Assembly: GCA_943788235.1 (NCBI GenBank)
Contig: CALSPM010000001.1
Span: forward strand, 62,001-126,000
DNA: 64,000 nt
Reading direction: 5' to 3'
Source: an uncultured Cyclobacteriaceae bacterium
Lineage (GTDB): Bacteria; Bacteroidota; Bacteroidia; Cytophagales; Cyclobacteriaceae
Shown: in pieces, positions 1-64,000 of the stretch
How positions within the stretch are numbered: position 1 is the first letter of the stretch
How the letters are laid out: the number at the start of each line of letters is the position of its first letter
Made by a program: the position numbers and the translations under genes
The notes under the pieces: model-generated
The model's input: the letters and a program-made list of their open reading frames with translations, nothing else
The model's database searches: none
Told to the model about the DNA's origin: nothing

Positions 1-921
1 CCTTCGGGTGATTTTTGGTATGTGACCATGGCACATGGAAATCCTTTTGGCAGAGTATATAAATATGCAACTAAATCAAATAAACTGATAGCTTTTACTG
101 AGTTAGGAATTTTTCCGGCAAGTATGCAGATCAGTTCTGCCAATGGGATGCTTTTTTGTGTCAATTTCAATCTCCATGGTAAAATGGAACCCAGCACTGT
201 TTCAGTTGTTGATCCTTTTGCAATGGAAGAGCTTATGCAAATTCAAACAGGGGCGATGCCTCATGGATCTAGAATCAGCCCTGATGGTTTAAAGCATTTC
301 TCTGTGGCCATGATGTCTGGAGAACTTTTTGAAATAGACGTCATGAATATGGAAATAAGCCGAAAGTTGAATCTAGATCGTTCTTTAGCCTCCATGCATA
401 AAGAATCAAGTGATGCGGTAGATCATGCAGCGATGGGACATGTAATGAATCATGAGACATCTCATCAGGATAATCATCATTCTGCGATCAAACCTACTTG
501 GGTCAGCCCACATCCAGATGGTCAACGAGTTTTCGTCGCTGCAAACGGAAAGGATATGATTTTAGAAATAGATCTGCTCAAATGGGAAGTTACTCATACC
601 TTTTCAACGGGAAAAGGTCCTTATAATATAGAAATTACAGCGGATGGTAAAACAATGATTGTAAGCTATAAAACTGAAGGCACTACTGCGATTTGGAACC
701 TTGATCAGGGGAGAGAATTGGCGGTTATTAAGAATTCTAGAGAGATTACTCATGGTATTTCTGTTTCTCCAGATCATAAATATGTATTTGTTTCGGTGGA
801 GGGAAAAGGTAATCAGCGCGGTGCAGTAGATATTATTTCATTGGAGAAATATCAATTAATTGATGTGGTAGAAGTAGGTAAGCAAGCTGGAGGTATTGCT
901 TTTTGGAAAGTGGAAGAATAG
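1..921 (+). CDS. YncE-like beta-propeller protein, 5' end outside window
   Basis: The reading frame is open from base 1, so the gene begins upstream; the ATG at 22 is probably internal because the codons before it (PSGDFWYVT) continue a propeller strand. The 306 visible residues carry repeated propeller phrases such as SPDGLKHF, SPHPDGQRVFVAANG, TADGKTMIVSYK and SPDHKYVFVSVEG, typical of YVTN/YncE-type seven-bladed propellers. A His/Met-rich stretch (roughly residues 135-168 of the visible part, with HAAMGHVMNH and DNHH) interrupts the blades; such stretches can bind copper, but that is inference. Substrate and partner are unknown. The neighbour at 988 is in the same direction after 66 bases. 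Confidence 0.75.
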   Translation, partial: PSGDFWYVTMAHGNPFGRVYKYATKSNKLIAFTELGIFPASMQISSANGMLFCVNFNLHGKMEPSTVSVVDPFAMEELMQIQTGAMPHGSRISPDGLKHFSVAMMSGELFEIDVMNMEISRKLNLDRSLASMHKESSDAVDHAAMGHVMNHETSHQDNHHSAIKPTWVSPHPDGQRVFVAANGKDMILEIDLLKWEVTHTFSTGKGPYNIEITADGKTMIVSYKTEGTTAIWNLDQGRELAVIKNSREITHGISVSPDHKYVFVSVEGKGNQRGAVDIISLEKYQLIDVVEVGKQAGGIAFWKVEE

Positions 922-987
922 TTCTTTGCTGAGGTATTCTTCTAAAAAATAAGAGTAATAACGTTCATTTTGAAGTATTTATTTTTT

Positions 988-2250
988 ATGGAAAAACGCA
1001 CATTTTTAAAAGGACTAACAGGTTTGGGATTATCAACATCTTTGACTTTTGATCACCTCGATACATTAATTTCATCCATAAGTCACCTTTCTGATAATGC
1101 CCTAGCTACCCAGGAAGATTTTTGGTTAAAAATAAGAGCAGATTATAGGTTGAAAACAGATTACATCAACTTAGAAAATGGCTTTTATTGTATCATGCCA
1201 AAATACATCGAACAACATTACATCGAACATGTGAAGGAAATTAACTTCCAAGGTTCTTATTACATGCGTACGGTGCAAATGGAAAACAAAAAAAACAGTG
1301 CTATGCGTCTGGCAAAAATGGCTGGTTGTCTTCCTGAAGAGCTAATTATTACCCGTAACACTACAGAATCACTCAACTTAGTCATCCAAGGACAAAATTG
1401 GGAAAAAGGAGATGAGGCCATCATGGCAGCACAAGATTATGGGGCTATGCGCAATCAATTTAGATTGATGGAACGTCGTTTTGGGATAGTAGTAAGGGAA
1501 GTTTCAATTCCTAATCATCCCAAAAATGATGAAGAGATTGTAAAACTTTATGAGTCGGTAATTACATCAAAGACCCGATTGCTCATGATTTGTCATATGG
1601 TCAATATCACCGGACAGATTATGCCCGTTCAAAAAATTTGTGACATGGCGCATCGCTATGGCGTTCGTGTGTTGGTAGATGGTGCACATGCTTTTGGTCA
1701 CATTCAATTCTCAATTCAAGACCTACATTGTGACTATTATGGGACCAGTTTACATAAGTGGCTAACTGTTCCCTTAGGTGCTGGATTCTTGTATATAAAT
1801 AAGGATCAAATAGCTGATCTCTGGCCATTATTTGCTGAAGACCCACGTGATTTAGAAGATATTTTACGATTAAATCATGTAGGCACTTATGCTGTACATA
1901 CAGACCTCGCCATCATCAATGCAATTGATTACCACCATAAAATTGGCGGCAGTCGAAAGGAGGCACGGTTGCGTTACTTACAAAAATATTGGACTGATCA
2001 AGTTAGAGAATTATCTAAAGTGGTGGTCAATACACCTGTAGACTCCAAACGATATTGTGCGATTGGAAATGTGGGTATTGAAACTATGGGACCAGCAGAT
2101 TTTGCGAAGAGGCTGTTGGATGATTATCAAATTTGGACCGTAGCCATTGATCGTCCGGGAGTGCGTGGGTTACGGATCACTCCTAATTTATTTACTACTC
2201 CTGGGGAATTGGATGTATTGGTAAAGGCCATCAAAGAGTTGAGTGCCTAA
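988..2250 (+). CDS. Class V aminotransferase fold PLP enzyme (isopenicillin N epimerase-like)
   Basis: A fold-type I PLP enzyme of the class V aminotransferase/cysteine desulfurase-like family. The Schiff-base lysine is in GTSLHKWLTVPLGAGFLY, and the PLP aspartate in VLVDGAHAFGH, which is the usual pattern of isopenicillin-N-epimerase-like members. The open frame extends to a TTG at 970, but the ATG at 988 gives MEKRTFLKGLTGLGLSTS, a Tat-like signal with KR instead of RR, so I prefer it. The signal suggests export or membrane attachment of a folded cofactor enzyme. Length (420 residues) fits the family. The substrate cannot be read from the sequence. Confidence 0.8.
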   Translation: MEKRTFLKGLTGLGLSTSLTFDHLDTLISSISHLSDNALATQEDFWLKIRADYRLKTDYINLENGFYCIMPKYIEQHYIEHVKEINFQGSYYMRTVQMENKKNSAMRLAKMAGCLPEELIITRNTTESLNLVIQGQNWEKGDEAIMAAQDYGAMRNQFRLMERRFGIVVREVSIPNHPKNDEEIVKLYESVITSKTRLLMICHMVNITGQIMPVQKICDMAHRYGVRVLVDGAHAFGHIQFSIQDLHCDYYGTSLHKWLTVPLGAGFLYINKDQIADLWPLFAEDPRDLEDILRLNHVGTYAVHTDLAIINAIDYHHKIGGSRKEARLRYLQKYWTDQVRELSKVVVNTPVDSKRYCAIGNVGIETMGPADFAKRLLDDYQIWTVAIDRPGVRGLRITPNLFTTPGELDVLVKAIKELSA

Positions 2251-2388
2251 TTTAAAAGTAATTTTTTATCTCGACAGTAATAAATGAGTCTTAAAATATT
2301 TGGTTTTATTATTAAGCTTCTGATGGCTTCAAGCAAATTAATTTAAGTAACATGAATTTTTCGATCATTTCTTTAATTTCAGAAAAAT

Positions 2389-3810
2389 ATGAAATCCACT
2401 GATAATGAAAAGGCAGTAAGTCATACTTCTATTTTTAAAAAGCAATTGCTTTATAAGAAAATAGTTGCTCAATCTACTTTAAAACAGCGTAAGGTAAAAT
2501 TAAAAAAATTACTTAGGGCCATTGAGACTACTTACCGAAAGGAAATTCAAAAAGCGTTATTTGATGATTTTGGTAAAAGTCCTGCTGAGGTTGATTTGAG
2601 TGAAATTTACGCAGTTACCGGTGAAATCAAATATGCCCTCCGCAATTTAAAATATTGGATGCGAGATCAGGCGGTGTCTACAAAACTTGCTTTTATAGGC
2701 TCGTCTTCCAAAATTAAATATGAGCCCAAGGGCAATGTATTGATTATTGCCCCATGGAATTTCCCAATAAATTTGAGCATCTGTCCACTGATTTCCGCCA
2801 TTGCCGCAGGCAATACGATTATACTGAAGCCCTCTGAGCATACGGTGCACGCATCGGCATTGATTAAGCGTATGTTGAATGATCTTTTTGAGGAGGCAGA
2901 GGTGGCGGTCATCGAAGGGGGTATCGATGTGAGTACAGGTTTACTCAAACTTCCCTTTAATCATATTTTTTTTACGGGATCACCTGAAATAGGTAAAATA
3001 GTGATGCGTGCGGCAGCCGAAAATTTAGCTTCGGTCACGCTAGAACTGGGGGGTAAATCACCTACTATTGTGGATGAAACTGCAGATGTAGCCGCAGCGG
3101 CTAAAAAAATTATGTGGGGTAAGTTTTTGAATGCAGGACAAATATGCATAGCTCCCGACTATGTTAGCGTACATCGCAGTCAGGTAAATGCGTTCATTGC
3201 TTACTCAAAAAAAACGTTGCTTGATTTTTTTGGTGAGGACGCATCAAACTCCCTAGATTATACAAAAATTATAAATGACCAACATCATCTACGATTGAAT
3301 AGCTACCTGGAAGACGCCAAAAGTAAAGGAGCAAAAATCGTACACGGGGGCGCTTCTGACCTGACCACTCATAGTTTCGAACCTACTTTGATCACCGAGG
3401 TCACCGCCGATACCGATTTGATGCAGAAGGAAATTTTTGGTCCCATTCTACCAATCATTGTTTTTGAAGACATCCATGAAGTTATAGATACTATCAATAG
3501 TAAAGAGAAGTCTTTGGCCCTTTATATCTACAGCAGCAGTCAGAAAAAAATCAATCACATATTACAAAATACATCTTCTGGTGGCGTTTGTATCAATAAT
3601 AATGATTTACATTTTTACAACCACGAATTACCCTTTGGTGGTATAAATAATAGTGGGATGGGTAATTCACATGGGAAATTTGGTTTTATGGCATTTTCCA
3701 ATGAAAGAGGGATTTATCGACAACACATTGCTGGAGCCGTAGAATGGCTAATGCCACCTTACAGTCAACTTAAACAACAATTAATTAATTTAACTATTAG
3801 GTGGTTTTGA
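2389..3810 (+). CDS. Aldehyde dehydrogenase (class 3-like, NAD(P)+)
   Basis: Oxidises an aldehyde to the acid with NAD(P)+. The 473 residues show the Rossmann/cofactor motif APWNFPINLS, the general-base segment LELGGKSPTIVD, the catalytic cysteine in NAGQICIAPDYV and the EIFGPILPI loop. The short length and a C-terminus ending in aromatic/basic residues resemble class 3 fatty-aldehyde dehydrogenases, which act on medium- and long-chain aldehydes, sometimes at membranes. It is followed after 49 bases by an oxidoreductase gene in the same direction; there is no evidence that they share a pathway. Confidence 0.88.
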   Translation: MKSTDNEKAVSHTSIFKKQLLYKKIVAQSTLKQRKVKLKKLLRAIETTYRKEIQKALFDDFGKSPAEVDLSEIYAVTGEIKYALRNLKYWMRDQAVSTKLAFIGSSSKIKYEPKGNVLIIAPWNFPINLSICPLISAIAAGNTIILKPSEHTVHASALIKRMLNDLFEEAEVAVIEGGIDVSTGLLKLPFNHIFFTGSPEIGKIVMRAAAENLASVTLELGGKSPTIVDETADVAAAAKKIMWGKFLNAGQICIAPDYVSVHRSQVNAFIAYSKKTLLDFFGEDASNSLDYTKIINDQHHLRLNSYLEDAKSKGAKIVHGGASDLTTHSFEPTLITEVTADTDLMQKEIFGPILPIIVFEDIHEVIDTINSKEKSLALYIYSSSQKKINHILQNTSSGGVCINNNDLHFYNHELPFGGINNSGMGNSHGKFGFMAFSNERGIYRQHIAGAVEWLMPPYSQLKQQLINLTIRWF

Positions 3811-3859
3811 AGTTGAATGGGCAAAATCAAGATCATCTTATTCATTGATATTTTTAAAA

Positions 3860-4822
3860 ATGAGGATAAAAAAAGTTTCCTGGGGAATTTTAGGAACGGC
3901 ACAAATTGCCATCAAAAAAGTTATCCCTGCGATGCTTAAAGCCGAATTTTGCAATATCGATGCGATTGCCTCTCGCCGTTTGTCACAAGCAGAATTAATT
4001 GCGGCTCAATTTCAAATAAAGAAAGCTTATGGTAGCTATGAAGCCCTGCTTTTAGATCCCGTCATTGAAGCTATCTATATTCCTTTGCCTAATCATTTAC
4101 ATGTCGAATGGATCCTAAAATCACTTGCTGCAGGCAAACATGTACTATGTGAAAAACCCATCGGACTGAATTTATCAGAAGCTACGTTGATGGACGAAGT
4201 CCAGAAAAAATATCCAGACTTGCGCGTGATGGAAGCATTCATGTATAAATTTCATCCCCAATGGGGGAAAGTGAAATCACTGATAACATCCGGTTCCATC
4301 GGTACGTTGGTTCATGTACACATTCATTTTTCTTATGTTCAATTGGATCCAAACAATATTCGTAATCATAAAAGAATGGGAGGGGGAAGTCTGCTTGATG
4401 TAGGCTGCTATGGTATTTCTGCGGCTAGATGGCTTTTTGAAGAAGAACCCTTGAAGGTAAGTGGATTGTCAGAATATGACCCTGAAATGAAAACAGATCG
4501 ATTGACTTCTGGGCTACTGCAATTCAATAAAGGGTCGGCTACATTTACCTGTGGTACCCAAATGGAGCGTTTTCAAGTCGTGCATGTTTTTGGATCCGAA
4601 GGTAAAATAGAGATCAAGTATCCTTTTAATTGCCTTGATCAAGAATCAACCCTTATTTTGCAGCAAGGAAGTACTATTGATCGCATCTCGTTTGAACCCG
4701 TAAATACCTATGAGCTTCAAGCTGATCATTTTTCCAAGGCAATCAGAACTTTGGAACCGTTATTAATTCCAGTTTCGGACTCTTTGAATAATATGCAGAT
4801 CATTGAGCAGCTCAGGGATTGA
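3860..4822 (+). CDS. Gfo/Idh/MocA family oxidoreductase
   Basis: An NAD(P)-dependent sugar or polyol dehydrogenase-like enzyme. The N-terminal Rossmann domain starts WGILGTAQIA, and the family signature EKPIGLN is present at about residue 98. The C-terminal half carries the usual alpha/beta substrate domain (GGGSLLDVGCYG). The frame could start at a TTG at 3845, but the ATG at 3860 (MRIKKVSWGIL) puts the Rossmann strand right at the N-terminus as in relatives. About 320 residues is normal for the family. There is no signal peptide, so it should act in the cytoplasm. Substrate unknown. Confidence 0.85.
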   Translation: MRIKKVSWGILGTAQIAIKKVIPAMLKAEFCNIDAIASRRLSQAELIAAQFQIKKAYGSYEALLLDPVIEAIYIPLPNHLHVEWILKSLAAGKHVLCEKPIGLNLSEATLMDEVQKKYPDLRVMEAFMYKFHPQWGKVKSLITSGSIGTLVHVHIHFSYVQLDPNNIRNHKRMGGGSLLDVGCYGISAARWLFEEEPLKVSGLSEYDPEMKTDRLTSGLLQFNKGSATFTCGTQMERFQVVHVFGSEGKIEIKYPFNCLDQESTLILQQGSTIDRISFEPVNTYELQADHFSKAIRTLEPLLIPVSDSLNNMQIIEQLRD

Positions 4823-4860
4823 GCCTATATTTGCTCTTCAGCTTAATGGAATCGACGGGG

Positions 4861-5766
4861 TTATCGTTTATTTGAAGGAACTTCCAATGCGGTAACATGT
4901 TCATAAAAAAGCTTTGATATTTTGGCTAATGTCAAGGTACCTTGATCAAAATTTTTTAAGTTTTTTGAAAGTAAAACAAGCACATAAGTTTCTCCATTTG
5001 GTAAATAAATAATACCGGCATCATGATGTAACCCCGTGATTGAACCTGTTTTATGTGCGACTTGTACATCGGCTGGTAAAAATCGAGGAATGATATCATT
5101 GAACTCTTGTGCTTTTAGCACATCGATCATTGCTCTTTGATTTTGAGTTGTTTCACCCAAGGGCAGAGCAATACTTTTAAGAATAGTCATCAAATCTTTG
5201 GCGGTAGTCATATTATTCAGTCCTAAATCGTATGCTTTCTGATCTTCCACGCCCCTAAGCACTTCGGTATTATAAGCTCCTAAACGCTGCATAGAAGCAT
5301 TAACATTTTTAGCACCCACTTCTTCAACCAGAATATTGGTAGCCAAATTACTACTCGAAATAATCATTTGATTCATGAGATCAAACAGGGTCATTTGTTT
5401 ATCGATTTGAGAATAAATTGAGGGTTCCGAATCCTCTGCGATATTCATTTCGTAGGTCGAATAGTCTACAATACTTTCAAATTTATTTTTGACGAGTATA
5501 CTATCAGTAAGTGCAAGTTGTCCTTGAGATACTTGGTGATACATTTCGATCATGACCGGTACTTTCATGGTGCTTGCGGCATGAAATCGCTCATTTTCGT
5601 TAAGTAAAAAAACATTTTCTTTTCGATGAAGATCTTGAAAGGCAATGGCAAAGTCACCCTCAACTTGTTTTAAGAGGGTTGTTATTTTTGAATTTAAGTC
5701 TTCTGATTGCTCTGTTTTACAGCTGCATAAACTTAAAGATATTAATAAATAGTGATAGTATTTCAC
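4861..5766 (-). CDS. Class A beta-lactamase-like serine hydrolase lipoprotein
   Basis: A serine hydrolase of the class A beta-lactamase fold, placed outside the cytoplasm by an N-terminal lipoprotein signal ending LSLCSC. The catalytic SxxK is STMK (FHAASTMKVPVM), the SDN equivalent is SSN (ISSSNLATN), and KTG is in HKTGSITGLHHDAG. In the omega loop, RGVEDQKA gives a glutamate at the place of Glu166 by spacing to the following TTAKDL, but Ala sits where Asn170 is expected. It may be a true beta-lactamase of a divergent environmental group or a related hydrolase. The start codon is GTG. It is divergent from the M1 peptidase gene with only 45 bases between them. Confidence 0.8.
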   Translation of the reverse strand: MKYYHYLLISLSLCSCKTEQSEDLNSKITTLLKQVEGDFAIAFQDLHRKENVFLLNENERFHAASTMKVPVMIEMYHQVSQGQLALTDSILVKNKFESIVDYSTYEMNIAEDSEPSIYSQIDKQMTLFDLMNQMIISSSNLATNILVEEVGAKNVNASMQRLGAYNTEVLRGVEDQKAYDLGLNNMTTAKDLMTILKSIALPLGETTQNQRAMIDVLKAQEFNDIIPRFLPADVQVAHKTGSITGLHHDAGIIYLPNGETYVLVLLSKNLKNFDQGTLTLAKISKLFYEHVTALEVPSNKR

Positions 5767-5811
5767 GGTTTTTTTTTGTTAAATTTACTTTTAATAATTT
5801 AAAATGAGAGA

Positions 5812-8058
5812 ATGAATTTACTTTTTTCGAAAAGAAAGAGACTTTGGTTGAAAACTTTCTTTTGGATTTTTTTTGGACTTTTTTTTTCAATTAAGGGTCT
5901 TACAGGACAGCATCTTTTTGATGAAAAATTTGAACAAATAGATGAGAAACTACCTACTCCCAACAGTTACAGGACAGGAGCTGGAGCACCTGGACCTGCT
6001 TATTGGCAGCAGCGTGCGGATTACGAGATAGCGGTCGTACTCAATGATGAAGATCAATCTATTACTGGAAATGAAATCATCACTTATTATAATAATTCAC
6101 CCAGTACCTTGAATTTTCTTTGGATTCAGCTAGATCAGAATGTTAGAGCGAAAGATTCGGATAAATATAAAATTAATGAAAGATTCTATCCTGGATATAC
6201 TGTTGATGCCAAGCGGTTACCTCATTTAACTTTTGATGCTGATTTTGATGGAGGCTTTCGCATCATATCTATCGAAGACATAGAGGGAAATGGACTCAGT
6301 TTTCACAGAGTAAAAACTATGATGCGCATAGATTTAGCGGAAACTTTGAAACCGGGTTCGGTACTGAAGTTCCAAATAGATTGGAAATATTTGATTGGAA
6401 ATAGGAGAGATGATGATGAGCGTTCGGGTTATGAATATTTTCCTGAGGATGACAATTATCTTTATGCAATGGCTCAATTTTATCCTAGAATGGCTGTTTT
6501 TGATGACTTTAATGGTTGGCAAAACAAGCAATTTTTAGGTCAGGGAGAATTTACATTGAATTTTGGAAACTTCGATGTAAAAATTACGGCTCCAGCCGAC
6601 CATATAATTGCGGCAACCGGTTCATTGGAAAATGAATCACAGGTACTCAATTCAATACAACTTGAAAGGTTACAAAGTGCAAGGTCAAGTTTTGATGCGC
6701 CTGTAGTAATTATTACTGATGAAGAGGCCGTTTTGAACGAAGGTTCAAGATCCGATCAAACCAAAACTTGGCATTATAAGGCTGAGAATGTACGCGATTT
6801 TGCTTGGGTATCTTCACGTAAATTCATTTGGGATGCACAGGCCGTTCAATTGGATGAAAAAACTACAATGGCCATGTCTTTGTACCCCAAAGAAGGCAAT
6901 CCACTTTGGGAACAGGAATCGACCAAGGCTGTGGTCAATACCTTAAAGACTTATAGTGAAATGACCATTGAGTATCCTTATCCGGTAGCTATCAGTGTCC
7001 ATACAGCAGCTATTGGGATGGAATATCCTATGATTTGCTTCAATTATGGACGGCCCGATAAGAAGGGTAACTATTCTGCAATGACCAAATGGAGTATGAT
7101 TAGTGTTATTATACATGAGGTGGGTCATAATTTTTTTCCGATGATTATCAATTCTGATGAAAGACAATGGTCTTGGATGGATGAGGGATTGAATACTTTT
7201 TTAGAAACAAAAACCTCTATGGAATGGTATCCTGAGATGCCCATTCAAGCAGGTACACCGGCAACTATAAAAGATTTCATGAGCGGGGAAAAAGATTTCA
7301 TGAGACCCATTATGACCAATTCTGAAAATATTCTATTTTTTGGTAATAATGCATATAGTAAGCCAAGTGCTGCGTTGTTTTTGTTGAGGGAAACAATCAT
7401 GGGTCCTGAATTATTTGATTATTCTTTTAAAGAGTATGCTCGAAGATGGGCGTTTAAACATCCGAAACCAGCTGATTTTTTTAGAACTATGGAAGATGCT
7501 TCAGCCATAGATCTTGATTGGTTTTGGAGGGGCTGGTTCTACACGACAGATCACGTTGATATCAACCTACAAGGAGTGAGTTGGTATGTGCTCAGTGAAC
7601 CTGTTTCTGAATTTCAAAGTAAATATAAGTCTACTTATGTAGATGGTACAAAATTAATAGATTTTCAATCTGTCCCTCAGCCTTGGTATGTTTTTAAAGA
7701 TAAGAAAGGATTGATAGATGATTATCTTCATCCGGTCAATCAAGATGTAGTGATGGAAAAATTTATTGGAAAGAATGCTTATGAGTTATTTTTCCAAAAT
7801 GATGGAGGATTGATAAGTCCGATCATTATCAAATGGATCTATGAGGATGGAACGGGTGAAATAGAGCAAATTCCGGCAGAAATATGGCGAATTAATGAAT
7901 CGAATGTGAGTAAAGTATTCATAAAAGAAAAAGTGGTTTCTCAAATTATTTTAGATCCTTTGGATCAAACAGCAGACGTTAACTTCCAAAATAATTATTT
8001 TCCAAAAACAAAAGTTCCATCAAAGTTTGATCGATTCAAAATGAATGTCAATAAGTAA
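5812..8058 (+). CDS. M1 family metallopeptidase (aminopeptidase), exported
   Basis: A zinc aminopeptidase of the gluzincin M1 family. The zinc site is HEVGH at residues 435-439 with the third ligand Glu458 in WMDEGLNTF, the exact HExxH-x18-E spacing. The exopeptidase loop reads AIGMEYPMIC in place of the common GAMEN. A hydrophobic N-terminus after basic residues (FFWIFFGLFFSIKG) is a signal sequence, so it acts in the periplasm or at the surface. At 748 residues it is a typical Bacteroidota exported M1 peptidase. It probably removes N-terminal residues from imported peptides; specificity is not visible. Confidence 0.88.
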   Translation: MNLLFSKRKRLWLKTFFWIFFGLFFSIKGLTGQHLFDEKFEQIDEKLPTPNSYRTGAGAPGPAYWQQRADYEIAVVLNDEDQSITGNEIITYYNNSPSTLNFLWIQLDQNVRAKDSDKYKINERFYPGYTVDAKRLPHLTFDADFDGGFRIISIEDIEGNGLSFHRVKTMMRIDLAETLKPGSVLKFQIDWKYLIGNRRDDDERSGYEYFPEDDNYLYAMAQFYPRMAVFDDFNGWQNKQFLGQGEFTLNFGNFDVKITAPADHIIAATGSLENESQVLNSIQLERLQSARSSFDAPVVIITDEEAVLNEGSRSDQTKTWHYKAENVRDFAWVSSRKFIWDAQAVQLDEKTTMAMSLYPKEGNPLWEQESTKAVVNTLKTYSEMTIEYPYPVAISVHTAAIGMEYPMICFNYGRPDKKGNYSAMTKWSMISVIIHEVGHNFFPMIINSDERQWSWMDEGLNTFLETKTSMEWYPEMPIQAGTPATIKDFMSGEKDFMRPIMTNSENILFFGNNAYSKPSAALFLLRETIMGPELFDYSFKEYARRWAFKHPKPADFFRTMEDASAIDLDWFWRGWFYTTDHVDINLQGVSWYVLSEPVSEFQSKYKSTYVDGTKLIDFQSVPQPWYVFKDKKGLIDDYLHPVNQDVVMEKFIGKNAYELFFQNDGGLISPIIIKWIYEDGTGEIEQIPAEIWRINESNVSKVFIKEKVVSQIILDPLDQTADVNFQNNYFPKTKVPSKFDRFKMNVNK

Positions 8059-8216
8059 CGTTCAAAAGTCAATAAATTTAAATGATAATGAATTTTGCTT
8101 TTCTAGTGGCATGTTTTTAATAAGATTGTCCTGAGGAAACTATTTTTCTGTCTGTAATTCAATATAAGATTTATTAGAAGGACCATAAGGTTTGGGTACT
8201 TCACTGTTTAAAATTA

Positions 8217-8237
8217 TCTTATTTTTGTAAAATAAGA
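8217..8237. repeat. AT-rich perfect inverted repeat upstream of tesB
   Basis: Two perfect 9-base arms (8217-8225 and 8229-8237) with a 3-base loop lie 54 bases before the thioesterase start. They could form a small RNA hairpin or be a protein-binding palindrome. There is no T-tract following, so it is not a clear terminator for the M1 gene. Confidence 0.35.
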
Positions 8238-8291
8238 CAGTACTCTTATTGGTATTTGAATCATTTTGCCCATGTTGTATAAATTTATTTG

Positions 8292-9149
8292 ATGGAATTA
8301 AATTTTGAATTGTTAAAAACAGAAGCACTTGATGATTATATATATCGAGGTCAAACAGTTGATATAGGTGCTCCACAACTCTACGGGGGCTTGGTGATGG
8401 GACAAGCTGTTTATGCAGCTGCACAAACTGTACCGAGCGATCGGATGATACATTCTATGCATGCCTATTTTATTCTTCCCGGAGATCCCTATGCACCGAT
8501 CATCTATCAAATAGATCCCATTCGCGAAGGAAAGAGTTTTTCAACCCGACGTATTGTTGCCATTCAGCACGGGAAAGCTATATTTAATATGTCTGCTTCG
8601 TTTCAAATAAAGGAGCCTGGTATCTCTCATCAATTGGATCACGAGCCGGTCAAAGGGCCCGGGGGTTTGTTAAATCTTAAACAGATCAACTCCGAAGCTG
8701 CCGAAAGGACAGAGGGTGTTTTGAAAGAACGTTTGAAAAGCTGGGCACAAACGAAGTGGCCTATTGAAATCAGGCCCATCGAAGCATTTGATCCCTTAAA
8801 TCCCATAAAGGCACCACCTAAATTAGGTATTTGGTTTAAAATATTGGAAGATATATCATCGGAGAGTTTGGCTTTTCGCCAGGCGAGTTTGGCTTGCTTA
8901 TCTGATTATATGCTGCTTTCGACCGCTTTGATACCTCATGGTATTTCTTGGCTGAAAGGGGTAAAACATGCCGCTAGTTTAGACCACAGTATGTGGTTTC
9001 ATGAGCCCTTTCATGGTTCTTCTTGGATGCTGTATTTGATGGACAGTCCTAAGGCAGGAAATTCTCGAGGGTTGACCCGGGGGAGTATTTATGATCAATC
9101 GGGTAGATTAATTACTTCATTGGCTCAGGAGGGTTTGATCAGAACTTAA
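8292..9149 (+). CDS. tesB: Acyl-CoA thioesterase II (TesB-like)
   Basis: Hydrolyses acyl-CoA to free fatty acid and CoA in the cytoplasm. The 285 residues form the double hot-dog arrangement of TesB: the first half carries LYGGLVMGQAVYAAAQTV and MIHSMHAYFILPGD, and the second carries ASLDHSMWFHEPFHG followed by SRGLTRGSIYDQSGRLITS, where the Asp, Thr and Gln of the usual catalytic set would lie. The frame extends one codon upstream to a TTG, but the ATG at 8292 (MELNFELLKTEAL) is the natural start. The next gene follows in the same direction after 53 bases. Confidence 0.9.
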   Translation: MELNFELLKTEALDDYIYRGQTVDIGAPQLYGGLVMGQAVYAAAQTVPSDRMIHSMHAYFILPGDPYAPIIYQIDPIREGKSFSTRRIVAIQHGKAIFNMSASFQIKEPGISHQLDHEPVKGPGGLLNLKQINSEAAERTEGVLKERLKSWAQTKWPIEIRPIEAFDPLNPIKAPPKLGIWFKILEDISSESLAFRQASLACLSDYMLLSTALIPHGISWLKGVKHAASLDHSMWFHEPFHGSSWMLYLMDSPKAGNSRGLTRGSIYDQSGRLITSLAQEGLIRT

Positions 9150-9202
9150 AAGGGTTCTTACCCAACACATGCTCATTCATAGCCCATCGCGAAAAAAAAA
9201 TC

Positions 9203-10372
9203 ATGACACAAGAACATCTATTCATTGATCATTTCAAATATAGTTTCAGCCAAAATAATCTGATCAAGCTGATCCTTTCTAAAAAAAGGGTAAAAACTAC
9301 AGTGATCAAAATGGTGACAATCAGGCCCGTTCAGCTCAAAGGTGAATTACGGTTATCCATGGTGACCAGTAACATGCACAATGATGTGACCAAAAATTTC
9401 ACCTTGGAAGAAAGTGTCCTTCAAATTTCAAATTTGCTCAAGGAAGATTTTTATCAAGCTGATTTATTTACGCTAGAAAAAGATTGGTACTTACTTTATT
9501 ATCGGAGTGGAAAATTCAAATTAAAAAGTAAACCAGCCACTTTACATGTAGTTGATGTGACCCATGATCATATCAAAAAGCGCATTTTAAATCCCATAGG
9601 TAATATTTATTTAGAGCAGCTAGGAATAACAACAACGGATGGTGTCGTCAAAAAAGACAAACAGGACAAGTACCGTCAGATCAATAAATACATAGAAACT
9701 ATAGAAGTCATCTTAAGTTCAGTCCATCTTCCTGAATCCTTTACTGTGGTAGATATGGGAGCAGGGAAAGGATACTTGACTTTTGCATTGTATGATTATC
9801 TGCATACTAAGTTAAAAAAGAAGCCTAAGGTATTAGGTATTGAATTGAGATCAGAACTTGTTGAAAAATGTAATGCTATCGTTGGAAAAGCAAAATTCGA
9901 TCATTTAAGTTTTGAGCAGGGTACGATCAAAGATATCGTCCTTCCAAAAATAGATGTACTGATGGCCCTTCATGCCTGTGATATCGCAACGGATGATGCT
10001 ATTGCGAGAGGGATTAAGGACCAGGCAAAAGTCATCCTTGCCGCACCCTGCTGCCACAAACAAATCCGCAATAGCATGAAAAACCAAGGATCTTTGGCTG
10101 CGCTGACCAAATTTGGAATCATGGAAGCGCGGCAAGCAGAAATATTGACGGATACCATTCGAGCACTTATATTGGAGTCCTATGGTTATAAAACAAAAGT
10201 TTTTGAATTTATAGCAACTGATCACACGCCCAAAAATATTTTAATTGCTGCGGTGAAAACAAAAGAAATAGGGGTCCCCGATCCCATTATTAAAGAACAA
10301 ATTACGACACTTAAAGATATCTTTGGCATCTCTTTTCATGAGTTGGAGCGGTTGATGGAAATTAAGAATTAA
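9203..10372 (+). CDS. SAM-dependent methyltransferase (Methyltransf_32/GSTCD-like)
   Basis: A class I SAM methyltransferase. The SAM-binding loop is VVDMGAGKGYLTFALYDYL (about residues 181-199), followed by an acidic ribose-binding strand VLGIELR. The later segment ALHACDIATDDA and APCCHKQIR are signatures of the PF13679 group, related to the C-terminal domain of eukaryotic GSTCD. About 170 N-terminal residues precede the catalytic domain and are not recognised. The target molecule is unknown; relatives are usually annotated only as methyltransferases. There is no signal peptide, so it is cytoplasmic. Confidence 0.8.
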   Translation: MTQEHLFIDHFKYSFSQNNLIKLILSKKRVKTTVIKMVTIRPVQLKGELRLSMVTSNMHNDVTKNFTLEESVLQISNLLKEDFYQADLFTLEKDWYLLYYRSGKFKLKSKPATLHVVDVTHDHIKKRILNPIGNIYLEQLGITTTDGVVKKDKQDKYRQINKYIETIEVILSSVHLPESFTVVDMGAGKGYLTFALYDYLHTKLKKKPKVLGIELRSELVEKCNAIVGKAKFDHLSFEQGTIKDIVLPKIDVLMALHACDIATDDAIARGIKDQAKVILAAPCCHKQIRNSMKNQGSLAALTKFGIMEARQAEILTDTIRALILESYGYKTKVFEFIATDHTPKNILIAAVKTKEIGVPDPIIKEQITTLKDIFGISFHELERLMEIKN

Positions 10373-10564
10373 ACATTGATGGGATTTGGAAATAATAGAA
10401 TAAACGAAGTGATGTCTTGACTTTATGGTTAATATTGAAAACTAGGCATAAAGTTTTTTTAAAAAATATTAATAATAAATCTTTTTATATTACAATAATA
10501 CTTTTAGAGTAGGTATGTTGGCATACTTATTGATCAATTGTTATTTAAACTAAAAGATTTCACG

Positions 10565-11878
10565 ATGAAACGTATTGCATCACTATTGTATATTGTCATT
10601 ATTACTTTCAGCTTCATCTTCTCAGGATGTGAGTTAATGAATGGAACAGAAACGGCTGATGTGGCCTATTTTAAACCCATTTTTGCCACGGTTGAAGAGC
10701 TGACCATGGACATCTCTATAAATCCTCCTTTGGACTATGCCCAATCTGGAAAAGTGATTACTTATGGTGATTATGTATTTGTAAATAGTCCAAATAAGGG
10801 CATTCATATTGTTGACAATACCGATCCGGGCAACCCCATCAATAAATCCTTTATTTCACTGCCTGGTAACATAGATATGGCCATTGTAGATGATCATATA
10901 TATGCTGATATGTTCTCAGCACTTGTAGTGTTGGATATCAGTAATATAGATGAACCTATTCTTTTGGAAGATTATACGGTAGAGGATGTGTTCTATTTTG
11001 ATCAATATTGGAATTATCCCTCTTGGGAAGAGCTGGAAGCTTATGAGTATGATCGTGTAGGATATGAAAATTTAGATATGTCCCAAGGGATTGTGCTGGA
11101 TTGGGAGATAGAAATTAGGCAAGAGGAAGTAGAAAGTAGCGGCATGTATTACGAAGACTTTGCCGTGATGGATTCCCAAGAGATGTCAGTTGAAGATGGT
11201 GGCTCAAGACAAGTAAGCACGGCTGGTTCGATGACAAGATTTTTACCTATTGATCAATTTTTATATACCATCAGTTTTAATGAATTGGTTTTATTTGAAT
11301 TGACCTCAAGTCATCAACCCCAACGTTGGGGGAAATTAGATACCGAGACTTGGGCAGAAACGCTATTTAGATTGAATGACATTTTATATGTGGGGTCTAC
11401 CAACGGAATGTTGATGTATGATGTAACTGATGCAGGTAATCCAAGTTATATCAATAGGATTGAGCATTTTAGGAGTTGTGATCCAGTGGTGGCAGACGAA
11501 GCATATGCTTATGTGACGTTAAGGGGAGGAACCAATTGTTGGACAGATTTGAATGAATTACAGATCATTGATATTCAGGATTCACAGGACTTAAGTGTTG
11601 TAGGTAGACATATCTTGTACAATCCTCACGGACTTGCAGTGATAGGAGATCACTTGATTGTGTGTGATGGAACAGCAGGAGTGAAGGTAGTAGACATCGC
11701 AGACCGCACGGCGCCCAAGATTCTAGGGACCTATCCTATTGATTTTGCTTATGATGTGATCGTGAGTCATCCCACGGCTTTAGTAGTTGGAGAACAGGTG
11801 ATGTATCAATATGATATTTCTAACTTACCTGAGTTGGTAAAAATCAGCGAGTTTGATATCCTGGGAAATTCCAATTAA
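10565..11878 (+). CDS. LVIVD-repeat beta-propeller lipoprotein
   Basis: A secreted lipoprotein: MKRIASLLYIVIITFSFIFSGC is a signal with its lipobox cysteine at residue 22. The frame runs back to 10538, but the ATG at 10565 places the signal at the N-terminus. The body repeats short strands such as KGIHIVDNTDPGNP, LVVLDISNIDEP, LLMYDVTDAGNP and VKVVDIADRTAPK, the LVIVD repeat that builds a propeller. An acidic linker rich in Glu and Tyr (about residues 145-215) interrupts the blades. Function unknown; such proteins are common on the surface of Bacteroidota. A 192-base gap before it holds no gene. Confidence 0.8.
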   Translation: MKRIASLLYIVIITFSFIFSGCELMNGTETADVAYFKPIFATVEELTMDISINPPLDYAQSGKVITYGDYVFVNSPNKGIHIVDNTDPGNPINKSFISLPGNIDMAIVDDHIYADMFSALVVLDISNIDEPILLEDYTVEDVFYFDQYWNYPSWEELEAYEYDRVGYENLDMSQGIVLDWEIEIRQEEVESSGMYYEDFAVMDSQEMSVEDGGSRQVSTAGSMTRFLPIDQFLYTISFNELVLFELTSSHQPQRWGKLDTETWAETLFRLNDILYVGSTNGMLMYDVTDAGNPSYINRIEHFRSCDPVVADEAYAYVTLRGGTNCWTDLNELQIIDIQDSQDLSVVGRHILYNPHGLAVIGDHLIVCDGTAGVKVVDIADRTAPKILGTYPIDFAYDVIVSHPTALVVGEQVMYQYDISNLPELVKISEFDILGNSN

Positions 11879-11919
11879 TAATTGGAGAGGGGCGCATTTA
11901 TTTTCAGCTTTTTTGAGGA

Positions 11920-12300
11920 CTATTCTATGTTTTGATCATCATCATCAGGATAAGGAATAAATGTAAAGTTTGTGAAATCAGGATGTAAGACGAAGAGACA
12001 ACAGAATTCATCCGGATTTTTGTAAACCGCCATGAAATCTTTCATATTTTCGATCAGCTTACGTTCCACAAATTCTTCAGCAAAAGAGGCATGATAGGTC
12101 CACTCATTGCCCATTTGATTTTTTTCATAGAGTAGGGAACCCAAAGGAATGGACTCTTGAGAGGTCACAAAAACAGGAAATTTAGAAAAATCTCTTTTTC
12201 TGATTTGATAGCTAGCTTCCTTTAAATGGTCGGATACCTTGATAAAATCAGAGGATATTTTACCTAAAAATTTAGGACTGAGCTCGGGGTCGTTATGCAT
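11920..12300 (-). CDS. Conserved-looking hypothetical protein downstream of rlmD
   Basis: A 126-residue soluble protein that I do not recognise. It starts with ATG one base after the stop codon of rlmD on the same strand, so the two are almost certainly co-transcribed and probably translationally coupled. It has no signal peptide or membrane segment; it is rich in Phe and acidic residues and ends in a Asp run (PYPDDDDQNIE). An SxxPLGSLLYEKNQ segment and a FCCLFVLHPDF strand look like a compact alpha/beta domain. No function is proposed. Confidence 0.65.
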   Translation of the reverse strand: MHNDPELSPKFLGKISSDFIKVSDHLKEASYQIRKRDFSKFPVFVTSQESIPLGSLLYEKNQMGNEWTYHASFAEEFVERKLIENMKDFMAVYKNPDEFCCLFVLHPDFTNFTFIPYPDDDDQNIE

Positions 12301-12301
12301 A

Positions 12302-13696
12302 CTATTTTGATTTTAATAATACAATATTTTCAATGTGTTGCGTATGTGGAAACATATCCACCGGTTGGGTTTTAATCACTTCATAATGATCCTTCATAAG
12401 CTCCATATCGCGTGCCTGTGTAGCCGGATTACAGCTGACATAAATGATGCGATCAGGGTTCAATTGATTGAGTGCCTCGATGACATTTTGATGCATGCCC
12501 ATTCGGGGAGGATCCGTGATGACCAGGTCAGGACGTCCGTGTACTTTAATAAAAGAACCACTGAGCATATCTTTCATATCTCCAGCATAAAATTTGGTGT
12601 TATCAATTTGATTAAGTTTCGAGTTGAAATGTGCATCTTCAACGGCCTCAGGAACTGATTCTATACCTATGACCTTACGGCTATTTTTGGCAAGAAAGTT
12701 GGCGATCGTTCCGGTTCCTGAATAAAGGTCAAATACAAGTTCATTACCCTTAAGATCGGCAAATACGTTAATTTTTTTATAAAGCTCATAGGCTTGCTTG
12801 GGGTTGGTTTGAAAAAAGGACTTTGGACCAATTTTAAAGCGCAATTCACCCATTTTTTCGATGATAAAATCGTTGCCTGCATAGGTCAGGATGTTTTGAT
12901 CATAAATCGTTTCATTTTTTTTCAAATTCACCAAGTAGAGCAAGGAAGTTAACTGTGGGAACTGCTCTGCAAGAAATTGCATGACCTTTTTTATCTTCTC
13001 CTCATCGGCTTCTCCAAATTGGACGATGACCATCGTCTCTTCCGTAGTGGTCGTTCGAATAATGAGATTTCTTAGCAAGCCTTGTTGTTTTTTGATATCG
13101 TAAAAAGTGAAGCCCTCAGTATCTGCAAAATTTTTGAGTGCCAACCTGATTTCATTCGATGGATTAGGCTGCAAATGACATTGATTGATGTCCAATATTT
13201 TATCAAACATTCTTGGAATATGGAAGCCCAAAGCATTTTTATTGATGGATCCATCTGTTTGAATCTCTTCCTGGGTCAGCCATCTTTTATTAGAGAAGGT
13301 ATACTCTAATTTATTACGATAATAATCCGTTTTGGCTGATCCCATGATAGGTTCGGCTTCCGGCAGTTCCATTTTGCTTATTTTCTTGAGATTTTCCCTC
13401 ACATGTTCGGCTTTAAATGTTAACTGTGCAGGGTAGTTAAGATGTTGCCATTTACATCCACCACATCCACCGAAATGTTCACAAAAAGGGTCGGTTCTGT
13501 CGGGAGATTTTTTATGGAAAAATACAGGAGATCCAATCAGAATTTTTTTTTCTTTGCCTACGATCTTGACATCTATGACATCTCCTGGCGCCCCTTGATT
13601 CACAAAAATGACCAAATCATCTTTTCGACCGACTGCTTTCCCCGTGGAAGAAATACCTGTGATTTCTAGTTTCTCAATAATCTCTACTTTCCTCAT
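12302..13696 (-). CDS. rlmD: 23S rRNA (uracil-5-)-methyltransferase RlmD/RumA family
   Basis: Methylates a uridine at carbon 5 in 23S rRNA using SAM. An N-terminal TRAM domain (GRKDDLVIFVNQGAPGDVI) is followed by the iron-sulfur cluster cysteines CEHFGGCGGC, the SAM loop DLYSGTGTIANFLA, the ITDPPRMGMH segment and the catalytic cysteine in YVSCNPATQARD. The ATG at 13696 gives MRKVEIIEKLEI; the longer frame from a TTG at 13705 adds only three residues. At 464 residues it has normal length. RlmD and TrmA-like paralogues are hard to separate, but the 4Fe-4S motif favours the RlmD group. Confidence 0.9.
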   Translation of the reverse strand: MRKVEIIEKLEITGISSTGKAVGRKDDLVIFVNQGAPGDVIDVKIVGKEKKILIGSPVFFHKKSPDRTDPFCEHFGGCGGCKWQHLNYPAQLTFKAEHVRENLKKISKMELPEAEPIMGSAKTDYYRNKLEYTFSNKRWLTQEEIQTDGSINKNALGFHIPRMFDKILDINQCHLQPNPSNEIRLALKNFADTEGFTFYDIKKQQGLLRNLIIRTTTTEETMVIVQFGEADEEKIKKVMQFLAEQFPQLTSLLYLVNLKKNETIYDQNILTYAGNDFIIEKMGELRFKIGPKSFFQTNPKQAYELYKKINVFADLKGNELVFDLYSGTGTIANFLAKNSRKVIGIESVPEAVEDAHFNSKLNQIDNTKFYAGDMKDMLSGSFIKVHGRPDLVITDPPRMGMHQNVIEALNQLNPDRIIYVSCNPATQARDMELMKDHYEVIKTQPVDMFPHTQHIENIVLLKSK

Positions 13697-13788
13697 GTTG
13701 GGCAAAAGTAATAATTGTGATGGATTACTGTTCTAATGTTTGCTCATTCTTGGGATCTAAGTTAGATTAGCTGCCTTTACTTCTAAGT

Positions 13789-16350
13789 ATGAAAAATCTT
13801 TTTTCTTTCATTATTATTTTTTTGACAGTCCCTGGTATGGCTTACCATATAGTGGGAGGTGAGATTGAATTTGAGACGGTATCGGCAGGTGAATATCGGA
13901 TCAATTTAGTTCAGTATTTTGATCGATTTCAAACAGATAATCCCAATCCAGAAAGTCAAGTTCGGGTATATATTTTCAGAAATTCAGATGGGGCAGAAAT
14001 GTCCAATCATATATTGAATTTAGAGGCTGAATTCCTAGTAAATTATACAAATCCAGAATGTTCTTGGGAGCAATTGATTACCTCAAGAATAATTTGGAGT
14101 GGGGCGGTGACTTTAAATCCTGAAGATTATGCTGATGCTGGAGGTTATTCCCTTGTTTGGGAGCGTTGCTGTAGGAATGCAGGAATTAAAAACATTATAA
14201 ATCCTGGGGGGACAGGTATGAAATATGTGACTGAAATACCTCCATTGTGGAGTACAGATAACGAAATATTTATCAATTCTTCACCACAGTTGTTTGCCCC
14301 TTTGGGAGATTATGCTTGTATCAATCAATTGTATTATACAGAATTTACAGGAACAGATCCCGATGGAGATTCTTTGGTTTATTCACTGGCCACGCCTTTG
14401 AATTCATCTTCCGCGGTCGCCTTGCCTATTCCCCAGCCCGCACCCCATCCGCTGGTATTTTTTGCGGAGGGCTATGATTTAGATCATATGATTACAGGAG
14501 ATCCCAGCCTTTCTATAAGCGACCGTGGGTTATTACGTGTGAATCCAAGTGTATCCGGATTGTATTTGTTTTCTGTGGTAGTTGAGGAATACAGAGTAGG
14601 GTTAAAAATAGGTCGGGTACAACGGGATTTTCAACTGCTTGTAAGATCTGAAGGTTGTGATCCTCCTGATCCTCCGATAGTGGGGGTTCAAATTTCTGAT
14701 AATGAAAATTTTATTCCAGAGACAGAGGTATTGTATTATAGCCTATCGGATGATAAATGTTTTGACTTTATTGTGAGAAACATCAGTCCTGGAGAAACCA
14801 TCAGTTTAAGGGCGGAAGGTGTTAATTTCGAGGAAGAGGTAAATGATATTTTTGAATTTAATATCTATGAAAATGTTGAATCTGATTCATTGATCATTGA
14901 GGTTTGTGCGCCGGGTTGTCCACCGCTTACCAATATACCTTTCATTGTCGATTTAATCGCCGGAGATGATGCTTGTCCGTTACCTCAACTAGATACTTTA
15001 CGCTTGAGCATACAGGTGGAGCCCCCACCCAATACTTTCCCCACCTATGAGGTCACGTATGTCGATACACTCATTTCAGAAGGTGAGCGTATAGAATTCC
15101 CCATCCTTGCCCGTGATGAAGACCTGGATGATTTGAGTATAGATTATTTCATAACAGGGATTGCAGATCCTAGTATTTATGGATTTTCGTTGGAAAAAAT
15201 AGATCGTTCTGCAGGTAATTTAGGGGCGATTTTGGTTTGGGATACGCAATGTGGTGTATATGATTTCTCAATGAGACAGCAGTTTGATGTTTTTGTAAGG
15301 GTAGAAGATGCCGATACCTGTCAAAATTCAAACCTTAATTTTGCTCAATATGATCTATCTCTAGATCTTCCTTCCAATACCGTGCCGATCATATCTATTC
15401 CAAGCTATCCAGATTTTGAGGTAACCATTGAGCCTAGGGAAATCCTAGATTTTACCATTTTCAGTGAAGATGAAGATGGAGATCTTATCAGCTTACGTTT
15501 GGATGGGGTTGGGTTTGATCCTAATGCTATAGGTGTAGATTTTCAAGAAAGGCCAGTTGAAAGTAGTACTCAAGCTGATTTTAGTTGGACGGCTGACTGT
15601 ACTTATTTGTCTACCTCCGGTGTAGATCGGTTTGAGTTCTTTTTTTTGGCTGAAGATGAAGATAAATGCAATTTTACCAATACGGATACGGTGAGGTTTG
15701 TGGTCAACGTAGTTACACCAGTGAATCAAAGTCCGGTTATTGATCGATTTGAACCCATTGAATTAGAGGTAAATGAAGTCTATAGTCTACAGATTGAGGC
15801 ATTTGATTTAGACACGGAGGATAGCATCAGGTTGGGCTTTTCTGAAGCGTTTAGAAGGCCCAGTTCCCCGTCCTTACAGATGGAGACCCAAATGGGACAG
15901 GGTTCGGTAGCTACTACATTGTATTGGCAACCAGAATGTTCCCTACTGAGAAAGGGTGCTGCTTCAGCTTATGATTTAATTTTTATTGCCGAAGATGATA
16001 ATTGTCCACTGTCAGCATACGATACGACGAGAATACGCTTTGAAATAGTAGAAACTAGGGATAGATTTGAAGGTTTTTTACCTCCAAATGCTTTTTCTCC
16101 GAATGGAGATGGATTTAATGATGTATTCAGCTTATCGGGCTATGATGATTCCAGTCAAAATTTGCCACCGGACAATTGTGAAGATGCTTTTGAGTACGTG
16201 GCCATCTACAATCGAGTAGGCGTTCAGGTATTTTTTAGTAAAGAACGATCCTTTGTTTGGGAGGGCAAGGGAGCACCCGCGGGGGTATATTATTATCTTT
16301 TAAACTTTTCAAAAACCGATTATAACGGCTATTTAACGCTACTCAAATAA
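13789..16350 (+). CDS. Large surface protein with gliding-motility type (T9SS type B) C-terminal domain
   Basis: An 853-residue exported protein. The N-terminus is a Sec signal (LFSFIIIFLTVPGMA). The middle is made of repeated cadherin/Ig-like modules with acidic calcium-type loops (GTDPDGDSLVYSL, EDEDGDLISLRL, DLDTEDSIRLG). The C-terminus is a classic CHU_C/gliding-motility-associated sorting domain: PNAFSPNGDGFNDVF, then YNRVGVQVF and APAGVYYYLLNF. That domain directs export by the type IX system and attachment to the cell surface. It likely serves in adhesion or gliding. Its end overlaps the opposite-strand gene by 8 bases. Confidence 0.88.
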   Translation: MKNLFSFIIIFLTVPGMAYHIVGGEIEFETVSAGEYRINLVQYFDRFQTDNPNPESQVRVYIFRNSDGAEMSNHILNLEAEFLVNYTNPECSWEQLITSRIIWSGAVTLNPEDYADAGGYSLVWERCCRNAGIKNIINPGGTGMKYVTEIPPLWSTDNEIFINSSPQLFAPLGDYACINQLYYTEFTGTDPDGDSLVYSLATPLNSSSAVALPIPQPAPHPLVFFAEGYDLDHMITGDPSLSISDRGLLRVNPSVSGLYLFSVVVEEYRVGLKIGRVQRDFQLLVRSEGCDPPDPPIVGVQISDNENFIPETEVLYYSLSDDKCFDFIVRNISPGETISLRAEGVNFEEEVNDIFEFNIYENVESDSLIIEVCAPGCPPLTNIPFIVDLIAGDDACPLPQLDTLRLSIQVEPPPNTFPTYEVTYVDTLISEGERIEFPILARDEDLDDLSIDYFITGIADPSIYGFSLEKIDRSAGNLGAILVWDTQCGVYDFSMRQQFDVFVRVEDADTCQNSNLNFAQYDLSLDLPSNTVPIISIPSYPDFEVTIEPREILDFTIFSEDEDGDLISLRLDGVGFDPNAIGVDFQERPVESSTQADFSWTADCTYLSTSGVDRFEFFFLAEDEDKCNFTNTDTVRFVVNVVTPVNQSPVIDRFEPIELEVNEVYSLQIEAFDLDTEDSIRLGFSEAFRRPSSPSLQMETQMGQGSVATTLYWQPECSLLRKGAASAYDLIFIAEDDNCPLSAYDTTRIRFEIVETRDRFEGFLPPNAFSPNGDGFNDVFSLSGYDDSSQNLPPDNCEDAFEYVAIYNRVGVQVFFSKERSFVWEGKGAPAGVYYYLLNFSKTDYNGYLTLLK

Positions 16351-17050
16351 ACAATAGTTTTTTAGTTTTGATAAAAACCTCTTGATCATACCATAAAATT
16401 TTCACCCATGTCTCATGTCTACTTAATACCTCAATGAGGTGACCTTTTTCAATAATCTCTACCGGTTCAGCACCCGCGGAAGGTGCGGACATGAGGATGA
16501 CGTTGTCAGAGTTGATGATGGCTCGGTCATATTCAAATAAATAGTTGACCGAAAGGCCGATGATAAAAATCAAACCTATTTGGACATAAATGATGGGTCT
16601 AAAAGCTTTCATTGCTCGTTTTTTCCGCAAGCTCAAAAAACTTAAAAGCAGTAAAATCGAACACAGGATCATTTCAATTTCAATTTTAAATTCAGTCAAT
16701 AAATTTCTAAAAAAGCCATAATCTGAATATTCATAACCCACCAAGTCCTTTTTCTCTGCAATATTTCTCATCTTATCTAATGCTTGTTCATTTGAAGTCA
16801 TCGAATAATAACTATTCAAATGAAAGAGTGCTTGAACATAGTCACCAAGCCCTTCGTCTATGTAAGCCATTTTTAATAAAAGGGCTGGACTTGCTTTTCC
16901 GGTTGCAGTTATCTCATCGAATATTGACTTTGATTCAGTGTATTTTTTTGATCTGAATAGAGAATCGGCCTTAAATAATTTCGGATCAGCGCTGCTGTCA
17001 AAGGCGGTCAAAATGGGAAATAATAAAAATAATAAAAACTTATGTTTCAT
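16343..17050 (-). CDS. TPR and SH3-like membrane protein (BatE-like)
   Basis: A 235-residue protein with a signal peptide (KFLLFLLFPILTAFDSSA), TPR-like helices in the first 110 residues (KYTESKSIFDEI, GDYVQALFHLNSYY), two close membrane segments (IEMILCSILLLLSFLSL and IIYVQIGLIFIIGLSV), and a C-terminal bacterial SH3 domain (VEIIEKGHLIEVL, WVKILWYDQEVFI). This order matches BatE-type proteins of Bacteroidota, which are linked to aerotolerance operons, but no other bat gene is near. The 3' end overlaps the T9SS cargo gene tail to tail by 8 bases. Confidence 0.75.
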   Translation of the reverse strand: MKHKFLLFLLFPILTAFDSSADPKLFKADSLFRSKKYTESKSIFDEITATGKASPALLLKMAYIDEGLGDYVQALFHLNSYYSMTSNEQALDKMRNIAEKKDLVGYEYSDYGFFRNLLTEFKIEIEMILCSILLLLSFLSLRKKRAMKAFRPIIYVQIGLIFIIGLSVNYLFEYDRAIINSDNVILMSAPSAGAEPVEIIEKGHLIEVLSRHETWVKILWYDQEVFIKTKKLLFI

Positions 17051-17146
17051 TTAGTTTGATTTTGTAGAGTGGCTGCATAGTTTTGCACCGCAAATTAATT
17101 AAAGTACTGGTCAAAAACCCAACATTTTTTTCTTTAAAATAGTTGC

Positions 17147-17219
17147 GATTCGTTAGCTCAGCTGGTAGAGCATCTCCCTTTTAAGGAGAGGGTCCTGGGT
17201 TCGAACCCCAGACGAATCA
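17147..17219 (+). tRNA. tRNA-Lys, anticodon TTT
   Basis: A complete cloverleaf: the 7-base acceptor arms GATTCGT (17147-17153) and ACGAATC (17212-17218) pair perfectly; the D-arm is GCTC...GAGC, the anticodon stem TCTCC/GGAGA closes a CTTTTAA loop with TTT at 17180-17182, and the T-arm is CTGGG TTCGAAC CCCAG. The discriminator base is A and CCA is not encoded. It is followed directly by a terminator. Confidence 0.98.
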
Positions 17220-17221
17220 CT

Positions 17222-17250
17222 AAAAAACCAAATTTAATTTGGTTTTTTTT
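17222..17250 (+). terminator. Rho-independent terminator of tRNA-Lys
   Basis: A perfect hairpin with arms around ACCAAAT (17227-17233) and ATTTGGT (17237-17243), extended by an A-run on the left and a run of eight T on the right, begins two bases after the tRNA. The symmetry means it could work in both directions. Confidence 0.85.
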
Positions 17251-17587
17251 TATTTCTTATATTTCTTTAAAAAAGCAGTGCCCCTTTAAGGAAGCCATGT
17301 ATCTTATCATGACTAGTTTATTGAAGTATTTTTATTTTCTCAGTTAATTTTAAAGTCAAAAACGCTCGTTTATTTACATCAGTAATTTTTTTGCTAACAA
17401 TTGATTTTTTGATCAATTAACCGATATTATTTTTTAAAAATATTTTTTTTTGGCAAAAGTCTAATGAGACGTAATTTTATGGATGTTTCGAATTTGTCAA
17501 AGTACCTGAGTTAGCGTTGAGCTGTAAGACTAAAATAATTAATTTTAAGTTTTATCACAGAGTAAAGGAAAAAGTATAATTTAGCTC

Positions 17588-17839
17588 ACAACTGTTGAAT
17601 TAAGCCTATCAAGGGGCAAGTTAAAAGGGAGTAGCATAAGAGGATGTGATAGAACTGCAAATGCTCTCGTCATGCAATCTTAATACAAAGATTGCATTCC
17701 TTGAAATGGCGAGAAAGTCCAAACAGCTGCAGAAAAAGAAATTTCAAGACTTCAGAATGTGCTGGCAGCTGCATGCATGGAACGAGACATTTTAAAAAAG
17801 GCCAAAAGTATCTTCTCTTCGAGCGATAGGAAAAATAAA
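17588..17839 (+). pseudogene. Decayed IS3-family transposase orfA fragment
   Basis: In one frame, 17705-17839 translates to EKEISRLQNVLAAA, then MERDILKKAKSIFSS and SDRKNK, which is the C-terminal leucine-zipper and end of IS3-type OrfA (the MERDILKKA phrase is highly characteristic). A second frame upstream (about 17588-17668) gives VELSLSRGKLKGSS, resembling the OrfA helix-turn-helix start. Stops and frame changes separate the two, and no orfB or terminal repeats were found, so it is a dead remnant. The fragment's frame continues without a stop into the following lipoprotein gene, which would mislead start prediction. A 10-base inverted repeat with 6-base loop lies inside it (17672-17697). 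The remaining bases of the 17251-17893 gap are AT-rich and show no other gene. Confidence 0.7.
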
Positions 17840-17893
17840 TGTCTATTATCTTCGATTAATAAAAAAAATGCTCCTTACCAAAGTATGATTATT

Positions 17894-20800
17894 ATGAAAA
17901 CTAAAAAATACGCTTTCATTATTGCCAACTTCTTGCTTCTATTATTTGTTTGTTGCAATCCATCTAATATTAAATTAGATCAGGGATTAACTGCTATCTT
18001 GGATAAAGATGCTGCCACTATATCTGTGTTTGCAGGCAATAAAAATCAACCGATCCTTGTTCAAAACGCGAGACCAGGTTTTCGTCCTTATTTGCACCCC
18101 ATTGCAGCACCGGATGGAAAAGGGCTTCTTACGGAAAATAGTCCAGAGCATCATGTTCATCAAACAGGACTTTATTGGGGTTTTACAAGAGTGAATGGTC
18201 AAAAAATCGGAATTGATAGTTTGATGAATTTTTTTTACGAACCTAAGACCGAAGAGCAAAAAGTGATTAAAGGGCGTGATTATTTTCATAATCCGGGAAA
18301 GGATTATTGGAAACGAGTGAGCTTTAATGTTATTGATTCAATAGGTAAAAAAGTGAGTTGGCAGACGGTATATTTTATGCTGGCTGCAAATGGAAAGCCA
18401 CTGATGAAAGAAACACAGGTTTGGTCCTTAGAATTAAAAAAAGAGCAATATTTACTCGATTTGGAGTGGAATGGCGAAGCTATCGAAGAAATTGTTATAG
18501 GAGAAATGCAGTACGGCGGGATGTTTCTTCGTATGCCATGGAAAGAAGGAATAAAAGGTGAAGTTATTAATTTTGCTAGGCAGAAAAACGAAAAAGCAGC
18601 AGGTCAGCATGCGTTATGGATGGATGTAGGCATGCAGGTTGAAGGAAGAGATGATCTGGCTCATATCGCCATTTTTGATCATCCCGAGAATAGGGGGTTT
18701 CCGCAAACTTGGAGAGTAGATTCACAATTAGGTATTGGACCTAGTCGAGCCATTATGGGTGATTGGAAAATTCCAAAGGGGGAGACAGAAACCATTAAAC
18801 ACGGATTAGTAATTTATACTGGAGCGTTAAATAATTTGGATCTTACAGAAAAATGGAAAGATTATGTAGGAGATAATAATCTCTACGCAACCGCTGGTTT
18901 ATGGGAAATAGCTCAGGAAAAAGGGTTTAAGGCTAAGTTTCTGACTTCTGATGAGCAGGTAGATGAAATGACTATTACAGATGGATATGAGGTCAATGCT
19001 TGGGCATCAGAGCCGATGATAACTCAACCCATGGCATTTTGTTGGGATGACAAAGGGCGATTGTGGATTGCTGAAAATAGAGATTATGAGTCACGCGGCA
19101 GTGGCTTCTCAGGATCTGGAGACAGTAGAATCCTTATAATTGAAGATACTAATGGTGATGGAAGAGCAGACTCAAGAAAGGTTTTTGCCGAAGGTATTGC
19201 ATTTCCATCAGCATTAGCGGTGGGTTTTGGTGGTGTATTTGTGGGAGCTCCGCCTAATCTGTTATTTATCCCCGACAGAGATGGAGATGATGTTGCCGAA
19301 ATGGATGATATTGAGGTAAGATTAACTGGATGGGGCATAAGAGACAGACATGAGACTATAAATAGCTTTCATTGGGGACCTGATGGTTGGCTTTATGGCT
19401 TGGAAGGGTTTGCCACGCCATCAAAAATACGAAGGCCCGTAGGAAAGGGTAAAATTTATAAACATAATGAGCCATTCCCTGAAGATTTATTAGAAGCAGA
19501 TGGTATTGACATTAATGGGGGTGTTTGGAAATACCACCCAACTAAAGACAGATTTGAAGCGGTAGCTCATGGATTCAGCAATCCATGGGGCATTGATTAT
19601 AATTCCAAGGGCCAACTCTTTATTAGTGCGTGTGTGATCCCTCATCTTTTTCATGTTGTGCCCGGTGGCATTTATCATAGGCAGGGGGGTCAACATTTTA
19701 ATTCTTACATTTATGATGATATTAAAACCATAGTTGATCATCGCCATAGATCAGCGCACGGAGGAGCAAGAATTTATATGTCAGATGCATTTCCTCCGAT
19801 GCAAAATAATCGAATATTTATGGCTAATATCCATGAGCACGCCGTTCTCTCTGATATTCTTATTCCCAGAGGTTCCGGTTTTGTAGCTAAACATGGAGAA
19901 GATTTTATGATGGCTAACAATGCACAATGGATAGGGTTTAGTTTGGAGATCGGTCCTGATGGAGGGCTATATGTGCTTGATTGGCATGACGCAGATATTT
20001 GCGGCAATACGGTGGCCCATAAGGAGACGGGGAGGATTTTTAGAATAATGCCGAAAAAATCCCATGCTGAAGAATGGAAAGGGAGGTATGATGATTTGGC
20101 CAAGTTTTCAGACTTAGAACTTGCTGAACTTCAGCTTAGCCCATCCGATTGGCATGCGCGACGTGCTCGAGTCATTCTTCAAGGTCGAGCTGTCAAAGAA
20201 GCCATATCTTCTCAGGCAATTGAAAAGTTGATAAATATTTATAAAAATGAAAATAATTCTGATTTGAGATTACGAGGACTTTGGGCACTTCATGTTACGC
20301 GTTCCTTAAAAGAGAATGATCTACTGTCGGCTTTAGAAGATTCGGATGAATATATTAGAGCGTGGTCAATTCAGCTACTAGGGGAGGATAAGATCATATC
20401 ATCAAACGCCTTACAAAAGTTTTATACTATGGCCATTAATGATATGTCTGCTATTGTAAGATTATATCTGGCAGCAGTTTTACAACGCATTCCTATGAAT
20501 AATCGCTGGGAGATTGTATCTGCTTTAAGCCAAAGGTCTGAGGATAAAAATGATCATAATATACCTAAGATGATATGGTTTGCAATGGAGCCTAATGTTG
20601 CAATTGATGTCGAAAGGGGATTAAAAATAGGATTGGAAACTCAAATGCCAATTATTGCGGAGTATATAGCAAGAAGGGTGGTAGATGCTAATGGAATGGA
20701 GCAATTGTTGACTGCAATACAAAAACCTTCTGTAAATCAAAAATATTTATTAAATGGGCTGAGAAATGAAATTGAAAATCGTTCTGACCTAAAACCATCA

Positions 20801-21766
20801 GACAACTGGAAAAAAACCTATGCATTATTGACTTCCAATGAATCTACAAAAGGTATTGCTATCGAGATTGCTCAGCTTTTTGGTAGTGCAGACGCCGCCA
20901 ATCAGCTCTTTACAATTCTTGAAGATAACAATGCACCGCTTGAAGATAGGCAGAAATCACTAACAGCCTTGGCTAGCCGTGCATGGTCAGGATTAAAGCC
21001 TAAAATAGCTGAATTCATGGATGATCCAGACTTAAGAATTCAGGCGATTAGAGCAATAACTCATTATAAGGATACCGAATTAGGTTGGAATATGTTTGAA
21101 AGGTTTGAAAGGTTCAATGAAAAAGAGAAGATTGAAATTTTATTAGCGTTGTCCTCAAGGAGAGTTTATGCAAATATTTTGACCGAGGCTATCACAGAAG
21201 GTTTGATAATGAAGAGTGAAATTCCTGCTCATATAGCTAGGCAGCTAAGACGAGTCATGGGCAATGGATTTGTTGAAGTTTGGGGTCCTATAGACGATAT
21301 TTCTGCTGATGTTGAGTCTAGTTATAAGCGCTATAAAAATCTTTTAACAGACAAAGAATTGGAAGTTGCAAGTACTATTAAGGGTAAAGCAATTTTTACA
21401 AAGACTTGTGGGGCTTGTCATCAATTGTACGGTGAAGGAGGCATTTTAGGCCCCGAATTGACGGGGTCAAACCGATTAAATATTGATTATCTCCTCTCCA
21501 ATATATTGGAACCGAGTGCCGATATTCAAGATGATTATAAAATGGTAGTTGTCACCACTAGAGCTGGTCGCACCTATATAGGGACAGTTGCAAGTGATAC
21601 TGATAGACATTTAGTTTTAAATATCTTGGGGCAGGGTAAAGCAAAGATCAACAAGTCAGATATACAATCAAGAGAAGATACGCCTAATTCTATGATGCCT
21701 GCTGGGCTCTTAGATAATATGAATGATCAAGAAATTTTGGATTTAGTCGCTTACTTAAAATCATAA
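17894..21766 (+). CDS. PmoA-like (DUF6807) / PVC-type dehydrogenase / HEAT / cytochrome c fusion lipoprotein
   Basis: A 1290-residue periplasmic lipoprotein. MKTKKYAFIIANFLLLLFVCC is a lipoprotein signal, so I choose ATG 17894 (17885 is also possible) over the in-frame GTG at 17759, which lies in transposase debris. Domains: residues ~25-350 DUF6807/PmoA-like (HHVHQTGLYWGF, YGGMFLRMPW); ~360-725 a membrane-bound-dehydrogenase type propeller (GRLWIAENRDY, LEGFATPSKI, GGLYVLDWHD); ~735-1130 HEAT-like helices; ~1160-1290 a cytochrome c domain with CGACH at 1172-1176 and the tail typical of the putative haem-binding family (MMPAGLLDNMNDQEI). It probably oxidises a sugar-like substrate and passes electrons to its own haem. 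The fusion of DUF6807 to the rest in one chain is notable. Confidence 0.82.
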   Translation: MKTKKYAFIIANFLLLLFVCCNPSNIKLDQGLTAILDKDAATISVFAGNKNQPILVQNARPGFRPYLHPIAAPDGKGLLTENSPEHHVHQTGLYWGFTRVNGQKIGIDSLMNFFYEPKTEEQKVIKGRDYFHNPGKDYWKRVSFNVIDSIGKKVSWQTVYFMLAANGKPLMKETQVWSLELKKEQYLLDLEWNGEAIEEIVIGEMQYGGMFLRMPWKEGIKGEVINFARQKNEKAAGQHALWMDVGMQVEGRDDLAHIAIFDHPENRGFPQTWRVDSQLGIGPSRAIMGDWKIPKGETETIKHGLVIYTGALNNLDLTEKWKDYVGDNNLYATAGLWEIAQEKGFKAKFLTSDEQVDEMTITDGYEVNAWASEPMITQPMAFCWDDKGRLWIAENRDYESRGSGFSGSGDSRILIIEDTNGDGRADSRKVFAEGIAFPSALAVGFGGVFVGAPPNLLFIPDRDGDDVAEMDDIEVRLTGWGIRDRHETINSFHWGPDGWLYGLEGFATPSKIRRPVGKGKIYKHNEPFPEDLLEADGIDINGGVWKYHPTKDRFEAVAHGFSNPWGIDYNSKGQLFISACVIPHLFHVVPGGIYHRQGGQHFNSYIYDDIKTIVDHRHRSAHGGARIYMSDAFPPMQNNRIFMANIHEHAVLSDILIPRGSGFVAKHGEDFMMANNAQWIGFSLEIGPDGGLYVLDWHDADICGNTVAHKETGRIFRIMPKKSHAEEWKGRYDDLAKFSDLELAELQLSPSDWHARRARVILQGRAVKEAISSQAIEKLINIYKNENNSDLRLRGLWALHVTRSLKENDLLSALEDSDEYIRAWSIQLLGEDKIISSNALQKFYTMAINDMSAIVRLYLAAVLQRIPMNNRWEIVSALSQRSEDKNDHNIPKMIWFAMEPNVAIDVERGLKIGLETQMPIIAEYIARRVVDANGMEQLLTAIQKPSVNQKYLLNGLRNEIENRSDLKPSDNWKKTYALLTSNESTKGIAIEIAQLFGSADAANQLFTILEDNNAPLEDRQKSLTALASRAWSGLKPKIAEFMDDPDLRIQAIRAITHYKDTELGWNMFERFERFNEKEKIEILLALSSRRVYANILTEAITEGLIMKSEIPAHIARQLRRVMGNGFVEVWGPIDDISADVESSYKRYKNLLTDKELEVASTIKGKAIFTKTCGACHQLYGEGGILGPELTGSNRLNIDYLLSNILEPSADIQDDYKMVVVTTRAGRTYIGTVASDTDRHLVLNILGQGKAKINKSDIQSREDTPNSMMPAGLLDNMNDQEILDLVAYLKS

Positions 21767-21950
21767 GAACATAGTTATACTGAATTACAAAAAAACTCAC
21801 AATCGAATAAAATTTTAAAAACTTTATTTGTAATCAACCGGTAATAAATAGAAAAAATTATTTGCGATATTTTATATTTATTTAAAAATTTGGTTGAATT
21901 TATTTAAAAATATGTTTTGTAAGCTCATGACGCGTGTGAAAATCTTTTAT

Positions 21951-21967
21951 TTGAATATAATATTCAA
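21951..21967. promoter_or_regulatory. 17-base palindrome before the molybdopterin oxidoreductase gene
   Basis: TTGAATAT, one A, then ATATTCAA form a perfect inverted repeat that ends 21 bases before the start of the next gene. The position suits an operator, or the palindrome may just be part of an AT-rich promoter. The rest of the 222-base gap shows no gene. Confidence 0.3.
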
Positions 21968-21988
21968 TCAACGCGATTAAATATTGAA

Positions 21989-24223
21989 ATGAGGATAACA
22001 CAACCTTCTAAAAGTGCCGCTGGCTTAAAAGCTGTTTTCCATTCCATGCGCATGGCATTGAAATCAATGAGCCTTATAAAAACCGGGAAAGTTCTAGCTC
22101 CCTTAAATCAAAAAGGCGGTACCGATTGTCCGGGTTGTGCTTGGCCTGATCCTGATCATCGATCCTATTTGGGTGAATTTTGTGAAAATGGGGTTAAGGC
22201 AATCGCTGAAGAGGCCACCGACCGTAGTGTAGATGCTTCTTTTTTTTCCAAATATTCAATCAACAGCCTCAGAAATCAATCTGATTATTGGTTGGGTCAG
22301 CAAGGGCGGCTTGTAACACCGATGAGGGTAAGAAAAGGGGAGAAAAATTATACCTCCATTTCATGGGATGAAGCTTTTGATCTCATCGCATCTCATTTAA
22401 ACCAGCGCATAAGTCCTGATGACGCCATATTCTACACTTCGGGTAGGACGAGTAATGAGGCGGCTTTTTTGTATCAATTATTTATTCGAATTTTTGGTAC
22501 TAATAATTTACCAGATTGCTCAAATATGTGCCATGAGTCCAGTGGCGTCGCCTTAAATCATACCTTAGGCATAGGCAAAGGAACGGTCAAGCTCGAAGAT
22601 TTTTACCATGCCGAATTGATTTTGATTTTTGGACAAAATCCAGGAACCAATCACCCTAGGATGTTATCTGCTTTGGAAAAGGCCAAAAGCCAGGGGGCTA
22701 AGGTCGTCGTGATTAATCCACTAAAGGAGGCAGGATTATTGAAATTCAACAATCCACAGGCAGTTTCTGGGATATTAGGACAAGGAACTGATCTTGCCGA
22801 TTTGTATTTGCAGGTTAAAATCAATGAAGATGTGGCCCTGCTCAAAATTTTGCTACTTAGGTTACTAGAAGAGGCAGAAAAATCTCCTGAAATCATAGAT
22901 CAGGATTTCATTGCCCAAAAGACCGAAGGGTTTGAGGCATTCATTACCGAAATTAAATCTCAGGACTATCATTCCCTGGTTGCGCGAACCGGTTTAGAAG
23001 TCTCTCAAATTGAGGCTCTAATAGATTTGCTCTGTAAAAAGGATAAGATCATTGCCTGTTGGGCCATGGGCTTAACCCAACATGTCAATGCAGTAGACAA
23101 TATTCAAGAGATTGTTAATCTGTTATTGCTGAAAGGAAGTATTGGTAAGGAGGGCGCAGGAACCTGCCCTGTGCGTGGTCACAGTAACGTCCAGGGAGAT
23201 AGAAGTATGGGTATATGGGAAAAGCCTTCCAAACAATTTTTAGATACCTTAGCGGCGACCTTTGGATTTGAGCCTCCCAGAAAACACGGAGTAGATGTCG
23301 TGCAAGCCATAGCATTGATGCACAAAGAACCAGGAAAATATTTCATATCACTTGGCGGTAATTTTTTATCAGCGGCTCCAGATACGAATTATACAACACA
23401 GGCTTTGGAGCAGACCCAAATTTCAGTGCATATTTCAACCAAACTGAATCGATCCCACCTCCACCATGGTGAGATAGGATTGATTTTACCTTGCTTAGGC
23501 AGGACTGATACCATTATTGAAAAGTCGGGCCCTCAAACATTGACAGTGGAGAATTCCATGGGGAGTGTACACACCACGCGGGGCTTTGTGAAATCACATA
23601 CGGACTGTCTTTTGAGTGAACCTCATATCATCGCTCAGATTGCATCTAGAACTATAGGAAATGATATTGTTGATTGGCATGCATTGATTGATGATTATGA
23701 TCGCATTCGAACCCTGATAAGTAAAGCTGTTGTTGGCTTTGAATCTTTCAATGAGAAGCTCAAGAAAGACGGTATTTTCGATTTACCCAATGGCCCACGA
23801 AATCAACAATTTACTAATGACATCGGTAAAGCGAGGTTTACCGTAAATGAACTTCCCAACTATCAAATTGACCCAGATGAATTACTCATGATGACGATTC
23901 GAAGCCACGATCAATTTAATACCACTACCTATGGCTTAGATGATCGTTATCGAGGGATTTACGGGACCCGAAAAATAGTTTTAATGAATAAAACAGATGT
24001 TGAAAACCATGACTTAGATATTGATCTTCCGGTCACTCTTTATAACAATTATGGAGGCAAGAAAAGAGAAGTTTCAGGATTGAAAATAGTAGCTTATGAG
24101 ATTCCAAAGGGTTGTATTGCGACTTATTTTCCAGAATGTAATGTATTGATTCCTCTAGAATTAAAAGCACGAAAAAGTAATACTCCTGCTAGTAAATCAG
24201 TCAAAGTGCGTCTTTTGCAGTAA
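21989..24223 (+). CDS. FdhF/YdeP-family molybdopterin oxidoreductase
   Basis: A bis-MGD molybdenum enzyme related to formate dehydrogenase alpha subunits, of the YdeP subgroup. The N-terminus has the short cysteine motif GGTDCPGCAW, then SWDEAFDLIASHLN, SGRTSNEAAFLYQLFIR, CSNMCHESSGVALNHTLG, FGQNPGTNHPR and GAGTCPVRGHSNVQG; the C-terminal molybdopterin dinucleotide domain contains TIRSHDQFNTT and YGLDDRYRGI. The 744 residues fit YdeP-like proteins. No electron-transfer subunit or fdhD chaperone gene is in the window. YdeP-type enzymes have no proven formate activity, so the substrate is open. Cytoplasmic: no signal peptide. Confidence 0.85.
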   Translation: MRITQPSKSAAGLKAVFHSMRMALKSMSLIKTGKVLAPLNQKGGTDCPGCAWPDPDHRSYLGEFCENGVKAIAEEATDRSVDASFFSKYSINSLRNQSDYWLGQQGRLVTPMRVRKGEKNYTSISWDEAFDLIASHLNQRISPDDAIFYTSGRTSNEAAFLYQLFIRIFGTNNLPDCSNMCHESSGVALNHTLGIGKGTVKLEDFYHAELILIFGQNPGTNHPRMLSALEKAKSQGAKVVVINPLKEAGLLKFNNPQAVSGILGQGTDLADLYLQVKINEDVALLKILLLRLLEEAEKSPEIIDQDFIAQKTEGFEAFITEIKSQDYHSLVARTGLEVSQIEALIDLLCKKDKIIACWAMGLTQHVNAVDNIQEIVNLLLLKGSIGKEGAGTCPVRGHSNVQGDRSMGIWEKPSKQFLDTLAATFGFEPPRKHGVDVVQAIALMHKEPGKYFISLGGNFLSAAPDTNYTTQALEQTQISVHISTKLNRSHLHHGEIGLILPCLGRTDTIIEKSGPQTLTVENSMGSVHTTRGFVKSHTDCLLSEPHIIAQIASRTIGNDIVDWHALIDDYDRIRTLISKAVVGFESFNEKLKKDGIFDLPNGPRNQQFTNDIGKARFTVNELPNYQIDPDELLMMTIRSHDQFNTTTYGLDDRYRGIYGTRKIVLMNKTDVENHDLDIDLPVTLYNNYGGKKREVSGLKIVAYEIPKGCIATYFPECNVLIPLELKARKSNTPASKSVKVRLLQ

Positions 24224-24402
24224 GCGTTTTTCAGGATTTTTGAGAATCATAATATAATTTCTGGGTGATCAGATCGATCATTAATCGTCGTAACTTTAGA
24301 CTAAGCATTTTAATTTCCGAAAATATCCCTAAACGACCTTTCATAATATATGATTATTGGGTTAAACGATGTTGTACTTAACTTAGAAAGAAATAGATTG
24401 TT

Positions 24403-27372
24403 ATGCGTTATTCTTTATTCTTCATTTTTTCATTTTTATTCATATTTCAGTCGTGGTGTCAAAGCGATTTTTCATTATTTAAGTACCGTCATGTCGGTCC
24501 TATCAGAGGAGGTAGAGTCACGGCCGTTGCCGGTGTCCCATTAGAACCTAGTACTTTTTACATGGGAGCCACAGGAGGGGGCTTATGGAAATCAAGAGAT
24601 TACGGGACCTCATGGAACAATATTTCTGATGGTTTTTTTAAGACACCTTCCATAGGGGCCATTGCGGTTGCTACAAAAGACCGCAATATTTTGTATGTAG
24701 GGACAGGTTCTGATGGCTTGCGAAGCAATGTGATCACAGGAAAGGGCATGTATAAATCTATTGATGCAGGTCAAAATTGGATCCATGTTGGTCTTAAAAA
24801 AACGGGTCAGATTGGTCGTGTTCTAATTCATCCAAATGATCATAATATAGCTTATGCCGCAGCGCTAGGTAATCCCTTTAAAGCCAATGCAGAAAGAGGT
24901 CTATACCAAACCAAAGATGGTGGAAAAACTTGGAAAAATGTACTTTTTATATCTGAAACGGTTGGTATCTCCGATGTTGAGTTTTTACCTGGAAATCCGC
25001 AAATAATGTTTGCGAGTGCATGGAAGGCAGAACGAAAACCGTGGACCATTATTAGTGGAGGGACGGCAAGTGAGGGAGGTATTTATAAATCCTATGATGG
25101 CGGATCAAGTTGGGAAAAAATTACTGTAGGACTCCCGAAAGGCTTGATAGGAAAAATTGATCTGGAGTTGTGTCCAGCAGATTCAAAACTAGTGTATGCA
25201 CTTATTGAGGCACCAGGCGCGGAAGGAGGATTGTATAAATCAAGTGATCAAGGGCAAAGCTTTGCATTGATCTCCAATGAGGTAACCATACGTACCCGAC
25301 CCTTTTATTATACCAATTTAAAGGTAGACCCAACTGATCCCGAAAATGTGTTTGTTATGGCCACAGGCTATTATAAATCAACGGACGGAGGTAAAAATTG
25401 GAATAGAAAGCAATCGCCTCATGGAGATAACCACGATATGTGGATCAATCCCAATGATCCTAATTTATTCATTCAATCCAATGATGGCGGTGCCAATGTG
25501 ACGCACAATGGAGGAAAAACTTGGAGTACTCAATTCAATCAACCGACGGCTGAGCTCTATCAAGTCGAAGTAGATGATCAATTTCCATATTGGCTCTATG
25601 GGGGTCAGCAGGACAATTACACGACGATTGCCGTACCTTCCATGGCACCTTATGCCCTCCAAGATGGTAACAGGGGATGGATCATCAATACAGGAGGTTG
25701 TGAGACGGGACCCGCAGTACCTAAGCCTGGCGATCATAATATAGTTTACGCCAATTGCAAAGGGAGATTTAAAGTTTTTGACAAACGCACGGGCTTAGAG
25801 CGAAGCTATGATGTGGGCGCAACTAATATGTATGGGCATAACCCCAAAGATCTAAAGTTTCGATTTCAAAGGGTATCGCCTATTCACGTTTCTCCCCATG
25901 ATCCCAAGGTGATTTATCATACTTCCCAATATGTACACAAAACGTTAGATGAAGGGAAAACATGGGAAATAATATCACCTGACCTTACGGCCTTTGAGTT
26001 AGATAAACAAGTCATTTCTGGGAGTCCAATTACACGGGATATTACAGGAGAGGAATTTTACAGCACGATTTATGCGATTAGAGAATCCCCAATAGATTCT
26101 GGACAGATTTGGGTAGGATCAAATGACGGACCTGTTCACATAACCAGAGACGGCGGGAAAAACTGGCAAAATGTGACTCCTTCAAAACTTCTTGGTGGAG
26201 GTAGAGTAGATGCGGTAGAGCCTTCACCGCACGATCCAGCCAAAGCCTATTTTAGTGTGCTGAGATATCAGATGGGAGATGACAAACCTTATCTATACAA
26301 AACGAGTGATTATGGTAAAAAATGGGAACTTCTGACCGATGGAACCAATGGCATACCCATTGACTGTCCAACCCGTGTGATTAGAGAAGATCCAAGCTTG
26401 CCCGATTTACTTTATGCGGGTACGGATTGTGGTTTATTTATCTCTTTAAATGGTGGTAAATCATGGGACTCTTTTCAACAGAATTTACCCATTACTCCTG
26501 TAACCGACATTAAAGTATATCGTGACGATTTGGTAATTTCTACTATGGGACGAGGCTTTTGGGTTTTAGATAATCTAACCCCGCTGTATGCTCCTAATTT
26601 CGGATTACATATGACGCAGTTATATAAGCCCAAGGATACCTACCGGATGAATTATCCTAAGACTGGGGGTGATCTTTATCCACGCCCCGCCATGTTTTTT
26701 GATTATTTTATTGCAGATACGGTTAATACGCCGATCCGTTTGGAAATAGAGAATGCTGCTGGCGAGACCCTTAATACATTCGTGAGCGATAAATGGGATG
26801 TAACAGACACCATTGGAAATATGGATTTGAGTAGTACCACTTATTTATTGGATCAATCACTTTCTAGATCTGTCGGTTATCATAGGTTCAAATGGGATAT
26901 GCGACATTTAGGTCCTTGGGATGTGCGCGATAGGCGATCGTATAAAAATGGTCCACAGGTTGCTTCCGGCGATTATCGTGTCAAATTAACTGTTGGGGAA
27001 ACCGTTTCCATTCAGGATTTCACGTTACTGACAGATCCTAGAATTTTAAGTTTGGGTGTGACCGAAGCAGAGATTAAACAGCAAGAAGCATTGGGTCTTG
27101 AATTAATCAAATTGCTTACCGAAGTGAGAAAGTATATCCATGGACTTGAACAAGAAAAAAAGTTGGCACAAGGTGCGCGTTTAGAATACATTCAAGCCCA
27201 ATTAGGTTCTTTTGTGATGGAGGAGGGGGTTTATATGCAGCCCAAGATCATTAATCAAATTGAGTACTTATATGCTTCGATAAATGGACCAGATCAGCTA
27301 CCGAGTAGAGATGCTTATGCTAGATTTTCCAAGTTGAAGGCTTTAGTTGAATCAACGAAATCGCAAAACTGA
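24403..27372 (+). CDS. Sortilin/VPS10-like BNR propeller exported protein
   Basis: A 989-residue exported protein with a Sec signal (LFFIFSFLFIFQSWC). It carries at least ten Asp-box (BNR) motifs of the form SxDxGxxW, such as SRDYGTSW, SIDAGQNW, TKDGGKTW, SYDGGSSW, STDGGKNW, TRDGGKNW and SLNGGKSW, which build a large sortilin-type propeller (residues ~30-720). The opening FKYRHVGPIRGGRVTAVAG and the C-terminal FnIII-like and helical part are typical of the family often labelled 'glycosyl hydrolase' or 'photosystem II stability factor-like' in Bacteroidota. Catalytic activity is not established; binding of peptides or glycans is as likely. Confidence 0.85.
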   Translation: MRYSLFFIFSFLFIFQSWCQSDFSLFKYRHVGPIRGGRVTAVAGVPLEPSTFYMGATGGGLWKSRDYGTSWNNISDGFFKTPSIGAIAVATKDRNILYVGTGSDGLRSNVITGKGMYKSIDAGQNWIHVGLKKTGQIGRVLIHPNDHNIAYAAALGNPFKANAERGLYQTKDGGKTWKNVLFISETVGISDVEFLPGNPQIMFASAWKAERKPWTIISGGTASEGGIYKSYDGGSSWEKITVGLPKGLIGKIDLELCPADSKLVYALIEAPGAEGGLYKSSDQGQSFALISNEVTIRTRPFYYTNLKVDPTDPENVFVMATGYYKSTDGGKNWNRKQSPHGDNHDMWINPNDPNLFIQSNDGGANVTHNGGKTWSTQFNQPTAELYQVEVDDQFPYWLYGGQQDNYTTIAVPSMAPYALQDGNRGWIINTGGCETGPAVPKPGDHNIVYANCKGRFKVFDKRTGLERSYDVGATNMYGHNPKDLKFRFQRVSPIHVSPHDPKVIYHTSQYVHKTLDEGKTWEIISPDLTAFELDKQVISGSPITRDITGEEFYSTIYAIRESPIDSGQIWVGSNDGPVHITRDGGKNWQNVTPSKLLGGGRVDAVEPSPHDPAKAYFSVLRYQMGDDKPYLYKTSDYGKKWELLTDGTNGIPIDCPTRVIREDPSLPDLLYAGTDCGLFISLNGGKSWDSFQQNLPITPVTDIKVYRDDLVISTMGRGFWVLDNLTPLYAPNFGLHMTQLYKPKDTYRMNYPKTGGDLYPRPAMFFDYFIADTVNTPIRLEIENAAGETLNTFVSDKWDVTDTIGNMDLSSTTYLLDQSLSRSVGYHRFKWDMRHLGPWDVRDRRSYKNGPQVASGDYRVKLTVGETVSIQDFTLLTDPRILSLGVTEAEIKQQEALGLELIKLLTEVRKYIHGLEQEKKLAQGARLEYIQAQLGSFVMEEGVYMQPKIINQIEYLYASINGPDQLPSRDAYARFSKLKALVESTKSQN

Positions 27373-28306
27373 GTTGTTATATCATTGATAACATTGTTAT
27401 GAGGGGACTATTGTTGCTTTAAGGATTTCTTTATTTTGAAGATTGAAATAGACAATTTAATACTCTGGGATCATTATTTTTAATCGAATTTATTAAAAAG
27501 ACAATTTATCTCGGGTAAGAAGATGTTGTCTCTTTGGTGTAGATCAAGAGTCTTTGCTCCCTCTCGGGATTTATTGAAAGTCGGAGGCCAAGGAATCTAA
27601 CACTTTCTCTTTTGATCAAGTGATATGTCGTGCATGCAGTAACCGAAAGTGAAACTTTTGAAATATAGTTTTATACCCTTTGGGATATGTAATGCTTGAT
27701 AAAGAGCATGATATTCTGATCATATGTTTTAGTTGAATCAAATACTTTGGGGAGACAAGTCACTATAGAGTTGATTTTGGCCGATTCGGTGGTTCAATGA
27801 ATGATATGTTTTGTTTAAGTCAAACTGTCAATACCTGTCAGCAATTTTTTATATTAATGATTTCTTCAGATATCCATAATAAGTGTTGGATATATCCAAG
27901 CTTAAAATCATATCGAAGTAAAGTGGCTTTCCAACGCGTAAACTTAGAAAAAGTGAATTATAAAAATCTAAAATTGGGGTCTTTCCGATCTTTTTTATAC
28001 AAAGGCGTTATAAAGTCTTGTTCCAACTCTATAATAATTAAGGTTAATTAATTTTTAACCAAAGTAGACTGATGTGTTTTAATTTAGTTCTGAAAGGCTC
28101 TGATCAAATGATTCCAAAAATCACAAATCTAGCCTTCAGTCTCATTTAATAATTCAAATAGCATAATTTTTGTGAAAAATAATTAAATAACCATTTAAAA
28201 AATGTAGTTTTAGAAAATTTTTAATGATTAATAATCACATATTAAAGAATAAGCTTAATTGCCTAATGATTACAATACAGGCAATTAATCTATAAAACAG
28301 TAAGTT
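27373..28306. other. 934-base AT-rich gap with no convincing gene
   Basis: An 84-codon frame at 27797-28051 has no family features and poor composition. The rest has many stops in all frames. Only the inverted repeat at 28255-28288 stands out. This could be a site of decayed genes or a long regulatory leader for the next gene. Confidence 0.5.
28255..28288. promoter_or_regulatory. Perfect 10-base inverted repeat before the Ig-like repeat protein
   Basis: TTAATTGCCT (28255-28264) and AGGCAATTAA (28279-28288) are exact reverse complements separated by 14 bases, ending 18 bases before the ATG at 28307. The wide spacer suits a dimeric regulator site, or an RNA hairpin in the leader that would sit over the start region. 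Confidence 0.4.
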
Positions 28307-30037
28307 ATGAAGAATATGAAATCTGCGATTGTGCTAACATTTCTCTTTTTGAACCTAGAGATATCTGCGCAAAATGAACCTGAAAAGCCAGTTTTTGAGA
28401 CTGTAATGTTTCAGGAAGGGTCTAAAATTTATGTTCAAAGAGATTTACCAATTTATCTTTCAGTCTCGACCTCTAAAGGAGGGAAAGCCATTAATTTAGA
28501 AACACCGGCGCACCCTCAAGATGCCAACCCTATGTTTTTGGACACAGAAGGAGTCAATTACATCAGAAGTAAATGGGCCATTGATAAGGAAAAGCAGACT
28601 TATCATGAACCAAAGAGAGAAATACTATTCCCTATTTATGCAGATGGGATTGCCCCAAAAACAAAGATTTTTTTCAAAGGTGCTCCTCAATATATTGAAG
28701 GTCAAAATACTTTTTTTGGTAAGGGTCTAAAATTTAATTTACCTGTCCGGGAATCTGTTTCTGGGCTATCAAAAACATTTTTTTCCGATGAAGGAAAATA
28801 CACTGAATATAATGATTCAAAATCAAACTTGAATGTGGAAGGAGCACGTAAATTATTCTTTTTTTCAGTAGACAATGTAGGGAATACTGAATCAACTAGA
28901 TCGACTTCATTCACCGTTGACTTAACTCCGCCGGAGACTTTGGTAGAATTTATTGGAGTTAAGTTTGAGAATGTAGTAGGTCCTTCCACTAGATTTACTC
29001 TTATTTCTAAAGATAATTTAAGCGGTGTCCATGCGACTTTTTTGAGTTTAAATGAAGCTCAAGAGCTCCTTTATGAAAGTCAGATATCAATGGATACATT
29101 GGATGAGGGACCTTATAAAATAAAATACTACTCAGTCGATAATGTAGAAAATAAAGAGCTTCTGAAAATTGAGGAAATATATCTGGACAAGACTGCTCCG
29201 GTTTCCATCTTAAATATCATTGGTGATAAATTTGAGGGTGATTATACTTTTGTATCTGAAAGGACAGAATTTAACATTGTTGCGACAGATAATAAAGCGG
29301 GAGTAAAAGAAATATATTTTTCAACACCATCAATACAAGAAAATATATTTGTAGATAATTTTAAGTTGACAGGACCTTTTGGTTTAAAGGACATTAAGTT
29401 TTTTGCTGCTGATCAAGTGAACAATTCAGAAAAACAAAAAACTGAAAGTTTTTTCTTAGATAACAAAGCACCAAGTACATCTATCAACTTTGGAAATCTA
29501 TCTTTTTTTACTAGAGATACATTATTCATCTCTGAAGAGTCTGAGATTTCTCTTTTAGCGCTAGATGATGAAAGTGGTCCAAAATTGTCATATTACAGGG
29601 TTAACGATGGCGATACTATAACCTATGAAGAGCCATTTAACCTAAAAAATGAAGGTTATAAACGAATTGAGTTTTTCTCAACTGATAATGTCAATAATTT
29701 AGAGTCATTAAAGTTTGGGGCTGCCTATGTCGATAACATATCTCCTGAGATTTTCATAAATTTCGGGCTAGAGCAAATTGGAATTGAGGATGGTTTGGCT
29801 GTATACCCAAATTATGTGAGAATGTTCTTAGGAGCTACTGATGATAAAACTGGAACAAAAGAAATTTTATATTCTATAAATGGGAGTGATTATAAGGCTT
29901 ATTCAAGTCCTAAAACGATTGATTTATCGGAAAGGGGAGCGTTTTCTTCTTCAAAAAAATATGAGGTCAAAGTGATTGCTAGGGATATGGTTGGTAATGA
30001 AACCAATAAAACCTTATCTTTTTTAATAAGGGGATAA
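28307..30037 (+). CDS. Exported Ig-like/OmpL47-type repeat protein
   Basis: A 576-residue exported protein (signal AIVLTFLFLNLEISAQ). From about residue 190 it has repeats of roughly 90 residues, each ending in a phrase like SVDNVENKE, AADQVNNSEK, STDNVNNLES or ARDMVGNETN, followed by a strand such as LDKTAPVSIL or VDNISPEIFINF. This is the pattern of OmpL47/chitobiase-C-terminal-like Ig folds found in surface proteins. No catalytic domain or T9SS sorting tail is visible. Role unknown, perhaps structural or carbohydrate-related. It stands alone, with large gaps before it. Confidence 0.75.
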   Translation: MKNMKSAIVLTFLFLNLEISAQNEPEKPVFETVMFQEGSKIYVQRDLPIYLSVSTSKGGKAINLETPAHPQDANPMFLDTEGVNYIRSKWAIDKEKQTYHEPKREILFPIYADGIAPKTKIFFKGAPQYIEGQNTFFGKGLKFNLPVRESVSGLSKTFFSDEGKYTEYNDSKSNLNVEGARKLFFFSVDNVGNTESTRSTSFTVDLTPPETLVEFIGVKFENVVGPSTRFTLISKDNLSGVHATFLSLNEAQELLYESQISMDTLDEGPYKIKYYSVDNVENKELLKIEEIYLDKTAPVSILNIIGDKFEGDYTFVSERTEFNIVATDNKAGVKEIYFSTPSIQENIFVDNFKLTGPFGLKDIKFFAADQVNNSEKQKTESFFLDNKAPSTSINFGNLSFFTRDTLFISEESEISLLALDDESGPKLSYYRVNDGDTITYEEPFNLKNEGYKRIEFFSTDNVNNLESLKFGAAYVDNISPEIFINFGLEQIGIEDGLAVYPNYVRMFLGATDDKTGTKEILYSINGSDYKAYSSPKTIDLSERGAFSSSKKYEVKVIARDMVGNETNKTLSFLIRG

Positions 30038-30114
30038 GAATTTTCAAATTATAGCAAGTGTAAGTGACTCCTCGTTTTCCTTGTGATCATTAGATTCTGT
30101 TACGAATAAAAGAA

Positions 30115-31068
30115 TTGAACACCATATCAATTGCTGATGCGCGGACAATCGAAGAGGTACTCTCTTTCAACAAGCTAATCAATGAATTGAAGCAAGCATT
30201 TACCGATGCTTTAATTACTACGCCGGCGCGACATCACTATGATTACTTAAATCCTGTAGAGAAGATAGATTCTTCTCTGTTATTGATGCCTAGTTGGAAG
30301 AGTGACTCTCACTTGGGGGTAAAATTGGTTACAGTTTCTCCAAATAATTACAAATACAAATTACCTTCCATTCAGGGATTATATATACTTTTTGACGCGG
30401 TAAAAGGGACACCACTAATGTTATTAGATGCCCAAGAACTTACCGCAAGAAGGACCGCATCGAGTTCTGCGTTGGCATCAACTTTCTTGTCTAGAAAAGA
30501 TAGTGAAACCTTACTTATGGTCGGTACAGGAATGTTAGCCCCTTATTTGATTGAGGCACATGCTACCGTTCGAAGGTACAAAAGAATCTTGATTTGGGGC
30601 CGAAATAGAGATAAGGCTCAGTCCGTTTGTGATGTATTAAATCCGAAAATGGACGTCCAGATAACCAGTGTAGAGGATTTAGAAAAGGGCATCAAGCAAG
30701 CCGATGTGGTGAGTTGTGCGACTCTGTCGGCGACTCCTTTGATTTTGGGTACTTGGTTAAAGCCAGGCCAACACATCGATTTGGTAGGAGCTTACAAACC
30801 AGACATGCGTGAAGCCGATGATGCGCTGATGCTCAAATCAAAGCTATATGTAGATACTCCGATGGCATTAAAGGAGACGGGAGACTTATTGATTCCAACG
30901 ACAAAGGGTATTTTAGATTCCAATGATATCCGTGGGGATTTATTTCAATTATGTCAAAAAACTAGAAAAGGTCGTGAAAAGAAGGAAGAAATCACGGTTT
31001 TTAAATCAGTGGGTCATGCGTTAGAAGATTTAGTAGCCGCCAAAATGGTATATGATGTGCATTGCTAA
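30115..31068 (+). CDS. Ornithine cyclodeaminase/mu-crystallin family (probable pyrroline-2-carboxylate reductase)
   Basis: An NAD(P)-binding enzyme of the ornithine cyclodeaminase/mu-crystallin family. Motifs: PLMLLDAQELTARRTASSSA, the nucleotide loop VGTGMLAPYL and the family segment PGQHIDLVGAYKPDMREAD. The only reasonable start in this frame is TTG at 30115: a stop lies at 30091 and no ATG follows before conserved residues. It heads the hydroxyproline operon (58 bases to the next gene). In such operons this family member usually reduces delta-1-pyrroline-2-carboxylate to L-proline; that assignment is from context. Ornithine cyclodeaminase activity is the alternative. Length 317 is normal. 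Confidence 0.85.
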   Translation: MNTISIADARTIEEVLSFNKLINELKQAFTDALITTPARHHYDYLNPVEKIDSSLLLMPSWKSDSHLGVKLVTVSPNNYKYKLPSIQGLYILFDAVKGTPLMLLDAQELTARRTASSSALASTFLSRKDSETLLMVGTGMLAPYLIEAHATVRRYKRILIWGRNRDKAQSVCDVLNPKMDVQITSVEDLEKGIKQADVVSCATLSATPLILGTWLKPGQHIDLVGAYKPDMREADDALMLKSKLYVDTPMALKETGDLLIPTTKGILDSNDIRGDLFQLCQKTRKGREKKEEITVFKSVGHALEDLVAAKMVYDVHC

Positions 31069-31126
31069 AATGCCAATTATTAATAACTTAGCTCTTAAAT
31101 TATTTTCATCATAACTAAATCATTTT

Positions 31127-32041
31127 ATGAAGTTACAATGGAAGGGAGTTTACCCTGCGCTTACAACAAAATTCAAGGAAGATTTTACGATTGATTATGA
31201 GGCTTTTTTGGCTAATGTAGCCTGTCAGTTGTCCTCAGGAATTGATGGGATTATTTTGGGAGGTACTTTAGGCGAGGCCAGTGCTTTGATGGGTAATGAG
31301 AAATCAGCCCTAATAAAAGCAACCAAAGAATATGTAGGGGATAAGGTACCGGTGATTATTAACATAGCTGAGCAAACGACGGAAGCAGCTATAGCTGCTG
31401 CAAAATCGGCAAAGCAGGAGGGTGCTGATGGGTTGATGATGTTACCCCCCATGCGGTATAAAGCTTCAGATGACGAAACGGTGGCCTATTTCAAGGCTAT
31501 TGCACAGAGTACTGATCTTGAGATCATGATTTATAATAATCCTATAGATTATAAGATCAATGTTACACTAGACATGTTTGAGTCACTTACGGCATGTCAA
31601 AATATTGTTGCAGTCAAAGAGTCTAGTCGTGACATTTCAAATATTACTCGAATGATCAACCGATTTGGTGATCGCTTCCAGGTCATGTGTGGGGTTGATA
31701 CCTTGGCTGCAGAATCTTTATTGATGGGTGCAGTGGGTTGGGTGGCCGGTCTGGTTTGCGCATTTCCAAGAGAGACGGTGGCTATTTATCGTTTGATTAA
31801 GGCGGGAAGAACTGCCGAAGCGATTGCCATTTATCGATGGTTTTTGCCATTGCTGGAATTAGACATTAATCCTCAGTTGGTACAAAATATTAAATTAGCT
31901 GAAGAAAAAGTAAATTTAGGATCTGAAATTGTACGTCCACCAAGAATGCCACTTTCGGGAGATACCCGAGCACAAGTGCTTCAAATAATTGATTCTAGTC
32001 TTGCGAGTAGACCCTCACTGCCTGATTATCTTTCGTTATAA
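31127..32041 (+). CDS. DHDPS-family lyase, probable 1-pyrroline-4-hydroxy-2-carboxylate deaminase
   Basis: A TIM-barrel Schiff-base enzyme of the dihydrodipicolinate synthase/N-acetylneuraminate lyase family. The catalytic lysine is K164 in VAVKESS; the GGTLGEASAL loop and Tyr in MIYNNPIDYK occupy the family's conserved places. True DapA is not expected between a KGSA dehydrogenase and a hydroxyproline epimerase; here the known family role is deamination of Pyr4H2C to 2-oxoglutarate semialdehyde and ammonia. The gene lies 13 bases before the dehydrogenase that would take this product. Cytoplasmic, 304 residues. Confidence 0.88.
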   Translation: MKLQWKGVYPALTTKFKEDFTIDYEAFLANVACQLSSGIDGIILGGTLGEASALMGNEKSALIKATKEYVGDKVPVIINIAEQTTEAAIAAAKSAKQEGADGLMMLPPMRYKASDDETVAYFKAIAQSTDLEIMIYNNPIDYKINVTLDMFESLTACQNIVAVKESSRDISNITRMINRFGDRFQVMCGVDTLAAESLLMGAVGWVAGLVCAFPRETVAIYRLIKAGRTAEAIAIYRWFLPLLELDINPQLVQNIKLAEEKVNLGSEIVRPPRMPLSGDTRAQVLQIIDSSLASRPSLPDYLSL

Positions 32042-32054
32042 AATTATATTATAA

Positions 32055-33590
32055 ATGAGCTCCAAAACTATTAAGACCTTCAATCCAAGAACTGGAAATT
32101 TTCTAGCTCAAGAACATGTAATAAGTACCCCAAAGGAGCTGAATCAAAAGGTTACCGATGCGCAGTTGGCTTTTATGGTTTACCGTAATACCAGTGGCAA
32201 TGAGCGTGCGATTTTGTTAGAGACCATTGCAGATGAGATTGAAGCGGTTAAAGAAGAAATCTTAGGCATTGCCACATTGGAAACAGGTCTACCCTCTGGA
32301 AGAATTCAAGGTGAAACAGGAAGAACCTTAGGACAGTTAAGATTATTTGCCGAAGTGGCCCAAAAGGAGTTTTGGGTTGAGGCCTCTATTGATACTGCAC
32401 TACCTGATCGCCAGCCTTTGCCGAAATCGGATATTAGAAAATGTCTGGTGCCTTTGGGCCCAATAGCTGTATTCGGTGCATCTAATTTCCCTTTAGCATT
32501 TTCGACGGCTGGAGGGGATACAGCCTCGGCTTTAGCCTCGGGAAATCCGGTAATAGTTAAAGCGCACAACAGTCATCTGGGTACTCATCAATGTATATGC
32601 GATGCCATTGTCCGTGCCCTTGAGCGCTGCAACTTACCTAAAGGGATTTTTTCATCAATCATTGATGAGGACTATGAATTGGGCGCTGCTTTGGTTCAGC
32701 ATCCCGGTATCAAAGCAGTAGGTTTCACCGGTTCATTCAATGGAGGTACCACCTTGTTAGATTTGGTATCAAAACGCAAGGAGCCCATACCCTTTTATGG
32801 AGAAATGGGGAGTATAAATCCCATCGTTTTACTTTCCTCAGCATTAGAGGATCCCAAAATGGTGTCTACCTTAATGGGTTCTATCAACATGGGCGTTGGG
32901 CAGTTTTGTACCAATCCTGGTTTAATTTTAGCTATTGAAGGGGAGGCAGCCCAGCATTTCTGTTCAAAGATGACCGATGCTATTCAACAGACACTTGGAG
33001 AGGTGATGCTTAATAGAGCCATTTACGATAAGTATGAAGCTAGTATTGCTAAAATTTCATCAGAAAAGTCATATACTTTACTCGGTCAGGGAACCAAAGC
33101 TCAGGGTGCTTTGTCGGTTCAACCCAGTTTAGCCTTAACCAGTGGTAAAAAATTCCTTACCCATCCCAAAATGTCTCAAGAAATATTTGGTCCTTATTCT
33201 CTGATTGTTTTGTGCGAACATCAAGAAGAATTAGCTGAGATTTTAATGCAAATAGAGGGACAATTGACCCTTAGTTTTATGGGGGAGGAGACAGAATTTG
33301 ACGAACACGTGCATTTAATTGCTTTGGCACAAGAAAAAGTAGGTCGGATTATCTTTAACAGTGTACCTACGGGCGTTGAGGTAGGTCATTCCATGATTCA
33401 CGGGGGTCCCTTTCCAGCGACCACGGCTCCTAATAGTACCTCGGTGGGAGCTGATGCCATCAAAAGATTTGTCAGACCGGTTTGTTTTCAAGATGCACCG
33501 CAGTCTTTGTTACCTATGGCGTTACAGGATGAAAACCCCTTAAAAATCTTTCGTAAAATCAATGGTAAATGGTCTCTAGATAAAATTTAG
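32055..33590 (+). CDS. 2-oxoglutarate semialdehyde (2,5-dioxovalerate) dehydrogenase
   Basis: An aldehyde dehydrogenase of the KGSADH group that oxidises 2-oxoglutarate semialdehyde to 2-oxoglutarate with NAD(P)+. It shows VFGASNFPLAFSTAGGDTA for cofactor binding, the general-base segment FYGEMGSINP, the catalytic cysteine C285 in GQFCTNPGLIL, and the C-terminal HSMIHGGPFPATTAPNSTSVG signature that separates this group from other aldehyde dehydrogenases. Length 511 residues is typical. It sits 13 bases after the deaminase and 2 bases before the epimerase, so transcription with both is near certain. Confidence 0.92.
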   Translation: MSSKTIKTFNPRTGNFLAQEHVISTPKELNQKVTDAQLAFMVYRNTSGNERAILLETIADEIEAVKEEILGIATLETGLPSGRIQGETGRTLGQLRLFAEVAQKEFWVEASIDTALPDRQPLPKSDIRKCLVPLGPIAVFGASNFPLAFSTAGGDTASALASGNPVIVKAHNSHLGTHQCICDAIVRALERCNLPKGIFSSIIDEDYELGAALVQHPGIKAVGFTGSFNGGTTLLDLVSKRKEPIPFYGEMGSINPIVLLSSALEDPKMVSTLMGSINMGVGQFCTNPGLILAIEGEAAQHFCSKMTDAIQQTLGEVMLNRAIYDKYEASIAKISSEKSYTLLGQGTKAQGALSVQPSLALTSGKKFLTHPKMSQEIFGPYSLIVLCEHQEELAEILMQIEGQLTLSFMGEETEFDEHVHLIALAQEKVGRIIFNSVPTGVEVGHSMIHGGPFPATTAPNSTSVGADAIKRFVRPVCFQDAPQSLLPMALQDENPLKIFRKINGKWSLDKI

Positions 33591-33592
33591 AC

Positions 33593-34597
33593 ATGCGTAA
33601 AACCTTTTTTTGTATCGATGCCCATACTTGCGGAAATCCCGTGAGGTTAGTCGCTGGGGGTGGACCGGTGCTGCATGGAGTTGATATGAGTGAAAAGAGG
33701 CAACATTTTTTGACAGAATACGATTGGATTCGAAAAGGCCTAATGTTTGAGCCGAGAGGTCATGATATGATGTCGGGGAGTATTTTATTCCCTCCATCTG
33801 ATCCACAAAATGATACAGGCGTATTGTTTATTGAGACGAGTGGCTGTTTGCCCATGTGTGGTCATGGTACCATTGGTACCGTGACCATCGCGATAGAGGA
33901 AGGACTCATTATCCCTAAGATAGCGGGTCAGCTGAGGCTCGAAACTCCGGCAGGTTTGGTCAAGATTTCTTACACTAGCGTGGAGAATAAAGTCACGGAT
34001 GTCAAAATGACCAATGTACCTGCATATCTTGCAGCAAAGGACTTGGAAGTAGATTGTCCGGATTTAGGCCGGCTCAAGTTTGACGTGGCTTATGGTGGAA
34101 ATTTTTATGCGATCATTGATCCTCAGCCTCATTTCTCAGGCATTCAGGATTATACTGCGGGTGCCTTGATTTCATCGAGTCAAGAACTGAGGAAACGCAT
34201 TAATCTAAAATTTCCGCATCAATTTGTTCATCCCGAAAATGATACCATTAGAAATGTGAGTCATTTGTTATGGACAGGAACACCACTAGATCCTGCATCT
34301 GATGGGAGAAATGCTGTTTTTTATGGTGATAAAGCAATTGATAGATCCCCATGCGGGACGGGGACTTCAGCACGGATGGCACAGCGCTTTGCAAGAGGGT
34401 TACAAAACATCAATAGTTGCTACGTTCAGGAAAGTTATATTGGATCAAAATTTACAGGGCGCATTGAAGCCCAAACAGAAATAGCGGGCCATAAAGCCAT
34501 TGTACCCAGTATAGAAGGATGGGCTAAGATCACGGGATACAATCAGATCATCATAGACGACGATGACCCCTATGCACATGGTTTTCAAGTGATATGA
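33593..34597 (+). CDS. 4-hydroxyproline 2-epimerase (proline racemase family)
   Basis: A cofactor-independent epimerase that turns trans-4-hydroxy-L-proline into cis-4-hydroxy-D-proline. Both catalytic cysteines of the proline racemase family are present: C89 in PMCGHGTIG and C254 in SPCGTGTSARMA. Having both argues against trans-3-hydroxyproline dehydratase, which has Thr at the second site. The opening CIDAHTCGNPVRLVAGG is also family-typical. Operon context (KGSADH before, FAD oxidase overlapping after) favours hydroxyproline over proline as substrate. The stop overlaps the next start by 4 bases. Confidence 0.92.
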   Translation: MRKTFFCIDAHTCGNPVRLVAGGGPVLHGVDMSEKRQHFLTEYDWIRKGLMFEPRGHDMMSGSILFPPSDPQNDTGVLFIETSGCLPMCGHGTIGTVTIAIEEGLIIPKIAGQLRLETPAGLVKISYTSVENKVTDVKMTNVPAYLAAKDLEVDCPDLGRLKFDVAYGGNFYAIIDPQPHFSGIQDYTAGALISSSQELRKRINLKFPHQFVHPENDTIRNVSHLLWTGTPLDPASDGRNAVFYGDKAIDRSPCGTGTSARMAQRFARGLQNINSCYVQESYIGSKFTGRIEAQTEIAGHKAIVPSIEGWAKITGYNQIIIDDDDPYAHGFQVI

Positions 34598-35841
34598 ATA
34601 AAGGAAAGGTCATCGTTTTAGGGGGTGGAGTTATTGGACTATGTTCTGCCTATTATTTAAAGGATCGTGGATTTGAAGTAACTATTTTAAATAAAGGAGA
34701 CTTTTCTTCAGGTACCTCTTTTGGAAATGCAGGCATGATTGTGCCCAGTCATTTTGTAACTTTGGCACAACCTGGCATGATCGCCAAAGGGATCAAATGG
34801 ATGTTTGATGCGGAAGGTCCATTTTATGTCAAGCCTAGATTTTCACGGAGTTTATTGGATTGGGGCTGGAAATTCTATCAGCATTCATCCGAAAAACATG
34901 TTCAAGGGGCTGCGCAACTGTTAAAAGAGCTCAATTTAGAGAGTAAAAAACTATATGTAAGCTTATGTGATCAGCTTGAAGACATCAAAATTGATGAAAA
35001 GGGATTGATCATGTATTGTCAAACGCAGCGGGCATTGGATGAAGAGGTGGCATTGGCAGATCAAGCAATGAAACTGGGACTCAAAGCCATTGTGATGGAC
35101 AACCAACAATTAAACGACTTAGATCCCAATCTCACCCTTGATGTGAAAGGGGGTGTTTATTTTCCCGAAGATGCATTTTTCAGTCCAAAGCTTTTTTTAG
35201 AAAAGTTGAAATCAGATCTTAGGGCGGCGGGCGTGAAAATGGTGTCTCACGTTGACGATCTTAAATTCGTGGTTGATGAAGATTTGAAATCCATTGATAC
35301 CAATCAGGGTTTGTTTTCTGCAGATCAGTTTGTGATTTCTGCCGGTGTATGGACTGGAAAATTAGCTCAATTTTTAGGATTAAATATCCCCATGCAACCT
35401 GGAAAGGGCTATAGTTTTACGTTAGAGCATCCGATAGAAATGCCGCGTATATGTTCTATTTTGACGGAAGCCAAAGTAGCCGTAACGCCTATGTTAGAAG
35501 GATTACGTTTTGCGGGAACGATGGAAATCGGGGCGTTAAATTTTAATGTTGATCAAAGGCGCGTGCACGGCATTAAAAAATCAATTGGTAAATACTTCCC
35601 ATCTTTTAAGATGACAGATTTCAAAGAAGCTAAAATTTGGACCGGTTTAAGACCTTGTTCGCCTGATGGCTTGCCTTATATCGGGAGAACAAAAAAATTA
35701 CCGAATGTACTCTTAGCTACAGGTCATGGGATGATGGGTATGAGCTTGGGACCTATTACGGGAAAATTCATTGCTGAGATAGCAGATAATCAATCTCCGG
35801 GAATTGAAATTTCAAAATTGGCGGTAGAAAGGTTTCATTGA
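34594..35841 (+). CDS. FAD-dependent D-hydroxyproline dehydrogenase/oxidase (DadA-like)
   Basis: A DAO-superfamily flavoenzyme. The dinucleotide motif VLGGGVIGLCSAYYL is at residues ~6-20, then SSGTSFGNAGMIVPSH as in DadA-type enzymes, and the C-terminal flavin segment ATGHGMMGMSLGPITGK. Context makes it the step that oxidises cis-4-hydroxy-D-proline to 1-pyrroline-4-hydroxy-2-carboxylate; D-amino-acid dehydrogenase is the general alternative. The start ATG overlaps the epimerase stop (ATGA), showing translational coupling. It ends the hydroxyproline operon; the next gene begins 32 bases later and may still be co-transcribed. Confidence 0.9.
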   Translation: MNKGKVIVLGGGVIGLCSAYYLKDRGFEVTILNKGDFSSGTSFGNAGMIVPSHFVTLAQPGMIAKGIKWMFDAEGPFYVKPRFSRSLLDWGWKFYQHSSEKHVQGAAQLLKELNLESKKLYVSLCDQLEDIKIDEKGLIMYCQTQRALDEEVALADQAMKLGLKAIVMDNQQLNDLDPNLTLDVKGGVYFPEDAFFSPKLFLEKLKSDLRAAGVKMVSHVDDLKFVVDEDLKSIDTNQGLFSADQFVISAGVWTGKLAQFLGLNIPMQPGKGYSFTLEHPIEMPRICSILTEAKVAVTPMLEGLRFAGTMEIGALNFNVDQRRVHGIKKSIGKYFPSFKMTDFKEAKIWTGLRPCSPDGLPYIGRTKKLPNVLLATGHGMMGMSLGPITGKFIAEIADNQSPGIEISKLAVERFH

Positions 35842-35873
35842 TTAGATCAAGTGAATGAAGTAGCAAAATTAAA

Positions 35874-36620
35874 ATGACAAAAGATTATACAATCACTGGG
35901 ATGACATGTAAGAGTTGTATGGCTAAAGTCAAAACTGCCATTAACTCTTTTCCGAGTATTCAAGACGTAGGCCTCCAAATTGATTACCCTCAAGCTAACA
36001 TTACCTCAGAGAAGTCTTTAGATTTAGAGGAAATCAATCTAGTGTTGAAAAAATTTGGAGATTATACAATCACTGATGCGATTCAAGGGCGAGAGGCTGT
36101 TTCGGCCCCTCCATTAAAAGGGAAATATGAATTCTCTGAAAGGTCTATAAACACTTATTTACCTTTGCTACTGATCATAGGATTTATTTCAGGAATAAGC
36201 GTATTGATTCAATATCCATTTATTCATTTTTCACCTATGCTTTGGATGCGTCATTTTATGGCAGGCTTTTTTCTGATTTTTTCATTGTTTAAATTGTTAA
36301 ACCTTTCTGGTTTTGCCAATGTCTACCGTATGTATGATATTTTAGCGGCCAAATGGAATTTTTGGGGATATCTTTATCCTTTTGTAGAACTGATGTTAGG
36401 CGTTTTATATCTAATCAATATTGCACCGATTTTCGTTAATTTAACGACGGTGATCGTCTTGGGTTTGAGTAGTGTTGGAGTTATAAAAAGTAATTTAAAA
36501 AAGGAGCAAATCAAATGCGCTTGCTTGGGAGATATATTCCAGTTGCCGATGAGTAAGGTTACTATTTTCGAAGATTTGTCAATGGTGTTAATGGCTCTTA
36601 TTGGCTTATTTTTATCATAG
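35874..36620 (+). CDS. Heavy-metal-associated domain fused to MauE/DoxX-like membrane protein
   Basis: The first ~70 residues form an HMA metal-binding domain with the CxxC site in GMTCKSCMAKV. A hydrophobic region of four membrane spans follows (LPLLLIIGFISGISVL, FMAGFFLIFSLFKLL, PFVELMLGVLYLINI, and FEDLSMVLMALIGLFL), with a conserved IKCACLGDIFQLPMSKVTI segment typical of MauE-type redox membrane proteins. The combination suggests copper or mercury handling or thiol redox work at the inner membrane; which metal is not visible. It lies between the hydroxyproline operon and the peptidase operon without an obvious link to either. Confidence 0.8.
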   Translation: MTKDYTITGMTCKSCMAKVKTAINSFPSIQDVGLQIDYPQANITSEKSLDLEEINLVLKKFGDYTITDAIQGREAVSAPPLKGKYEFSERSINTYLPLLLIIGFISGISVLIQYPFIHFSPMLWMRHFMAGFFLIFSLFKLLNLSGFANVYRMYDILAAKWNFWGYLYPFVELMLGVLYLINIAPIFVNLTTVIVLGLSSVGVIKSNLKKEQIKCACLGDIFQLPMSKVTIFEDLSMVLMALIGLFLS

Positions 36621-36700
36621 AATTTATTTAGGAAATGTAGGCGGCGTAGTGATGGTTTTGTAAATTTTCTCATAAGTATAAGTGTTACTAGGAAAGTGCT

Positions 36701-38938
36701 ATGAGTAGACTAATAAGTATTTTGATTTTATTGACCGCCTTGCGGGTATCGAACGCCCAGCCAGGATCAGAATTATCTCTGACCCGTATTTACGGCTCAG
36801 CTGAATTTCAATCTCAAGTCATGGGGCCATTGAGGTGGTTTGATGAAGGGGAGGCATATACCAAATTTTCATATAATGAAGAAGTTGGAGGTTTTGACCT
36901 GATGAAGGTCATATCCGAGACGCAATTGTATCAGATCTTGGTAAGTGCAGCAGATTTGATTCCCTCAGGTGCGACCCAGCCCTTACTTATTCATGATTAT
37001 CAATGGTCGGAAGATCAAAAAAAACTATTAATCTTCACCAACAGTAAAAAAGTATGGAGGTTGAATACTAAAGGGGATTATTGGGTATTCCATACGGACT
37101 CCAAAGTATTAAAAAAATTAGGAGGTCCAGAGGCGGCTCCGGCTACTTTAATGTTTGCTAAATTTTCACCTCAAGGCGATCGTGTCGCCTACGTCCGAGA
37201 ACATAATATTTATGTAGAAAATCTCGAAAATCATGAGATTATTCAACTGACTCAAGACGGTACAGATCGCATCATCAATGGTACTTTTGATTGGGCTTAT
37301 GAAGAAGAATTTCATTGTAGGGATGGTTTTCGATGGAGTCCCGATGGCCGCAAAATCGCCTACTGGCGCGTTGATGCGACGACGATTCGTGATTTTTATA
37401 TGATCAACAATACAGATTCTATTTATTCGTACCTAATTCCTGTAGAATATCCCAAAGCTGGAGAAAAGCCGTCAGAAGCTAAGATAGGAGTAGTTGGTGC
37501 TTCGGGTGGATCTACTGTATGGATGCAAATTGAAGGAGATCCCACAAATAATTACCTACCCCGAATGATTTGGCACCCCGATGGAGACAAACTTTTGATG
37601 CAACAGCTGAATCGTGCACAAAATCATAATAAAATATTAGAAGGAACTATAGCAGATGGCCGCGTTAAAAAAATATATGAAGACAAAGATGAGGCTTGGT
37701 TGGAAGCGGTAGATGATTTTAATTATTTTGACAAGGGTAAAGCCTTCAGCTGGGTTTCTGAAAAAAATGGTTGGAAATCGCTTTACTTGATTCGAGAGGG
37801 AAGAGAAAAAGCGATCAGTCCCTTAGATTCAGACCTTTTGTCTATTTCTTTGTTAGATGAAAAAAACGATTGGCTTTATTACATCGCTTCTCCAGATAAC
37901 CCTACGCAACGTTATTTGTGGAGAGCACCCCTTAACTCGAAAAAAGGATCGCCCCAGCGCGTCACTCCGGAAGGTCAATCAGGCTGGCATACCTATCAAA
38001 TTGCTCCCAATGGGGAATATGCACTTCACACCTATTCTACAGCCAATGTTCCACCCATTACGGATCTTATTTCCCTACCTGATCATCGCGTCATAACCTC
38101 TTTCATAGACCATCAATCTTTGAGAAAAAAGGTAACTCAGCTTGAAGTTAATCCTAAAGAATTTTTGCAAATCAACCTACCCAGTGGTCTATCGCTAGAG
38201 GCGTCTATGATTAAACCACCCAGTTTTGATCCTTCAAAAAAATATCCAGTGCTCTTTTATGTATATGGTGAACCTTGGGGTCAAACCGTCGTAGATAAGT
38301 GGGGGGGTAGTAGATACCTATGGCATCAAATGTTGGCGCAACAGGGTTATATTGTGATGAGTATTGACAATAGAGGAACGCCGAGTCCCAAAGGGCGTGA
38401 ATGGAGAAAATGTGTCTATGGTCAAATAGGGGTGATCTCATCGGAAGATCAAGCTACTGGACTCATCGTATTAAAAGAGCGCTTTTCATTTATAGATGGG
38501 GAAAGAATAGGTATTTGGGGGTGGAGCGGAGGTGGTTCCATGACGTTAAATATGATGTTTAGATATCCTAAATTATATCATACCGGAATGTCCATAGCGC
38601 CTGTGCCTGATCAACGACTCTATGACAATATTTATCAAGAACGTTACTCAGGGATTCCTCAATTGATGCCGGAAAGTTACGAAAAGGGATCGCCCATTAC
38701 TTATGCGCAACAATTGGAGGGAAACTTACTTATTGTACATGGCACGGCAGATGATAACGTACATTACCAAGGTACTGAAGTGCTCATCAATGAGCTAGTC
38801 AAGCACAATAAAATCTTTTCTATGCTCGCGTATCCGGGCAGGTCACACTCGATCAATGAAGGAGATGGAACAACCTTACACTTACAAACCACAATTACTC
38901 ATTATTTGAATCAAAACTTACCTCCTGGTGGAAAATAA
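36701..38938 (+). CDS. Dipeptidyl peptidase IV (S9B family), exported
   Basis: A serine peptidase that removes Xaa-Pro dipeptides from N-termini. The signal is LISILILLTALRVSNA. The N-terminal propeller holds the double-glutamate motif DWAYEEEF that anchors the substrate amino terminus in DPP IV. The hydrolase domain has the nucleophile S609 in GWSGGGSM (GWSYGG in most relatives), the aspartate segment HGTADDNVHYQG, and a histidine in GRSHSINEG. Length 745 is normal. The gene overlaps the following Xaa-Pro peptidase gene by 11 bases, which makes a proline-peptide-processing operon. Confidence 0.93.
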   Translation: MSRLISILILLTALRVSNAQPGSELSLTRIYGSAEFQSQVMGPLRWFDEGEAYTKFSYNEEVGGFDLMKVISETQLYQILVSAADLIPSGATQPLLIHDYQWSEDQKKLLIFTNSKKVWRLNTKGDYWVFHTDSKVLKKLGGPEAAPATLMFAKFSPQGDRVAYVREHNIYVENLENHEIIQLTQDGTDRIINGTFDWAYEEEFHCRDGFRWSPDGRKIAYWRVDATTIRDFYMINNTDSIYSYLIPVEYPKAGEKPSEAKIGVVGASGGSTVWMQIEGDPTNNYLPRMIWHPDGDKLLMQQLNRAQNHNKILEGTIADGRVKKIYEDKDEAWLEAVDDFNYFDKGKAFSWVSEKNGWKSLYLIREGREKAISPLDSDLLSISLLDEKNDWLYYIASPDNPTQRYLWRAPLNSKKGSPQRVTPEGQSGWHTYQIAPNGEYALHTYSTANVPPITDLISLPDHRVITSFIDHQSLRKKVTQLEVNPKEFLQINLPSGLSLEASMIKPPSFDPSKKYPVLFYVYGEPWGQTVVDKWGGSRYLWHQMLAQQGYIVMSIDNRGTPSPKGREWRKCVYGQIGVISSEDQATGLIVLKERFSFIDGERIGIWGWSGGGSMTLNMMFRYPKLYHTGMSIAPVPDQRLYDNIYQERYSGIPQLMPESYEKGSPITYAQQLEGNLLIVHGTADDNVHYQGTEVLINELVKHNKIFSMLAYPGRSHSINEGDGTTLHLQTTITHYLNQNLPPGGK

Positions 38939-40331
38939 AAATCAGTTGTTCAGTACAGAGACGTATTCAGAACGTCGATCACTCCTCAAGAAGACAATAA
39001 TAGGATCGGGAGTGCTGCTATTTTTAGGGAATCAAGAGTCGAGCATAAATTTTAAAGATAATTGGTATCCTTACCGGCAAGACAGTACGTTCTTGTACTA
39101 TTTTGGATTGAATTTCCCAGGATTGCATGCATTGATCGATCTCGACTCAGGTGAAGAAATTATTTTTGGAGACGACCTGACGCTTGATGAAATTGTGTGG
39201 ACAGGACCACAACCAACGATGACTGCAATGAGTGCGAAAGTAGGCATTATATATACTCGTCCTCTTGAAAAGATGAAAACTTACCTTTCCCAAAGGGAAG
39301 TACATTATTTGCCTGTTTATCGACCTGAGCATATAATATTTTTGACTTCCCTATTCGATCGATCTTATGTGGAGGTTAATTTGGGATATTCGGTGCCTTT
39401 TATCAAAGGGGTAGCTGCCCAGCGAGCAGTAAAGAGTCCTGAAGAACTTTTATCATTACATGAGGCGGCTTCGATCACTTCGGAAATTCATTTATGTTTG
39501 ATGCAACAGGCCAAGGCAGGGATGAAAGAGTATGAATTAGCCAGCAGAGTACGTCAAGTGGCACATGAGCAAAACGTGAATATTTCCTTTCAGCCCATTG
39601 TTACCATTGATGGCCAGATTTTACACAATCATTATTATGGCAATACCCTATCTGGAGGAGATATGTTGTTGTGTGATGCCGGAGCTGAATCCTCTCATTT
39701 GTATGCGGGAGACATGACCCGTACTTTTCCTGTAGATCCTACTTTCTCTACTTTGCAAAAAGAGTTGTACGATGTTGTTCATCGATCACATCTATCAGCC
39801 ATTGCCGCATTAAAACCAGGGATCAAATTTTTAGATCTCCATTTATTGGCCTGTCGAGTTTTGGTTGAGGGCCTTGTGGAAGTAGGCATCATGAAAGGTC
39901 ATCCACAAGATGCCGTGGCTGCCGGTGCGCATACGACGTTTTTTCCATGTGGTTTGGGACACATGATGGGCTTAGATGTTCATGATATGGAAAATTTTGG
40001 AGAGGCCAATGTGGGTTATGATGATCAACTTAAAAAGAGTACTGCTTTTGGTTTAAAATCTTTGCGATTGGGAAAAGCATTGACTCCAGGTTATGTAGTG
40101 ACCATTGAACCCGGCATCTATGTCATTCCTGAACTAATTAAACAGTATAAGGAAAAAGGGAGTTATAATGACTTCATCAATTATCCGTTACTTGAAAAAC
40201 ACGCTGATTTCGGAGGGATAAGAATTGAAGATGATTATGTCATTACTGCCGATGGCGCCCAGTTATTAGGAACGCCCTTGGTATCCAGTTCGGATGACAT
40301 TGAGTCTATAAGAAAAGCTGCTTTGTCGTGA
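38928..40331 (+). CDS. M24 family Xaa-Pro aminopeptidase
   Basis: A dinuclear metal peptidase that cuts next to proline. After an AMP_N-type N-terminal domain, the pita-bread domain shows all five ligands: two Asp in CDAGAESSHLYAGDMTRTF, His in GLGHMMGLDVHD, Glu in TIEPGIYVI and Glu in GGIRIEDDYV. The start is a GTG inside the last codons of the DPP IV gene; a TTG five codons later is possible. The N-terminus (SERRSLLKKTIIGSGVLLFLG) looks like a Tat or anchor signal, so it may work in the periplasm beside DPP IV. Length 467 residues. Confidence 0.88.
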   Translation: MENKNQLFSTETYSERRSLLKKTIIGSGVLLFLGNQESSINFKDNWYPYRQDSTFLYYFGLNFPGLHALIDLDSGEEIIFGDDLTLDEIVWTGPQPTMTAMSAKVGIIYTRPLEKMKTYLSQREVHYLPVYRPEHIIFLTSLFDRSYVEVNLGYSVPFIKGVAAQRAVKSPEELLSLHEAASITSEIHLCLMQQAKAGMKEYELASRVRQVAHEQNVNISFQPIVTIDGQILHNHYYGNTLSGGDMLLCDAGAESSHLYAGDMTRTFPVDPTFSTLQKELYDVVHRSHLSAIAALKPGIKFLDLHLLACRVLVEGLVEVGIMKGHPQDAVAAGAHTTFFPCGLGHMMGLDVHDMENFGEANVGYDDQLKKSTAFGLKSLRLGKALTPGYVVTIEPGIYVIPELIKQYKEKGSYNDFINYPLLEKHADFGGIRIEDDYVITADGAQLLGTPLVSSSDDIESIRKAALS

Positions 40332-41962
40332 GGAGGATCTTGTTTTTTTCTATGGTATGTTTTACGCTTCACTTGAACGGACAATCAAACTATGATCGGC
40401 AAGACTCATTGCGTGGTGGAATCACACCAGAGCGTGCTTGGTGGGATGTAAGCTATTACCATTTAGCTATTGAGGTGAAACCAGATACCCGTGAGATTAT
40501 AGGGAGTAATCGGGTCTATTACCAAGTACTCGAGTCCCATGATGTCTTGCAGATAGACTTGCAAGCACCCTTGAAAATTACCAAGGTCTTACAAGAGGGG
40601 CAGCCTTTGGATATTCGCTCTGAAGGGAATGCACATTTCATTACAATGACCAAACCCCAGCGGATAGGTAACATGGAATCCATTCAAATATTTTATGCCG
40701 GCAAGCCAAAGACGGCCAAGCGTCCTCCTTGGGATGGAGGGGTAACTTGGCAGCAAGACGCTAAGGGAATGGATTTCATTGCGACTTCTTGTCAAGGCTT
40801 AGGGGCCAGTGTCTGGTGGCCGAATAAGGATCATATGTACGATGAGGTAGATTCGATGCTCATGAGTATCGAAGTACCCCAAGCACTGGTGGACGTATCC
40901 AATGGACGTTTGAGGGATATTGAGCAAAATGATCAAAAAGAAACCAAAACCTATCATTGGTTTGTGGCCAATCCCATCAATAATTACGGAGTGAACATCA
41001 ACATAGGAAATTATGTGAGTTGGTCATCACCTTATGCAGGCCTTAATGGACCCCTTGATGTGACGTATTGGGTACTTAGAGCAAATGAGGTCAAGGCCAA
41101 AAAACATTTTGTTGAAGTTCCACGGATGCTCGAGGCGTTTGAGTTTTGGTTGGGTCCCTATCCCTTTTATGAAGATGGTTTTCAACTCGTGGAGGCCCCG
41201 TATTTAGGGATGGAACACCAAAGTTCGATCACCTATGGCAATCAATTTCAAAACGGTTATTTGGGTAGAGATGTAAGTGGAACGGGCTGGGGATTGAAAT
41301 TTGATTTCATCATTGTCCATGAATCGGGCCATGAATGGTTTGCCAATAATGTTACTTTTAAGGATGCGGCTGATATTTGGATTCATGAAGGGTTTACTGC
41401 GTATTCGGAAAGTCTTTTTGTTGAATATTTTTATGGAAAGGTGGCAGGTCAGGAATATTGTCGGGGTACTCGAAAAAGTATTCGCAACAAATTTCCTATG
41501 ATCGGTGATTATCATGTCAATAGCAGTCACCATGACAACGACGTATATTCCAAGGGCGCAAATCTCTTGAATACCTTGAGACAGATCTTAAATGACGATG
41601 AGCGATGGAGACAAACCCTGAAGGGAATTGGAGCTGCATTTTATCACCAAACGGTTACTACGGAGCAAATAGAAACCTTTATGGCCGAGGAGACGGGATT
41701 AGAACTGCAGTTCTTTTTTGATCAATATTTAAGAACTTCCCAAATCCCCATCTTTGAATATCATACGGAGGAAGATAAACTCATTTATCGATGGGGTGAG
41801 ACCTTGGAAGGATTTAATATGCCGATTGATCTCAAAATAGGCGACGAGTCGGTCAGGTTGAAGCCCACGACTTCATGGCAAGCGTACTCACTCGCGCACC
41901 GCACCACCCCAGCGCTTGAAATTGATCCGAATTATTATATAGAGGTAAAGCCATTCAGATAG
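40328..41962 (+). CDS. M1 family aminopeptidase, exported
   Basis: A second zinc aminopeptidase in the window. The zinc site is HESGH at residues 331-335 with Glu354 in WIHEGFTAY, the exact M1 spacing; the exopeptidase loop is YLGMEHQSS. A signal sequence (RILFFSMVCFTLHLNG) directs it out of the cytoplasm. GTG start overlaps the preceding stop (GTGA), so DPP IV, Xaa-Pro peptidase and this gene are one translationally coupled unit. It would clear residues exposed by the two proline-specific enzymes. At 544 residues it is shorter than the M1 protein at 5812, with a reduced C-terminal part. Confidence 0.9.
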   Translation: MRRILFFSMVCFTLHLNGQSNYDRQDSLRGGITPERAWWDVSYYHLAIEVKPDTREIIGSNRVYYQVLESHDVLQIDLQAPLKITKVLQEGQPLDIRSEGNAHFITMTKPQRIGNMESIQIFYAGKPKTAKRPPWDGGVTWQQDAKGMDFIATSCQGLGASVWWPNKDHMYDEVDSMLMSIEVPQALVDVSNGRLRDIEQNDQKETKTYHWFVANPINNYGVNINIGNYVSWSSPYAGLNGPLDVTYWVLRANEVKAKKHFVEVPRMLEAFEFWLGPYPFYEDGFQLVEAPYLGMEHQSSITYGNQFQNGYLGRDVSGTGWGLKFDFIIVHESGHEWFANNVTFKDAADIWIHEGFTAYSESLFVEYFYGKVAGQEYCRGTRKSIRNKFPMIGDYHVNSSHHDNDVYSKGANLLNTLRQILNDDERWRQTLKGIGAAFYHQTVTTEQIETFMAEETGLELQFFFDQYLRTSQIPIFEYHTEEDKLIYRWGETLEGFNMPIDLKIGDESVRLKPTTSWQAYSLAHRTTPALEIDPNYYIEVKPFR

Positions 41963-42217
41963 CACCTCGAATAAGATCTAAGTATAATATTGATAGCCTT
42001 ATGATTGCTCCAAAAAGATGTAGTGAGGCATGGTTCTAAAACTTAGGGGGATTAAGGATTTAGGTTAAGGATCTCGAAATAGAATGATATCTTGATGTTG
42101 ACATTAATTTCTATAATTGAATGATTCTAACATTTAAAACTAAGCAATAGGAAAGCTAACTTTTTATTCAAATAACTATGTACTGACGCTCGGGTGATCG
42201 ATATTTGAGGATCATCA

Positions 42218-42763
42218 ATGGATTCTTCCACGGAGTATATGAAAGATATAGAAACTTGTATTGCTAATTTCTACAAAAAAGATGACGAAGTCTACCTCAA
42301 TGTAGCAGCCTTAGCTCAAATAGGAGGTCCCGAAGTCATTGAACGTTTGTTGACATTACTCTACGAAGAAGATCTAGATATTCAATATCTGGCCGTCAAT
42401 ACCCTTGCTCAAATAGAAGACAATCAATCGGCATTGTCAGGGTTATTTGCGGCCATTCATGACCCTAAGCTAAAAGCACGTAATGGGAGTTTGGTCGAGG
42501 CCCTTGAGAGTTTTGATGTCAGCGATCATTTTGTAGATATTCTTAAGTTATATCTCAATGGAGGTCTGAAAGCAGCAGCGATGGCAAAGCTTTTGCTAGA
42601 CTATACAGAATTTAACATTAGCTCTCGTACTCTTAAAAAAGCCAAAAAACACGTCCACCATTTTGTTCACAATAGTCTCAAAGATGACCGTTATGAAACA
42701 AAAATGATTGAGGTAACGGCGATTATTAATGATTTAGAGGTTTTGATTGATGAGGCACAATAG
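42218..42763 (+). CDS. HEAT-repeat-like small protein
   Basis: A 181-residue helical protein with HEAT-like pairs: YLNVAALAQIGGPEVIERLLTLL is a full repeat, followed by LDIQYLAVNTLAQIED and a degenerate third copy. No catalytic residues, signal or membrane segment. Its stop is 11 bases before the flavin oxidase gene, so the two are probably co-transcribed. HEAT repeats mediate protein contacts; the partner is unknown. The 255 bases before it hold no gene. Confidence 0.65.
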   Translation: MDSSTEYMKDIETCIANFYKKDDEVYLNVAALAQIGGPEVIERLLTLLYEEDLDIQYLAVNTLAQIEDNQSALSGLFAAIHDPKLKARNGSLVEALESFDVSDHFVDILKLYLNGGLKAAAMAKLLLDYTEFNISSRTLKKAKKHVHHFVHNSLKDDRYETKMIEVTAIINDLEVLIDEAQ

Positions 42764-42774
42764 CGCACATATCG

Positions 42775-43932
42775 ATGGAACAATATGATGTCATTGTCGT
42801 AGGTGTTGGGTCTATGGGCTCAGCGACCCTTTGTGATTTGGCCAAAAAAGGGTTGAAGGTATTGGGATTGGAACAGTTCACACTGGCCAATGAGTTGTCG
42901 AGCCATACGGGTCAAAGTAGGCTGATTCGATTGGCTTATTTTGAGCACCCCAATTATGTTCCCCTACTTAAAAAAGCTTATGCTGGGTGGAGGCAAATTG
43001 AGGTAGATGCTGGTGTTAGCTTGTTGCATCAGACGGGTATTGCTTATTATGGAAAATCCGGAGGTCCTTTGATTTCAGGGATTCAGTCTTCGGTTTCCGC
43101 GCATGACTTGAATATGACATCGATATCAACGGATCATTATACACCTCTACAGATCCCTAAAGATTATAAGGGTTTATTTGAAGAGGTGGCAGGATTTATT
43201 ACTCCTGAAAAAGCCATACGGACCTATGCCCAACAAGCCTTGAAGCAGGGCGCAGTTCTTAGACAAAATGAAAGGGTGATCTCATGGCAGCAACACCCCA
43301 ACCACATAGCTGTCCAAACGGATCAGGGCAGTTATCATACAGAAAAATTGATTTTAACTGCTGGTCCTCACATCCAATCGTTGTTACCCAGCTTCAAACC
43401 CAAGTTAACGATTACAAGGCAGTTGATTGGGTGGTTGAATCCCTCTTGTTGGCAAGATTTTTCAATAGATGATTTTCCATGTTGGGTGATCGAGGAGGAG
43501 GGAATACCGGGGATTTATTATGGCTTCCCTATCTTGCCCATTGAAGGATTTGCTGGACCTATAGGTTTAAAAATAGCCTACCATGCTCCAGGAGAAGTTA
43601 TCGAGCCTGAACAGGTAAAATCGTTTAACGGGTCGCAGGAAGCTGAACGACTTTTGGCGGCAAGTCGACGTTATTTTCGGGATCAGAAGATGACAATCCT
43701 TAATATAAGTAGCTGTATGTATACTTATTCTTCAGATGATGATTTTATTATAGACTACTTACCGCACACAGATGAAAAAATTATTTTAGCAACGGGTTTT
43801 AGTGGTCATGGATTCAAATTTGTCCCCGCCATAGGTGACGTCCTCTCGAAGATGGCCAGAGGATTAAGTGTAGAGGTAGACCTAACCTTTTTATCGATAG
43901 ATCGTTTTGGGGATCAAGAGTATTTAACTTAA
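42775..43932 (+). CDS. Sarcosine oxidase / N-methyl-tryptophan oxidase family flavoenzyme
   Basis: A monomeric sarcosine-oxidase-like enzyme (MSOX/MTOX) that oxidises secondary amines such as N-methyl amino acids, giving H2O2. It has the FAD motif VVGVGSMGSATL, the SSHTGQSRLIRLAYFEHPNYV segment, and the cysteine that binds FAD covalently in this group, in NISSCMYTYSSDDDFIID. The end ATGFSGHGFKFVPAIG is also diagnostic. Length 385 is normal. Near the hydroxyproline genes it may act on a cyclic imino acid (pipecolate-type) instead of sarcosine; that is inference. Confidence 0.87.
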   Translation: MEQYDVIVVGVGSMGSATLCDLAKKGLKVLGLEQFTLANELSSHTGQSRLIRLAYFEHPNYVPLLKKAYAGWRQIEVDAGVSLLHQTGIAYYGKSGGPLISGIQSSVSAHDLNMTSISTDHYTPLQIPKDYKGLFEEVAGFITPEKAIRTYAQQALKQGAVLRQNERVISWQQHPNHIAVQTDQGSYHTEKLILTAGPHIQSLLPSFKPKLTITRQLIGWLNPSCWQDFSIDDFPCWVIEEEGIPGIYYGFPILPIEGFAGPIGLKIAYHAPGEVIEPEQVKSFNGSQEAERLLAASRRYFRDQKMTILNISSCMYTYSSDDDFIIDYLPHTDEKIILATGFSGHGFKFVPAIGDVLSKMARGLSVEVDLTFLSIDRFGDQEYLT

Positions 43933-43974
43933 GATTCTCAGGTTACGGCTATAATGTGTCAGAGGGTACTTGAT

Positions 43975-44763
43975 TTAGGATGAAGAAGATAATTTATCAA
44001 TGGCTTGTTCTAACTTGAGCATGCGATCTTCGAGATAGGTGGGAGGATTGGTTTTTTCGCTAAAAATGCCGATGACTTGCCATATTTGCAGGACATTTTC
44101 GATGCGTATTTCTTGCAAAGGATAACTTGGATCATCCGATTTTAATTGAAGGTATTTTTGGTTTACCGAATCCAATCTTTTGGTGAATATACCGGATAGC
44201 GTAACCAAGCTGACGACCTGGCCCAACACTTTTTGTACATCTATTTGACGAACCAATTGGCTAATGAGTACATCACCATGATGGAGTCCTTGTTGTTGAA
44301 ATACCATTTCACTGCCCACCATTTCAAAGCAGATTAAGTAAGATGAAGCGGTCACAGGTATTCCTATTTTGGGCTGTCGTTCTATGAAATCATTGTTTTG
44401 GTGATGAATAACGTAGTCTAAAAATCGATCTTGACCAATCAATGGGGCTGCGGTTGGGGCAGATGAATCAAGGCCCAGATTGTGGGCTTTATCAAGCTTC
44501 TTTTTGATAGATTCAAGGCTGAATATTTCGCTGATAGATAATTCTCGCGTCAATAAAACATCTATAGAAAGTTTAAAATATTTCGCGATTTGAGTCAGAG
44601 TTTCAATTTTTGGTTCAGATCTCCCTTCTTCATATGCGCCAATACTGGGTCGAGATAAGTGAAATAAATGCGCGAATTCAGCCTGGCTTATTTTTTTTAC
44701 CTGACGGATTTTCTTGATGTTTCTACCTATAAAAGATAAGTTTTTGCTAAAATTTTGAGCCAT
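43975..44763 (-). CDS. XRE-family regulator with degenerate S24/LexA-like C-terminal domain
   Basis: The first ~70 residues are a clear HTH_3 domain (IRQVKKISQAEFAHLFHLSRPSIGAYEEGRSEPK). Residues ~125-230 resemble the S24/LexA beta-domain of phage-type repressors (FEMVGSEMVFQQQGLHHGDVLISQ), but the self-cleavage Ser and Lys are not evident. The last 15 residues may form a coiled coil. It is divergent from the YbjN-PspA operon with 148 bases between the two starts, so it is the natural candidate to control that operon and itself. It could also be an ordinary Bacteroidota housekeeping regulator. Confidence 0.82.
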   Translation of the reverse strand: MAQNFSKNLSFIGRNIKKIRQVKKISQAEFAHLFHLSRPSIGAYEEGRSEPKIETLTQIAKYFKLSIDVLLTRELSISEIFSLESIKKKLDKAHNLGLDSSAPTAAPLIGQDRFLDYVIHHQNNDFIERQPKIGIPVTASSYLICFEMVGSEMVFQQQGLHHGDVLISQLVRQIDVQKVLGQVVSLVTLSGIFTKRLDSVNQKYLQLKSDDPSYPLQEIRIENVLQIWQVIGIFSEKTNPPTYLEDRMLKLEQAIDKLSSSS

Positions 44764-44780
44764 GACACAATTTTTATCAC

Positions 44781-44804
44781 AATTTATCGTAAATGTAATA
44801 AATT
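44781..44804. promoter_or_regulatory. Inverted repeat in the XRE-YbjN divergent promoter region
   Basis: AATTTAT (44781-44787) and ATAAATT (44798-44804) are exact inverted arms with 10 bases between, 18 bases ahead of the regulator start. The size and position fit an autoregulatory operator, but the AT-rich background makes chance likely. Confidence 0.25.
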
Positions 44805-44911
44805 TTGACCATCTTCGTAGTCTAAATAAATGTTACAGATCAAAAAAAGAGAATTTTGATTTGAGATATAACTAGATAAGATAGATATTTAATGAAAAAT
44901 ATAATGAACAG

Positions 44912-45307
44912 ATGAATGCATATTTTGATAAAGTAAGAGATTATTTGTTGGAGCTTGATTTTTCAATTATCTCTCGAGATACTGAAGAAGGGATTTTGGT
45001 TGTTGAAAAAGAAGATGAGGGAATGAAAAATGTCGTATTAATTGTCTCAGATCCCATCGTTATTGTGGAGCAATTTTTATTTGAGCTCTCAGATGAGTCA
45101 TTAGAGGTCTATAAAAGGCTATTGATTAAAAATAGAGACATTATTCATGGTGCTTTTGCCATCGATGAATCAGGAAAAAAAGTTTTTTTCCGCAATACCC
45201 ATGAATGTGAAAATTTAGATTTGAATGAGATAGAGGCAACATTAAATGCGTTGGCTTTATTACTCAGTGAGTATACCAATGAAATAATTGAATTTAGTAA
45301 AAAATAA
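44912..45307 (+). CDS. YbjN-like / type III chaperone-fold small protein
   Basis: A 131-residue acidic cytoplasmic protein with the alpha-beta-beta-beta-alpha layout of the YbjN/secretion-chaperone-like fold: helix YFDKVRDYLLEL, strands FSIISRDTEEGILVVEKED, NVVLIVSDPIVIVEQFLF, helix ESLEVYKRLLIKNRD, strand GAFAIDESGKKVFFR, and a final helix. Such proteins are often coded next to PspA. It begins the membrane-stress operon and is 14 bases from pspA. It may be a small chaperone or regulator of the PspA-like protein; that is inference. Confidence 0.7.
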   Translation: MNAYFDKVRDYLLELDFSIISRDTEEGILVVEKEDEGMKNVVLIVSDPIVIVEQFLFELSDESLEVYKRLLIKNRDIIHGAFAIDESGKKVFFRNTHECENLDLNEIEATLNALALLLSEYTNEIIEFSKK

Positions 45308-45321
45308 AAATAGAATAAATC

Positions 45322-46029
45322 ATGAATGTTTTTAAAAGACTTTTTAAAGTAGGTGAGGCCGAGGCACATTCGGCAATGGATCAGTTAGAAAATCCCATTA
45401 AGATGACCGAACAGGGCATTAGGGATTTGAAAAAAGATTTGGATGGGAGCCTTAAGGCCATGGCTGAGGTGAAAGCGATGGCCATCAGATCCAAAAATGA
45501 TTTTCAGACTAATAAAAACAAAGCACAGGACTATGAAAATAAGGCGATTCAATTGCTGAAGAAAGCAGAAGCAGGCGAACTAGATGCCTCTGATGGAGAT
45601 CGATTGGCTGGAGAGGCTTTGGCAAAGAAGGAAGAGTTTTCTCAAGCCATGCAAAGATCCAAGGAAGAGATGATTCGATTCGAGGGTAACGTAGCTCAAC
45701 TAGACGGAAAGATCAAAAAATTAAGGTCCGATGTTAGCACTTTTGAAAATGAATTGAGGACTTTGAAAGCGCGTGTAAAAGTGAGTGAAGCCACATCAAA
45801 GGTAAATAAGCAAATGGCAAATATTGATACCAATAGTACCGTAGCGATGCTTGAGCGAATGAAAGATAAAGTGGCTCAGCAGGAGGCATTAGCAGATGCT
45901 TATGGTGAGATTGCAGGTGAAAGTAAATCTCTCGATAATGAGATTGATACAGCTTTGGGAGATAGTTCCAATGTTAAGGCAGCGGATGATTTGGCCGCAA
46001 TGAAAGCCAAGTTAGGTCTCAAAAAATAA
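45322..46029 (+). CDS. pspA: PspA/IM30 family membrane-stress protein
   Basis: A 235-residue ESCRT-III-like coiled-coil protein that binds and repairs stressed inner membranes. It shows the family start VFKRLFKVGEAEAHSAMDQLENPIKMTEQGIRDL and long heptad helices through about residue 180 (LRSDVSTFENELRTLKARVKVSEA). It ends KAADDLAAMKAKLGLKK, like PspA of the YjfJ branch. Normal length. There is no pspBC or pspF in the window, so control must be by another route, possibly the divergent XRE protein. It is followed 29 bases later by a tiny membrane peptide gene. Confidence 0.92.
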   Translation: MNVFKRLFKVGEAEAHSAMDQLENPIKMTEQGIRDLKKDLDGSLKAMAEVKAMAIRSKNDFQTNKNKAQDYENKAIQLLKKAEAGELDASDGDRLAGEALAKKEEFSQAMQRSKEEMIRFEGNVAQLDGKIKKLRSDVSTFENELRTLKARVKVSEATSKVNKQMANIDTNSTVAMLERMKDKVAQQEALADAYGEIAGESKSLDNEIDTALGDSSNVKAADDLAAMKAKLGLKK

Positions 46030-46058
46030 TAAATAATTAAAAATATATTTTTTTTTAA

Positions 46059-46202
46059 ATGGATATTTTTAAGGCGATATTAATCATTATCGCCGCTTTT
46101 TTTGTCTTTGGTTTTGTTTTTTCTATCCTATTTAAGATAGGATTGATCTTATTGTTGTTGTTATTGGTGATGTATGTTTTTAAAAAGGTATTTTTAGAAT
46201 AA
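46059..46202 (+). CDS. 47-residue membrane peptide between pspA and DUF4178 gene
   Basis: A short open frame of 47 codons plus stop starting at ATG 46059. The peptide MDIFKAILIIIAAFFVFGF continues with VFSILFKIGLILLLLLLVMY and ends VFKKVFLE: almost entirely hydrophobic, two short or one long membrane segment, with basic residues near the end. Its stop overlaps the next start by one base (TAATG), showing coupled translation. The codon choice is like its neighbours. Small TM peptides are common partners of PspA systems (PspB, PspC-like), but no homology is claimed. Confidence 0.75.
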   Translation: MDIFKAILIIIAAFFVFGFVFSILFKIGLILLLLLLVMYVFKKVFLE

Positions 46203-46741
46203 TGTTTGATTTTTTCAAGAAAAAGAAGGCGCCCGCTTACGATGTGACCAATCTGTCACTCAAAGATCTCAATGTTGGATTTATCTTTGACTATGACATG
46301 AAGTCATGGGTAGTTAAGGAAGTATATAAATACGATTGGGGCAATAATAATTTTACCAGTGAGTATAAAGTCGATAGCGGTGATGAAGTAGCATTTTTGC
46401 ATATTGCAGATGAGGGTGAACTTGAGATATCATTGAGCAAATCGATTCGGCTGAGTAAAATTGACGAGGCGATAGTAGATGAAATAGAAAAGAATCAAAA
46501 ACCCCCTAGGAAAATACATTTCAATGAAAAATTATATTTTTTGGAGGAAGATGCCGCGGGCTATTTTCGGGATTTGAGCAAGGAGACCGAAGACTGGGAA
46601 GCGTTAATTTCTTGGGAATACTTGAATGATGAAGCCACCAATGTACTATCTATTACCCAATGGGACATAAGAAATATTGAGGCTTCTGCGGGTTTAATTT
46701 TAAAGGAGTATCAATTTTCCAACATTATACCTAGTGAATAG
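46202..46741 (+). CDS. DUF4178 domain protein
   Basis: A 179-residue cytoplasmic protein of the DUF4178 family: a beta-rich domain with LSLKDLNVGFIFDYDMKSWVV, VYKYDWGNNNFTSEYKV, FLHIADEGELEISLSKSI and the end WEYLNDEATNVLSITQW, all typical. The function of DUF4178 is unknown; its genes are often next to DUF350, spermidine synthase and PspA-like genes. The start overlaps the stop of the 47-residue peptide gene. The next gene is 24 bases downstream. Confidence 0.85.
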   Translation: MFDFFKKKKAPAYDVTNLSLKDLNVGFIFDYDMKSWVVKEVYKYDWGNNNFTSEYKVDSGDEVAFLHIADEGELEISLSKSIRLSKIDEAIVDEIEKNQKPPRKIHFNEKLYFLEEDAAGYFRDLSKETEDWEALISWEYLNDEATNVLSITQWDIRNIEASAGLILKEYQFSNIIPSE

Positions 46742-46765
46742 CATATTTGTGAATAGATTTGTCTT

Positions 46766-47494
46766 ATGAGAATTGTACGCCCTGTAATCCTTATAATTTT
46801 TTCTTCTCTTGCATCGACCCTGCTCATTAGTTGTGGAGGAGGATTTCAAAAAAGTCCTTTGGATGAGATCATCCGAAATATTCCCCGTGACGAAATGTTC
46901 ACCATTATATTGAATGATATGAACGCAGAAGGCAATTTTTCAAAAAGTTATTACCACAAATACCAAATTATTCGAGACAATCAAGTAGATAACGCCAGAG
47001 AGGTTGTTTCTGATTGGCATGAGGTGGGAGAGAAAGAATTTACTAATTATATCAATGACATGGGTATGGAGATTGCTTCTCGAGACAGTACGGGAAAACT
47101 GACCAAGACGGTAGCGCCTCCAGGGTACAACAACTATGTAGGTAATCAGAAATATGGGAGATGGGAAAGTCGAGGTGGATCCAGCTTTTGGGCCTTTTAT
47201 GGTCAATATGCCTTCATGTCTAGTATGTTAAGAATGGGTAGTTATCCCGTCAGCAGAGGTTATTATAGCGATTGGAGAGGTAATTATGCGGGAACCAATC
47301 GCAGATATTATGGTCCAAGTAGCGGTGGAAGATCTTATTACGGGACCAACAGTGCTTACAATAATAGTAGAAATAGCCGATCTACATGGGGCTCAAAAAG
47401 TACTTCTTTCAAAAATAATGTAACGAGTCGAACTTCAAGATCAAGTGGTAGCTTCGGAAGCTCTCGGTCTTCAGGGGGCGGTTACGGTAAATAA
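46766..47494 (+). CDS. Ser/Gly-rich lipoprotein of the PspA-DUF4178 operon
   Basis: A 242-residue lipoprotein: signal ILIIFSSLASTLLISC with lipobox cysteine at residue 23. A folded part (SPLDEIIRNIPRDEMFTIILNDM, then VAPPGYNNYVGNQKYGRW) is followed by a tail of about 80 residues rich in Ser, Gly, Tyr and Arg (GGRSYYGTNSAYNN and similar), probably disordered and able to lie on the outer membrane or peptidoglycan. It resembles lipoproteins found with DUF350 (YjfM type), but I do not recognise a named family. It is likely the periplasmic member of the membrane-stress system. Confidence 0.7.
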   Translation: MRIVRPVILIIFSSLASTLLISCGGGFQKSPLDEIIRNIPRDEMFTIILNDMNAEGNFSKSYYHKYQIIRDNQVDNAREVVSDWHEVGEKEFTNYINDMGMEIASRDSTGKLTKTVAPPGYNNYVGNQKYGRWESRGGSSFWAFYGQYAFMSSMLRMGSYPVSRGYYSDWRGNYAGTNRRYYGPSSGGRSYYGTNSAYNNSRNSRSTWGSKSTSFKNNVTSRTSRSSGSFGSSRSSGGGYGK

Positions 47495-47519
47495 ATTCAT
47501 TCTCAAAAGCGCGGAAAAT

Positions 47520-48383
47520 ATGCTTACTATATTGGACGGATTACTCACAACCCTTACTTACATTGCCGTTAGTTTTTTGCTCTTTTTCATTGGAAAAATG
47601 GCCTATCAACTTTTTCATCCGAGAGTAAAAGTGGCTCATGAATTGGTCGAAAATGATAATTTGGCTTTTGCTTTTGCTCACGTGGGTTATTTCATAGGCC
47701 TATTACTAGCTATTGGGAGTGTCATGCTCGGTGAGTCCGAAGGGCTGGTTAATGATCTGATGGGTATCGGAATTTATGGATTGCTATCCATTGTTTTATT
47801 GAACCTTTCTTTGATCATTAATGACAAAATTATTCTATCAAATTTTGATTTGAAAAAAGAGATTTTTGATGACAAAAATGTAGGAACAGGTATTGTAGAA
47901 GGGACAAATGCGATTGCGACGGGCTTGGTCGTTATGGGAGCCATCACAGGAGAAGGGTATGGTGATTCGGGTCCAATAGTTAATGTTTTGGTCTATTGGA
48001 TATTGGGTCAAGTCATTCTTTTTGTAACTTCAAAAATATACAATTTGATGACTTCCTACGATGTTCACGATCATATAGAAAAAGGAAATATTGCCGTTGC
48101 GGTGGGTTATTCTGGAGCCATTATGGCGATCGGTAATCTCATCAACAATGCATTGGCACATGATTTTGACAGTTGGATGGTTACCATTCAAGATGTGGGT
48201 TTTAATGTCATTGTAGGATTTGCTTTTTTGCCTATTGCTCGATTTTTGACTGATAAAATTTTATTGCCGGGTCAAAAGCTTACCGACGAAATTATAAATC
48301 AAGAAGATCCTAACGTAGGAGCAGCGATTGTAGAAGCCTTTGCCTATGCTGGTGGATCGATGCTGATTGTTTGGGCATTATAG
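47520..48383 (+). CDS. Tandem DUF350 membrane protein (YjfL-like)
   Basis: A 287-residue membrane protein with two consecutive DUF350 units. Unit 1 holds LAFAFAHVGYFIGLLLAIGSVM, unit 2 holds IAVAVGYSGAIMAIGNLINNA; each is preceded by a membrane helix and followed by more (about eight spans in all). The open frame could start at GTG 47445 inside the lipoprotein gene, but the ATG at 47520 (MLTILDGLLTTLTY) is 25 bases after that gene and gives a natural N-terminus. DUF350 (YjfL in E. coli) accompanies PspA-like YjfJ there too. Function unknown. Confidence 0.85.
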   Translation: MLTILDGLLTTLTYIAVSFLLFFIGKMAYQLFHPRVKVAHELVENDNLAFAFAHVGYFIGLLLAIGSVMLGESEGLVNDLMGIGIYGLLSIVLLNLSLIINDKIILSNFDLKKEIFDDKNVGTGIVEGTNAIATGLVVMGAITGEGYGDSGPIVNVLVYWILGQVILFVTSKIYNLMTSYDVHDHIEKGNIAVAVGYSGAIMAIGNLINNALAHDFDSWMVTIQDVGFNVIVGFAFLPIARFLTDKILLPGQKLTDEIINQEDPNVGAAIVEAFAYAGGSMLIVWAL

Positions 48384-49924
48384 AATCCTTGAAAAAAACT
48401 TCAACTTTGCTGAAAGTAGCCCTTTTCGCTACGGGATTGGCGGGGATCGTTTCAGAGTATACCATTTCTACCTTAGCTACTTATTTTCTTGGAGACTCTG
48501 TTTTTCAATGGACCATAATTGTTTCCATGATGCTTTTTTCGATGGGCTTAGGCAGTCGATTATCCAAGAAATTCGAAGAGAAATTACTTGAAAAATTCAT
48601 TGCCATAGAGTTTCTACTTTCGATCATCGCCTCAAATGTTACCGTCATCGTGTATGTTTGTTTTGCCTTTTATGGCAATACTACCTTTGTCATTTATTTT
48701 TTGAGTGTGTTCATTGGGCTCTTGATCGGTATGGAAATACCCATTGTCATTCGATTAAATGAAAAATTTGAAAAATTGAAAGTAAATATTTCTTCTGCCT
48801 TGGAAAATGATTATTACGGAAGTTTGGTGGGAGGTATTTTCTTTGCTTTTGTTGGACTGCCTATTTTAGGATTGGTCTACACCCCATTGATCTTGGGGAG
48901 TATTAACTTCATGGTGGCCTTAGTATTGTTGTGGGCCACGTGGGAAGATCTTCAAAAAAAGCAAAAAACGAGATTTCTCACTTATATCGCAGGTGTTCTA
49001 ATCATACTGAGTACATCTGCTCTTCTTTCTAAAGATGTGGTGAATTGGGGCGATCGCATCCGCTATCGTGACTTGGTGGTTTATAGTGAGCAGTCTCGTT
49101 ATCAAAAGATAGTCATGACCTATTCAAAAGGTGATTATTGGTTGTTTCTTAATGGAAATCAACAATTAAGTACCCTTGATGAAGCCTTATATCATGAACC
49201 TCTAGTTCATGCACCCATGGTACTTTCAAAAGAGGCTCGATCCGTATTGGTACTTGGGGGAGGAGATGGGGTAGCGGTACGGGAGTTACTCAAATATCCT
49301 GAAGTGTCCCAAATAGTATTGGTAGATTTGGATCCTGCGGTCACTTCCATGGCTCAAAACCATCCCATTATGTTGGGCATCAATGAAAATTCTTTGAATG
49401 ATGATCGGGTCACGGTAATCAATCAAGATGGTTTTCAATTTTTAGCAGAAACTCAAGTACGATTTGATGTAGTAATTGCTGATTTTCCAGATCCTAGAAC
49501 GGTAGATCTTGGACGTCTGTATTCTCGTGAATTTTACGGCTTAGTATATAAAGTATTGAATGAAAGAGGGATGATGATTACGCAAGCAGGCAGTCCCTAT
49601 TATGCGCGTCAAGCTTTTGATTGCATTGATCTTACGATACAATCGGTAGGATTTAATACCTTAAAATTACATAATCAAGTCTTATCCTTAGGTGAGTGGG
49701 GTTGGATAATGGGCTCAAAAAAGAAACGAGACCTGAAAAGTGATTTACAATCGGCTTCCTTGGGGTCATTGCCTACGCAGTGGTTGACTGATGCTGCATT
49801 GACAAGAATCTCTTCGTTTGGCGCAGAAGTATTTGAAGCAGATTACTCATCAATCGCCATCAATAGACTGCACGATCCAGTGCTTTACCATTATTACCTC
49901 AATGGGCGGTGGGATCTGTATTAA
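48371..49924 (+). CDS. Membrane-anchored polyamine aminopropyltransferase (spermidine synthase-like)
   Basis: A 517-residue protein of two parts: about seven membrane helices (to residue ~215) and a C-terminal spermidine-synthase-type domain with intact motifs: VLVLGGGDGVAVREL for decarboxylated SAM binding, the acidic VLVDLDPAVTS, NQDGFQFL and the catalytic-region IADFPDPRT. It should transfer an aminopropyl group to a diamine at the membrane surface. The N-terminal beta domain of soluble SpeE is replaced by the membrane part. Start is TTG 48371, overlapping the DUF350 stop, or TTG 48389. Its stop codon overlaps the opposite-strand amine oxidase stop by 4 bases. Confidence 0.88.
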   Translation: MGIIESLKKTSTLLKVALFATGLAGIVSEYTISTLATYFLGDSVFQWTIIVSMMLFSMGLGSRLSKKFEEKLLEKFIAIEFLLSIIASNVTVIVYVCFAFYGNTTFVIYFLSVFIGLLIGMEIPIVIRLNEKFEKLKVNISSALENDYYGSLVGGIFFAFVGLPILGLVYTPLILGSINFMVALVLLWATWEDLQKKQKTRFLTYIAGVLIILSTSALLSKDVVNWGDRIRYRDLVVYSEQSRYQKIVMTYSKGDYWLFLNGNQQLSTLDEALYHEPLVHAPMVLSKEARSVLVLGGGDGVAVRELLKYPEVSQIVLVDLDPAVTSMAQNHPIMLGINENSLNDDRVTVINQDGFQFLAETQVRFDVVIADFPDPRTVDLGRLYSREFYGLVYKVLNERGMMITQAGSPYYARQAFDCIDLTIQSVGFNTLKLHNQVLSLGEWGWIMGSKKKRDLKSDLQSASLGSLPTQWLTDAALTRISSFGAEVFEADYSSIAINRLHDPVLYHYYLNGRWDLY

Positions 49925-51423
49925 AGTGATTGAGCAGCCATAATACCCGAATCAATGGCCTCATAGAGTAGGGGTAGTCGGCCCGTATCCGCTCCGGCAA
50001 ATTTAAAATTTCCTATTTCTGGATAGACGTTGAATAAATAATTAGGAGTGGGTACGGACATGGCGTGTCCCATGACATGAATAAAGGCAGCATCTGGGTG
50101 AATAGGTTCTTTAATCATAGAACCCATGTAGGACAATGTTTCATTGACGATTCGGTCCTTGTGGTCTTCTACGTTCAGTAATTGGCTCCGGTGCTCAGGT
50201 TTGAGACAATAATAGCCCGTAAGACAATGCACTCCTTTAAGGCTTCCTTGATGTTGCACACTTGAATCAATAAACCCCAAAAAGCCGGATTCACTATCGA
50301 GATACTCATTTTGCCAAAAACCATAATTATTTGGTTTTTGCTTCGTCAAAATATTGACAACCATCCAAGGAGTGTATACGTTTTCTTTAAATGGAGAATC
50401 TATTTCTGGAACAATATAAGGAAGGCTGTGTTTTTGGCCAGCGTAAATGAGGGCATCCGTCTTTATTTGCAAACGTTCGTTATGGACGATGTCCAAGACA
50501 TCGACCAAATATCCGGCACCTTTTTTTTCGATATGATAGACCAAATGCTGATTAAGAATTCGTTGTGAGGAGAGCTTTTGATGTATTTTTTTGGTAAAAT
50601 ATTGATTTCCTTCAGGTGCTGAAAAAAGTTCAACAAACTGTTTTTGATAGGGTCTACAGGTATAATAATGTATTCCGGCGAGTGCTGAAACTTGTTGACT
50701 GGTCCCTCCATAATCATCCAACATTTGGTAATCAATGAGTTTTCTAAAATAGGGATCTGTATCAATATTTTGGGCATTCAAAAAGGCATCAAATGTCATG
50801 TGATCTAAATATTGAAGATCAGTGGGAGTCAAGCGCGTAGGCATGACCATACGGCCTTCAAATGGCAGCAATAGGTCCATTAATTTTTGAGAAGTGGCTG
50901 TTTTTGGCATGACCGCTTTTCTCAATCTACCATCTTGAAAACATTGCTGACGACGGATAGGTGGAATAAGGTGTTGGCGATCCTTGAAGGACCAACTGTC
51001 ATTCCATGCTTGATATTCAATAATCCCCAACTGTTCAAACATTTTCAAGACCTCTGCTCCATAGTAGGCAGGGTAGGCCAAATCATAATGCGCACCTCGA
51101 CCTAAGGCGATGCCTTGATAATCATTGGCAGAGGAGGAGCCTCCATAGCGATCATCGAGTTCTACAAGTAGGTAATCTTTATGTTTCAAAGTATGGGCAG
51201 CTGCCATACCTGCGAGGCCGCCACCTACGATCAGGATTTCGGTTTGACGTTTTTTACTGATCCCAAGGGCGAGGGTATTTTTTATTAAATGTCCAGATTG
51301 GGCCAATGAAGAAACTGAAATAGGGAAGTCGTTTCCATTCAAGAAATCAGAATGACAAGAAGTCAGCCAGAATGGTACTGAAAGGCCTAAGGCTGTTTTT
51401 TTGATGAATTTTCTGCGCTCCAA
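49921..51423 (-). CDS. FAD-dependent amine oxidase-like lipoprotein
   Basis: A 500-residue flavoprotein of the amine oxidase (MAO/PAO) superfamily. MERRKFIKKTALGLSVPF is a Tat signal (RR plus hydrophobic run) ending in a lipobox cysteine, LTSCHS, so it is probably an exported, folded lipoprotein. The FAD motif is EILIVGGGLAGMAAAHTL, followed by VELDDRYGGSS, and the C-terminus has KFAGADTGRLPLLYEAIDSG, the family's flavin-closing segment. In context a polyamine oxidase role in the periplasm is plausible; the substrate is unproven. TTG start directly abuts the stop of the upstream aminopropyltransferase-like gene. Confidence 0.8.
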   Translation of the reverse strand: MERRKFIKKTALGLSVPFWLTSCHSDFLNGNDFPISVSSLAQSGHLIKNTLALGISKKRQTEILIVGGGLAGMAAAHTLKHKDYLLVELDDRYGGSSSANDYQGIALGRGAHYDLAYPAYYGAEVLKMFEQLGIIEYQAWNDSWSFKDRQHLIPPIRRQQCFQDGRLRKAVMPKTATSQKLMDLLLPFEGRMVMPTRLTPTDLQYLDHMTFDAFLNAQNIDTDPYFRKLIDYQMLDDYGGTSQQVSALAGIHYYTCRPYQKQFVELFSAPEGNQYFTKKIHQKLSSQRILNQHLVYHIEKKGAGYLVDVLDIVHNERLQIKTDALIYAGQKHSLPYIVPEIDSPFKENVYTPWMVVNILTKQKPNNYGFWQNEYLDSESGFLGFIDSSVQHQGSLKGVHCLTGYYCLKPEHRSQLLNVEDHKDRIVNETLSYMGSMIKEPIHPDAAFIHVMGHAMSVPTPNYLFNVYPEIGNFKFAGADTGRLPLLYEAIDSGIMAAQSL

Positions 51424-52617
51424 TTAATTTCTGTTTATTGATCGTTCTTTTTCTATAAAGTATTCCTGTTTACCCATTGACATCATCATCGCCATAGTTT
51501 CATCATTCCACCATTGGGAGGTGAAAGGTTTACGCGCATCTCTGAGCGCAGTGGCCAGTTGAGTGCTTGAATATTTCCTTGATGCCAAAACCCAACCTAT
51601 TTGCCCAATAGTAGGAATTTGTAAGTGATAGGGGACGGTTCCGTAATTTAATACCATTATTTGATCGGTATAGGTTTTAAATAATTCGGGTTGTTTATAG
51701 ATATCTCCCATTTGGGTCAAGAGAAAACCTGTGGTATCCAACTTACTCAGTAATTTTTCGGTAAAATAGGGTTGCATAAAAGCGTGCATTTCCAAACTAC
51801 TTACTGGGTCAAATAAATCAATGATGATGGCGTCAAATTGTAAGGTCGTGGTCTCTACAAATGAACTAATATTTTGATCGATGAGGGTCCATTGCTCGTG
51901 ATTTAAATCTGTCAGTTGATGCTGGAGAAAACCGATATCATAGGGGACTATATGCAATGATTGATAGCTATATTGAGATTTTATCAACTGCTGAGCGAGG
52001 ACAGCATTGTCGCCACCTACAATCAATATATCGGCTTTTTCAGGGAGTACTTGTAATAAGGGATATAAGGTGGCCTCACCGTACATACTTTGATCAGGGG
52101 TAGCCGTGCTTAATCGACCATTGTAATAGGTCCACTGATCGTCGTTCCATCGAACTTGATCGATGACTCCTTTTCGTGTTTTTATAGATGAAATGACATT
52201 TTCTGTATAATTTTTTTGGTTGGGTAAAAAAGCAAAAGGGATCATCCAAACAAGAATAGCGATGAGCATGGGTAGTAAGAGCCACTTTATTTTTAATTGG
52301 GTTCCCATAAACACAATGGTCATGGCCATGACATTGACCCATACCCATCCATGATCAGTTATTCCGATCAAATATTGGGTCAAATGATAGGATCCTAAAA
52401 TCATAGCGATGAGGCACAGAGAGCTAAAAAATGTAAAGAAGTTGTTTTTAAAGGGAGCAATAGGAGCAAAGAGGAGGGCCATTAGAGGCAATAAAATAAA
52501 AAACCAAAAAGCCATTTGATTTGGAGTGCGGAACTCAAAAAAATGTGCAGACAGTTGGTGGAACCAATAGCCGGTCAGTCCAAAGAAAATGAAGGAGGCT
52601 AAAAGTGATTTTTTCAA
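51424..52617 (-). CDS. Degenerate membrane-anchored aminopropyltransferase paralogue
   Basis: A 397-residue protein with the same design as the gene at 48371: about five membrane helices (to residue ~135) and a spermidine-synthase-like Rossmann domain. The cofactor loop is ILIVGGDNAVLAQQL, so the GGGDG signature is altered; the usual acidic ribose ligand strand reads HIVPYDIGFL, but IIIDLFDPVSS keeps the DP motif. It may have lost or changed substrate use, or act as a partner of the intact enzyme. The TTG start overlaps the K+ channel stop (TTGA). Confidence 0.8.
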   Translation of the reverse strand: MKKSLLASFIFFGLTGYWFHQLSAHFFEFRTPNQMAFWFFILLPLMALLFAPIAPFKNNFFTFFSSLCLIAMILGSYHLTQYLIGITDHGWVWVNVMAMTIVFMGTQLKIKWLLLPMLIAILVWMIPFAFLPNQKNYTENVISSIKTRKGVIDQVRWNDDQWTYYNGRLSTATPDQSMYGEATLYPLLQVLPEKADILIVGGDNAVLAQQLIKSQYSYQSLHIVPYDIGFLQHQLTDLNHEQWTLIDQNISSFVETTTLQFDAIIIDLFDPVSSLEMHAFMQPYFTEKLLSKLDTTGFLLTQMGDIYKQPELFKTYTDQIMVLNYGTVPYHLQIPTIGQIGWVLASRKYSSTQLATALRDARKPFTSQWWNDETMAMMMSMGKQEYFIEKERSINRN

Positions 52618-53381
52618 TCTTTCCCTTCTGATTTTTTTCTAATTTCAGCTTCGAAACCTGAAGCAATAATACCCGCAGGTAAGGCAAAAATACCAACACC
52701 CATAATGGCAATAAATGCACCTAATACCCTACCTATGGAAGTGATGGGATATACATCTCCATAGCCTACAGTAGTCAGTGTAGCTACGCCCCACCACATG
52801 GTCGCTGGAATACTGCTGAATGCATCAGGCTGTACTTCATGCTCTACATAATACATCAGACTAGAGGCCAAGACAAGGACTAATAAAACAATGGTCAGGG
52901 TGACCAAAAGCTCTTCTTTTCTTCTGTTTAAAACATTTGCAATCATTTGAAAGGCTGTAGAATACCTGCCCATTTTGAAGATGCGTACCAATCGAAAGAG
53001 TCTTAGGAGCCTTAAGATACGCCCATCAATACTCATAATGAAGGGTAAATAAAAAGGTAAAATAGCAAGCAAATCAATCAATCCAATGGGTGAAAGGATG
53101 AATTGAATCCGGCCTTTCATGGGATGGCGATAGCGTTCAATCAAGGTACAAGTCCATATACGACCGACATATTCCAAGGTAAAGACGACTACCGAAATGA
53201 TCTCAAACCATTCAAAAAAATCTTCATATTTGATGTAGACAGAAGCTACTGTTTCCATGATCACAGCGATCATGTTTAAAATGATCATGATCATTATGAA
53301 CAGATCAAACCGGCGACTGAGTCGATTGTCACCATCGTCTTTCTCAAGTATTTCAAATAAGCCTTTTCTAATTTTTTCCAT
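52614..53381 (-). CDS. Voltage-gated potassium channel (six-TM ion transporter)
   Basis: A 255-residue Kv-type channel subunit. Segments S1-S6 are visible, with the S4 voltage sensor RILRLLRLFRLVRIFKM and the pore loop ATLTTVGYGDVYPIT carrying the K+ selectivity filter TVGYGD. The frame extends to a TTG at 53411, but the ATG at 53381 (MEKIRKGLFEIL) is chosen; even so it overlaps the speD end by 14 bases. It should form tetramers in the inner membrane. Polyamines are known blockers of K+ channels, so a functional tie to the surrounding genes is possible. Confidence 0.93.
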   Translation of the reverse strand: MEKIRKGLFEILEKDDGDNRLSRRFDLFIMIMIILNMIAVIMETVASVYIKYEDFFEWFEIISVVVFTLEYVGRIWTCTLIERYRHPMKGRIQFILSPIGLIDLLAILPFYLPFIMSIDGRILRLLRLFRLVRIFKMGRYSTAFQMIANVLNRRKEELLVTLTIVLLVLVLASSLMYYVEHEVQPDAFSSIPATMWWGVATLTTVGYGDVYPITSIGRVLGAFIAIMGVGIFALPAGIIASGFEAEIRKKSEGKD

Positions 53382-53664
53382 TTTTGATATATTGATGATA
53401 AGCAACGACAAAGTTTACATACATCTCGCTGTTGCAACTACTGATTTCTAAATAGGCTTTTTGTTCTTCAGGAAAAGTGTGGAGGGCACAATGACTTTCT
53501 GCTAATAACCAAAGAGCGGTATACCCTTGGGGTTCAAAGGTGTGGTCCACAAACTTGAGTACAGTGAATCCAGAGCTAATGATGAGTCCTTCAACATCTT
53601 TCTTTAATTGATGATCTGTTGAGTAGGTCATCCAAGATGAAAAATTATCAATTTTTGCTTCCAA
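53368..53664 (-). CDS. speD: S-adenosylmethionine decarboxylase (SpeD, short bacterial type)
   Basis: A pyruvoyl enzyme that makes decarboxylated SAM, the aminopropyl donor for spermidine synthesis. The proenzyme self-cleaves before S57 in AESHCALHTFPE, matching the SESH-type site of class 1B SpeD; the ALHTFPE histidine and the later SSCN cysteine fit the proton-donor positions. At 98 residues it is slightly shorter than usual (~120). The only usable start is TTG 53664. It is the first gene of a minus-strand operon with the K+ channel, aminopropyltransferase paralogue and amine oxidase. Confidence 0.88.
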   Translation of the reverse strand: MEAKIDNFSSWMTYSTDHQLKKDVEGLIISSGFTVLKFVDHTFEPQGYTALWLLAESHCALHTFPEEQKAYLEISSCNSEMYVNFVVAYHQYIKNGKN

Positions 53665-53751
53665 TAATGTGTTTTTTAAGCCTCCTTGTTGGCGATGATT
53701 TTAATTTATAGGCTAAAATAATGTTTGTTCTTCATATGAAAGGTTAATATG

Positions 53752-53759
53752 TATATTTG
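53752..53759 (+). promoter_or_regulatory. Candidate Bacteroidota -7 promoter box (TATATTTG)
   Basis: TATATTTG matches the Bacteroidota sigma-A consensus TAnnTTTG and lies 19 bases ahead of ATG 53779, which supports that start over the upstream ATG 53749. A TTTG at 53724-53727 is about 24 bases upstream, a little farther than the usual -33 spacing. Confidence 0.4.
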
Positions 53760-53778
53760 TTGTGTATCAAATGGAGTT

Positions 53779-54993
53779 ATGAAGCGAAGAATTTTTCTTA
53801 GACAAACGGGCTTGGGCCTTACCGGACTCTTGGGTTTAGAGGTAGTGTTTGCTTCAAGCATACCCAAAGACTATGTTCCTTTGCTGGAACTGCAAGACCC
53901 CTTCAAAAAATTAAAAAAGCACAAGCAGATGGTTGTGTTGAATGACCGTCCATTAAATATGGAAGCTCAGGCTCATTTATTGAATGATGAAGTAACGCCT
54001 GCAGATAAAATGTTTGTGAGAAACAATGGAATCACCCCTGAGAAGATAGATGTAAAAGATTGGCAATTGGTCATTGATGGTGAATCTGCACTAAATGCAA
54101 GATCATTTACGATTGATGAGTTAAAAACTACCTTTGATTCATATACCTATCAATTGGTTCTAGAATGCGGAGGTAACGGTCGCAGTGAGTTCAATCCACC
54201 TGCTAAAGGAAATCAATGGACCATTGGAGCGGTATCTTGTGCACGGTGGACAGGTGTAAGATTGCGTGATGTTTTGGAACGTATAGGCGTGAAGGAAGAT
54301 GCCGTCTACTTGGCCTATCATTCTAGAGATCAGCATCTCAGTGGAGATCCCAAAAAAGAAGTCATCTCTCGTGGAATTCCTATTTCAAAGGCAATGATGG
54401 ATGAAACCTTATTGGCCTATCAGATGAATGAAGAAGATCTTCCATTGATTCATGGCCAACCTTTGAGGTTGGTAGTAGGGGGTTGGCCTGCCTCAGCATC
54501 TGGCAAATGGTTGGAACGATTGTCTATAAGAAATATCGTGCATGATGGAGCTAAAATGGGTGGCCAGGCTTATCGGTTACCTTGTGAGAATGTTGCGCCA
54601 GGAACGGTTGTGCTCGACGAAGACATGTGTATCATTGAATCGATGCCCGTTAAGTCTTTATTAACCTATCCAAAAAGTGGTGCCCTTTTAGAGAATCAGA
54701 AAAACATAGAGATCCGGGGCCATGCCTGGGCGGGCGAATTAGCAGTAGCAGCAGTCCACTATTCTATTGATTTTGGTGCTACTTGGGATGTTTGTCATTT
54801 GTCTGCACCCATCAATCGCCTAGCTTGGCAACATTTTAAAGCTGAGATTCAATTTCCAAAGAAAGGTTATTATGAAGTTTGGGTCCGTGCCAGAGATCAA
54901 AATGGAGTAGATCAACCCATGATTTTACCAGGGTGGAATCCTAAAGGATATTTAAACAATGCCTGTCACCGTATAGCGATTAAGGTGGTATGA
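53779..54993 (+). CDS. Sulfite oxidase family molybdoenzyme (SorA/SoxC-like)
   Basis: A periplasmic Mo-pterin enzyme of the sulfite oxidase family. MKRRIFLRQTGLGLTGLLGLE is a Tat signal, so I start at 53779 and not at the in-frame ATG 53749. The molybdenum-ligating cysteine is C130 in LECGGNGRSEF; other signatures are GAVSCARWTGVRLRDVL, HGQPLRLVVGGWPA and the C-terminal dimerisation domain with IRGHAWAGE. The next gene, a monohaem cytochrome, overlaps by 4 bases and is the probable electron acceptor, as in SorAB. Sulfite is the likely but unproven substrate. Confidence 0.9.
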   Translation: MKRRIFLRQTGLGLTGLLGLEVVFASSIPKDYVPLLELQDPFKKLKKHKQMVVLNDRPLNMEAQAHLLNDEVTPADKMFVRNNGITPEKIDVKDWQLVIDGESALNARSFTIDELKTTFDSYTYQLVLECGGNGRSEFNPPAKGNQWTIGAVSCARWTGVRLRDVLERIGVKEDAVYLAYHSRDQHLSGDPKKEVISRGIPISKAMMDETLLAYQMNEEDLPLIHGQPLRLVVGGWPASASGKWLERLSIRNIVHDGAKMGGQAYRLPCENVAPGTVVLDEDMCIIESMPVKSLLTYPKSGALLENQKNIEIRGHAWAGELAVAAVHYSIDFGATWDVCHLSAPINRLAWQHFKAEIQFPKKGYYEVWVRARDQNGVDQPMILPGWNPKGYLNNACHRIAIKVV

Positions 54994-55373
54994 AAACAGG
55001 GTCAATATCTACGTTTTTGCTCCTATTGTTAAGCTTTACATTAATGAAATGCGATCCACTAGAAGGCAAAGTCAAAGAGGCCACATTGCCAGACAGTACG
55101 ATGCTTGGACTGATAGATGATACGGGAGTGCTGCTAGTACTTCAACACTGCAATGCATGCCATTCCACCCAATTGATCAGTCACAACCGGATGAACAAAG
55201 CAGGATGGAAAAGTACGATTCGCTGGATGCAGGCTACCCAAAATTTATGGGATTTAGGTGAAGATGAGGACATTATTTTAACATATTTGGCAAAAAATTA
55301 TGCGCCAAGTGCTATAGGTAGAAGGCAAAGCTTAGTGGTAGAGCAGTGGTATCCGCTAGAGGAAGAAAATTAA
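54990..55373 (+). CDS. Small monohaem cytochrome c lipoprotein (SorB-like)
   Basis: A 127-residue exported protein with one haem site, CNACH at residues 54-58, and a possible lipobox cysteine at 21 (LLLLSFTLMKC). A methionine at residue 71 (RMNKAGW) or 82 could be the distal ligand. It resembles SorB-type subunits of sulfite dehydrogenase and their c-type cytochrome relatives. Translation is coupled to the molybdoenzyme gene (ATGA overlap). It would accept electrons from the Mo centre and hand them to the respiratory chain. Confidence 0.85.
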   Translation: MKTGSISTFLLLLLSFTLMKCDPLEGKVKEATLPDSTMLGLIDDTGVLLVLQHCNACHSTQLISHNRMNKAGWKSTIRWMQATQNLWDLGEDEDIILTYLAKNYAPSAIGRRQSLVVEQWYPLEEEN

Positions 55374-55434
55374 TTTGAGTTTAATAGCCTATTTGTATGT
55401 TAAAATAAAAGTGGTTAAATTAATGTAAACGCAT

Positions 55435-55470
55435 AAAAAAAAACCTGATTCATAGAAGCAGGTTTTTTTT
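55435..55470. terminator. Bidirectional rho-independent terminator
   Basis: AACCTG (55442-55447) pairs with CAGGTT (55459-55464) across an 11-base loop, flanked by a run of A on the left and eight T on the right. It sits between the convergent cytochrome and katG ends and would stop transcripts from both. Confidence 0.85.
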
Positions 55471-55486
55471 ATGTGTAAGCAATAAA

Positions 55487-57735
<2,249 letters not shown>

Positions 57736-57893
57736 TTATATGGTATAAATAATAGAAAGTAAGATTATGGTTTAAATTGACTTGAAAGCATTTTCTCGGT
57801 GAAAAGTTTGTTTCTTAAAGATCAAAAAAATATCGCCCACACACGCTAATTTATTTTTTTAAAAAAGCTGTCAATACAATTAAAACTTTGTTA

Positions 57894-57966
57894 ATCTATA
57901 CAAATATAGGTATGAATTTTTATCTATAAAAACTATATTTTTGATATTAACATCTAATTTATAGAT
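57894..57966. promoter_or_regulatory. Candidate OxyR operator/promoters between katG and oxyR
   Basis: The 263-base divergent gap carries three ATCTA(TA) words at 57894, 57922 and 57952, spaced 28 and 30 bases, so they face nearly the same side of DNA. Two sit in inverted repeats: CTATA-CAAA-TATAG (57896-57909) and ATCTA-ATTTA-TAGAT (57952-57966). A minus-strand TATATTTG (57901-57908) and a plus-strand TATTTTTG (57936-57943) match the Bacteroidota -7 consensus for katG and oxyR. The ATAG/CTAT words recall the E. coli OxyR site; binding is inferred. Confidence 0.4.
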
Positions 57967-57989
57967 ATTAATATTATTTTTGAATCTTA

Positions 57990-58928
57990 ATGAATATTCA
58001 ACAATTTAAGTATGTTTTGGCTGTGGTGGAGTTAAAGCATTTTGAAACGGCAGCGGAGGCCTGCTTCGTAGCTCAATCTACGCTAAGTACCATGATCAAT
58101 AAATTCGAGGATGAGATTGGGATTAAGATATTTAATAGAAAAACTAAGCCTGTTTCCATTACCGCAGAAGGCGCCCAAATTATCAAGCGCTTACGGATCA
58201 TTCAAAAAGAAATGGATGCGCTTGATAACGTAGTACAGGAGTTGAAAGGAGAAATGACAGGAGAATTACGCATAGGTATCATACCTACAACGGCGCCTGA
58301 CTTACTCCCTTTATTCCTGTCAAAGTTTGCCAGCGGCTTCCCAAAAATTAAAATGATTGTTCAGGAATTGACGACCCTAGAGATCCAAAAGGCCTTGAAA
58401 AATAGAATGCTCGATGTAGGTATTCTGGCTATTCCACTTGAAGACGATGAGTTGGTTGAGTTAAATTTATATTCGGAGCCTTTTTTATTTTATGATTGCA
58501 GTACTGAAAAAGTAAAATCTACGATCGCTATTCAAGAATTAGATTATTCAAAACTGTGGCTACTGGAAGAAGGGCATTGCTTACGAACCCAAGTACAAAA
58601 TATTTGCGAATTGTCAGATAAAAGCCAAGAAAAGCAAGTCAATATTGAATTTAAGGCAGGTTCATTGGACAGTTTATTGCGTTTCACCAAGGCCAGTAAG
58701 GGGGTGACAATATTGCCTTATTTGGCCTCTCTTGCCCTGTCAAAATCAGATCAGAAAAAATTGATCCCTTTTAAATTTCCGACTCCCGTTCGCTCCATTG
58801 GATTGGTTACGCACAAACATTTTGCAAAAAAACAATTATTGAATCAATTGCAGTCAACAATTAAGCAAGTGATTTTCCCCCTGATTCCTAAAAATCACTT
58901 AACCCAGCAGTTCAATCCTTTATCATAA
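57990..58928 (+). CDS. oxyR: LysR-family peroxide sensor OxyR
   Basis: A 312-residue LysR regulator. The winged HTH is at residues 1-60 (FKYVLAVVELKHFETAAEACFVAQSTLSTMI) and the effector domain follows. The two redox cysteines of OxyR are in place, C197 in EEGHCLRTQ and C206 in NICELS, at the same 9-residue spacing as E. coli C199/C208, so H2O2 should form the activating disulfide. It is divergent from katG, the classic target, across a 263-base gap with candidate operators. Keeping an intact oxyR beside a frameshifted katG is notable. Confidence 0.93.
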   Translation: MNIQQFKYVLAVVELKHFETAAEACFVAQSTLSTMINKFEDEIGIKIFNRKTKPVSITAEGAQIIKRLRIIQKEMDALDNVVQELKGEMTGELRIGIIPTTAPDLLPLFLSKFASGFPKIKMIVQELTTLEIQKALKNRMLDVGILAIPLEDDELVELNLYSEPFLFYDCSTEKVKSTIAIQELDYSKLWLLEEGHCLRTQVQNICELSDKSQEKQVNIEFKAGSLDSLLRFTKASKGVTILPYLASLALSKSDQKKLIPFKFPTPVRSIGLVTHKHFAKKQLLNQLQSTIKQVIFPLIPKNHLTQQFNPLS

Positions 58929-58978
58929 ACTTACATCAGCGCTGTAAAAGACCTCATCTGACCTATTTAATTTTCTAA

Positions 58979-59218
58979 TTAATCGGCACAAGAACCCGTT
59001 GTCCAAGAGGATATGCCAGATGCACGGGCCGTACATTCATTGCCATAGGTTTCCAGATTACAACCACAAACAGGTCGGTATTCTTTTGTGCAGGCGATAT
59101 TTTTTGATGATAGGATTAAACAATCATTTTCTAGCTCATTACTGCTCTTGTTTGTGCAGGCACTCCATAAGATCATTGAGGCAATCATTAGGCCGTAAAG
59201 ATGTCTTTTAAAATGCAT
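58979..59218 (-). CDS. Kazal-type protease inhibitor lipoprotein
   Basis: A 79-residue lipoprotein: signal LYGLMIASMILWSAC, then a short linker and a Kazal domain with six cysteines in the typical order: DCLIL, NIACTKEYRPVCGCN, TYGNECTARA, TGSC. The PVCG and YGNEC phrases are diagnostic. Bacterial Kazal lipoproteins are thought to inhibit serine proteases at the cell surface. It stands alone between oxyR (convergent) and the outer-membrane barrel gene. Confidence 0.85.
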   Translation of the reverse strand: MHFKRHLYGLMIASMILWSACTNKSSNELENDCLILSSKNIACTKEYRPVCGCNLETYGNECTARASGISSWTTGSCAD

Positions 59219-59277
59219 GAATTAAATGATTCATTAAATGTATTTCTCCCAAGTTGTTCAAACCTAATGAAATAAAT

Positions 59278-60258
59278 TTATTTTACCTTGTTGAGGGAAT
59301 AAAAATAGCGTTGGATACCCACTGTGAAAATAGGATATAATCGGATATAAGAAGTATTTAAGATATTCGTTCCTGCCGAGAGGTCAATGCGTAGATTAGA
59401 AGAGATTACTTTTTGTATGCCCGGATGAATTTCTACATAATATCCATTGGTAAGACCCTCGGTTTGAACCTCCAATATGGATCCTTCTTGGGAAACAACT
59501 GCGGTTTCGTATGATTTCCCATTTAATTCTAGATAGACATTCCAATTTGTTTGTTCATAACTGGTATATTTTTTTGGATAGAGCAAATAGCCAAAGGACA
59601 AATTATATTCAAAAGACCTCCCGTATTCAATCGTTGTATTCGTAGTGGCCGCACTTCCGGAAAAGAGGGGTAAGCGTTCACTGTAGGCACCTGGGAGGGT
59701 AAAACCGGTAGTCAATGAAACAGCAAATCGTTTTATTAGATAGGTGACGATCAGTCCTCCTCCATAGCCTTTCGTATCGTCTAGGAGATTAGGTTCAGCT
59801 TCATCATGGGCATTTGAAACATTAGACCACTGACCAAAAGCAGCTACTCTTAAATGTTCATTGGCATCATCAAATGTTAAGAATCGATATTTGGTGTAGA
59901 GGTGAAACCCATTAAAACTCAGTGGATAGGTGACTCCTTTTTGTGTTTGTTGAGGATAATAAATAGTTTGACCACCACTGTGCCTGTGGGTGATAAAATC
60001 GTTGGGTAAATTAGCTCCGTGATGGTTAGAAAAAGAGGTAGTTAGATAGAATGAAAGTTTGGGTGTTACCCCATACATCCATCTGAGTGCAAACATATTT
60101 CGCCGGACATCTATTTCGGTAAAGGAGTTACCAAATAATCGTATCCCCAAAACTCCCTTAGGGGTATTACTGGCAGATTCATTGTGAATAAATAATTCTT
60201 GAGCCATTGTCAGATGCACGCCATAGAAAAAGAGAATGATCCCAACAAAACTTTTCAT
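59278..60258 (-). CDS. Outer-membrane beta-barrel protein (putative transporter)
   Basis: A 326-residue exported protein with a signal (FVGIILFFYGVHLTMAQ) and alternating aromatic/hydrophobic strands ending in Tyr/Phe through the whole length (MFALRWMYGVTPKLSFYLTTSF, GYGGGLIVTYLIKRFAVSLTT, YNLSFGYLLYP), closing with VGIQRYFYSLN. It looks like a 12-strand barrel of the kind annotated as transporter near metal-handling genes. Histidines cluster at NHHGAN and THRHSGG. Its start overlaps the stop of the HMA protein gene by 4 bases, so the pair is one unit. Confidence 0.75.
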   Translation of the reverse strand: MKSFVGIILFFYGVHLTMAQELFIHNESASNTPKGVLGIRLFGNSFTEIDVRRNMFALRWMYGVTPKLSFYLTTSFSNHHGANLPNDFITHRHSGGQTIYYPQQTQKGVTYPLSFNGFHLYTKYRFLTFDDANEHLRVAAFGQWSNVSNAHDEAEPNLLDDTKGYGGGLIVTYLIKRFAVSLTTGFTLPGAYSERLPLFSGSAATTNTTIEYGRSFEYNLSFGYLLYPKKYTSYEQTNWNVYLELNGKSYETAVVSQEGSILEVQTEGLTNGYYVEIHPGIQKVISSNLRIDLSAGTNILNTSYIRLYPIFTVGIQRYFYSLNKVK

Positions 60259-60782
60259 AAGGTCACAGAATAATACTCATTTTGGCCACATCCCTTATTT
60301 TTGGCTGCTGAAAGTTGAGCCTCCCATTTTTTCAGTTCAGTCCGAGAAAGGAAATTTGTACCAATAAACTTCAAGACCGTCTCTCCTTTCAATTGGGGTT
60401 GACTTACCTCTAAAAAATGATAGGTCTCATAGGCATAATTCCAGCAAGTATGGGTATCGATGGGCTGCTCTTTAAAATCAAACAATGCATTTAAATAAGC
60501 TACGGAAAACCCGGCATCAATCACTGCTTGGGCAACTTTATCGATAGATACATACATTCCCTCACGGAAGAATATTTCACTGCGGTTACTGTTCAAGTCC
60601 ATCTCGATCCGATCAATAAAGTCTAACTTAACCAAACTCATTTCTACCGATCTCGAACACATCGAACAAGTGAGTCCATCGATACCCATTTCAACCGACT
60701 TAAATTGGCCTTGAGCGATCCCGGGTAAATAGATGACAAAGTATAGTATGAGCCATTTGTGATTACCTTTTTTTAATATCAT
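60255..60782 (-). CDS. Exported heavy-metal-associated (HMA) domain protein
   Basis: A 175-residue protein with a signal (WLILYFVIYLPGIAQG) and an HMA fold (residues ~30-95) whose metal site is CSMC in GIDGLTCSMCSRSVEMSL. The C-terminal ~80 residues contain four further points of interest: THTCWNYAYETYHF, a strand VLKFIGTNFLS, and a final GCGQNE. It probably binds copper or another soft metal in the periplasm and passes it to or from the barrel protein coded by the overlapping next gene. Metal identity is inference. Confidence 0.82.
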   Translation of the reverse strand: MILKKGNHKWLILYFVIYLPGIAQGQFKSVEMGIDGLTCSMCSRSVEMSLVKLDFIDRIEMDLNSNRSEIFFREGMYVSIDKVAQAVIDAGFSVAYLNALFDFKEQPIDTHTCWNYAYETYHFLEVSQPQLKGETVLKFIGTNFLSRTELKKWEAQLSAAKNKGCGQNEYYSVTL

Positions 60783-60869
60783 AATTGTAAAATTAATCTT
60801 GCACGGATGAATATTCTCACTTAAATGAATAGATTTTTAAGTGAATGGAAAATTTGCTATTTTTATTTA

Positions 60870-61040
60870 ATGAAAAAAATTGTTTTTATATCAGGTGCTT
60901 TGTTTAGTTCATTGACTTTACTTTCTGTTCTTTTTAAAATGCTACATCTTCAAGGCGCTACTTTTTTGTTGACTGCTGGCCTTCTGGGTCTGGCCTTGGT
61001 TTTTATTCCCACTTTTTCGATATATAAATACCGTCAGTGA
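60870..61040 (+). CDS. Small two-TM protein resembling the GldL membrane hairpin
   Basis: A 56-residue protein (MKKIVFISGALFSS...) with two membrane helices separated by the loop FKMLHLQGAT; helix-1 GALF and loop LHxxGA recall the FKIxHWPGA hairpin of GldL, the T9SS motor protein, and of small GldL-like proteins common in Bacteroidota. The frame extends to 60825, but the ATG at 60870 is the natural start. There is no cytoplasmic GldL domain. Role unknown. Confidence 0.6.
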   Translation: MKKIVFISGALFSSLTLLSVLFKMLHLQGATFLLTAGLLGLALVFIPTFSIYKYRQ

Positions 61041-61117
61041 CTGGAGGAACTGAGCTAACAGTCTATTTCACTGAGGACTGCTGAGTGCCAATGAAGGCAG
61101 GTCCATGGGTAAGCGTT

Positions 61118-61585
61118 TTAAGACAAGTGTTTTTCTTTAAGTGTGAGAATCAGGACTTTTATGGAGCGATTTAAAATTTCAAATACCCCTTCGAATCCAT
61201 CATGTTGTCCATAATAAGGATCGGGCACATCACCGTTTTTTTCTAAGGGGTCAAAATCTCTCATCTTGATGAGTACAGAACCCACGGGGCTCATATTTTG
61301 TAAGTGTAGAAAGTTTTGGTGATCCATAGCAATCAGGTAATCATAGCGGTCTATATCTGTAGCATTTACTTGATGGGCTTGGTTTTCAAATAAAATGCCG
61401 TGACCTTTTAAAGTAGATAGGGTTCTGGAATCGGGTGGAGCCCCTATATGGTAACTTGCGGTTCCTGCTGATTGAGCCTTGAAATGATCCTCGAGTTGGG
61501 CCTCTTTTATTTGATGTTCAAAAATAGCCTGGGCCATTGGAGATCGACAAATATTACCTAGGCAAACAAAAAGCACTTTAACCAT
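61118..61585 (-). CDS. Low-molecular-weight protein tyrosine phosphatase
   Basis: A 155-residue phosphatase. The P-loop is CLGNICRS with nucleophile C8 and R14; the general acid is the first residue of DPYYGQHDGF near residue 120. This is the LMW-PTP fold of bacterial and eukaryotic enzymes; the YY after DP is also conserved. It removes phosphate from tyrosine on proteins in the cytoplasm, often on exopolysaccharide kinases; no such kinase is in the window. Arsenate reductase activity is less likely because the ArsC cysteines are absent. Confidence 0.9.
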   Translation of the reverse strand: MVKVLFVCLGNICRSPMAQAIFEHQIKEAQLEDHFKAQSAGTASYHIGAPPDSRTLSTLKGHGILFENQAHQVNATDIDRYDYLIAMDHQNFLHLQNMSPVGSVLIKMRDFDPLEKNGDVPDPYYGQHDGFEGVFEILNRSIKVLILTLKEKHLS

Positions 61586-61702
61586 AATTTTTTTAATTTA
61601 AATGAAACAACCTTAATAATCAATTTAATTTTGATGAATCGGCCGGTAAATAAAATGGATATTACTTCTTGAGTTGATTTTCTTTTTGTTTTTTTGTTAT
61701 AT

Positions 61703-62179
61703 ATGACGGGAGATGAACAATTATTTTTTAATGCCATAAGATCAGGAAATTTGGCCAATGTGGAACAACAGCTTACTGACCAACCACATCTCATAAATGC
61801 TAAGGATGATCGGGGTTCTAGTCCTTTGATATTGGCTTCCTATTACGACCATATAGATCTAACAGAGACCTTGATTCAAGCAGGTGCAAAGGTTAACTTC
61901 AAAGATGCTTCGGGCAATACCGCTTTGATGGGAGTTTGTTTTAAGGGCGGTGTGGAATTGGCTGAAGTATTGATCAACGAGGGAGCGGATGTAAATTTGA
62001 CCAATGCCATGGGCGCTTCAGCCCTCATCTTTGCAGCCATGTTCAACAGAAAGAACATGGTTGAGTTATTGCTAGAAAATCAGGCAGATAAAACCATTCA
62101 AGATGCCAAAGGGATGACTGCGCTAGCCCATGCGGAAGTCAAAAAAGCCTCAGAAATAGTCAAATTACTTCAGATTTGA
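61703..62179 (+). CDS. Ankyrin-repeat protein
   Basis: A 158-residue cytoplasmic protein with four ankyrin repeats: DDRGSSPLILASYYDHIDLTETLI, DASGNTALMGVCFKGGVELAEVL, NAMGASALIFAAMFNRKNMVELL and DAKGMTALAHAEVKKASEIVKLL. There is no signal. The start is ATG 61703; the open frame reaches a TTG at 61694. Ankyrin repeats mediate protein contacts; the partner is unknown. The upstream LMW phosphatase is divergent, with 117 bases between. Confidence 0.85.
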   Translation: MTGDEQLFFNAIRSGNLANVEQQLTDQPHLINAKDDRGSSPLILASYYDHIDLTETLIQAGAKVNFKDASGNTALMGVCFKGGVELAEVLINEGADVNLTNAMGASALIFAAMFNRKNMVELLLENQADKTIQDAKGMTALAHAEVKKASEIVKLLQI

Positions 62180-62286
62180 ATTATAAAAATGGGCACGTGT
62201 ATTTTGCCTTTTTTACTTCTATCAATTCAAAATCTTGAAACCAAGATTTTCTTCAACGTCATTTTTGTTCTAGCTTCGCTGCTGAA

Positions 62287-63531
62287 GTGAAATTATTATA
62301 CGATTTAACGATATACATTTATTTTTTCTTGTTGAGGTGCGTAGCCCCTTTCAATGAGAAGGCTTCCGCTTTTCTTTCGGGTCGTCAGCATTTCTTTTGG
62401 CTGGAGATTCCAGAAAAGGACTCTCAAACTATGAGGTACTGGTTCCATGTGTCATCACTTGGAGAATTTGAGCAATGCCGACCCGTCATAGAGGCCCTTA
62501 AAAAAGAGCAGCTTCCTATTGAAATTATCTTGACTTTTTTTTCGCCCTCTGGGTATGAAGTTCAAAAAAATTATGAGAAGGCTGATTGGGTTGGCTATAT
62601 ACCCATAGACCAATACCCATTGGCTTTTCAATTTATTCAACAAATAAACCCTGATCAGGCGATTTTCGTAAAGTATGAATTTTGGCTCAATCACCTCCAA
62701 GCCTGCTTTGATCTTCAAATACCTGTCGTTTTCTTTTCAGTCATTTTTAGAACCAACCATATCTATTTTGGTATCGCTCGTAAGTTGTATGAAAAGTATT
62801 TTAGATCGGTGACCCAATTTTTTGTTCAAGATCAGAAATCTGCAGATTTACTACTTCAACTAGGGGTAAGTCAGGTTAATGTGGTAGGAGATACGCGTTT
62901 TGATCGGGTGATAACCATAGCCGACCAAGCCAAGTCATTACCTTTGATCGAACGCTTTGCTCAGCAAGAGCAGGTATGGGTGTTGGGCAGTGTGTGGCCG
63001 GCCGATATGGATGTTTTGTCGTCTTTCATTCTGAAAGAAGCAGCTAAGAACACCCAATTTATCTTGGCACCTCACAGTATCAGTGCTGACAGCATTGATT
63101 ATTTTCAAAAACGCTTTCCAAAAGCGATCCGCTATTCCCAGATTGCTGATAGGGTCGATTTGAAGGAGTCGAGCATATTGATTTTAGACACAATAGGGCT
63201 CTTGTCAGCGACCTATAAGTATGCCAACTATGCCTATGTGGGAGGGGCCTTTGGCGCAGGTTTACACAATACGATCGAGGCTGCTGTGTTTGGGATTCCC
63301 ATTTTCTTTGGTCGCAGTCCTCGAAACCTTAAATTTAATGAATGCCAAGAATTGATTTTTGAAGGGGCAGCTTTTGATTTTGATGATTTACCAGAGTTTA
63401 TGTCTCATTTCGAGTTACTTAATTCAGATCCATTAAATCATCAAAAAGCCGCAGATGCGGCATTTACCTATACGCGTTCCCGCCAGGGGGCAACAGCGCG
63501 TATTGTTGACTATATAACGAAAAGATTTTAA
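62287..63531 (+). CDS. waaA: 3-deoxy-D-manno-octulosonic acid (Kdo) transferase
   Basis: Adds Kdo to lipid A at the inner membrane, an essential step of lipopolysaccharide synthesis. A GT-B glycosyltransferase of 414 residues: N-terminal membrane anchor (LTIYIYFFLLRCVAPF), WFHVSSLGEFEQCRPVIEAL with the catalytic Glu, the VVGDTRFDRV linker, and the sugar-nucleotide site GGAFGAGLHNTIEAAVFGIP. The start is GTG 62287. The next gene, rsgA, begins at the base after its stop, so the two are coupled. Confidence 0.93.
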   Translation: MKLLYDLTIYIYFFLLRCVAPFNEKASAFLSGRQHFFWLEIPEKDSQTMRYWFHVSSLGEFEQCRPVIEALKKEQLPIEIILTFFSPSGYEVQKNYEKADWVGYIPIDQYPLAFQFIQQINPDQAIFVKYEFWLNHLQACFDLQIPVVFFSVIFRTNHIYFGIARKLYEKYFRSVTQFFVQDQKSADLLLQLGVSQVNVVGDTRFDRVITIADQAKSLPLIERFAQQEQVWVLGSVWPADMDVLSSFILKEAAKNTQFILAPHSISADSIDYFQKRFPKAIRYSQIADRVDLKESSILILDTIGLLSATYKYANYAYVGGAFGAGLHNTIEAAVFGIPIFFGRSPRNLKFNECQELIFEGAAFDFDDLPEFMSHFELLNSDPLNHQKAADAAFTYTRSRQGATARIVDYITKRF

Positions 63532-64000
63532 GTGGACGGAGTCATTATCAAATCAACAGGTTCTTGGTATTTAGTGCGCTTGCAGGATGGCAAAGAAGTG
63601 AAGGCCCGACTACTTGGTAGATTCAAACTTGAAAATAAAAAGATTTCTAATCCCATTGCGGTAGGGGATAAAGTTGAACTGCTTCCTGAAGCTGAAAATT
63701 TCATCATTGAGGTCATTACACCTAGAAAAAACTACATCGTCAGAAAGTCACCTAAAAAGAAACATTTCGCACACATGATCGCAGCCAATGTAGACCAGGC
63801 TGTTTTGATTGCGTCTCAAAAACGACCGAGGACCAGTTTAGGTTTCATTGATCGTTTTCTAGTGACTTTGGAGGCTTTTCGAATACCTGGTTATCTCTTG
63901 ATTAATAAGTCTGATTTGTATTCAAAAGAAGAGCAAGTGGCATTGCGAGGCATTATGGAATTATATGAATCCATCGGTTATCAAACGATGATGACTTCTT
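63532..64000 (+). CDS. rsgA: Ribosome small-subunit GTPase RsgA, 3' end outside window
   Basis: The first 156 residues of RsgA (YjeQ), a GTPase that helps mature the 30S subunit. The OB-fold is seen in IIKSTGSWYLVRLQDGKEVKARLLGRFK with the KISNPIAVGDKVEL and TPRKNYIVRKSPKKKHFAHMI phrases, then NVDQAVLIASQKRP and the G4 motif NKSDL of a circularly permuted GTPase. The start is GTG 63532, immediately after the waaA stop. The gene runs off the end of the window. Confidence 0.93.
   Translation, partial: MDGVIIKSTGSWYLVRLQDGKEVKARLLGRFKLENKKISNPIAVGDKVELLPEAENFIIEVITPRKNYIVRKSPKKKHFAHMIAANVDQAVLIASQKRPRTSLGFIDRFLVTLEAFRIPGYLLINKSDLYSKEEQVALRGIMELYESIGYQTMMTS

What the first reader, a model, noticed from the sequence alone, without database searches (positions are those of the whole stretch)
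44912..53664. PspA membrane-stress operon joined to a complete membrane polyamine module
Within 8.8 kb lie YbjN-like, PspA/IM30, a 47-residue membrane peptide, DUF4178, a Ser/Gly-rich lipoprotein, tandem DUF350 and a membrane aminopropyltransferase on the plus strand, and SpeD, a Kv-type K+ channel, a second membrane aminopropyltransferase-like protein and an exported amine oxidase on the minus strand. SpeD makes the aminopropyl donor, the transferase uses it at the membrane, the oxidase could consume the product and polyamines can block K+ channels. E. coli has a loose parallel in its yjf operon (PspA-like YjfJ, DUF350 YjfL, glutathionylspermidine-synthase-like YjfC). My inference is a membrane-repair system that makes or senses polyamines at the inner membrane. 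Parts of this association may already be known from gene-neighbourhood work, but the full set looks mechanistically undescribed.
Basis: partly seen in the sequence, partly recalled or inferred. Interest (0 to 1): 0.85.

Follow-up and report, generated by a model that had tools for sequence, protein, structure and literature searches.

The report
PspA locus with membrane aminopropyl-transfer module
A bacterial membrane-stress gene set sits beside genes that probably attach small charged groups at the membrane and oxidise amines outside it; half of this partnership is already published, but the oxidase half, and its apparently disabled second transferase, look like a new extension.

Summary
Two convergent, tightly packed gene blocks lie at 44912-53664: CesT/Tir-PspA-47aa peptide-DUF4178-lipoprotein-DUF350x2-membrane aminopropyltransferase (APT1), and SpeD-Kv channel-APT2-flavin oxidase (OX). 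The plus block is already described (Ravi et al. 2024, PMC11237479). SpeD, a transporter-fused SpdSyn and DUF350 were linked earlier (Li et al. 2019, not readable here). New here: OX is tied to the same system across Bacteroidota. An APT lies within 10 kb in 61 of 80 named OX loci. SpeD and the channel sit in the OX unit in the window's relatives but in the DUF350/PspA unit in Flavobacteriales. In the window clade the OX-linked transferase has lost its donor-binding residues (36 of 52 OX-linked copies), yet keeps the catalytic Asp and is under purifying selection: a probable pseudo-transferase. The genome has a CASDH/CASDC-like spermidine route and no other SpeE, so supplying spermidine is an unlikely role. 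Best mechanism, inferred: APT1 aminopropylates a membrane-associated acceptor, OX oxidises an amine outside, PspA reads or repairs the membrane. Substrates are unknown, and 8 of 30 related genomes with APT1 show no SpeD.

The parts
43975..44763 (-). XRE-type HTH with a C-terminal S24-like domain, divergent from the PspA operon; probable local regulator
   Evidence: Pfam HTH_3 50.5 bits, Peptidase_S24 20.2 bits, under its cut-off of 23.3; a homologue lies within 10 kb in 23 of 80 OX loci; 'GSEM' where S24 proteases have their Ser motif (motif recalled), in 11 of 21 aligned homologues
44912..45307 (+). CesT/Tir-like chaperone (YbjN-like)
   Evidence: PF22550 171 bits
45322..46029 (+). PspA/IM30 family protein
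   Evidence: PF04012 148 bits; the only PF04012 match in the genome
46059..46202 (+). 47-aa hydrophobic peptide, two TM-like stretches
   Evidence: hydropathy; recurs within 10 kb in 16 of 80 OX loci
46202..46741 (+). DUF4178 protein
   Evidence: PF13785 61 bits
46766..47494 (+). lipoprotein with Ser/Gly-rich C-terminus
   Evidence: lipobox-like LISC read directly; homologue within 10 kb in 41 of 80 OX loci
47529..48383 (+). tandem DUF350 membrane protein (ORF opens at 47445; the ATG at 47529 is the likelier start)
   Evidence: PF03994 181 bits, two stretches
48371..49924 (+). APT1: membrane domain fused to an aminopropyltransferase domain, donor and catalytic residues intact
   Evidence: NCBIfam NF002956 553 bits (cut-off 472), NF037959 MFS_SpdSyn 51.6 (cut-off 40); residue signature
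49921..51423 (-). OX: flavin amine-oxidoreductase with Tat-like Arg-Arg and lipobox-like Cys
   Evidence: AF2 model pLDDT 87.3 with flavin amine-oxidase superfamily matches
51424..52617 (-). APT2: membrane aminopropyltransferase-like protein without the donor-binding residues, catalytic Asp kept
   Evidence: Spermine_synth 39 bits; NF002956 95 bits, under cut-off; N204, P225, N249 at donor positions, D267 and D270 kept
52614..53411 (-). Kv-type potassium channel
   Evidence: PF00520 126 bits; TVGYGD and S4 Arg repeat read directly
53368..53664 (-). short SpeD (S-adenosylmethionine decarboxylase)
   Evidence: PF02675 55 bits; ESH, His and Cys aligned with solved SpeD 2iii and 1tlu; S57, H62 and C77 invariant in 15 of 15 SpeDs; only PF02675 match in the genome

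Best explanation
The two convergent blocks are one functional unit: a PspA-CesT/Tir membrane-maintenance system coupled to membrane-associated aminopropyl transfer and amine oxidation outside the cytoplasm. SHOWN by sequence: the genes, their recurrent linkage, intact donor and catalytic residues in APT1, loss of the donor residues in APT2 and a clade of its kin, a Tat-like motif on OX, and a CASDH/CASDC-like gene pair elsewhere in the genome. INFERRED: SpeD makes dcSAM; APT1 transfers the aminopropyl group at the inner face of the membrane to an acceptor that is not simply putrescine, perhaps an amine of a membrane lipid or protein, working with DUF350; the product, or an amine derived from it, reaches the outer side and is oxidised by exported OX; APT2 here is a pseudo-transferase that binds the product or a partner rather than making it; the K+ channel answers the change in charge or membrane potential; PspA with CesT/Tir assembles on the altered membrane, and the XRE-S24 protein controls expression.
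For: Linkage around 80 OX loci: APT 61, DUF350 47, DUF4178 41, lipoprotein 41, SpeD 39, channel 39, PspA 29 within 10 kb; no cluster without a system protein reaches more than 8 loci. In 32 convergent loci SpeD lies in the OX unit in 14 and in the DUF350/APT unit in 12 (PspA is in view in 9 of these 12); 10 loci have the genes co-directional, 3 of them with PspA in view. Two kinds of K+ channel fill the slot (clusters of 34 and 5 loci; TrkA_N in two proteins of the second type). In 98 family genomes all 16 with OX have APT1 and PspA, 15 have some SpeD, and 14 have OX within 10 kb of an APT. D-type APT keeps the donor residues in 54 of 54 and has the acceptor Tyr in 0 of 54; 36 of 52 OX-linked copies lost the donor residues while all 36 keep D371; one clade, 98/88 on 23 of these rows with donor columns masked. 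dN/dS of APT2 0.18-0.27 against six close relatives. CASDH-like and NspC genes close together.
Against: 13 of 80 OX loci have none of the partners (five of them Poribacteria), so OX or a near relative works elsewhere too. 8 of 30 family genomes with APT1 have no SpeD by two models, four of them 99-100% complete, so dcSAM is not shown to be the donor there. PspA lies within 10 kb of APT1 in 16 of 30 genomes only. The OX fold matches amine oxidases, protoporphyrinogen oxidases, phytoene desaturase and renalase about equally, so its substrate is open; Cys23 is not kept in 90% of a wider OX set. No acceptor, product or phenotype has been measured. Donor and acceptor residue roles are recalled from spermidine synthase structures.
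Confidence: 0.42

Rival explanations
1. Free polyamine cycle: APT1 makes spermidine, spermine or another soluble polyamine; it is exported, binds the envelope and K+ channel, and OX degrades it outside. PspA is induced when polyamine or membrane balance fails. This is.
For: SpeD and APT1 keep their catalytic residues; the OX profile reaches protoporphyrinogen oxidase, SpdH and polyamine oxidases weakly and mostly over the FAD-binding N-terminus (28 bits for SpdH), and the OX model resembles putrescine oxidase and SpdH among others; the APTs that stand between DUF350 and OX keep the acceptor Tyr in 8 of 10.
Against: The genome has its own CASDH/CASDC-like pair; acceptor Tyr in 0 of 54 DUF350-linked APTs; Li et al. 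2019 (abstract recalled, paper not held) reported no spermidine from the related fusion proteins.
Confidence: 0.25
2. Two neighbouring systems: the published PspA-APT1-DUF350 operon, and a separate SpeD-channel-APT2-OX operon that merely lies next to it in some lineages.
For: The APT-OX unit stands without the DUF350/APT1 unit within the flanks held in 18 of 80 loci, some cut by contig ends; in family genomes OX lies within 10 kb of PspA in 8 of 16 and of APT1 in 7 of 16.
Against: SpeD and channel genes swap sides between the units, and 10 loci have the genes co-directional; OX was not found in the 98 family genomes without APT1 and PspA.
Confidence: 0.2
3. APT1 does not use dcSAM but S-adenosylmethionine itself or another donor, so the reaction is not aminopropyl transfer; SpeD serves another step.
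For: 8 of 30 family genomes with APT1 lack detectable SpeD (PF01536 also silent, but so was its control); Asp replaces the SpeE Glu at position 319 in all 54 D-type copies.
Against: The rest of the dcSAM site is intact; SpeD is linked in 39 of 80 OX loci and present in 15 of 16 OX genomes.
Confidence: 0.1

Closest known systems
CesT/Tir-PspA operon with 7TM-spermine synthase, DUF350, Ctha_1186 lipoprotein and DUF4178 (Ravi et al. 2024, PMC11237479, passages read)
   Same: The same set as the window's plus strand; a link to membrane dynamics through polyamines or aminopropylation is already proposed there.
   Different: The passages seen do not mention this operon beside an OX-APT2-Kv block, the membrane protein MB23, the XRE-S24 regulator or loss of the donor site; its tables and figures were not readable here.
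CesT/Tir-PspA with ATP-grasp, K+ channel and DUF350, and its variants with AdoMetDC and polyamine oxidase (same paper, passages read)
   Same: K+ channel, DUF350, AdoMet decarboxylase and an amine oxidase occur there too.
   Different: No ATP-grasp, DUF1190 or DUF2491 match among the 16 neighbouring proteins scanned here; an aminopropyltransferase is present instead, twice.
SpeD with transporter-fused SpdSyn and DUF350 (Li et al. 2019, Biochem J; not held, abstract recalled)
   Same: SpeD, membrane-fused SpdSyn domain and DUF350 together; recalled as not making spermidine.
   Different: OX-linked donor-less paralogue and PspA context not known to me from it; the paper could not be checked.
MprF (lysyl-phosphatidylglycerol synthase; start of the abstract of PMC2774229 seen in a search listing)
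   Same: Works-like idea only: a membrane protein that adds a cationic group to a lipid.
   Different: No sequence kinship tested; other donor chemistry; a lipid acceptor is not shown here.

Membership tests
Ravi et al. 2024 second group (CesT/Tir-PspA-spermine synthase operon) | CesT/Tir-PspA gene pair | tested here: met
   PF22550 171 bits next to PF04012 148 bits
Ravi et al. 2024 second group (CesT/Tir-PspA-spermine synthase operon) | Spermine synthase domain fused to an N-terminal membrane domain | tested here: met
   Spermine_synth 142 bits at residues 272-453; five strong TM stretches before it; the exact number seven was not established
Ravi et al. 2024 second group (CesT/Tir-PspA-spermine synthase operon) | 8TM DUF350 protein and DUF4178 protein in the operon | tested here: met
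   PF03994 two stretches, PF13785 61 bits; hydropathy finds 7 TM-like stretches at the threshold used
Ravi et al. 2024 second group (CesT/Tir-PspA-spermine synthase operon) | Lipoprotein with Ctha_1186 domain | tested here: inconclusive
   Lipoprotein with lipobox-like motif in the expected place; no match in Pfam or NCBIfam, which do not list that domain for it
Ravi et al. 2024 third group (ATP-grasp operon) | Glutathionylspermidine-synthetase-like ATP-grasp gene | tested here: not met
   None among the 16 proteins scanned between 42218 and 55373
SpeD plus transporter-fused SpdSyn system (Li et al. 2019) | Class 1b SpeD with ESH/His/Cys processing and active-site residues | tested here: met
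SpeD plus transporter-fused SpdSyn system (Li et al. 2019) | Fused membrane/SpdSyn protein | tested here: met
   NF037959 51.6 bits, cut-off 40
SpeD plus transporter-fused SpdSyn system (Li et al. 2019) | Does not restore spermidine synthesis | not testable with these tools
   needs expression
Canonical spermidine synthase (SpeE) | dcSAM site and catalytic Asp | tested here: met
   APT1: GGGDG, D319 (Glu in SpeE), D353, D371, D374; APT2 fails at three donor positions
Canonical spermidine synthase (SpeE) | Acceptor-side Tyr (position 438) | tested here: not met
   Tyr in 10 of 10 SpeD-SpeE fusions, Leu in the window APT1 and Tyr in 0 of 54 D-type
Classical Psp system (PspA equivalog) | PspA at the equivalog cut-off | tested here: not met
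   TIGR02977 48.3 bits, cut-off 242.95
Flavin polyamine oxidase | Amine-oxidase superfamily fold with FAD motif | tested here: met
Flavin polyamine oxidase | Polyamine as substrate | not testable with these tools
   amine oxidases, protoporphyrinogen oxidases, phytoene desaturase and renalase score about equally

The most novel reading that the evidence does not exclude
Bacteroidota make a cationic membrane molecule by aminopropylating a lipid (or lipid-anchored) amine with dcSAM, an MprF-like strategy with a new donor, and trim it outside with an exported flavin oxidase. In Cytophagales-like lineages the second transferase has become a pseudoenzyme that holds the product for the oxidase, and PspA and a K+ channel respond to the change in membrane charge.
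Probability: 0.13. Interest if true: 0.88.

Novelty: new variant of a known kind. Interest (0 to 1): 0.5.

Why it matters
The PspA operon with a membrane spermine-synthase-like gene has been described from gene neighbourhoods, but I know of no reaction shown for it. Placing a SpeD, a K+ channel, an oxidase with an export motif, a conserved membrane protein (MB23) and a donor-less paralogue in the same system narrows the chemistry and gives concrete genes to delete in culturable Bacteroidota. If a lipid or protein is aminopropylated, that would be a new membrane modification and a direct answer to what PspA-linked aminopropyltransferases do.

Tried and rejected
Free polyamine supply as the main role: disfavoured by the CASDH/CASDC-like pair and no other SpeE. 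Kinship to YjfJ rather than PspA: BLAST cannot decide. Class 2 SpeD (PF01536) in the 8 SpeD-less genomes and the window's: no match, but its control was silent too, so inconclusive. OX substrate by fold: only the superfamily is clear. MB23 identity: no Pfam family in single proteins and only scattered weak matches (best E 0.027) among 35 members, no NCBIfam family in two members, no PDB match at E <= 0.001 although the model is confident, best VIA Z 6.1 (rmsd 4.8, 180 aligned) to a channelrhodopsin, within the range the tool calls common arrangement. Solved structures for DUF350, the CesT-like protein and, by single sequence, OX: none. Promoter and terminator scans: at shuffled level. Rfam over 40000-58000: nothing. 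The tree relation of donor-less OX-linked copies to intact ones: one clade with the B copies in the first tree (95), not in the second; only the single origin of the donor-less group is firm. That holds for the 23 donor-less rows kept, from which the window's own APT2 and its two near rows were left out as long branches; their place rests and gene order. Literature on aminopropylated lipids: nothing relevant seen in the listings. Rows dropped: of the Spermine_synth places I fetched 54 stretches, leaving out most weak matches and three strong SpeD-SpeE fusions.
Full report
OBSERVATION. The window belongs to a 3.25 Mb genome in 14 contigs. Its close relatives in the named collection are mostly uncultured 'Flammeovirgaceae' or 'Cyclobacteriaceae' bacteria (the contig of L059 has the length of G041:C7, a genome of the same genus). 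Neighbouring reading frames overlap or abut, which suggests two co-transcribed, convergent blocks. A divergent XRE-S24 gene (43975-44763) belongs to the picture.

WHAT IS ALREADY KNOWN. Ravi et al. 2024 (PMC11237479; [quoted passage not shown] That is the window's plus strand. They suggest that such systems monitor polyamines or aminopropylation of other substrates. A third group there has a K+ channel and an ATP-grasp ligase, with variants that carry AdoMet decarboxylase and polyamine oxidase. They cite Li et al. 2019 (Biochem J) for an AdoMet-decarboxylase linkage; that paper is not held, and I recall from its abstract that SpeD and a transporter-SpdSyn fusion co-occur with DUF350 and do not make spermidine. 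Literature searches listed no other paper that I recognised as describing this gene set; most subscription papers are not held.

IS IT ONE SYSTEM? In 98 genomes of the family (drawn evenly, tallied), 30 have the APT1 class (chosen by frame length and score, and scoring high with my profile). Of these 29 have tandem DUF350 (0 of the other 68; five of those have weak single matches), 28 have PspA (10 of the other 68), 16 have OX (0 of 68) and 13 a stand-alone SpeD (0 of 68). Nine more have the SpeD-SpeE fusion, and 8 have no SpeD. All 16 OX genomes have PspA. OX lies within 10 kb of an APT in 14 of 16, of APT1 in 7 and of PspA in 8; APT1 lies within 10 kb of PspA in 16 of 30. Genomes are related, so p-values are guides only.

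An OX alignment found 172 relatives in named genomes; the best 80 were kept, which favours close kin. Within 10 kb: APT 61 of 80, DUF350 47, DUF4178 41, lipoprotein 41, SpeD 39, channel 39, MB23 38, PspA 29, CesT 28, XRE-S24 23, 47-aa peptide 16; 13 have none of them. Some loci are cut by contig ends, so these are lower bounds. No gene cluster without a system protein reaches more than 8 loci. Arrangements (by strand within the stretch held): 32 convergent two-unit, 18 APT-OX alone, 10 co-directional, 1 APT opposite only, 6 OX with DUF350 or MB23 but no APT, 13 none; on 57 representatives at 70% identity: 20, 16, 9, 1, 3 and 8. Of the 10 co-directional loci 3 show PspA (L116, L118, L137). In the 32 convergent loci SpeD is in the OX unit in 14, in the DUF350/APT unit in 12 (9 of them with PspA in view), absent in 6. 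Swapping of SpeD and channel between units inside one locus is the best evidence that the units work together. Two kinds of K+ channel fill the same slot: clusters of 34 and 5 loci, the small one of the kind that carries TrkA_N in the two proteins scanned (L039, L041).

THE TWO TRANSFERASES. Of 152 APT proteins collected, 140 are distinct: 54 next to DUF350 (D), 52 next to OX or MB23 (O), 10 between both (B), 10 SpeD-SpeE fusions (S), 14 others (X). Donor residues (positions 299, 319, 353 of APT1; roles recalled from spermidine synthases) are intact in D 54 of 54, B 10 of 10, S 10 of 10, O 16 of 52, X 8 of 14. The 36 donor-less O copies all keep D371, the catalytic Asp, and D270 and E276. The window's APT2 is one of them (N204, P225, N249; D267 and D270 kept). 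The donor-less copies group together: 31 of them with one likewise donor-less X row, support 95, in a quick tree of 93 rows, and 23 as one clade, 98/88, in a careful tree of 82 rows with donor columns blanked and long rows removed, the window's APT2 among the removed. APT2 is maintained: dN/dS 0.18-0.27 against six close relatives (L058, L060-L064), looser than APT1 at 0.04-0.10. The Tyr that SpeE has on the acceptor side is absent in all 54 D copies, present in 15 of 52 O and 8 of 10 B, which points to a different acceptor for APT1.

POLYAMINE BACKGROUND. The genome has NspC (499 bits, cut-off 409) about 1.7 kb behind the start of a saccharopine-dehydrogenase-like domain (114 bits), the CASDH/CASDC arrangement, and no Spermine_synth match besides the two here. 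So spermidine can probably be made without this locus.

OX AND MB23. OX models well (pLDDT 87.3, signal region poor) as a flavin amine-oxidoreductase; Foldseek's top rows include protoporphyrinogen oxidase, putrescine oxidase and MAO, with SpdH lower, and the VIA-align rows from Z 28.2 (rmsd 4.0, 387 aligned) down to 24.5 at rank 50 hold L-amino-acid oxidase, renalase, phytoene desaturase and MAO. Substrate is therefore open. Its export rests on the Arg-Arg motif (invariant in 40 of 40); the lipobox-like Cys is invariant in the first 14 but not in 90% of the 40. MB23 (about 367 aa) sits between APT and OX, or just before OX, in 38 of 80 loci but not in the window; it has invariant His and Asp residues, a confident model (pLDDT 92.5) and no close solved fold found, which does not prove a new fold.

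MECHANISM AND LIMITS. Cytoplasmic SpeD and an APT catalytic domain behind membrane helices, beside an oxidase with an export motif, suggest a group added inside and an amine oxidised outside. A lipid or protein acceptor is my inference. The strongest problem is that 8 of 30 APT1 genomes have no SpeD by PF02675 or by my own SpeD alignment, which did ring in the three positive genomes; four of the eight are 99-100% complete. Either SpeD is unrecognisable there or the donor differs.

VERDICT. Observation confirmed; interpretation partly supported; core operon known; the OX unit, module swapping and donor-less paralogue are the additions. New variant of a known kind.

Noticed in passing
L074:8905-10008 (and 37 other loci of L058-L137): MB23: a conserved membrane protein with invariant His/Asp/Trp residues next to the oxidase, usually between it and the aminopropyltransferase; no family match in Pfam or NCBIfam scans and no close solved fold found, model pLDDT 92.5. 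Absent from the window.
   Followed up: partly
G012, G091, G025, G071 (L019, L024, L011, L007): Genomes 99-100% complete with an intact-looking APT1 near DUF350 and lipoprotein but no detectable SpeD anywhere.
   Followed up: partly
L103:377-1075 and L110:9298-9987: In two Poribacteria the oxidase homologue directly follows a gene that looks, by its N-terminal sequence alone and by no search, like a glycerophosphodiester phosphodiesterase, a possible hint at a lipid-derived amine.
   Followed up: no
window 43975-44763: XRE-S24 regulator with 'GSEM' in place of the S24 serine motif (11 of 21 aligned homologues), so perhaps a ligand sensor rather than a self-cleaving repressor.
   Followed up: partly
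window 53749-55373: Molybdopterin oxidoreductase (Oxidored_molyb, Mo-co_dimer) followed by a small protein with a CxxCH motif, next to the SpeD end; clusters that look like these two occur in 7 of 80 loci each, probably the window's own genus.
   Followed up: no
window 55487-57726: A reading frame that looks like a catalase-peroxidase (by eye, no search) appears split into three pieces (290, 248 and 262 aa); in L062 a similar frame is open over about 745 aa. Possible frameshift or assembly error in the window.
   Followed up: no
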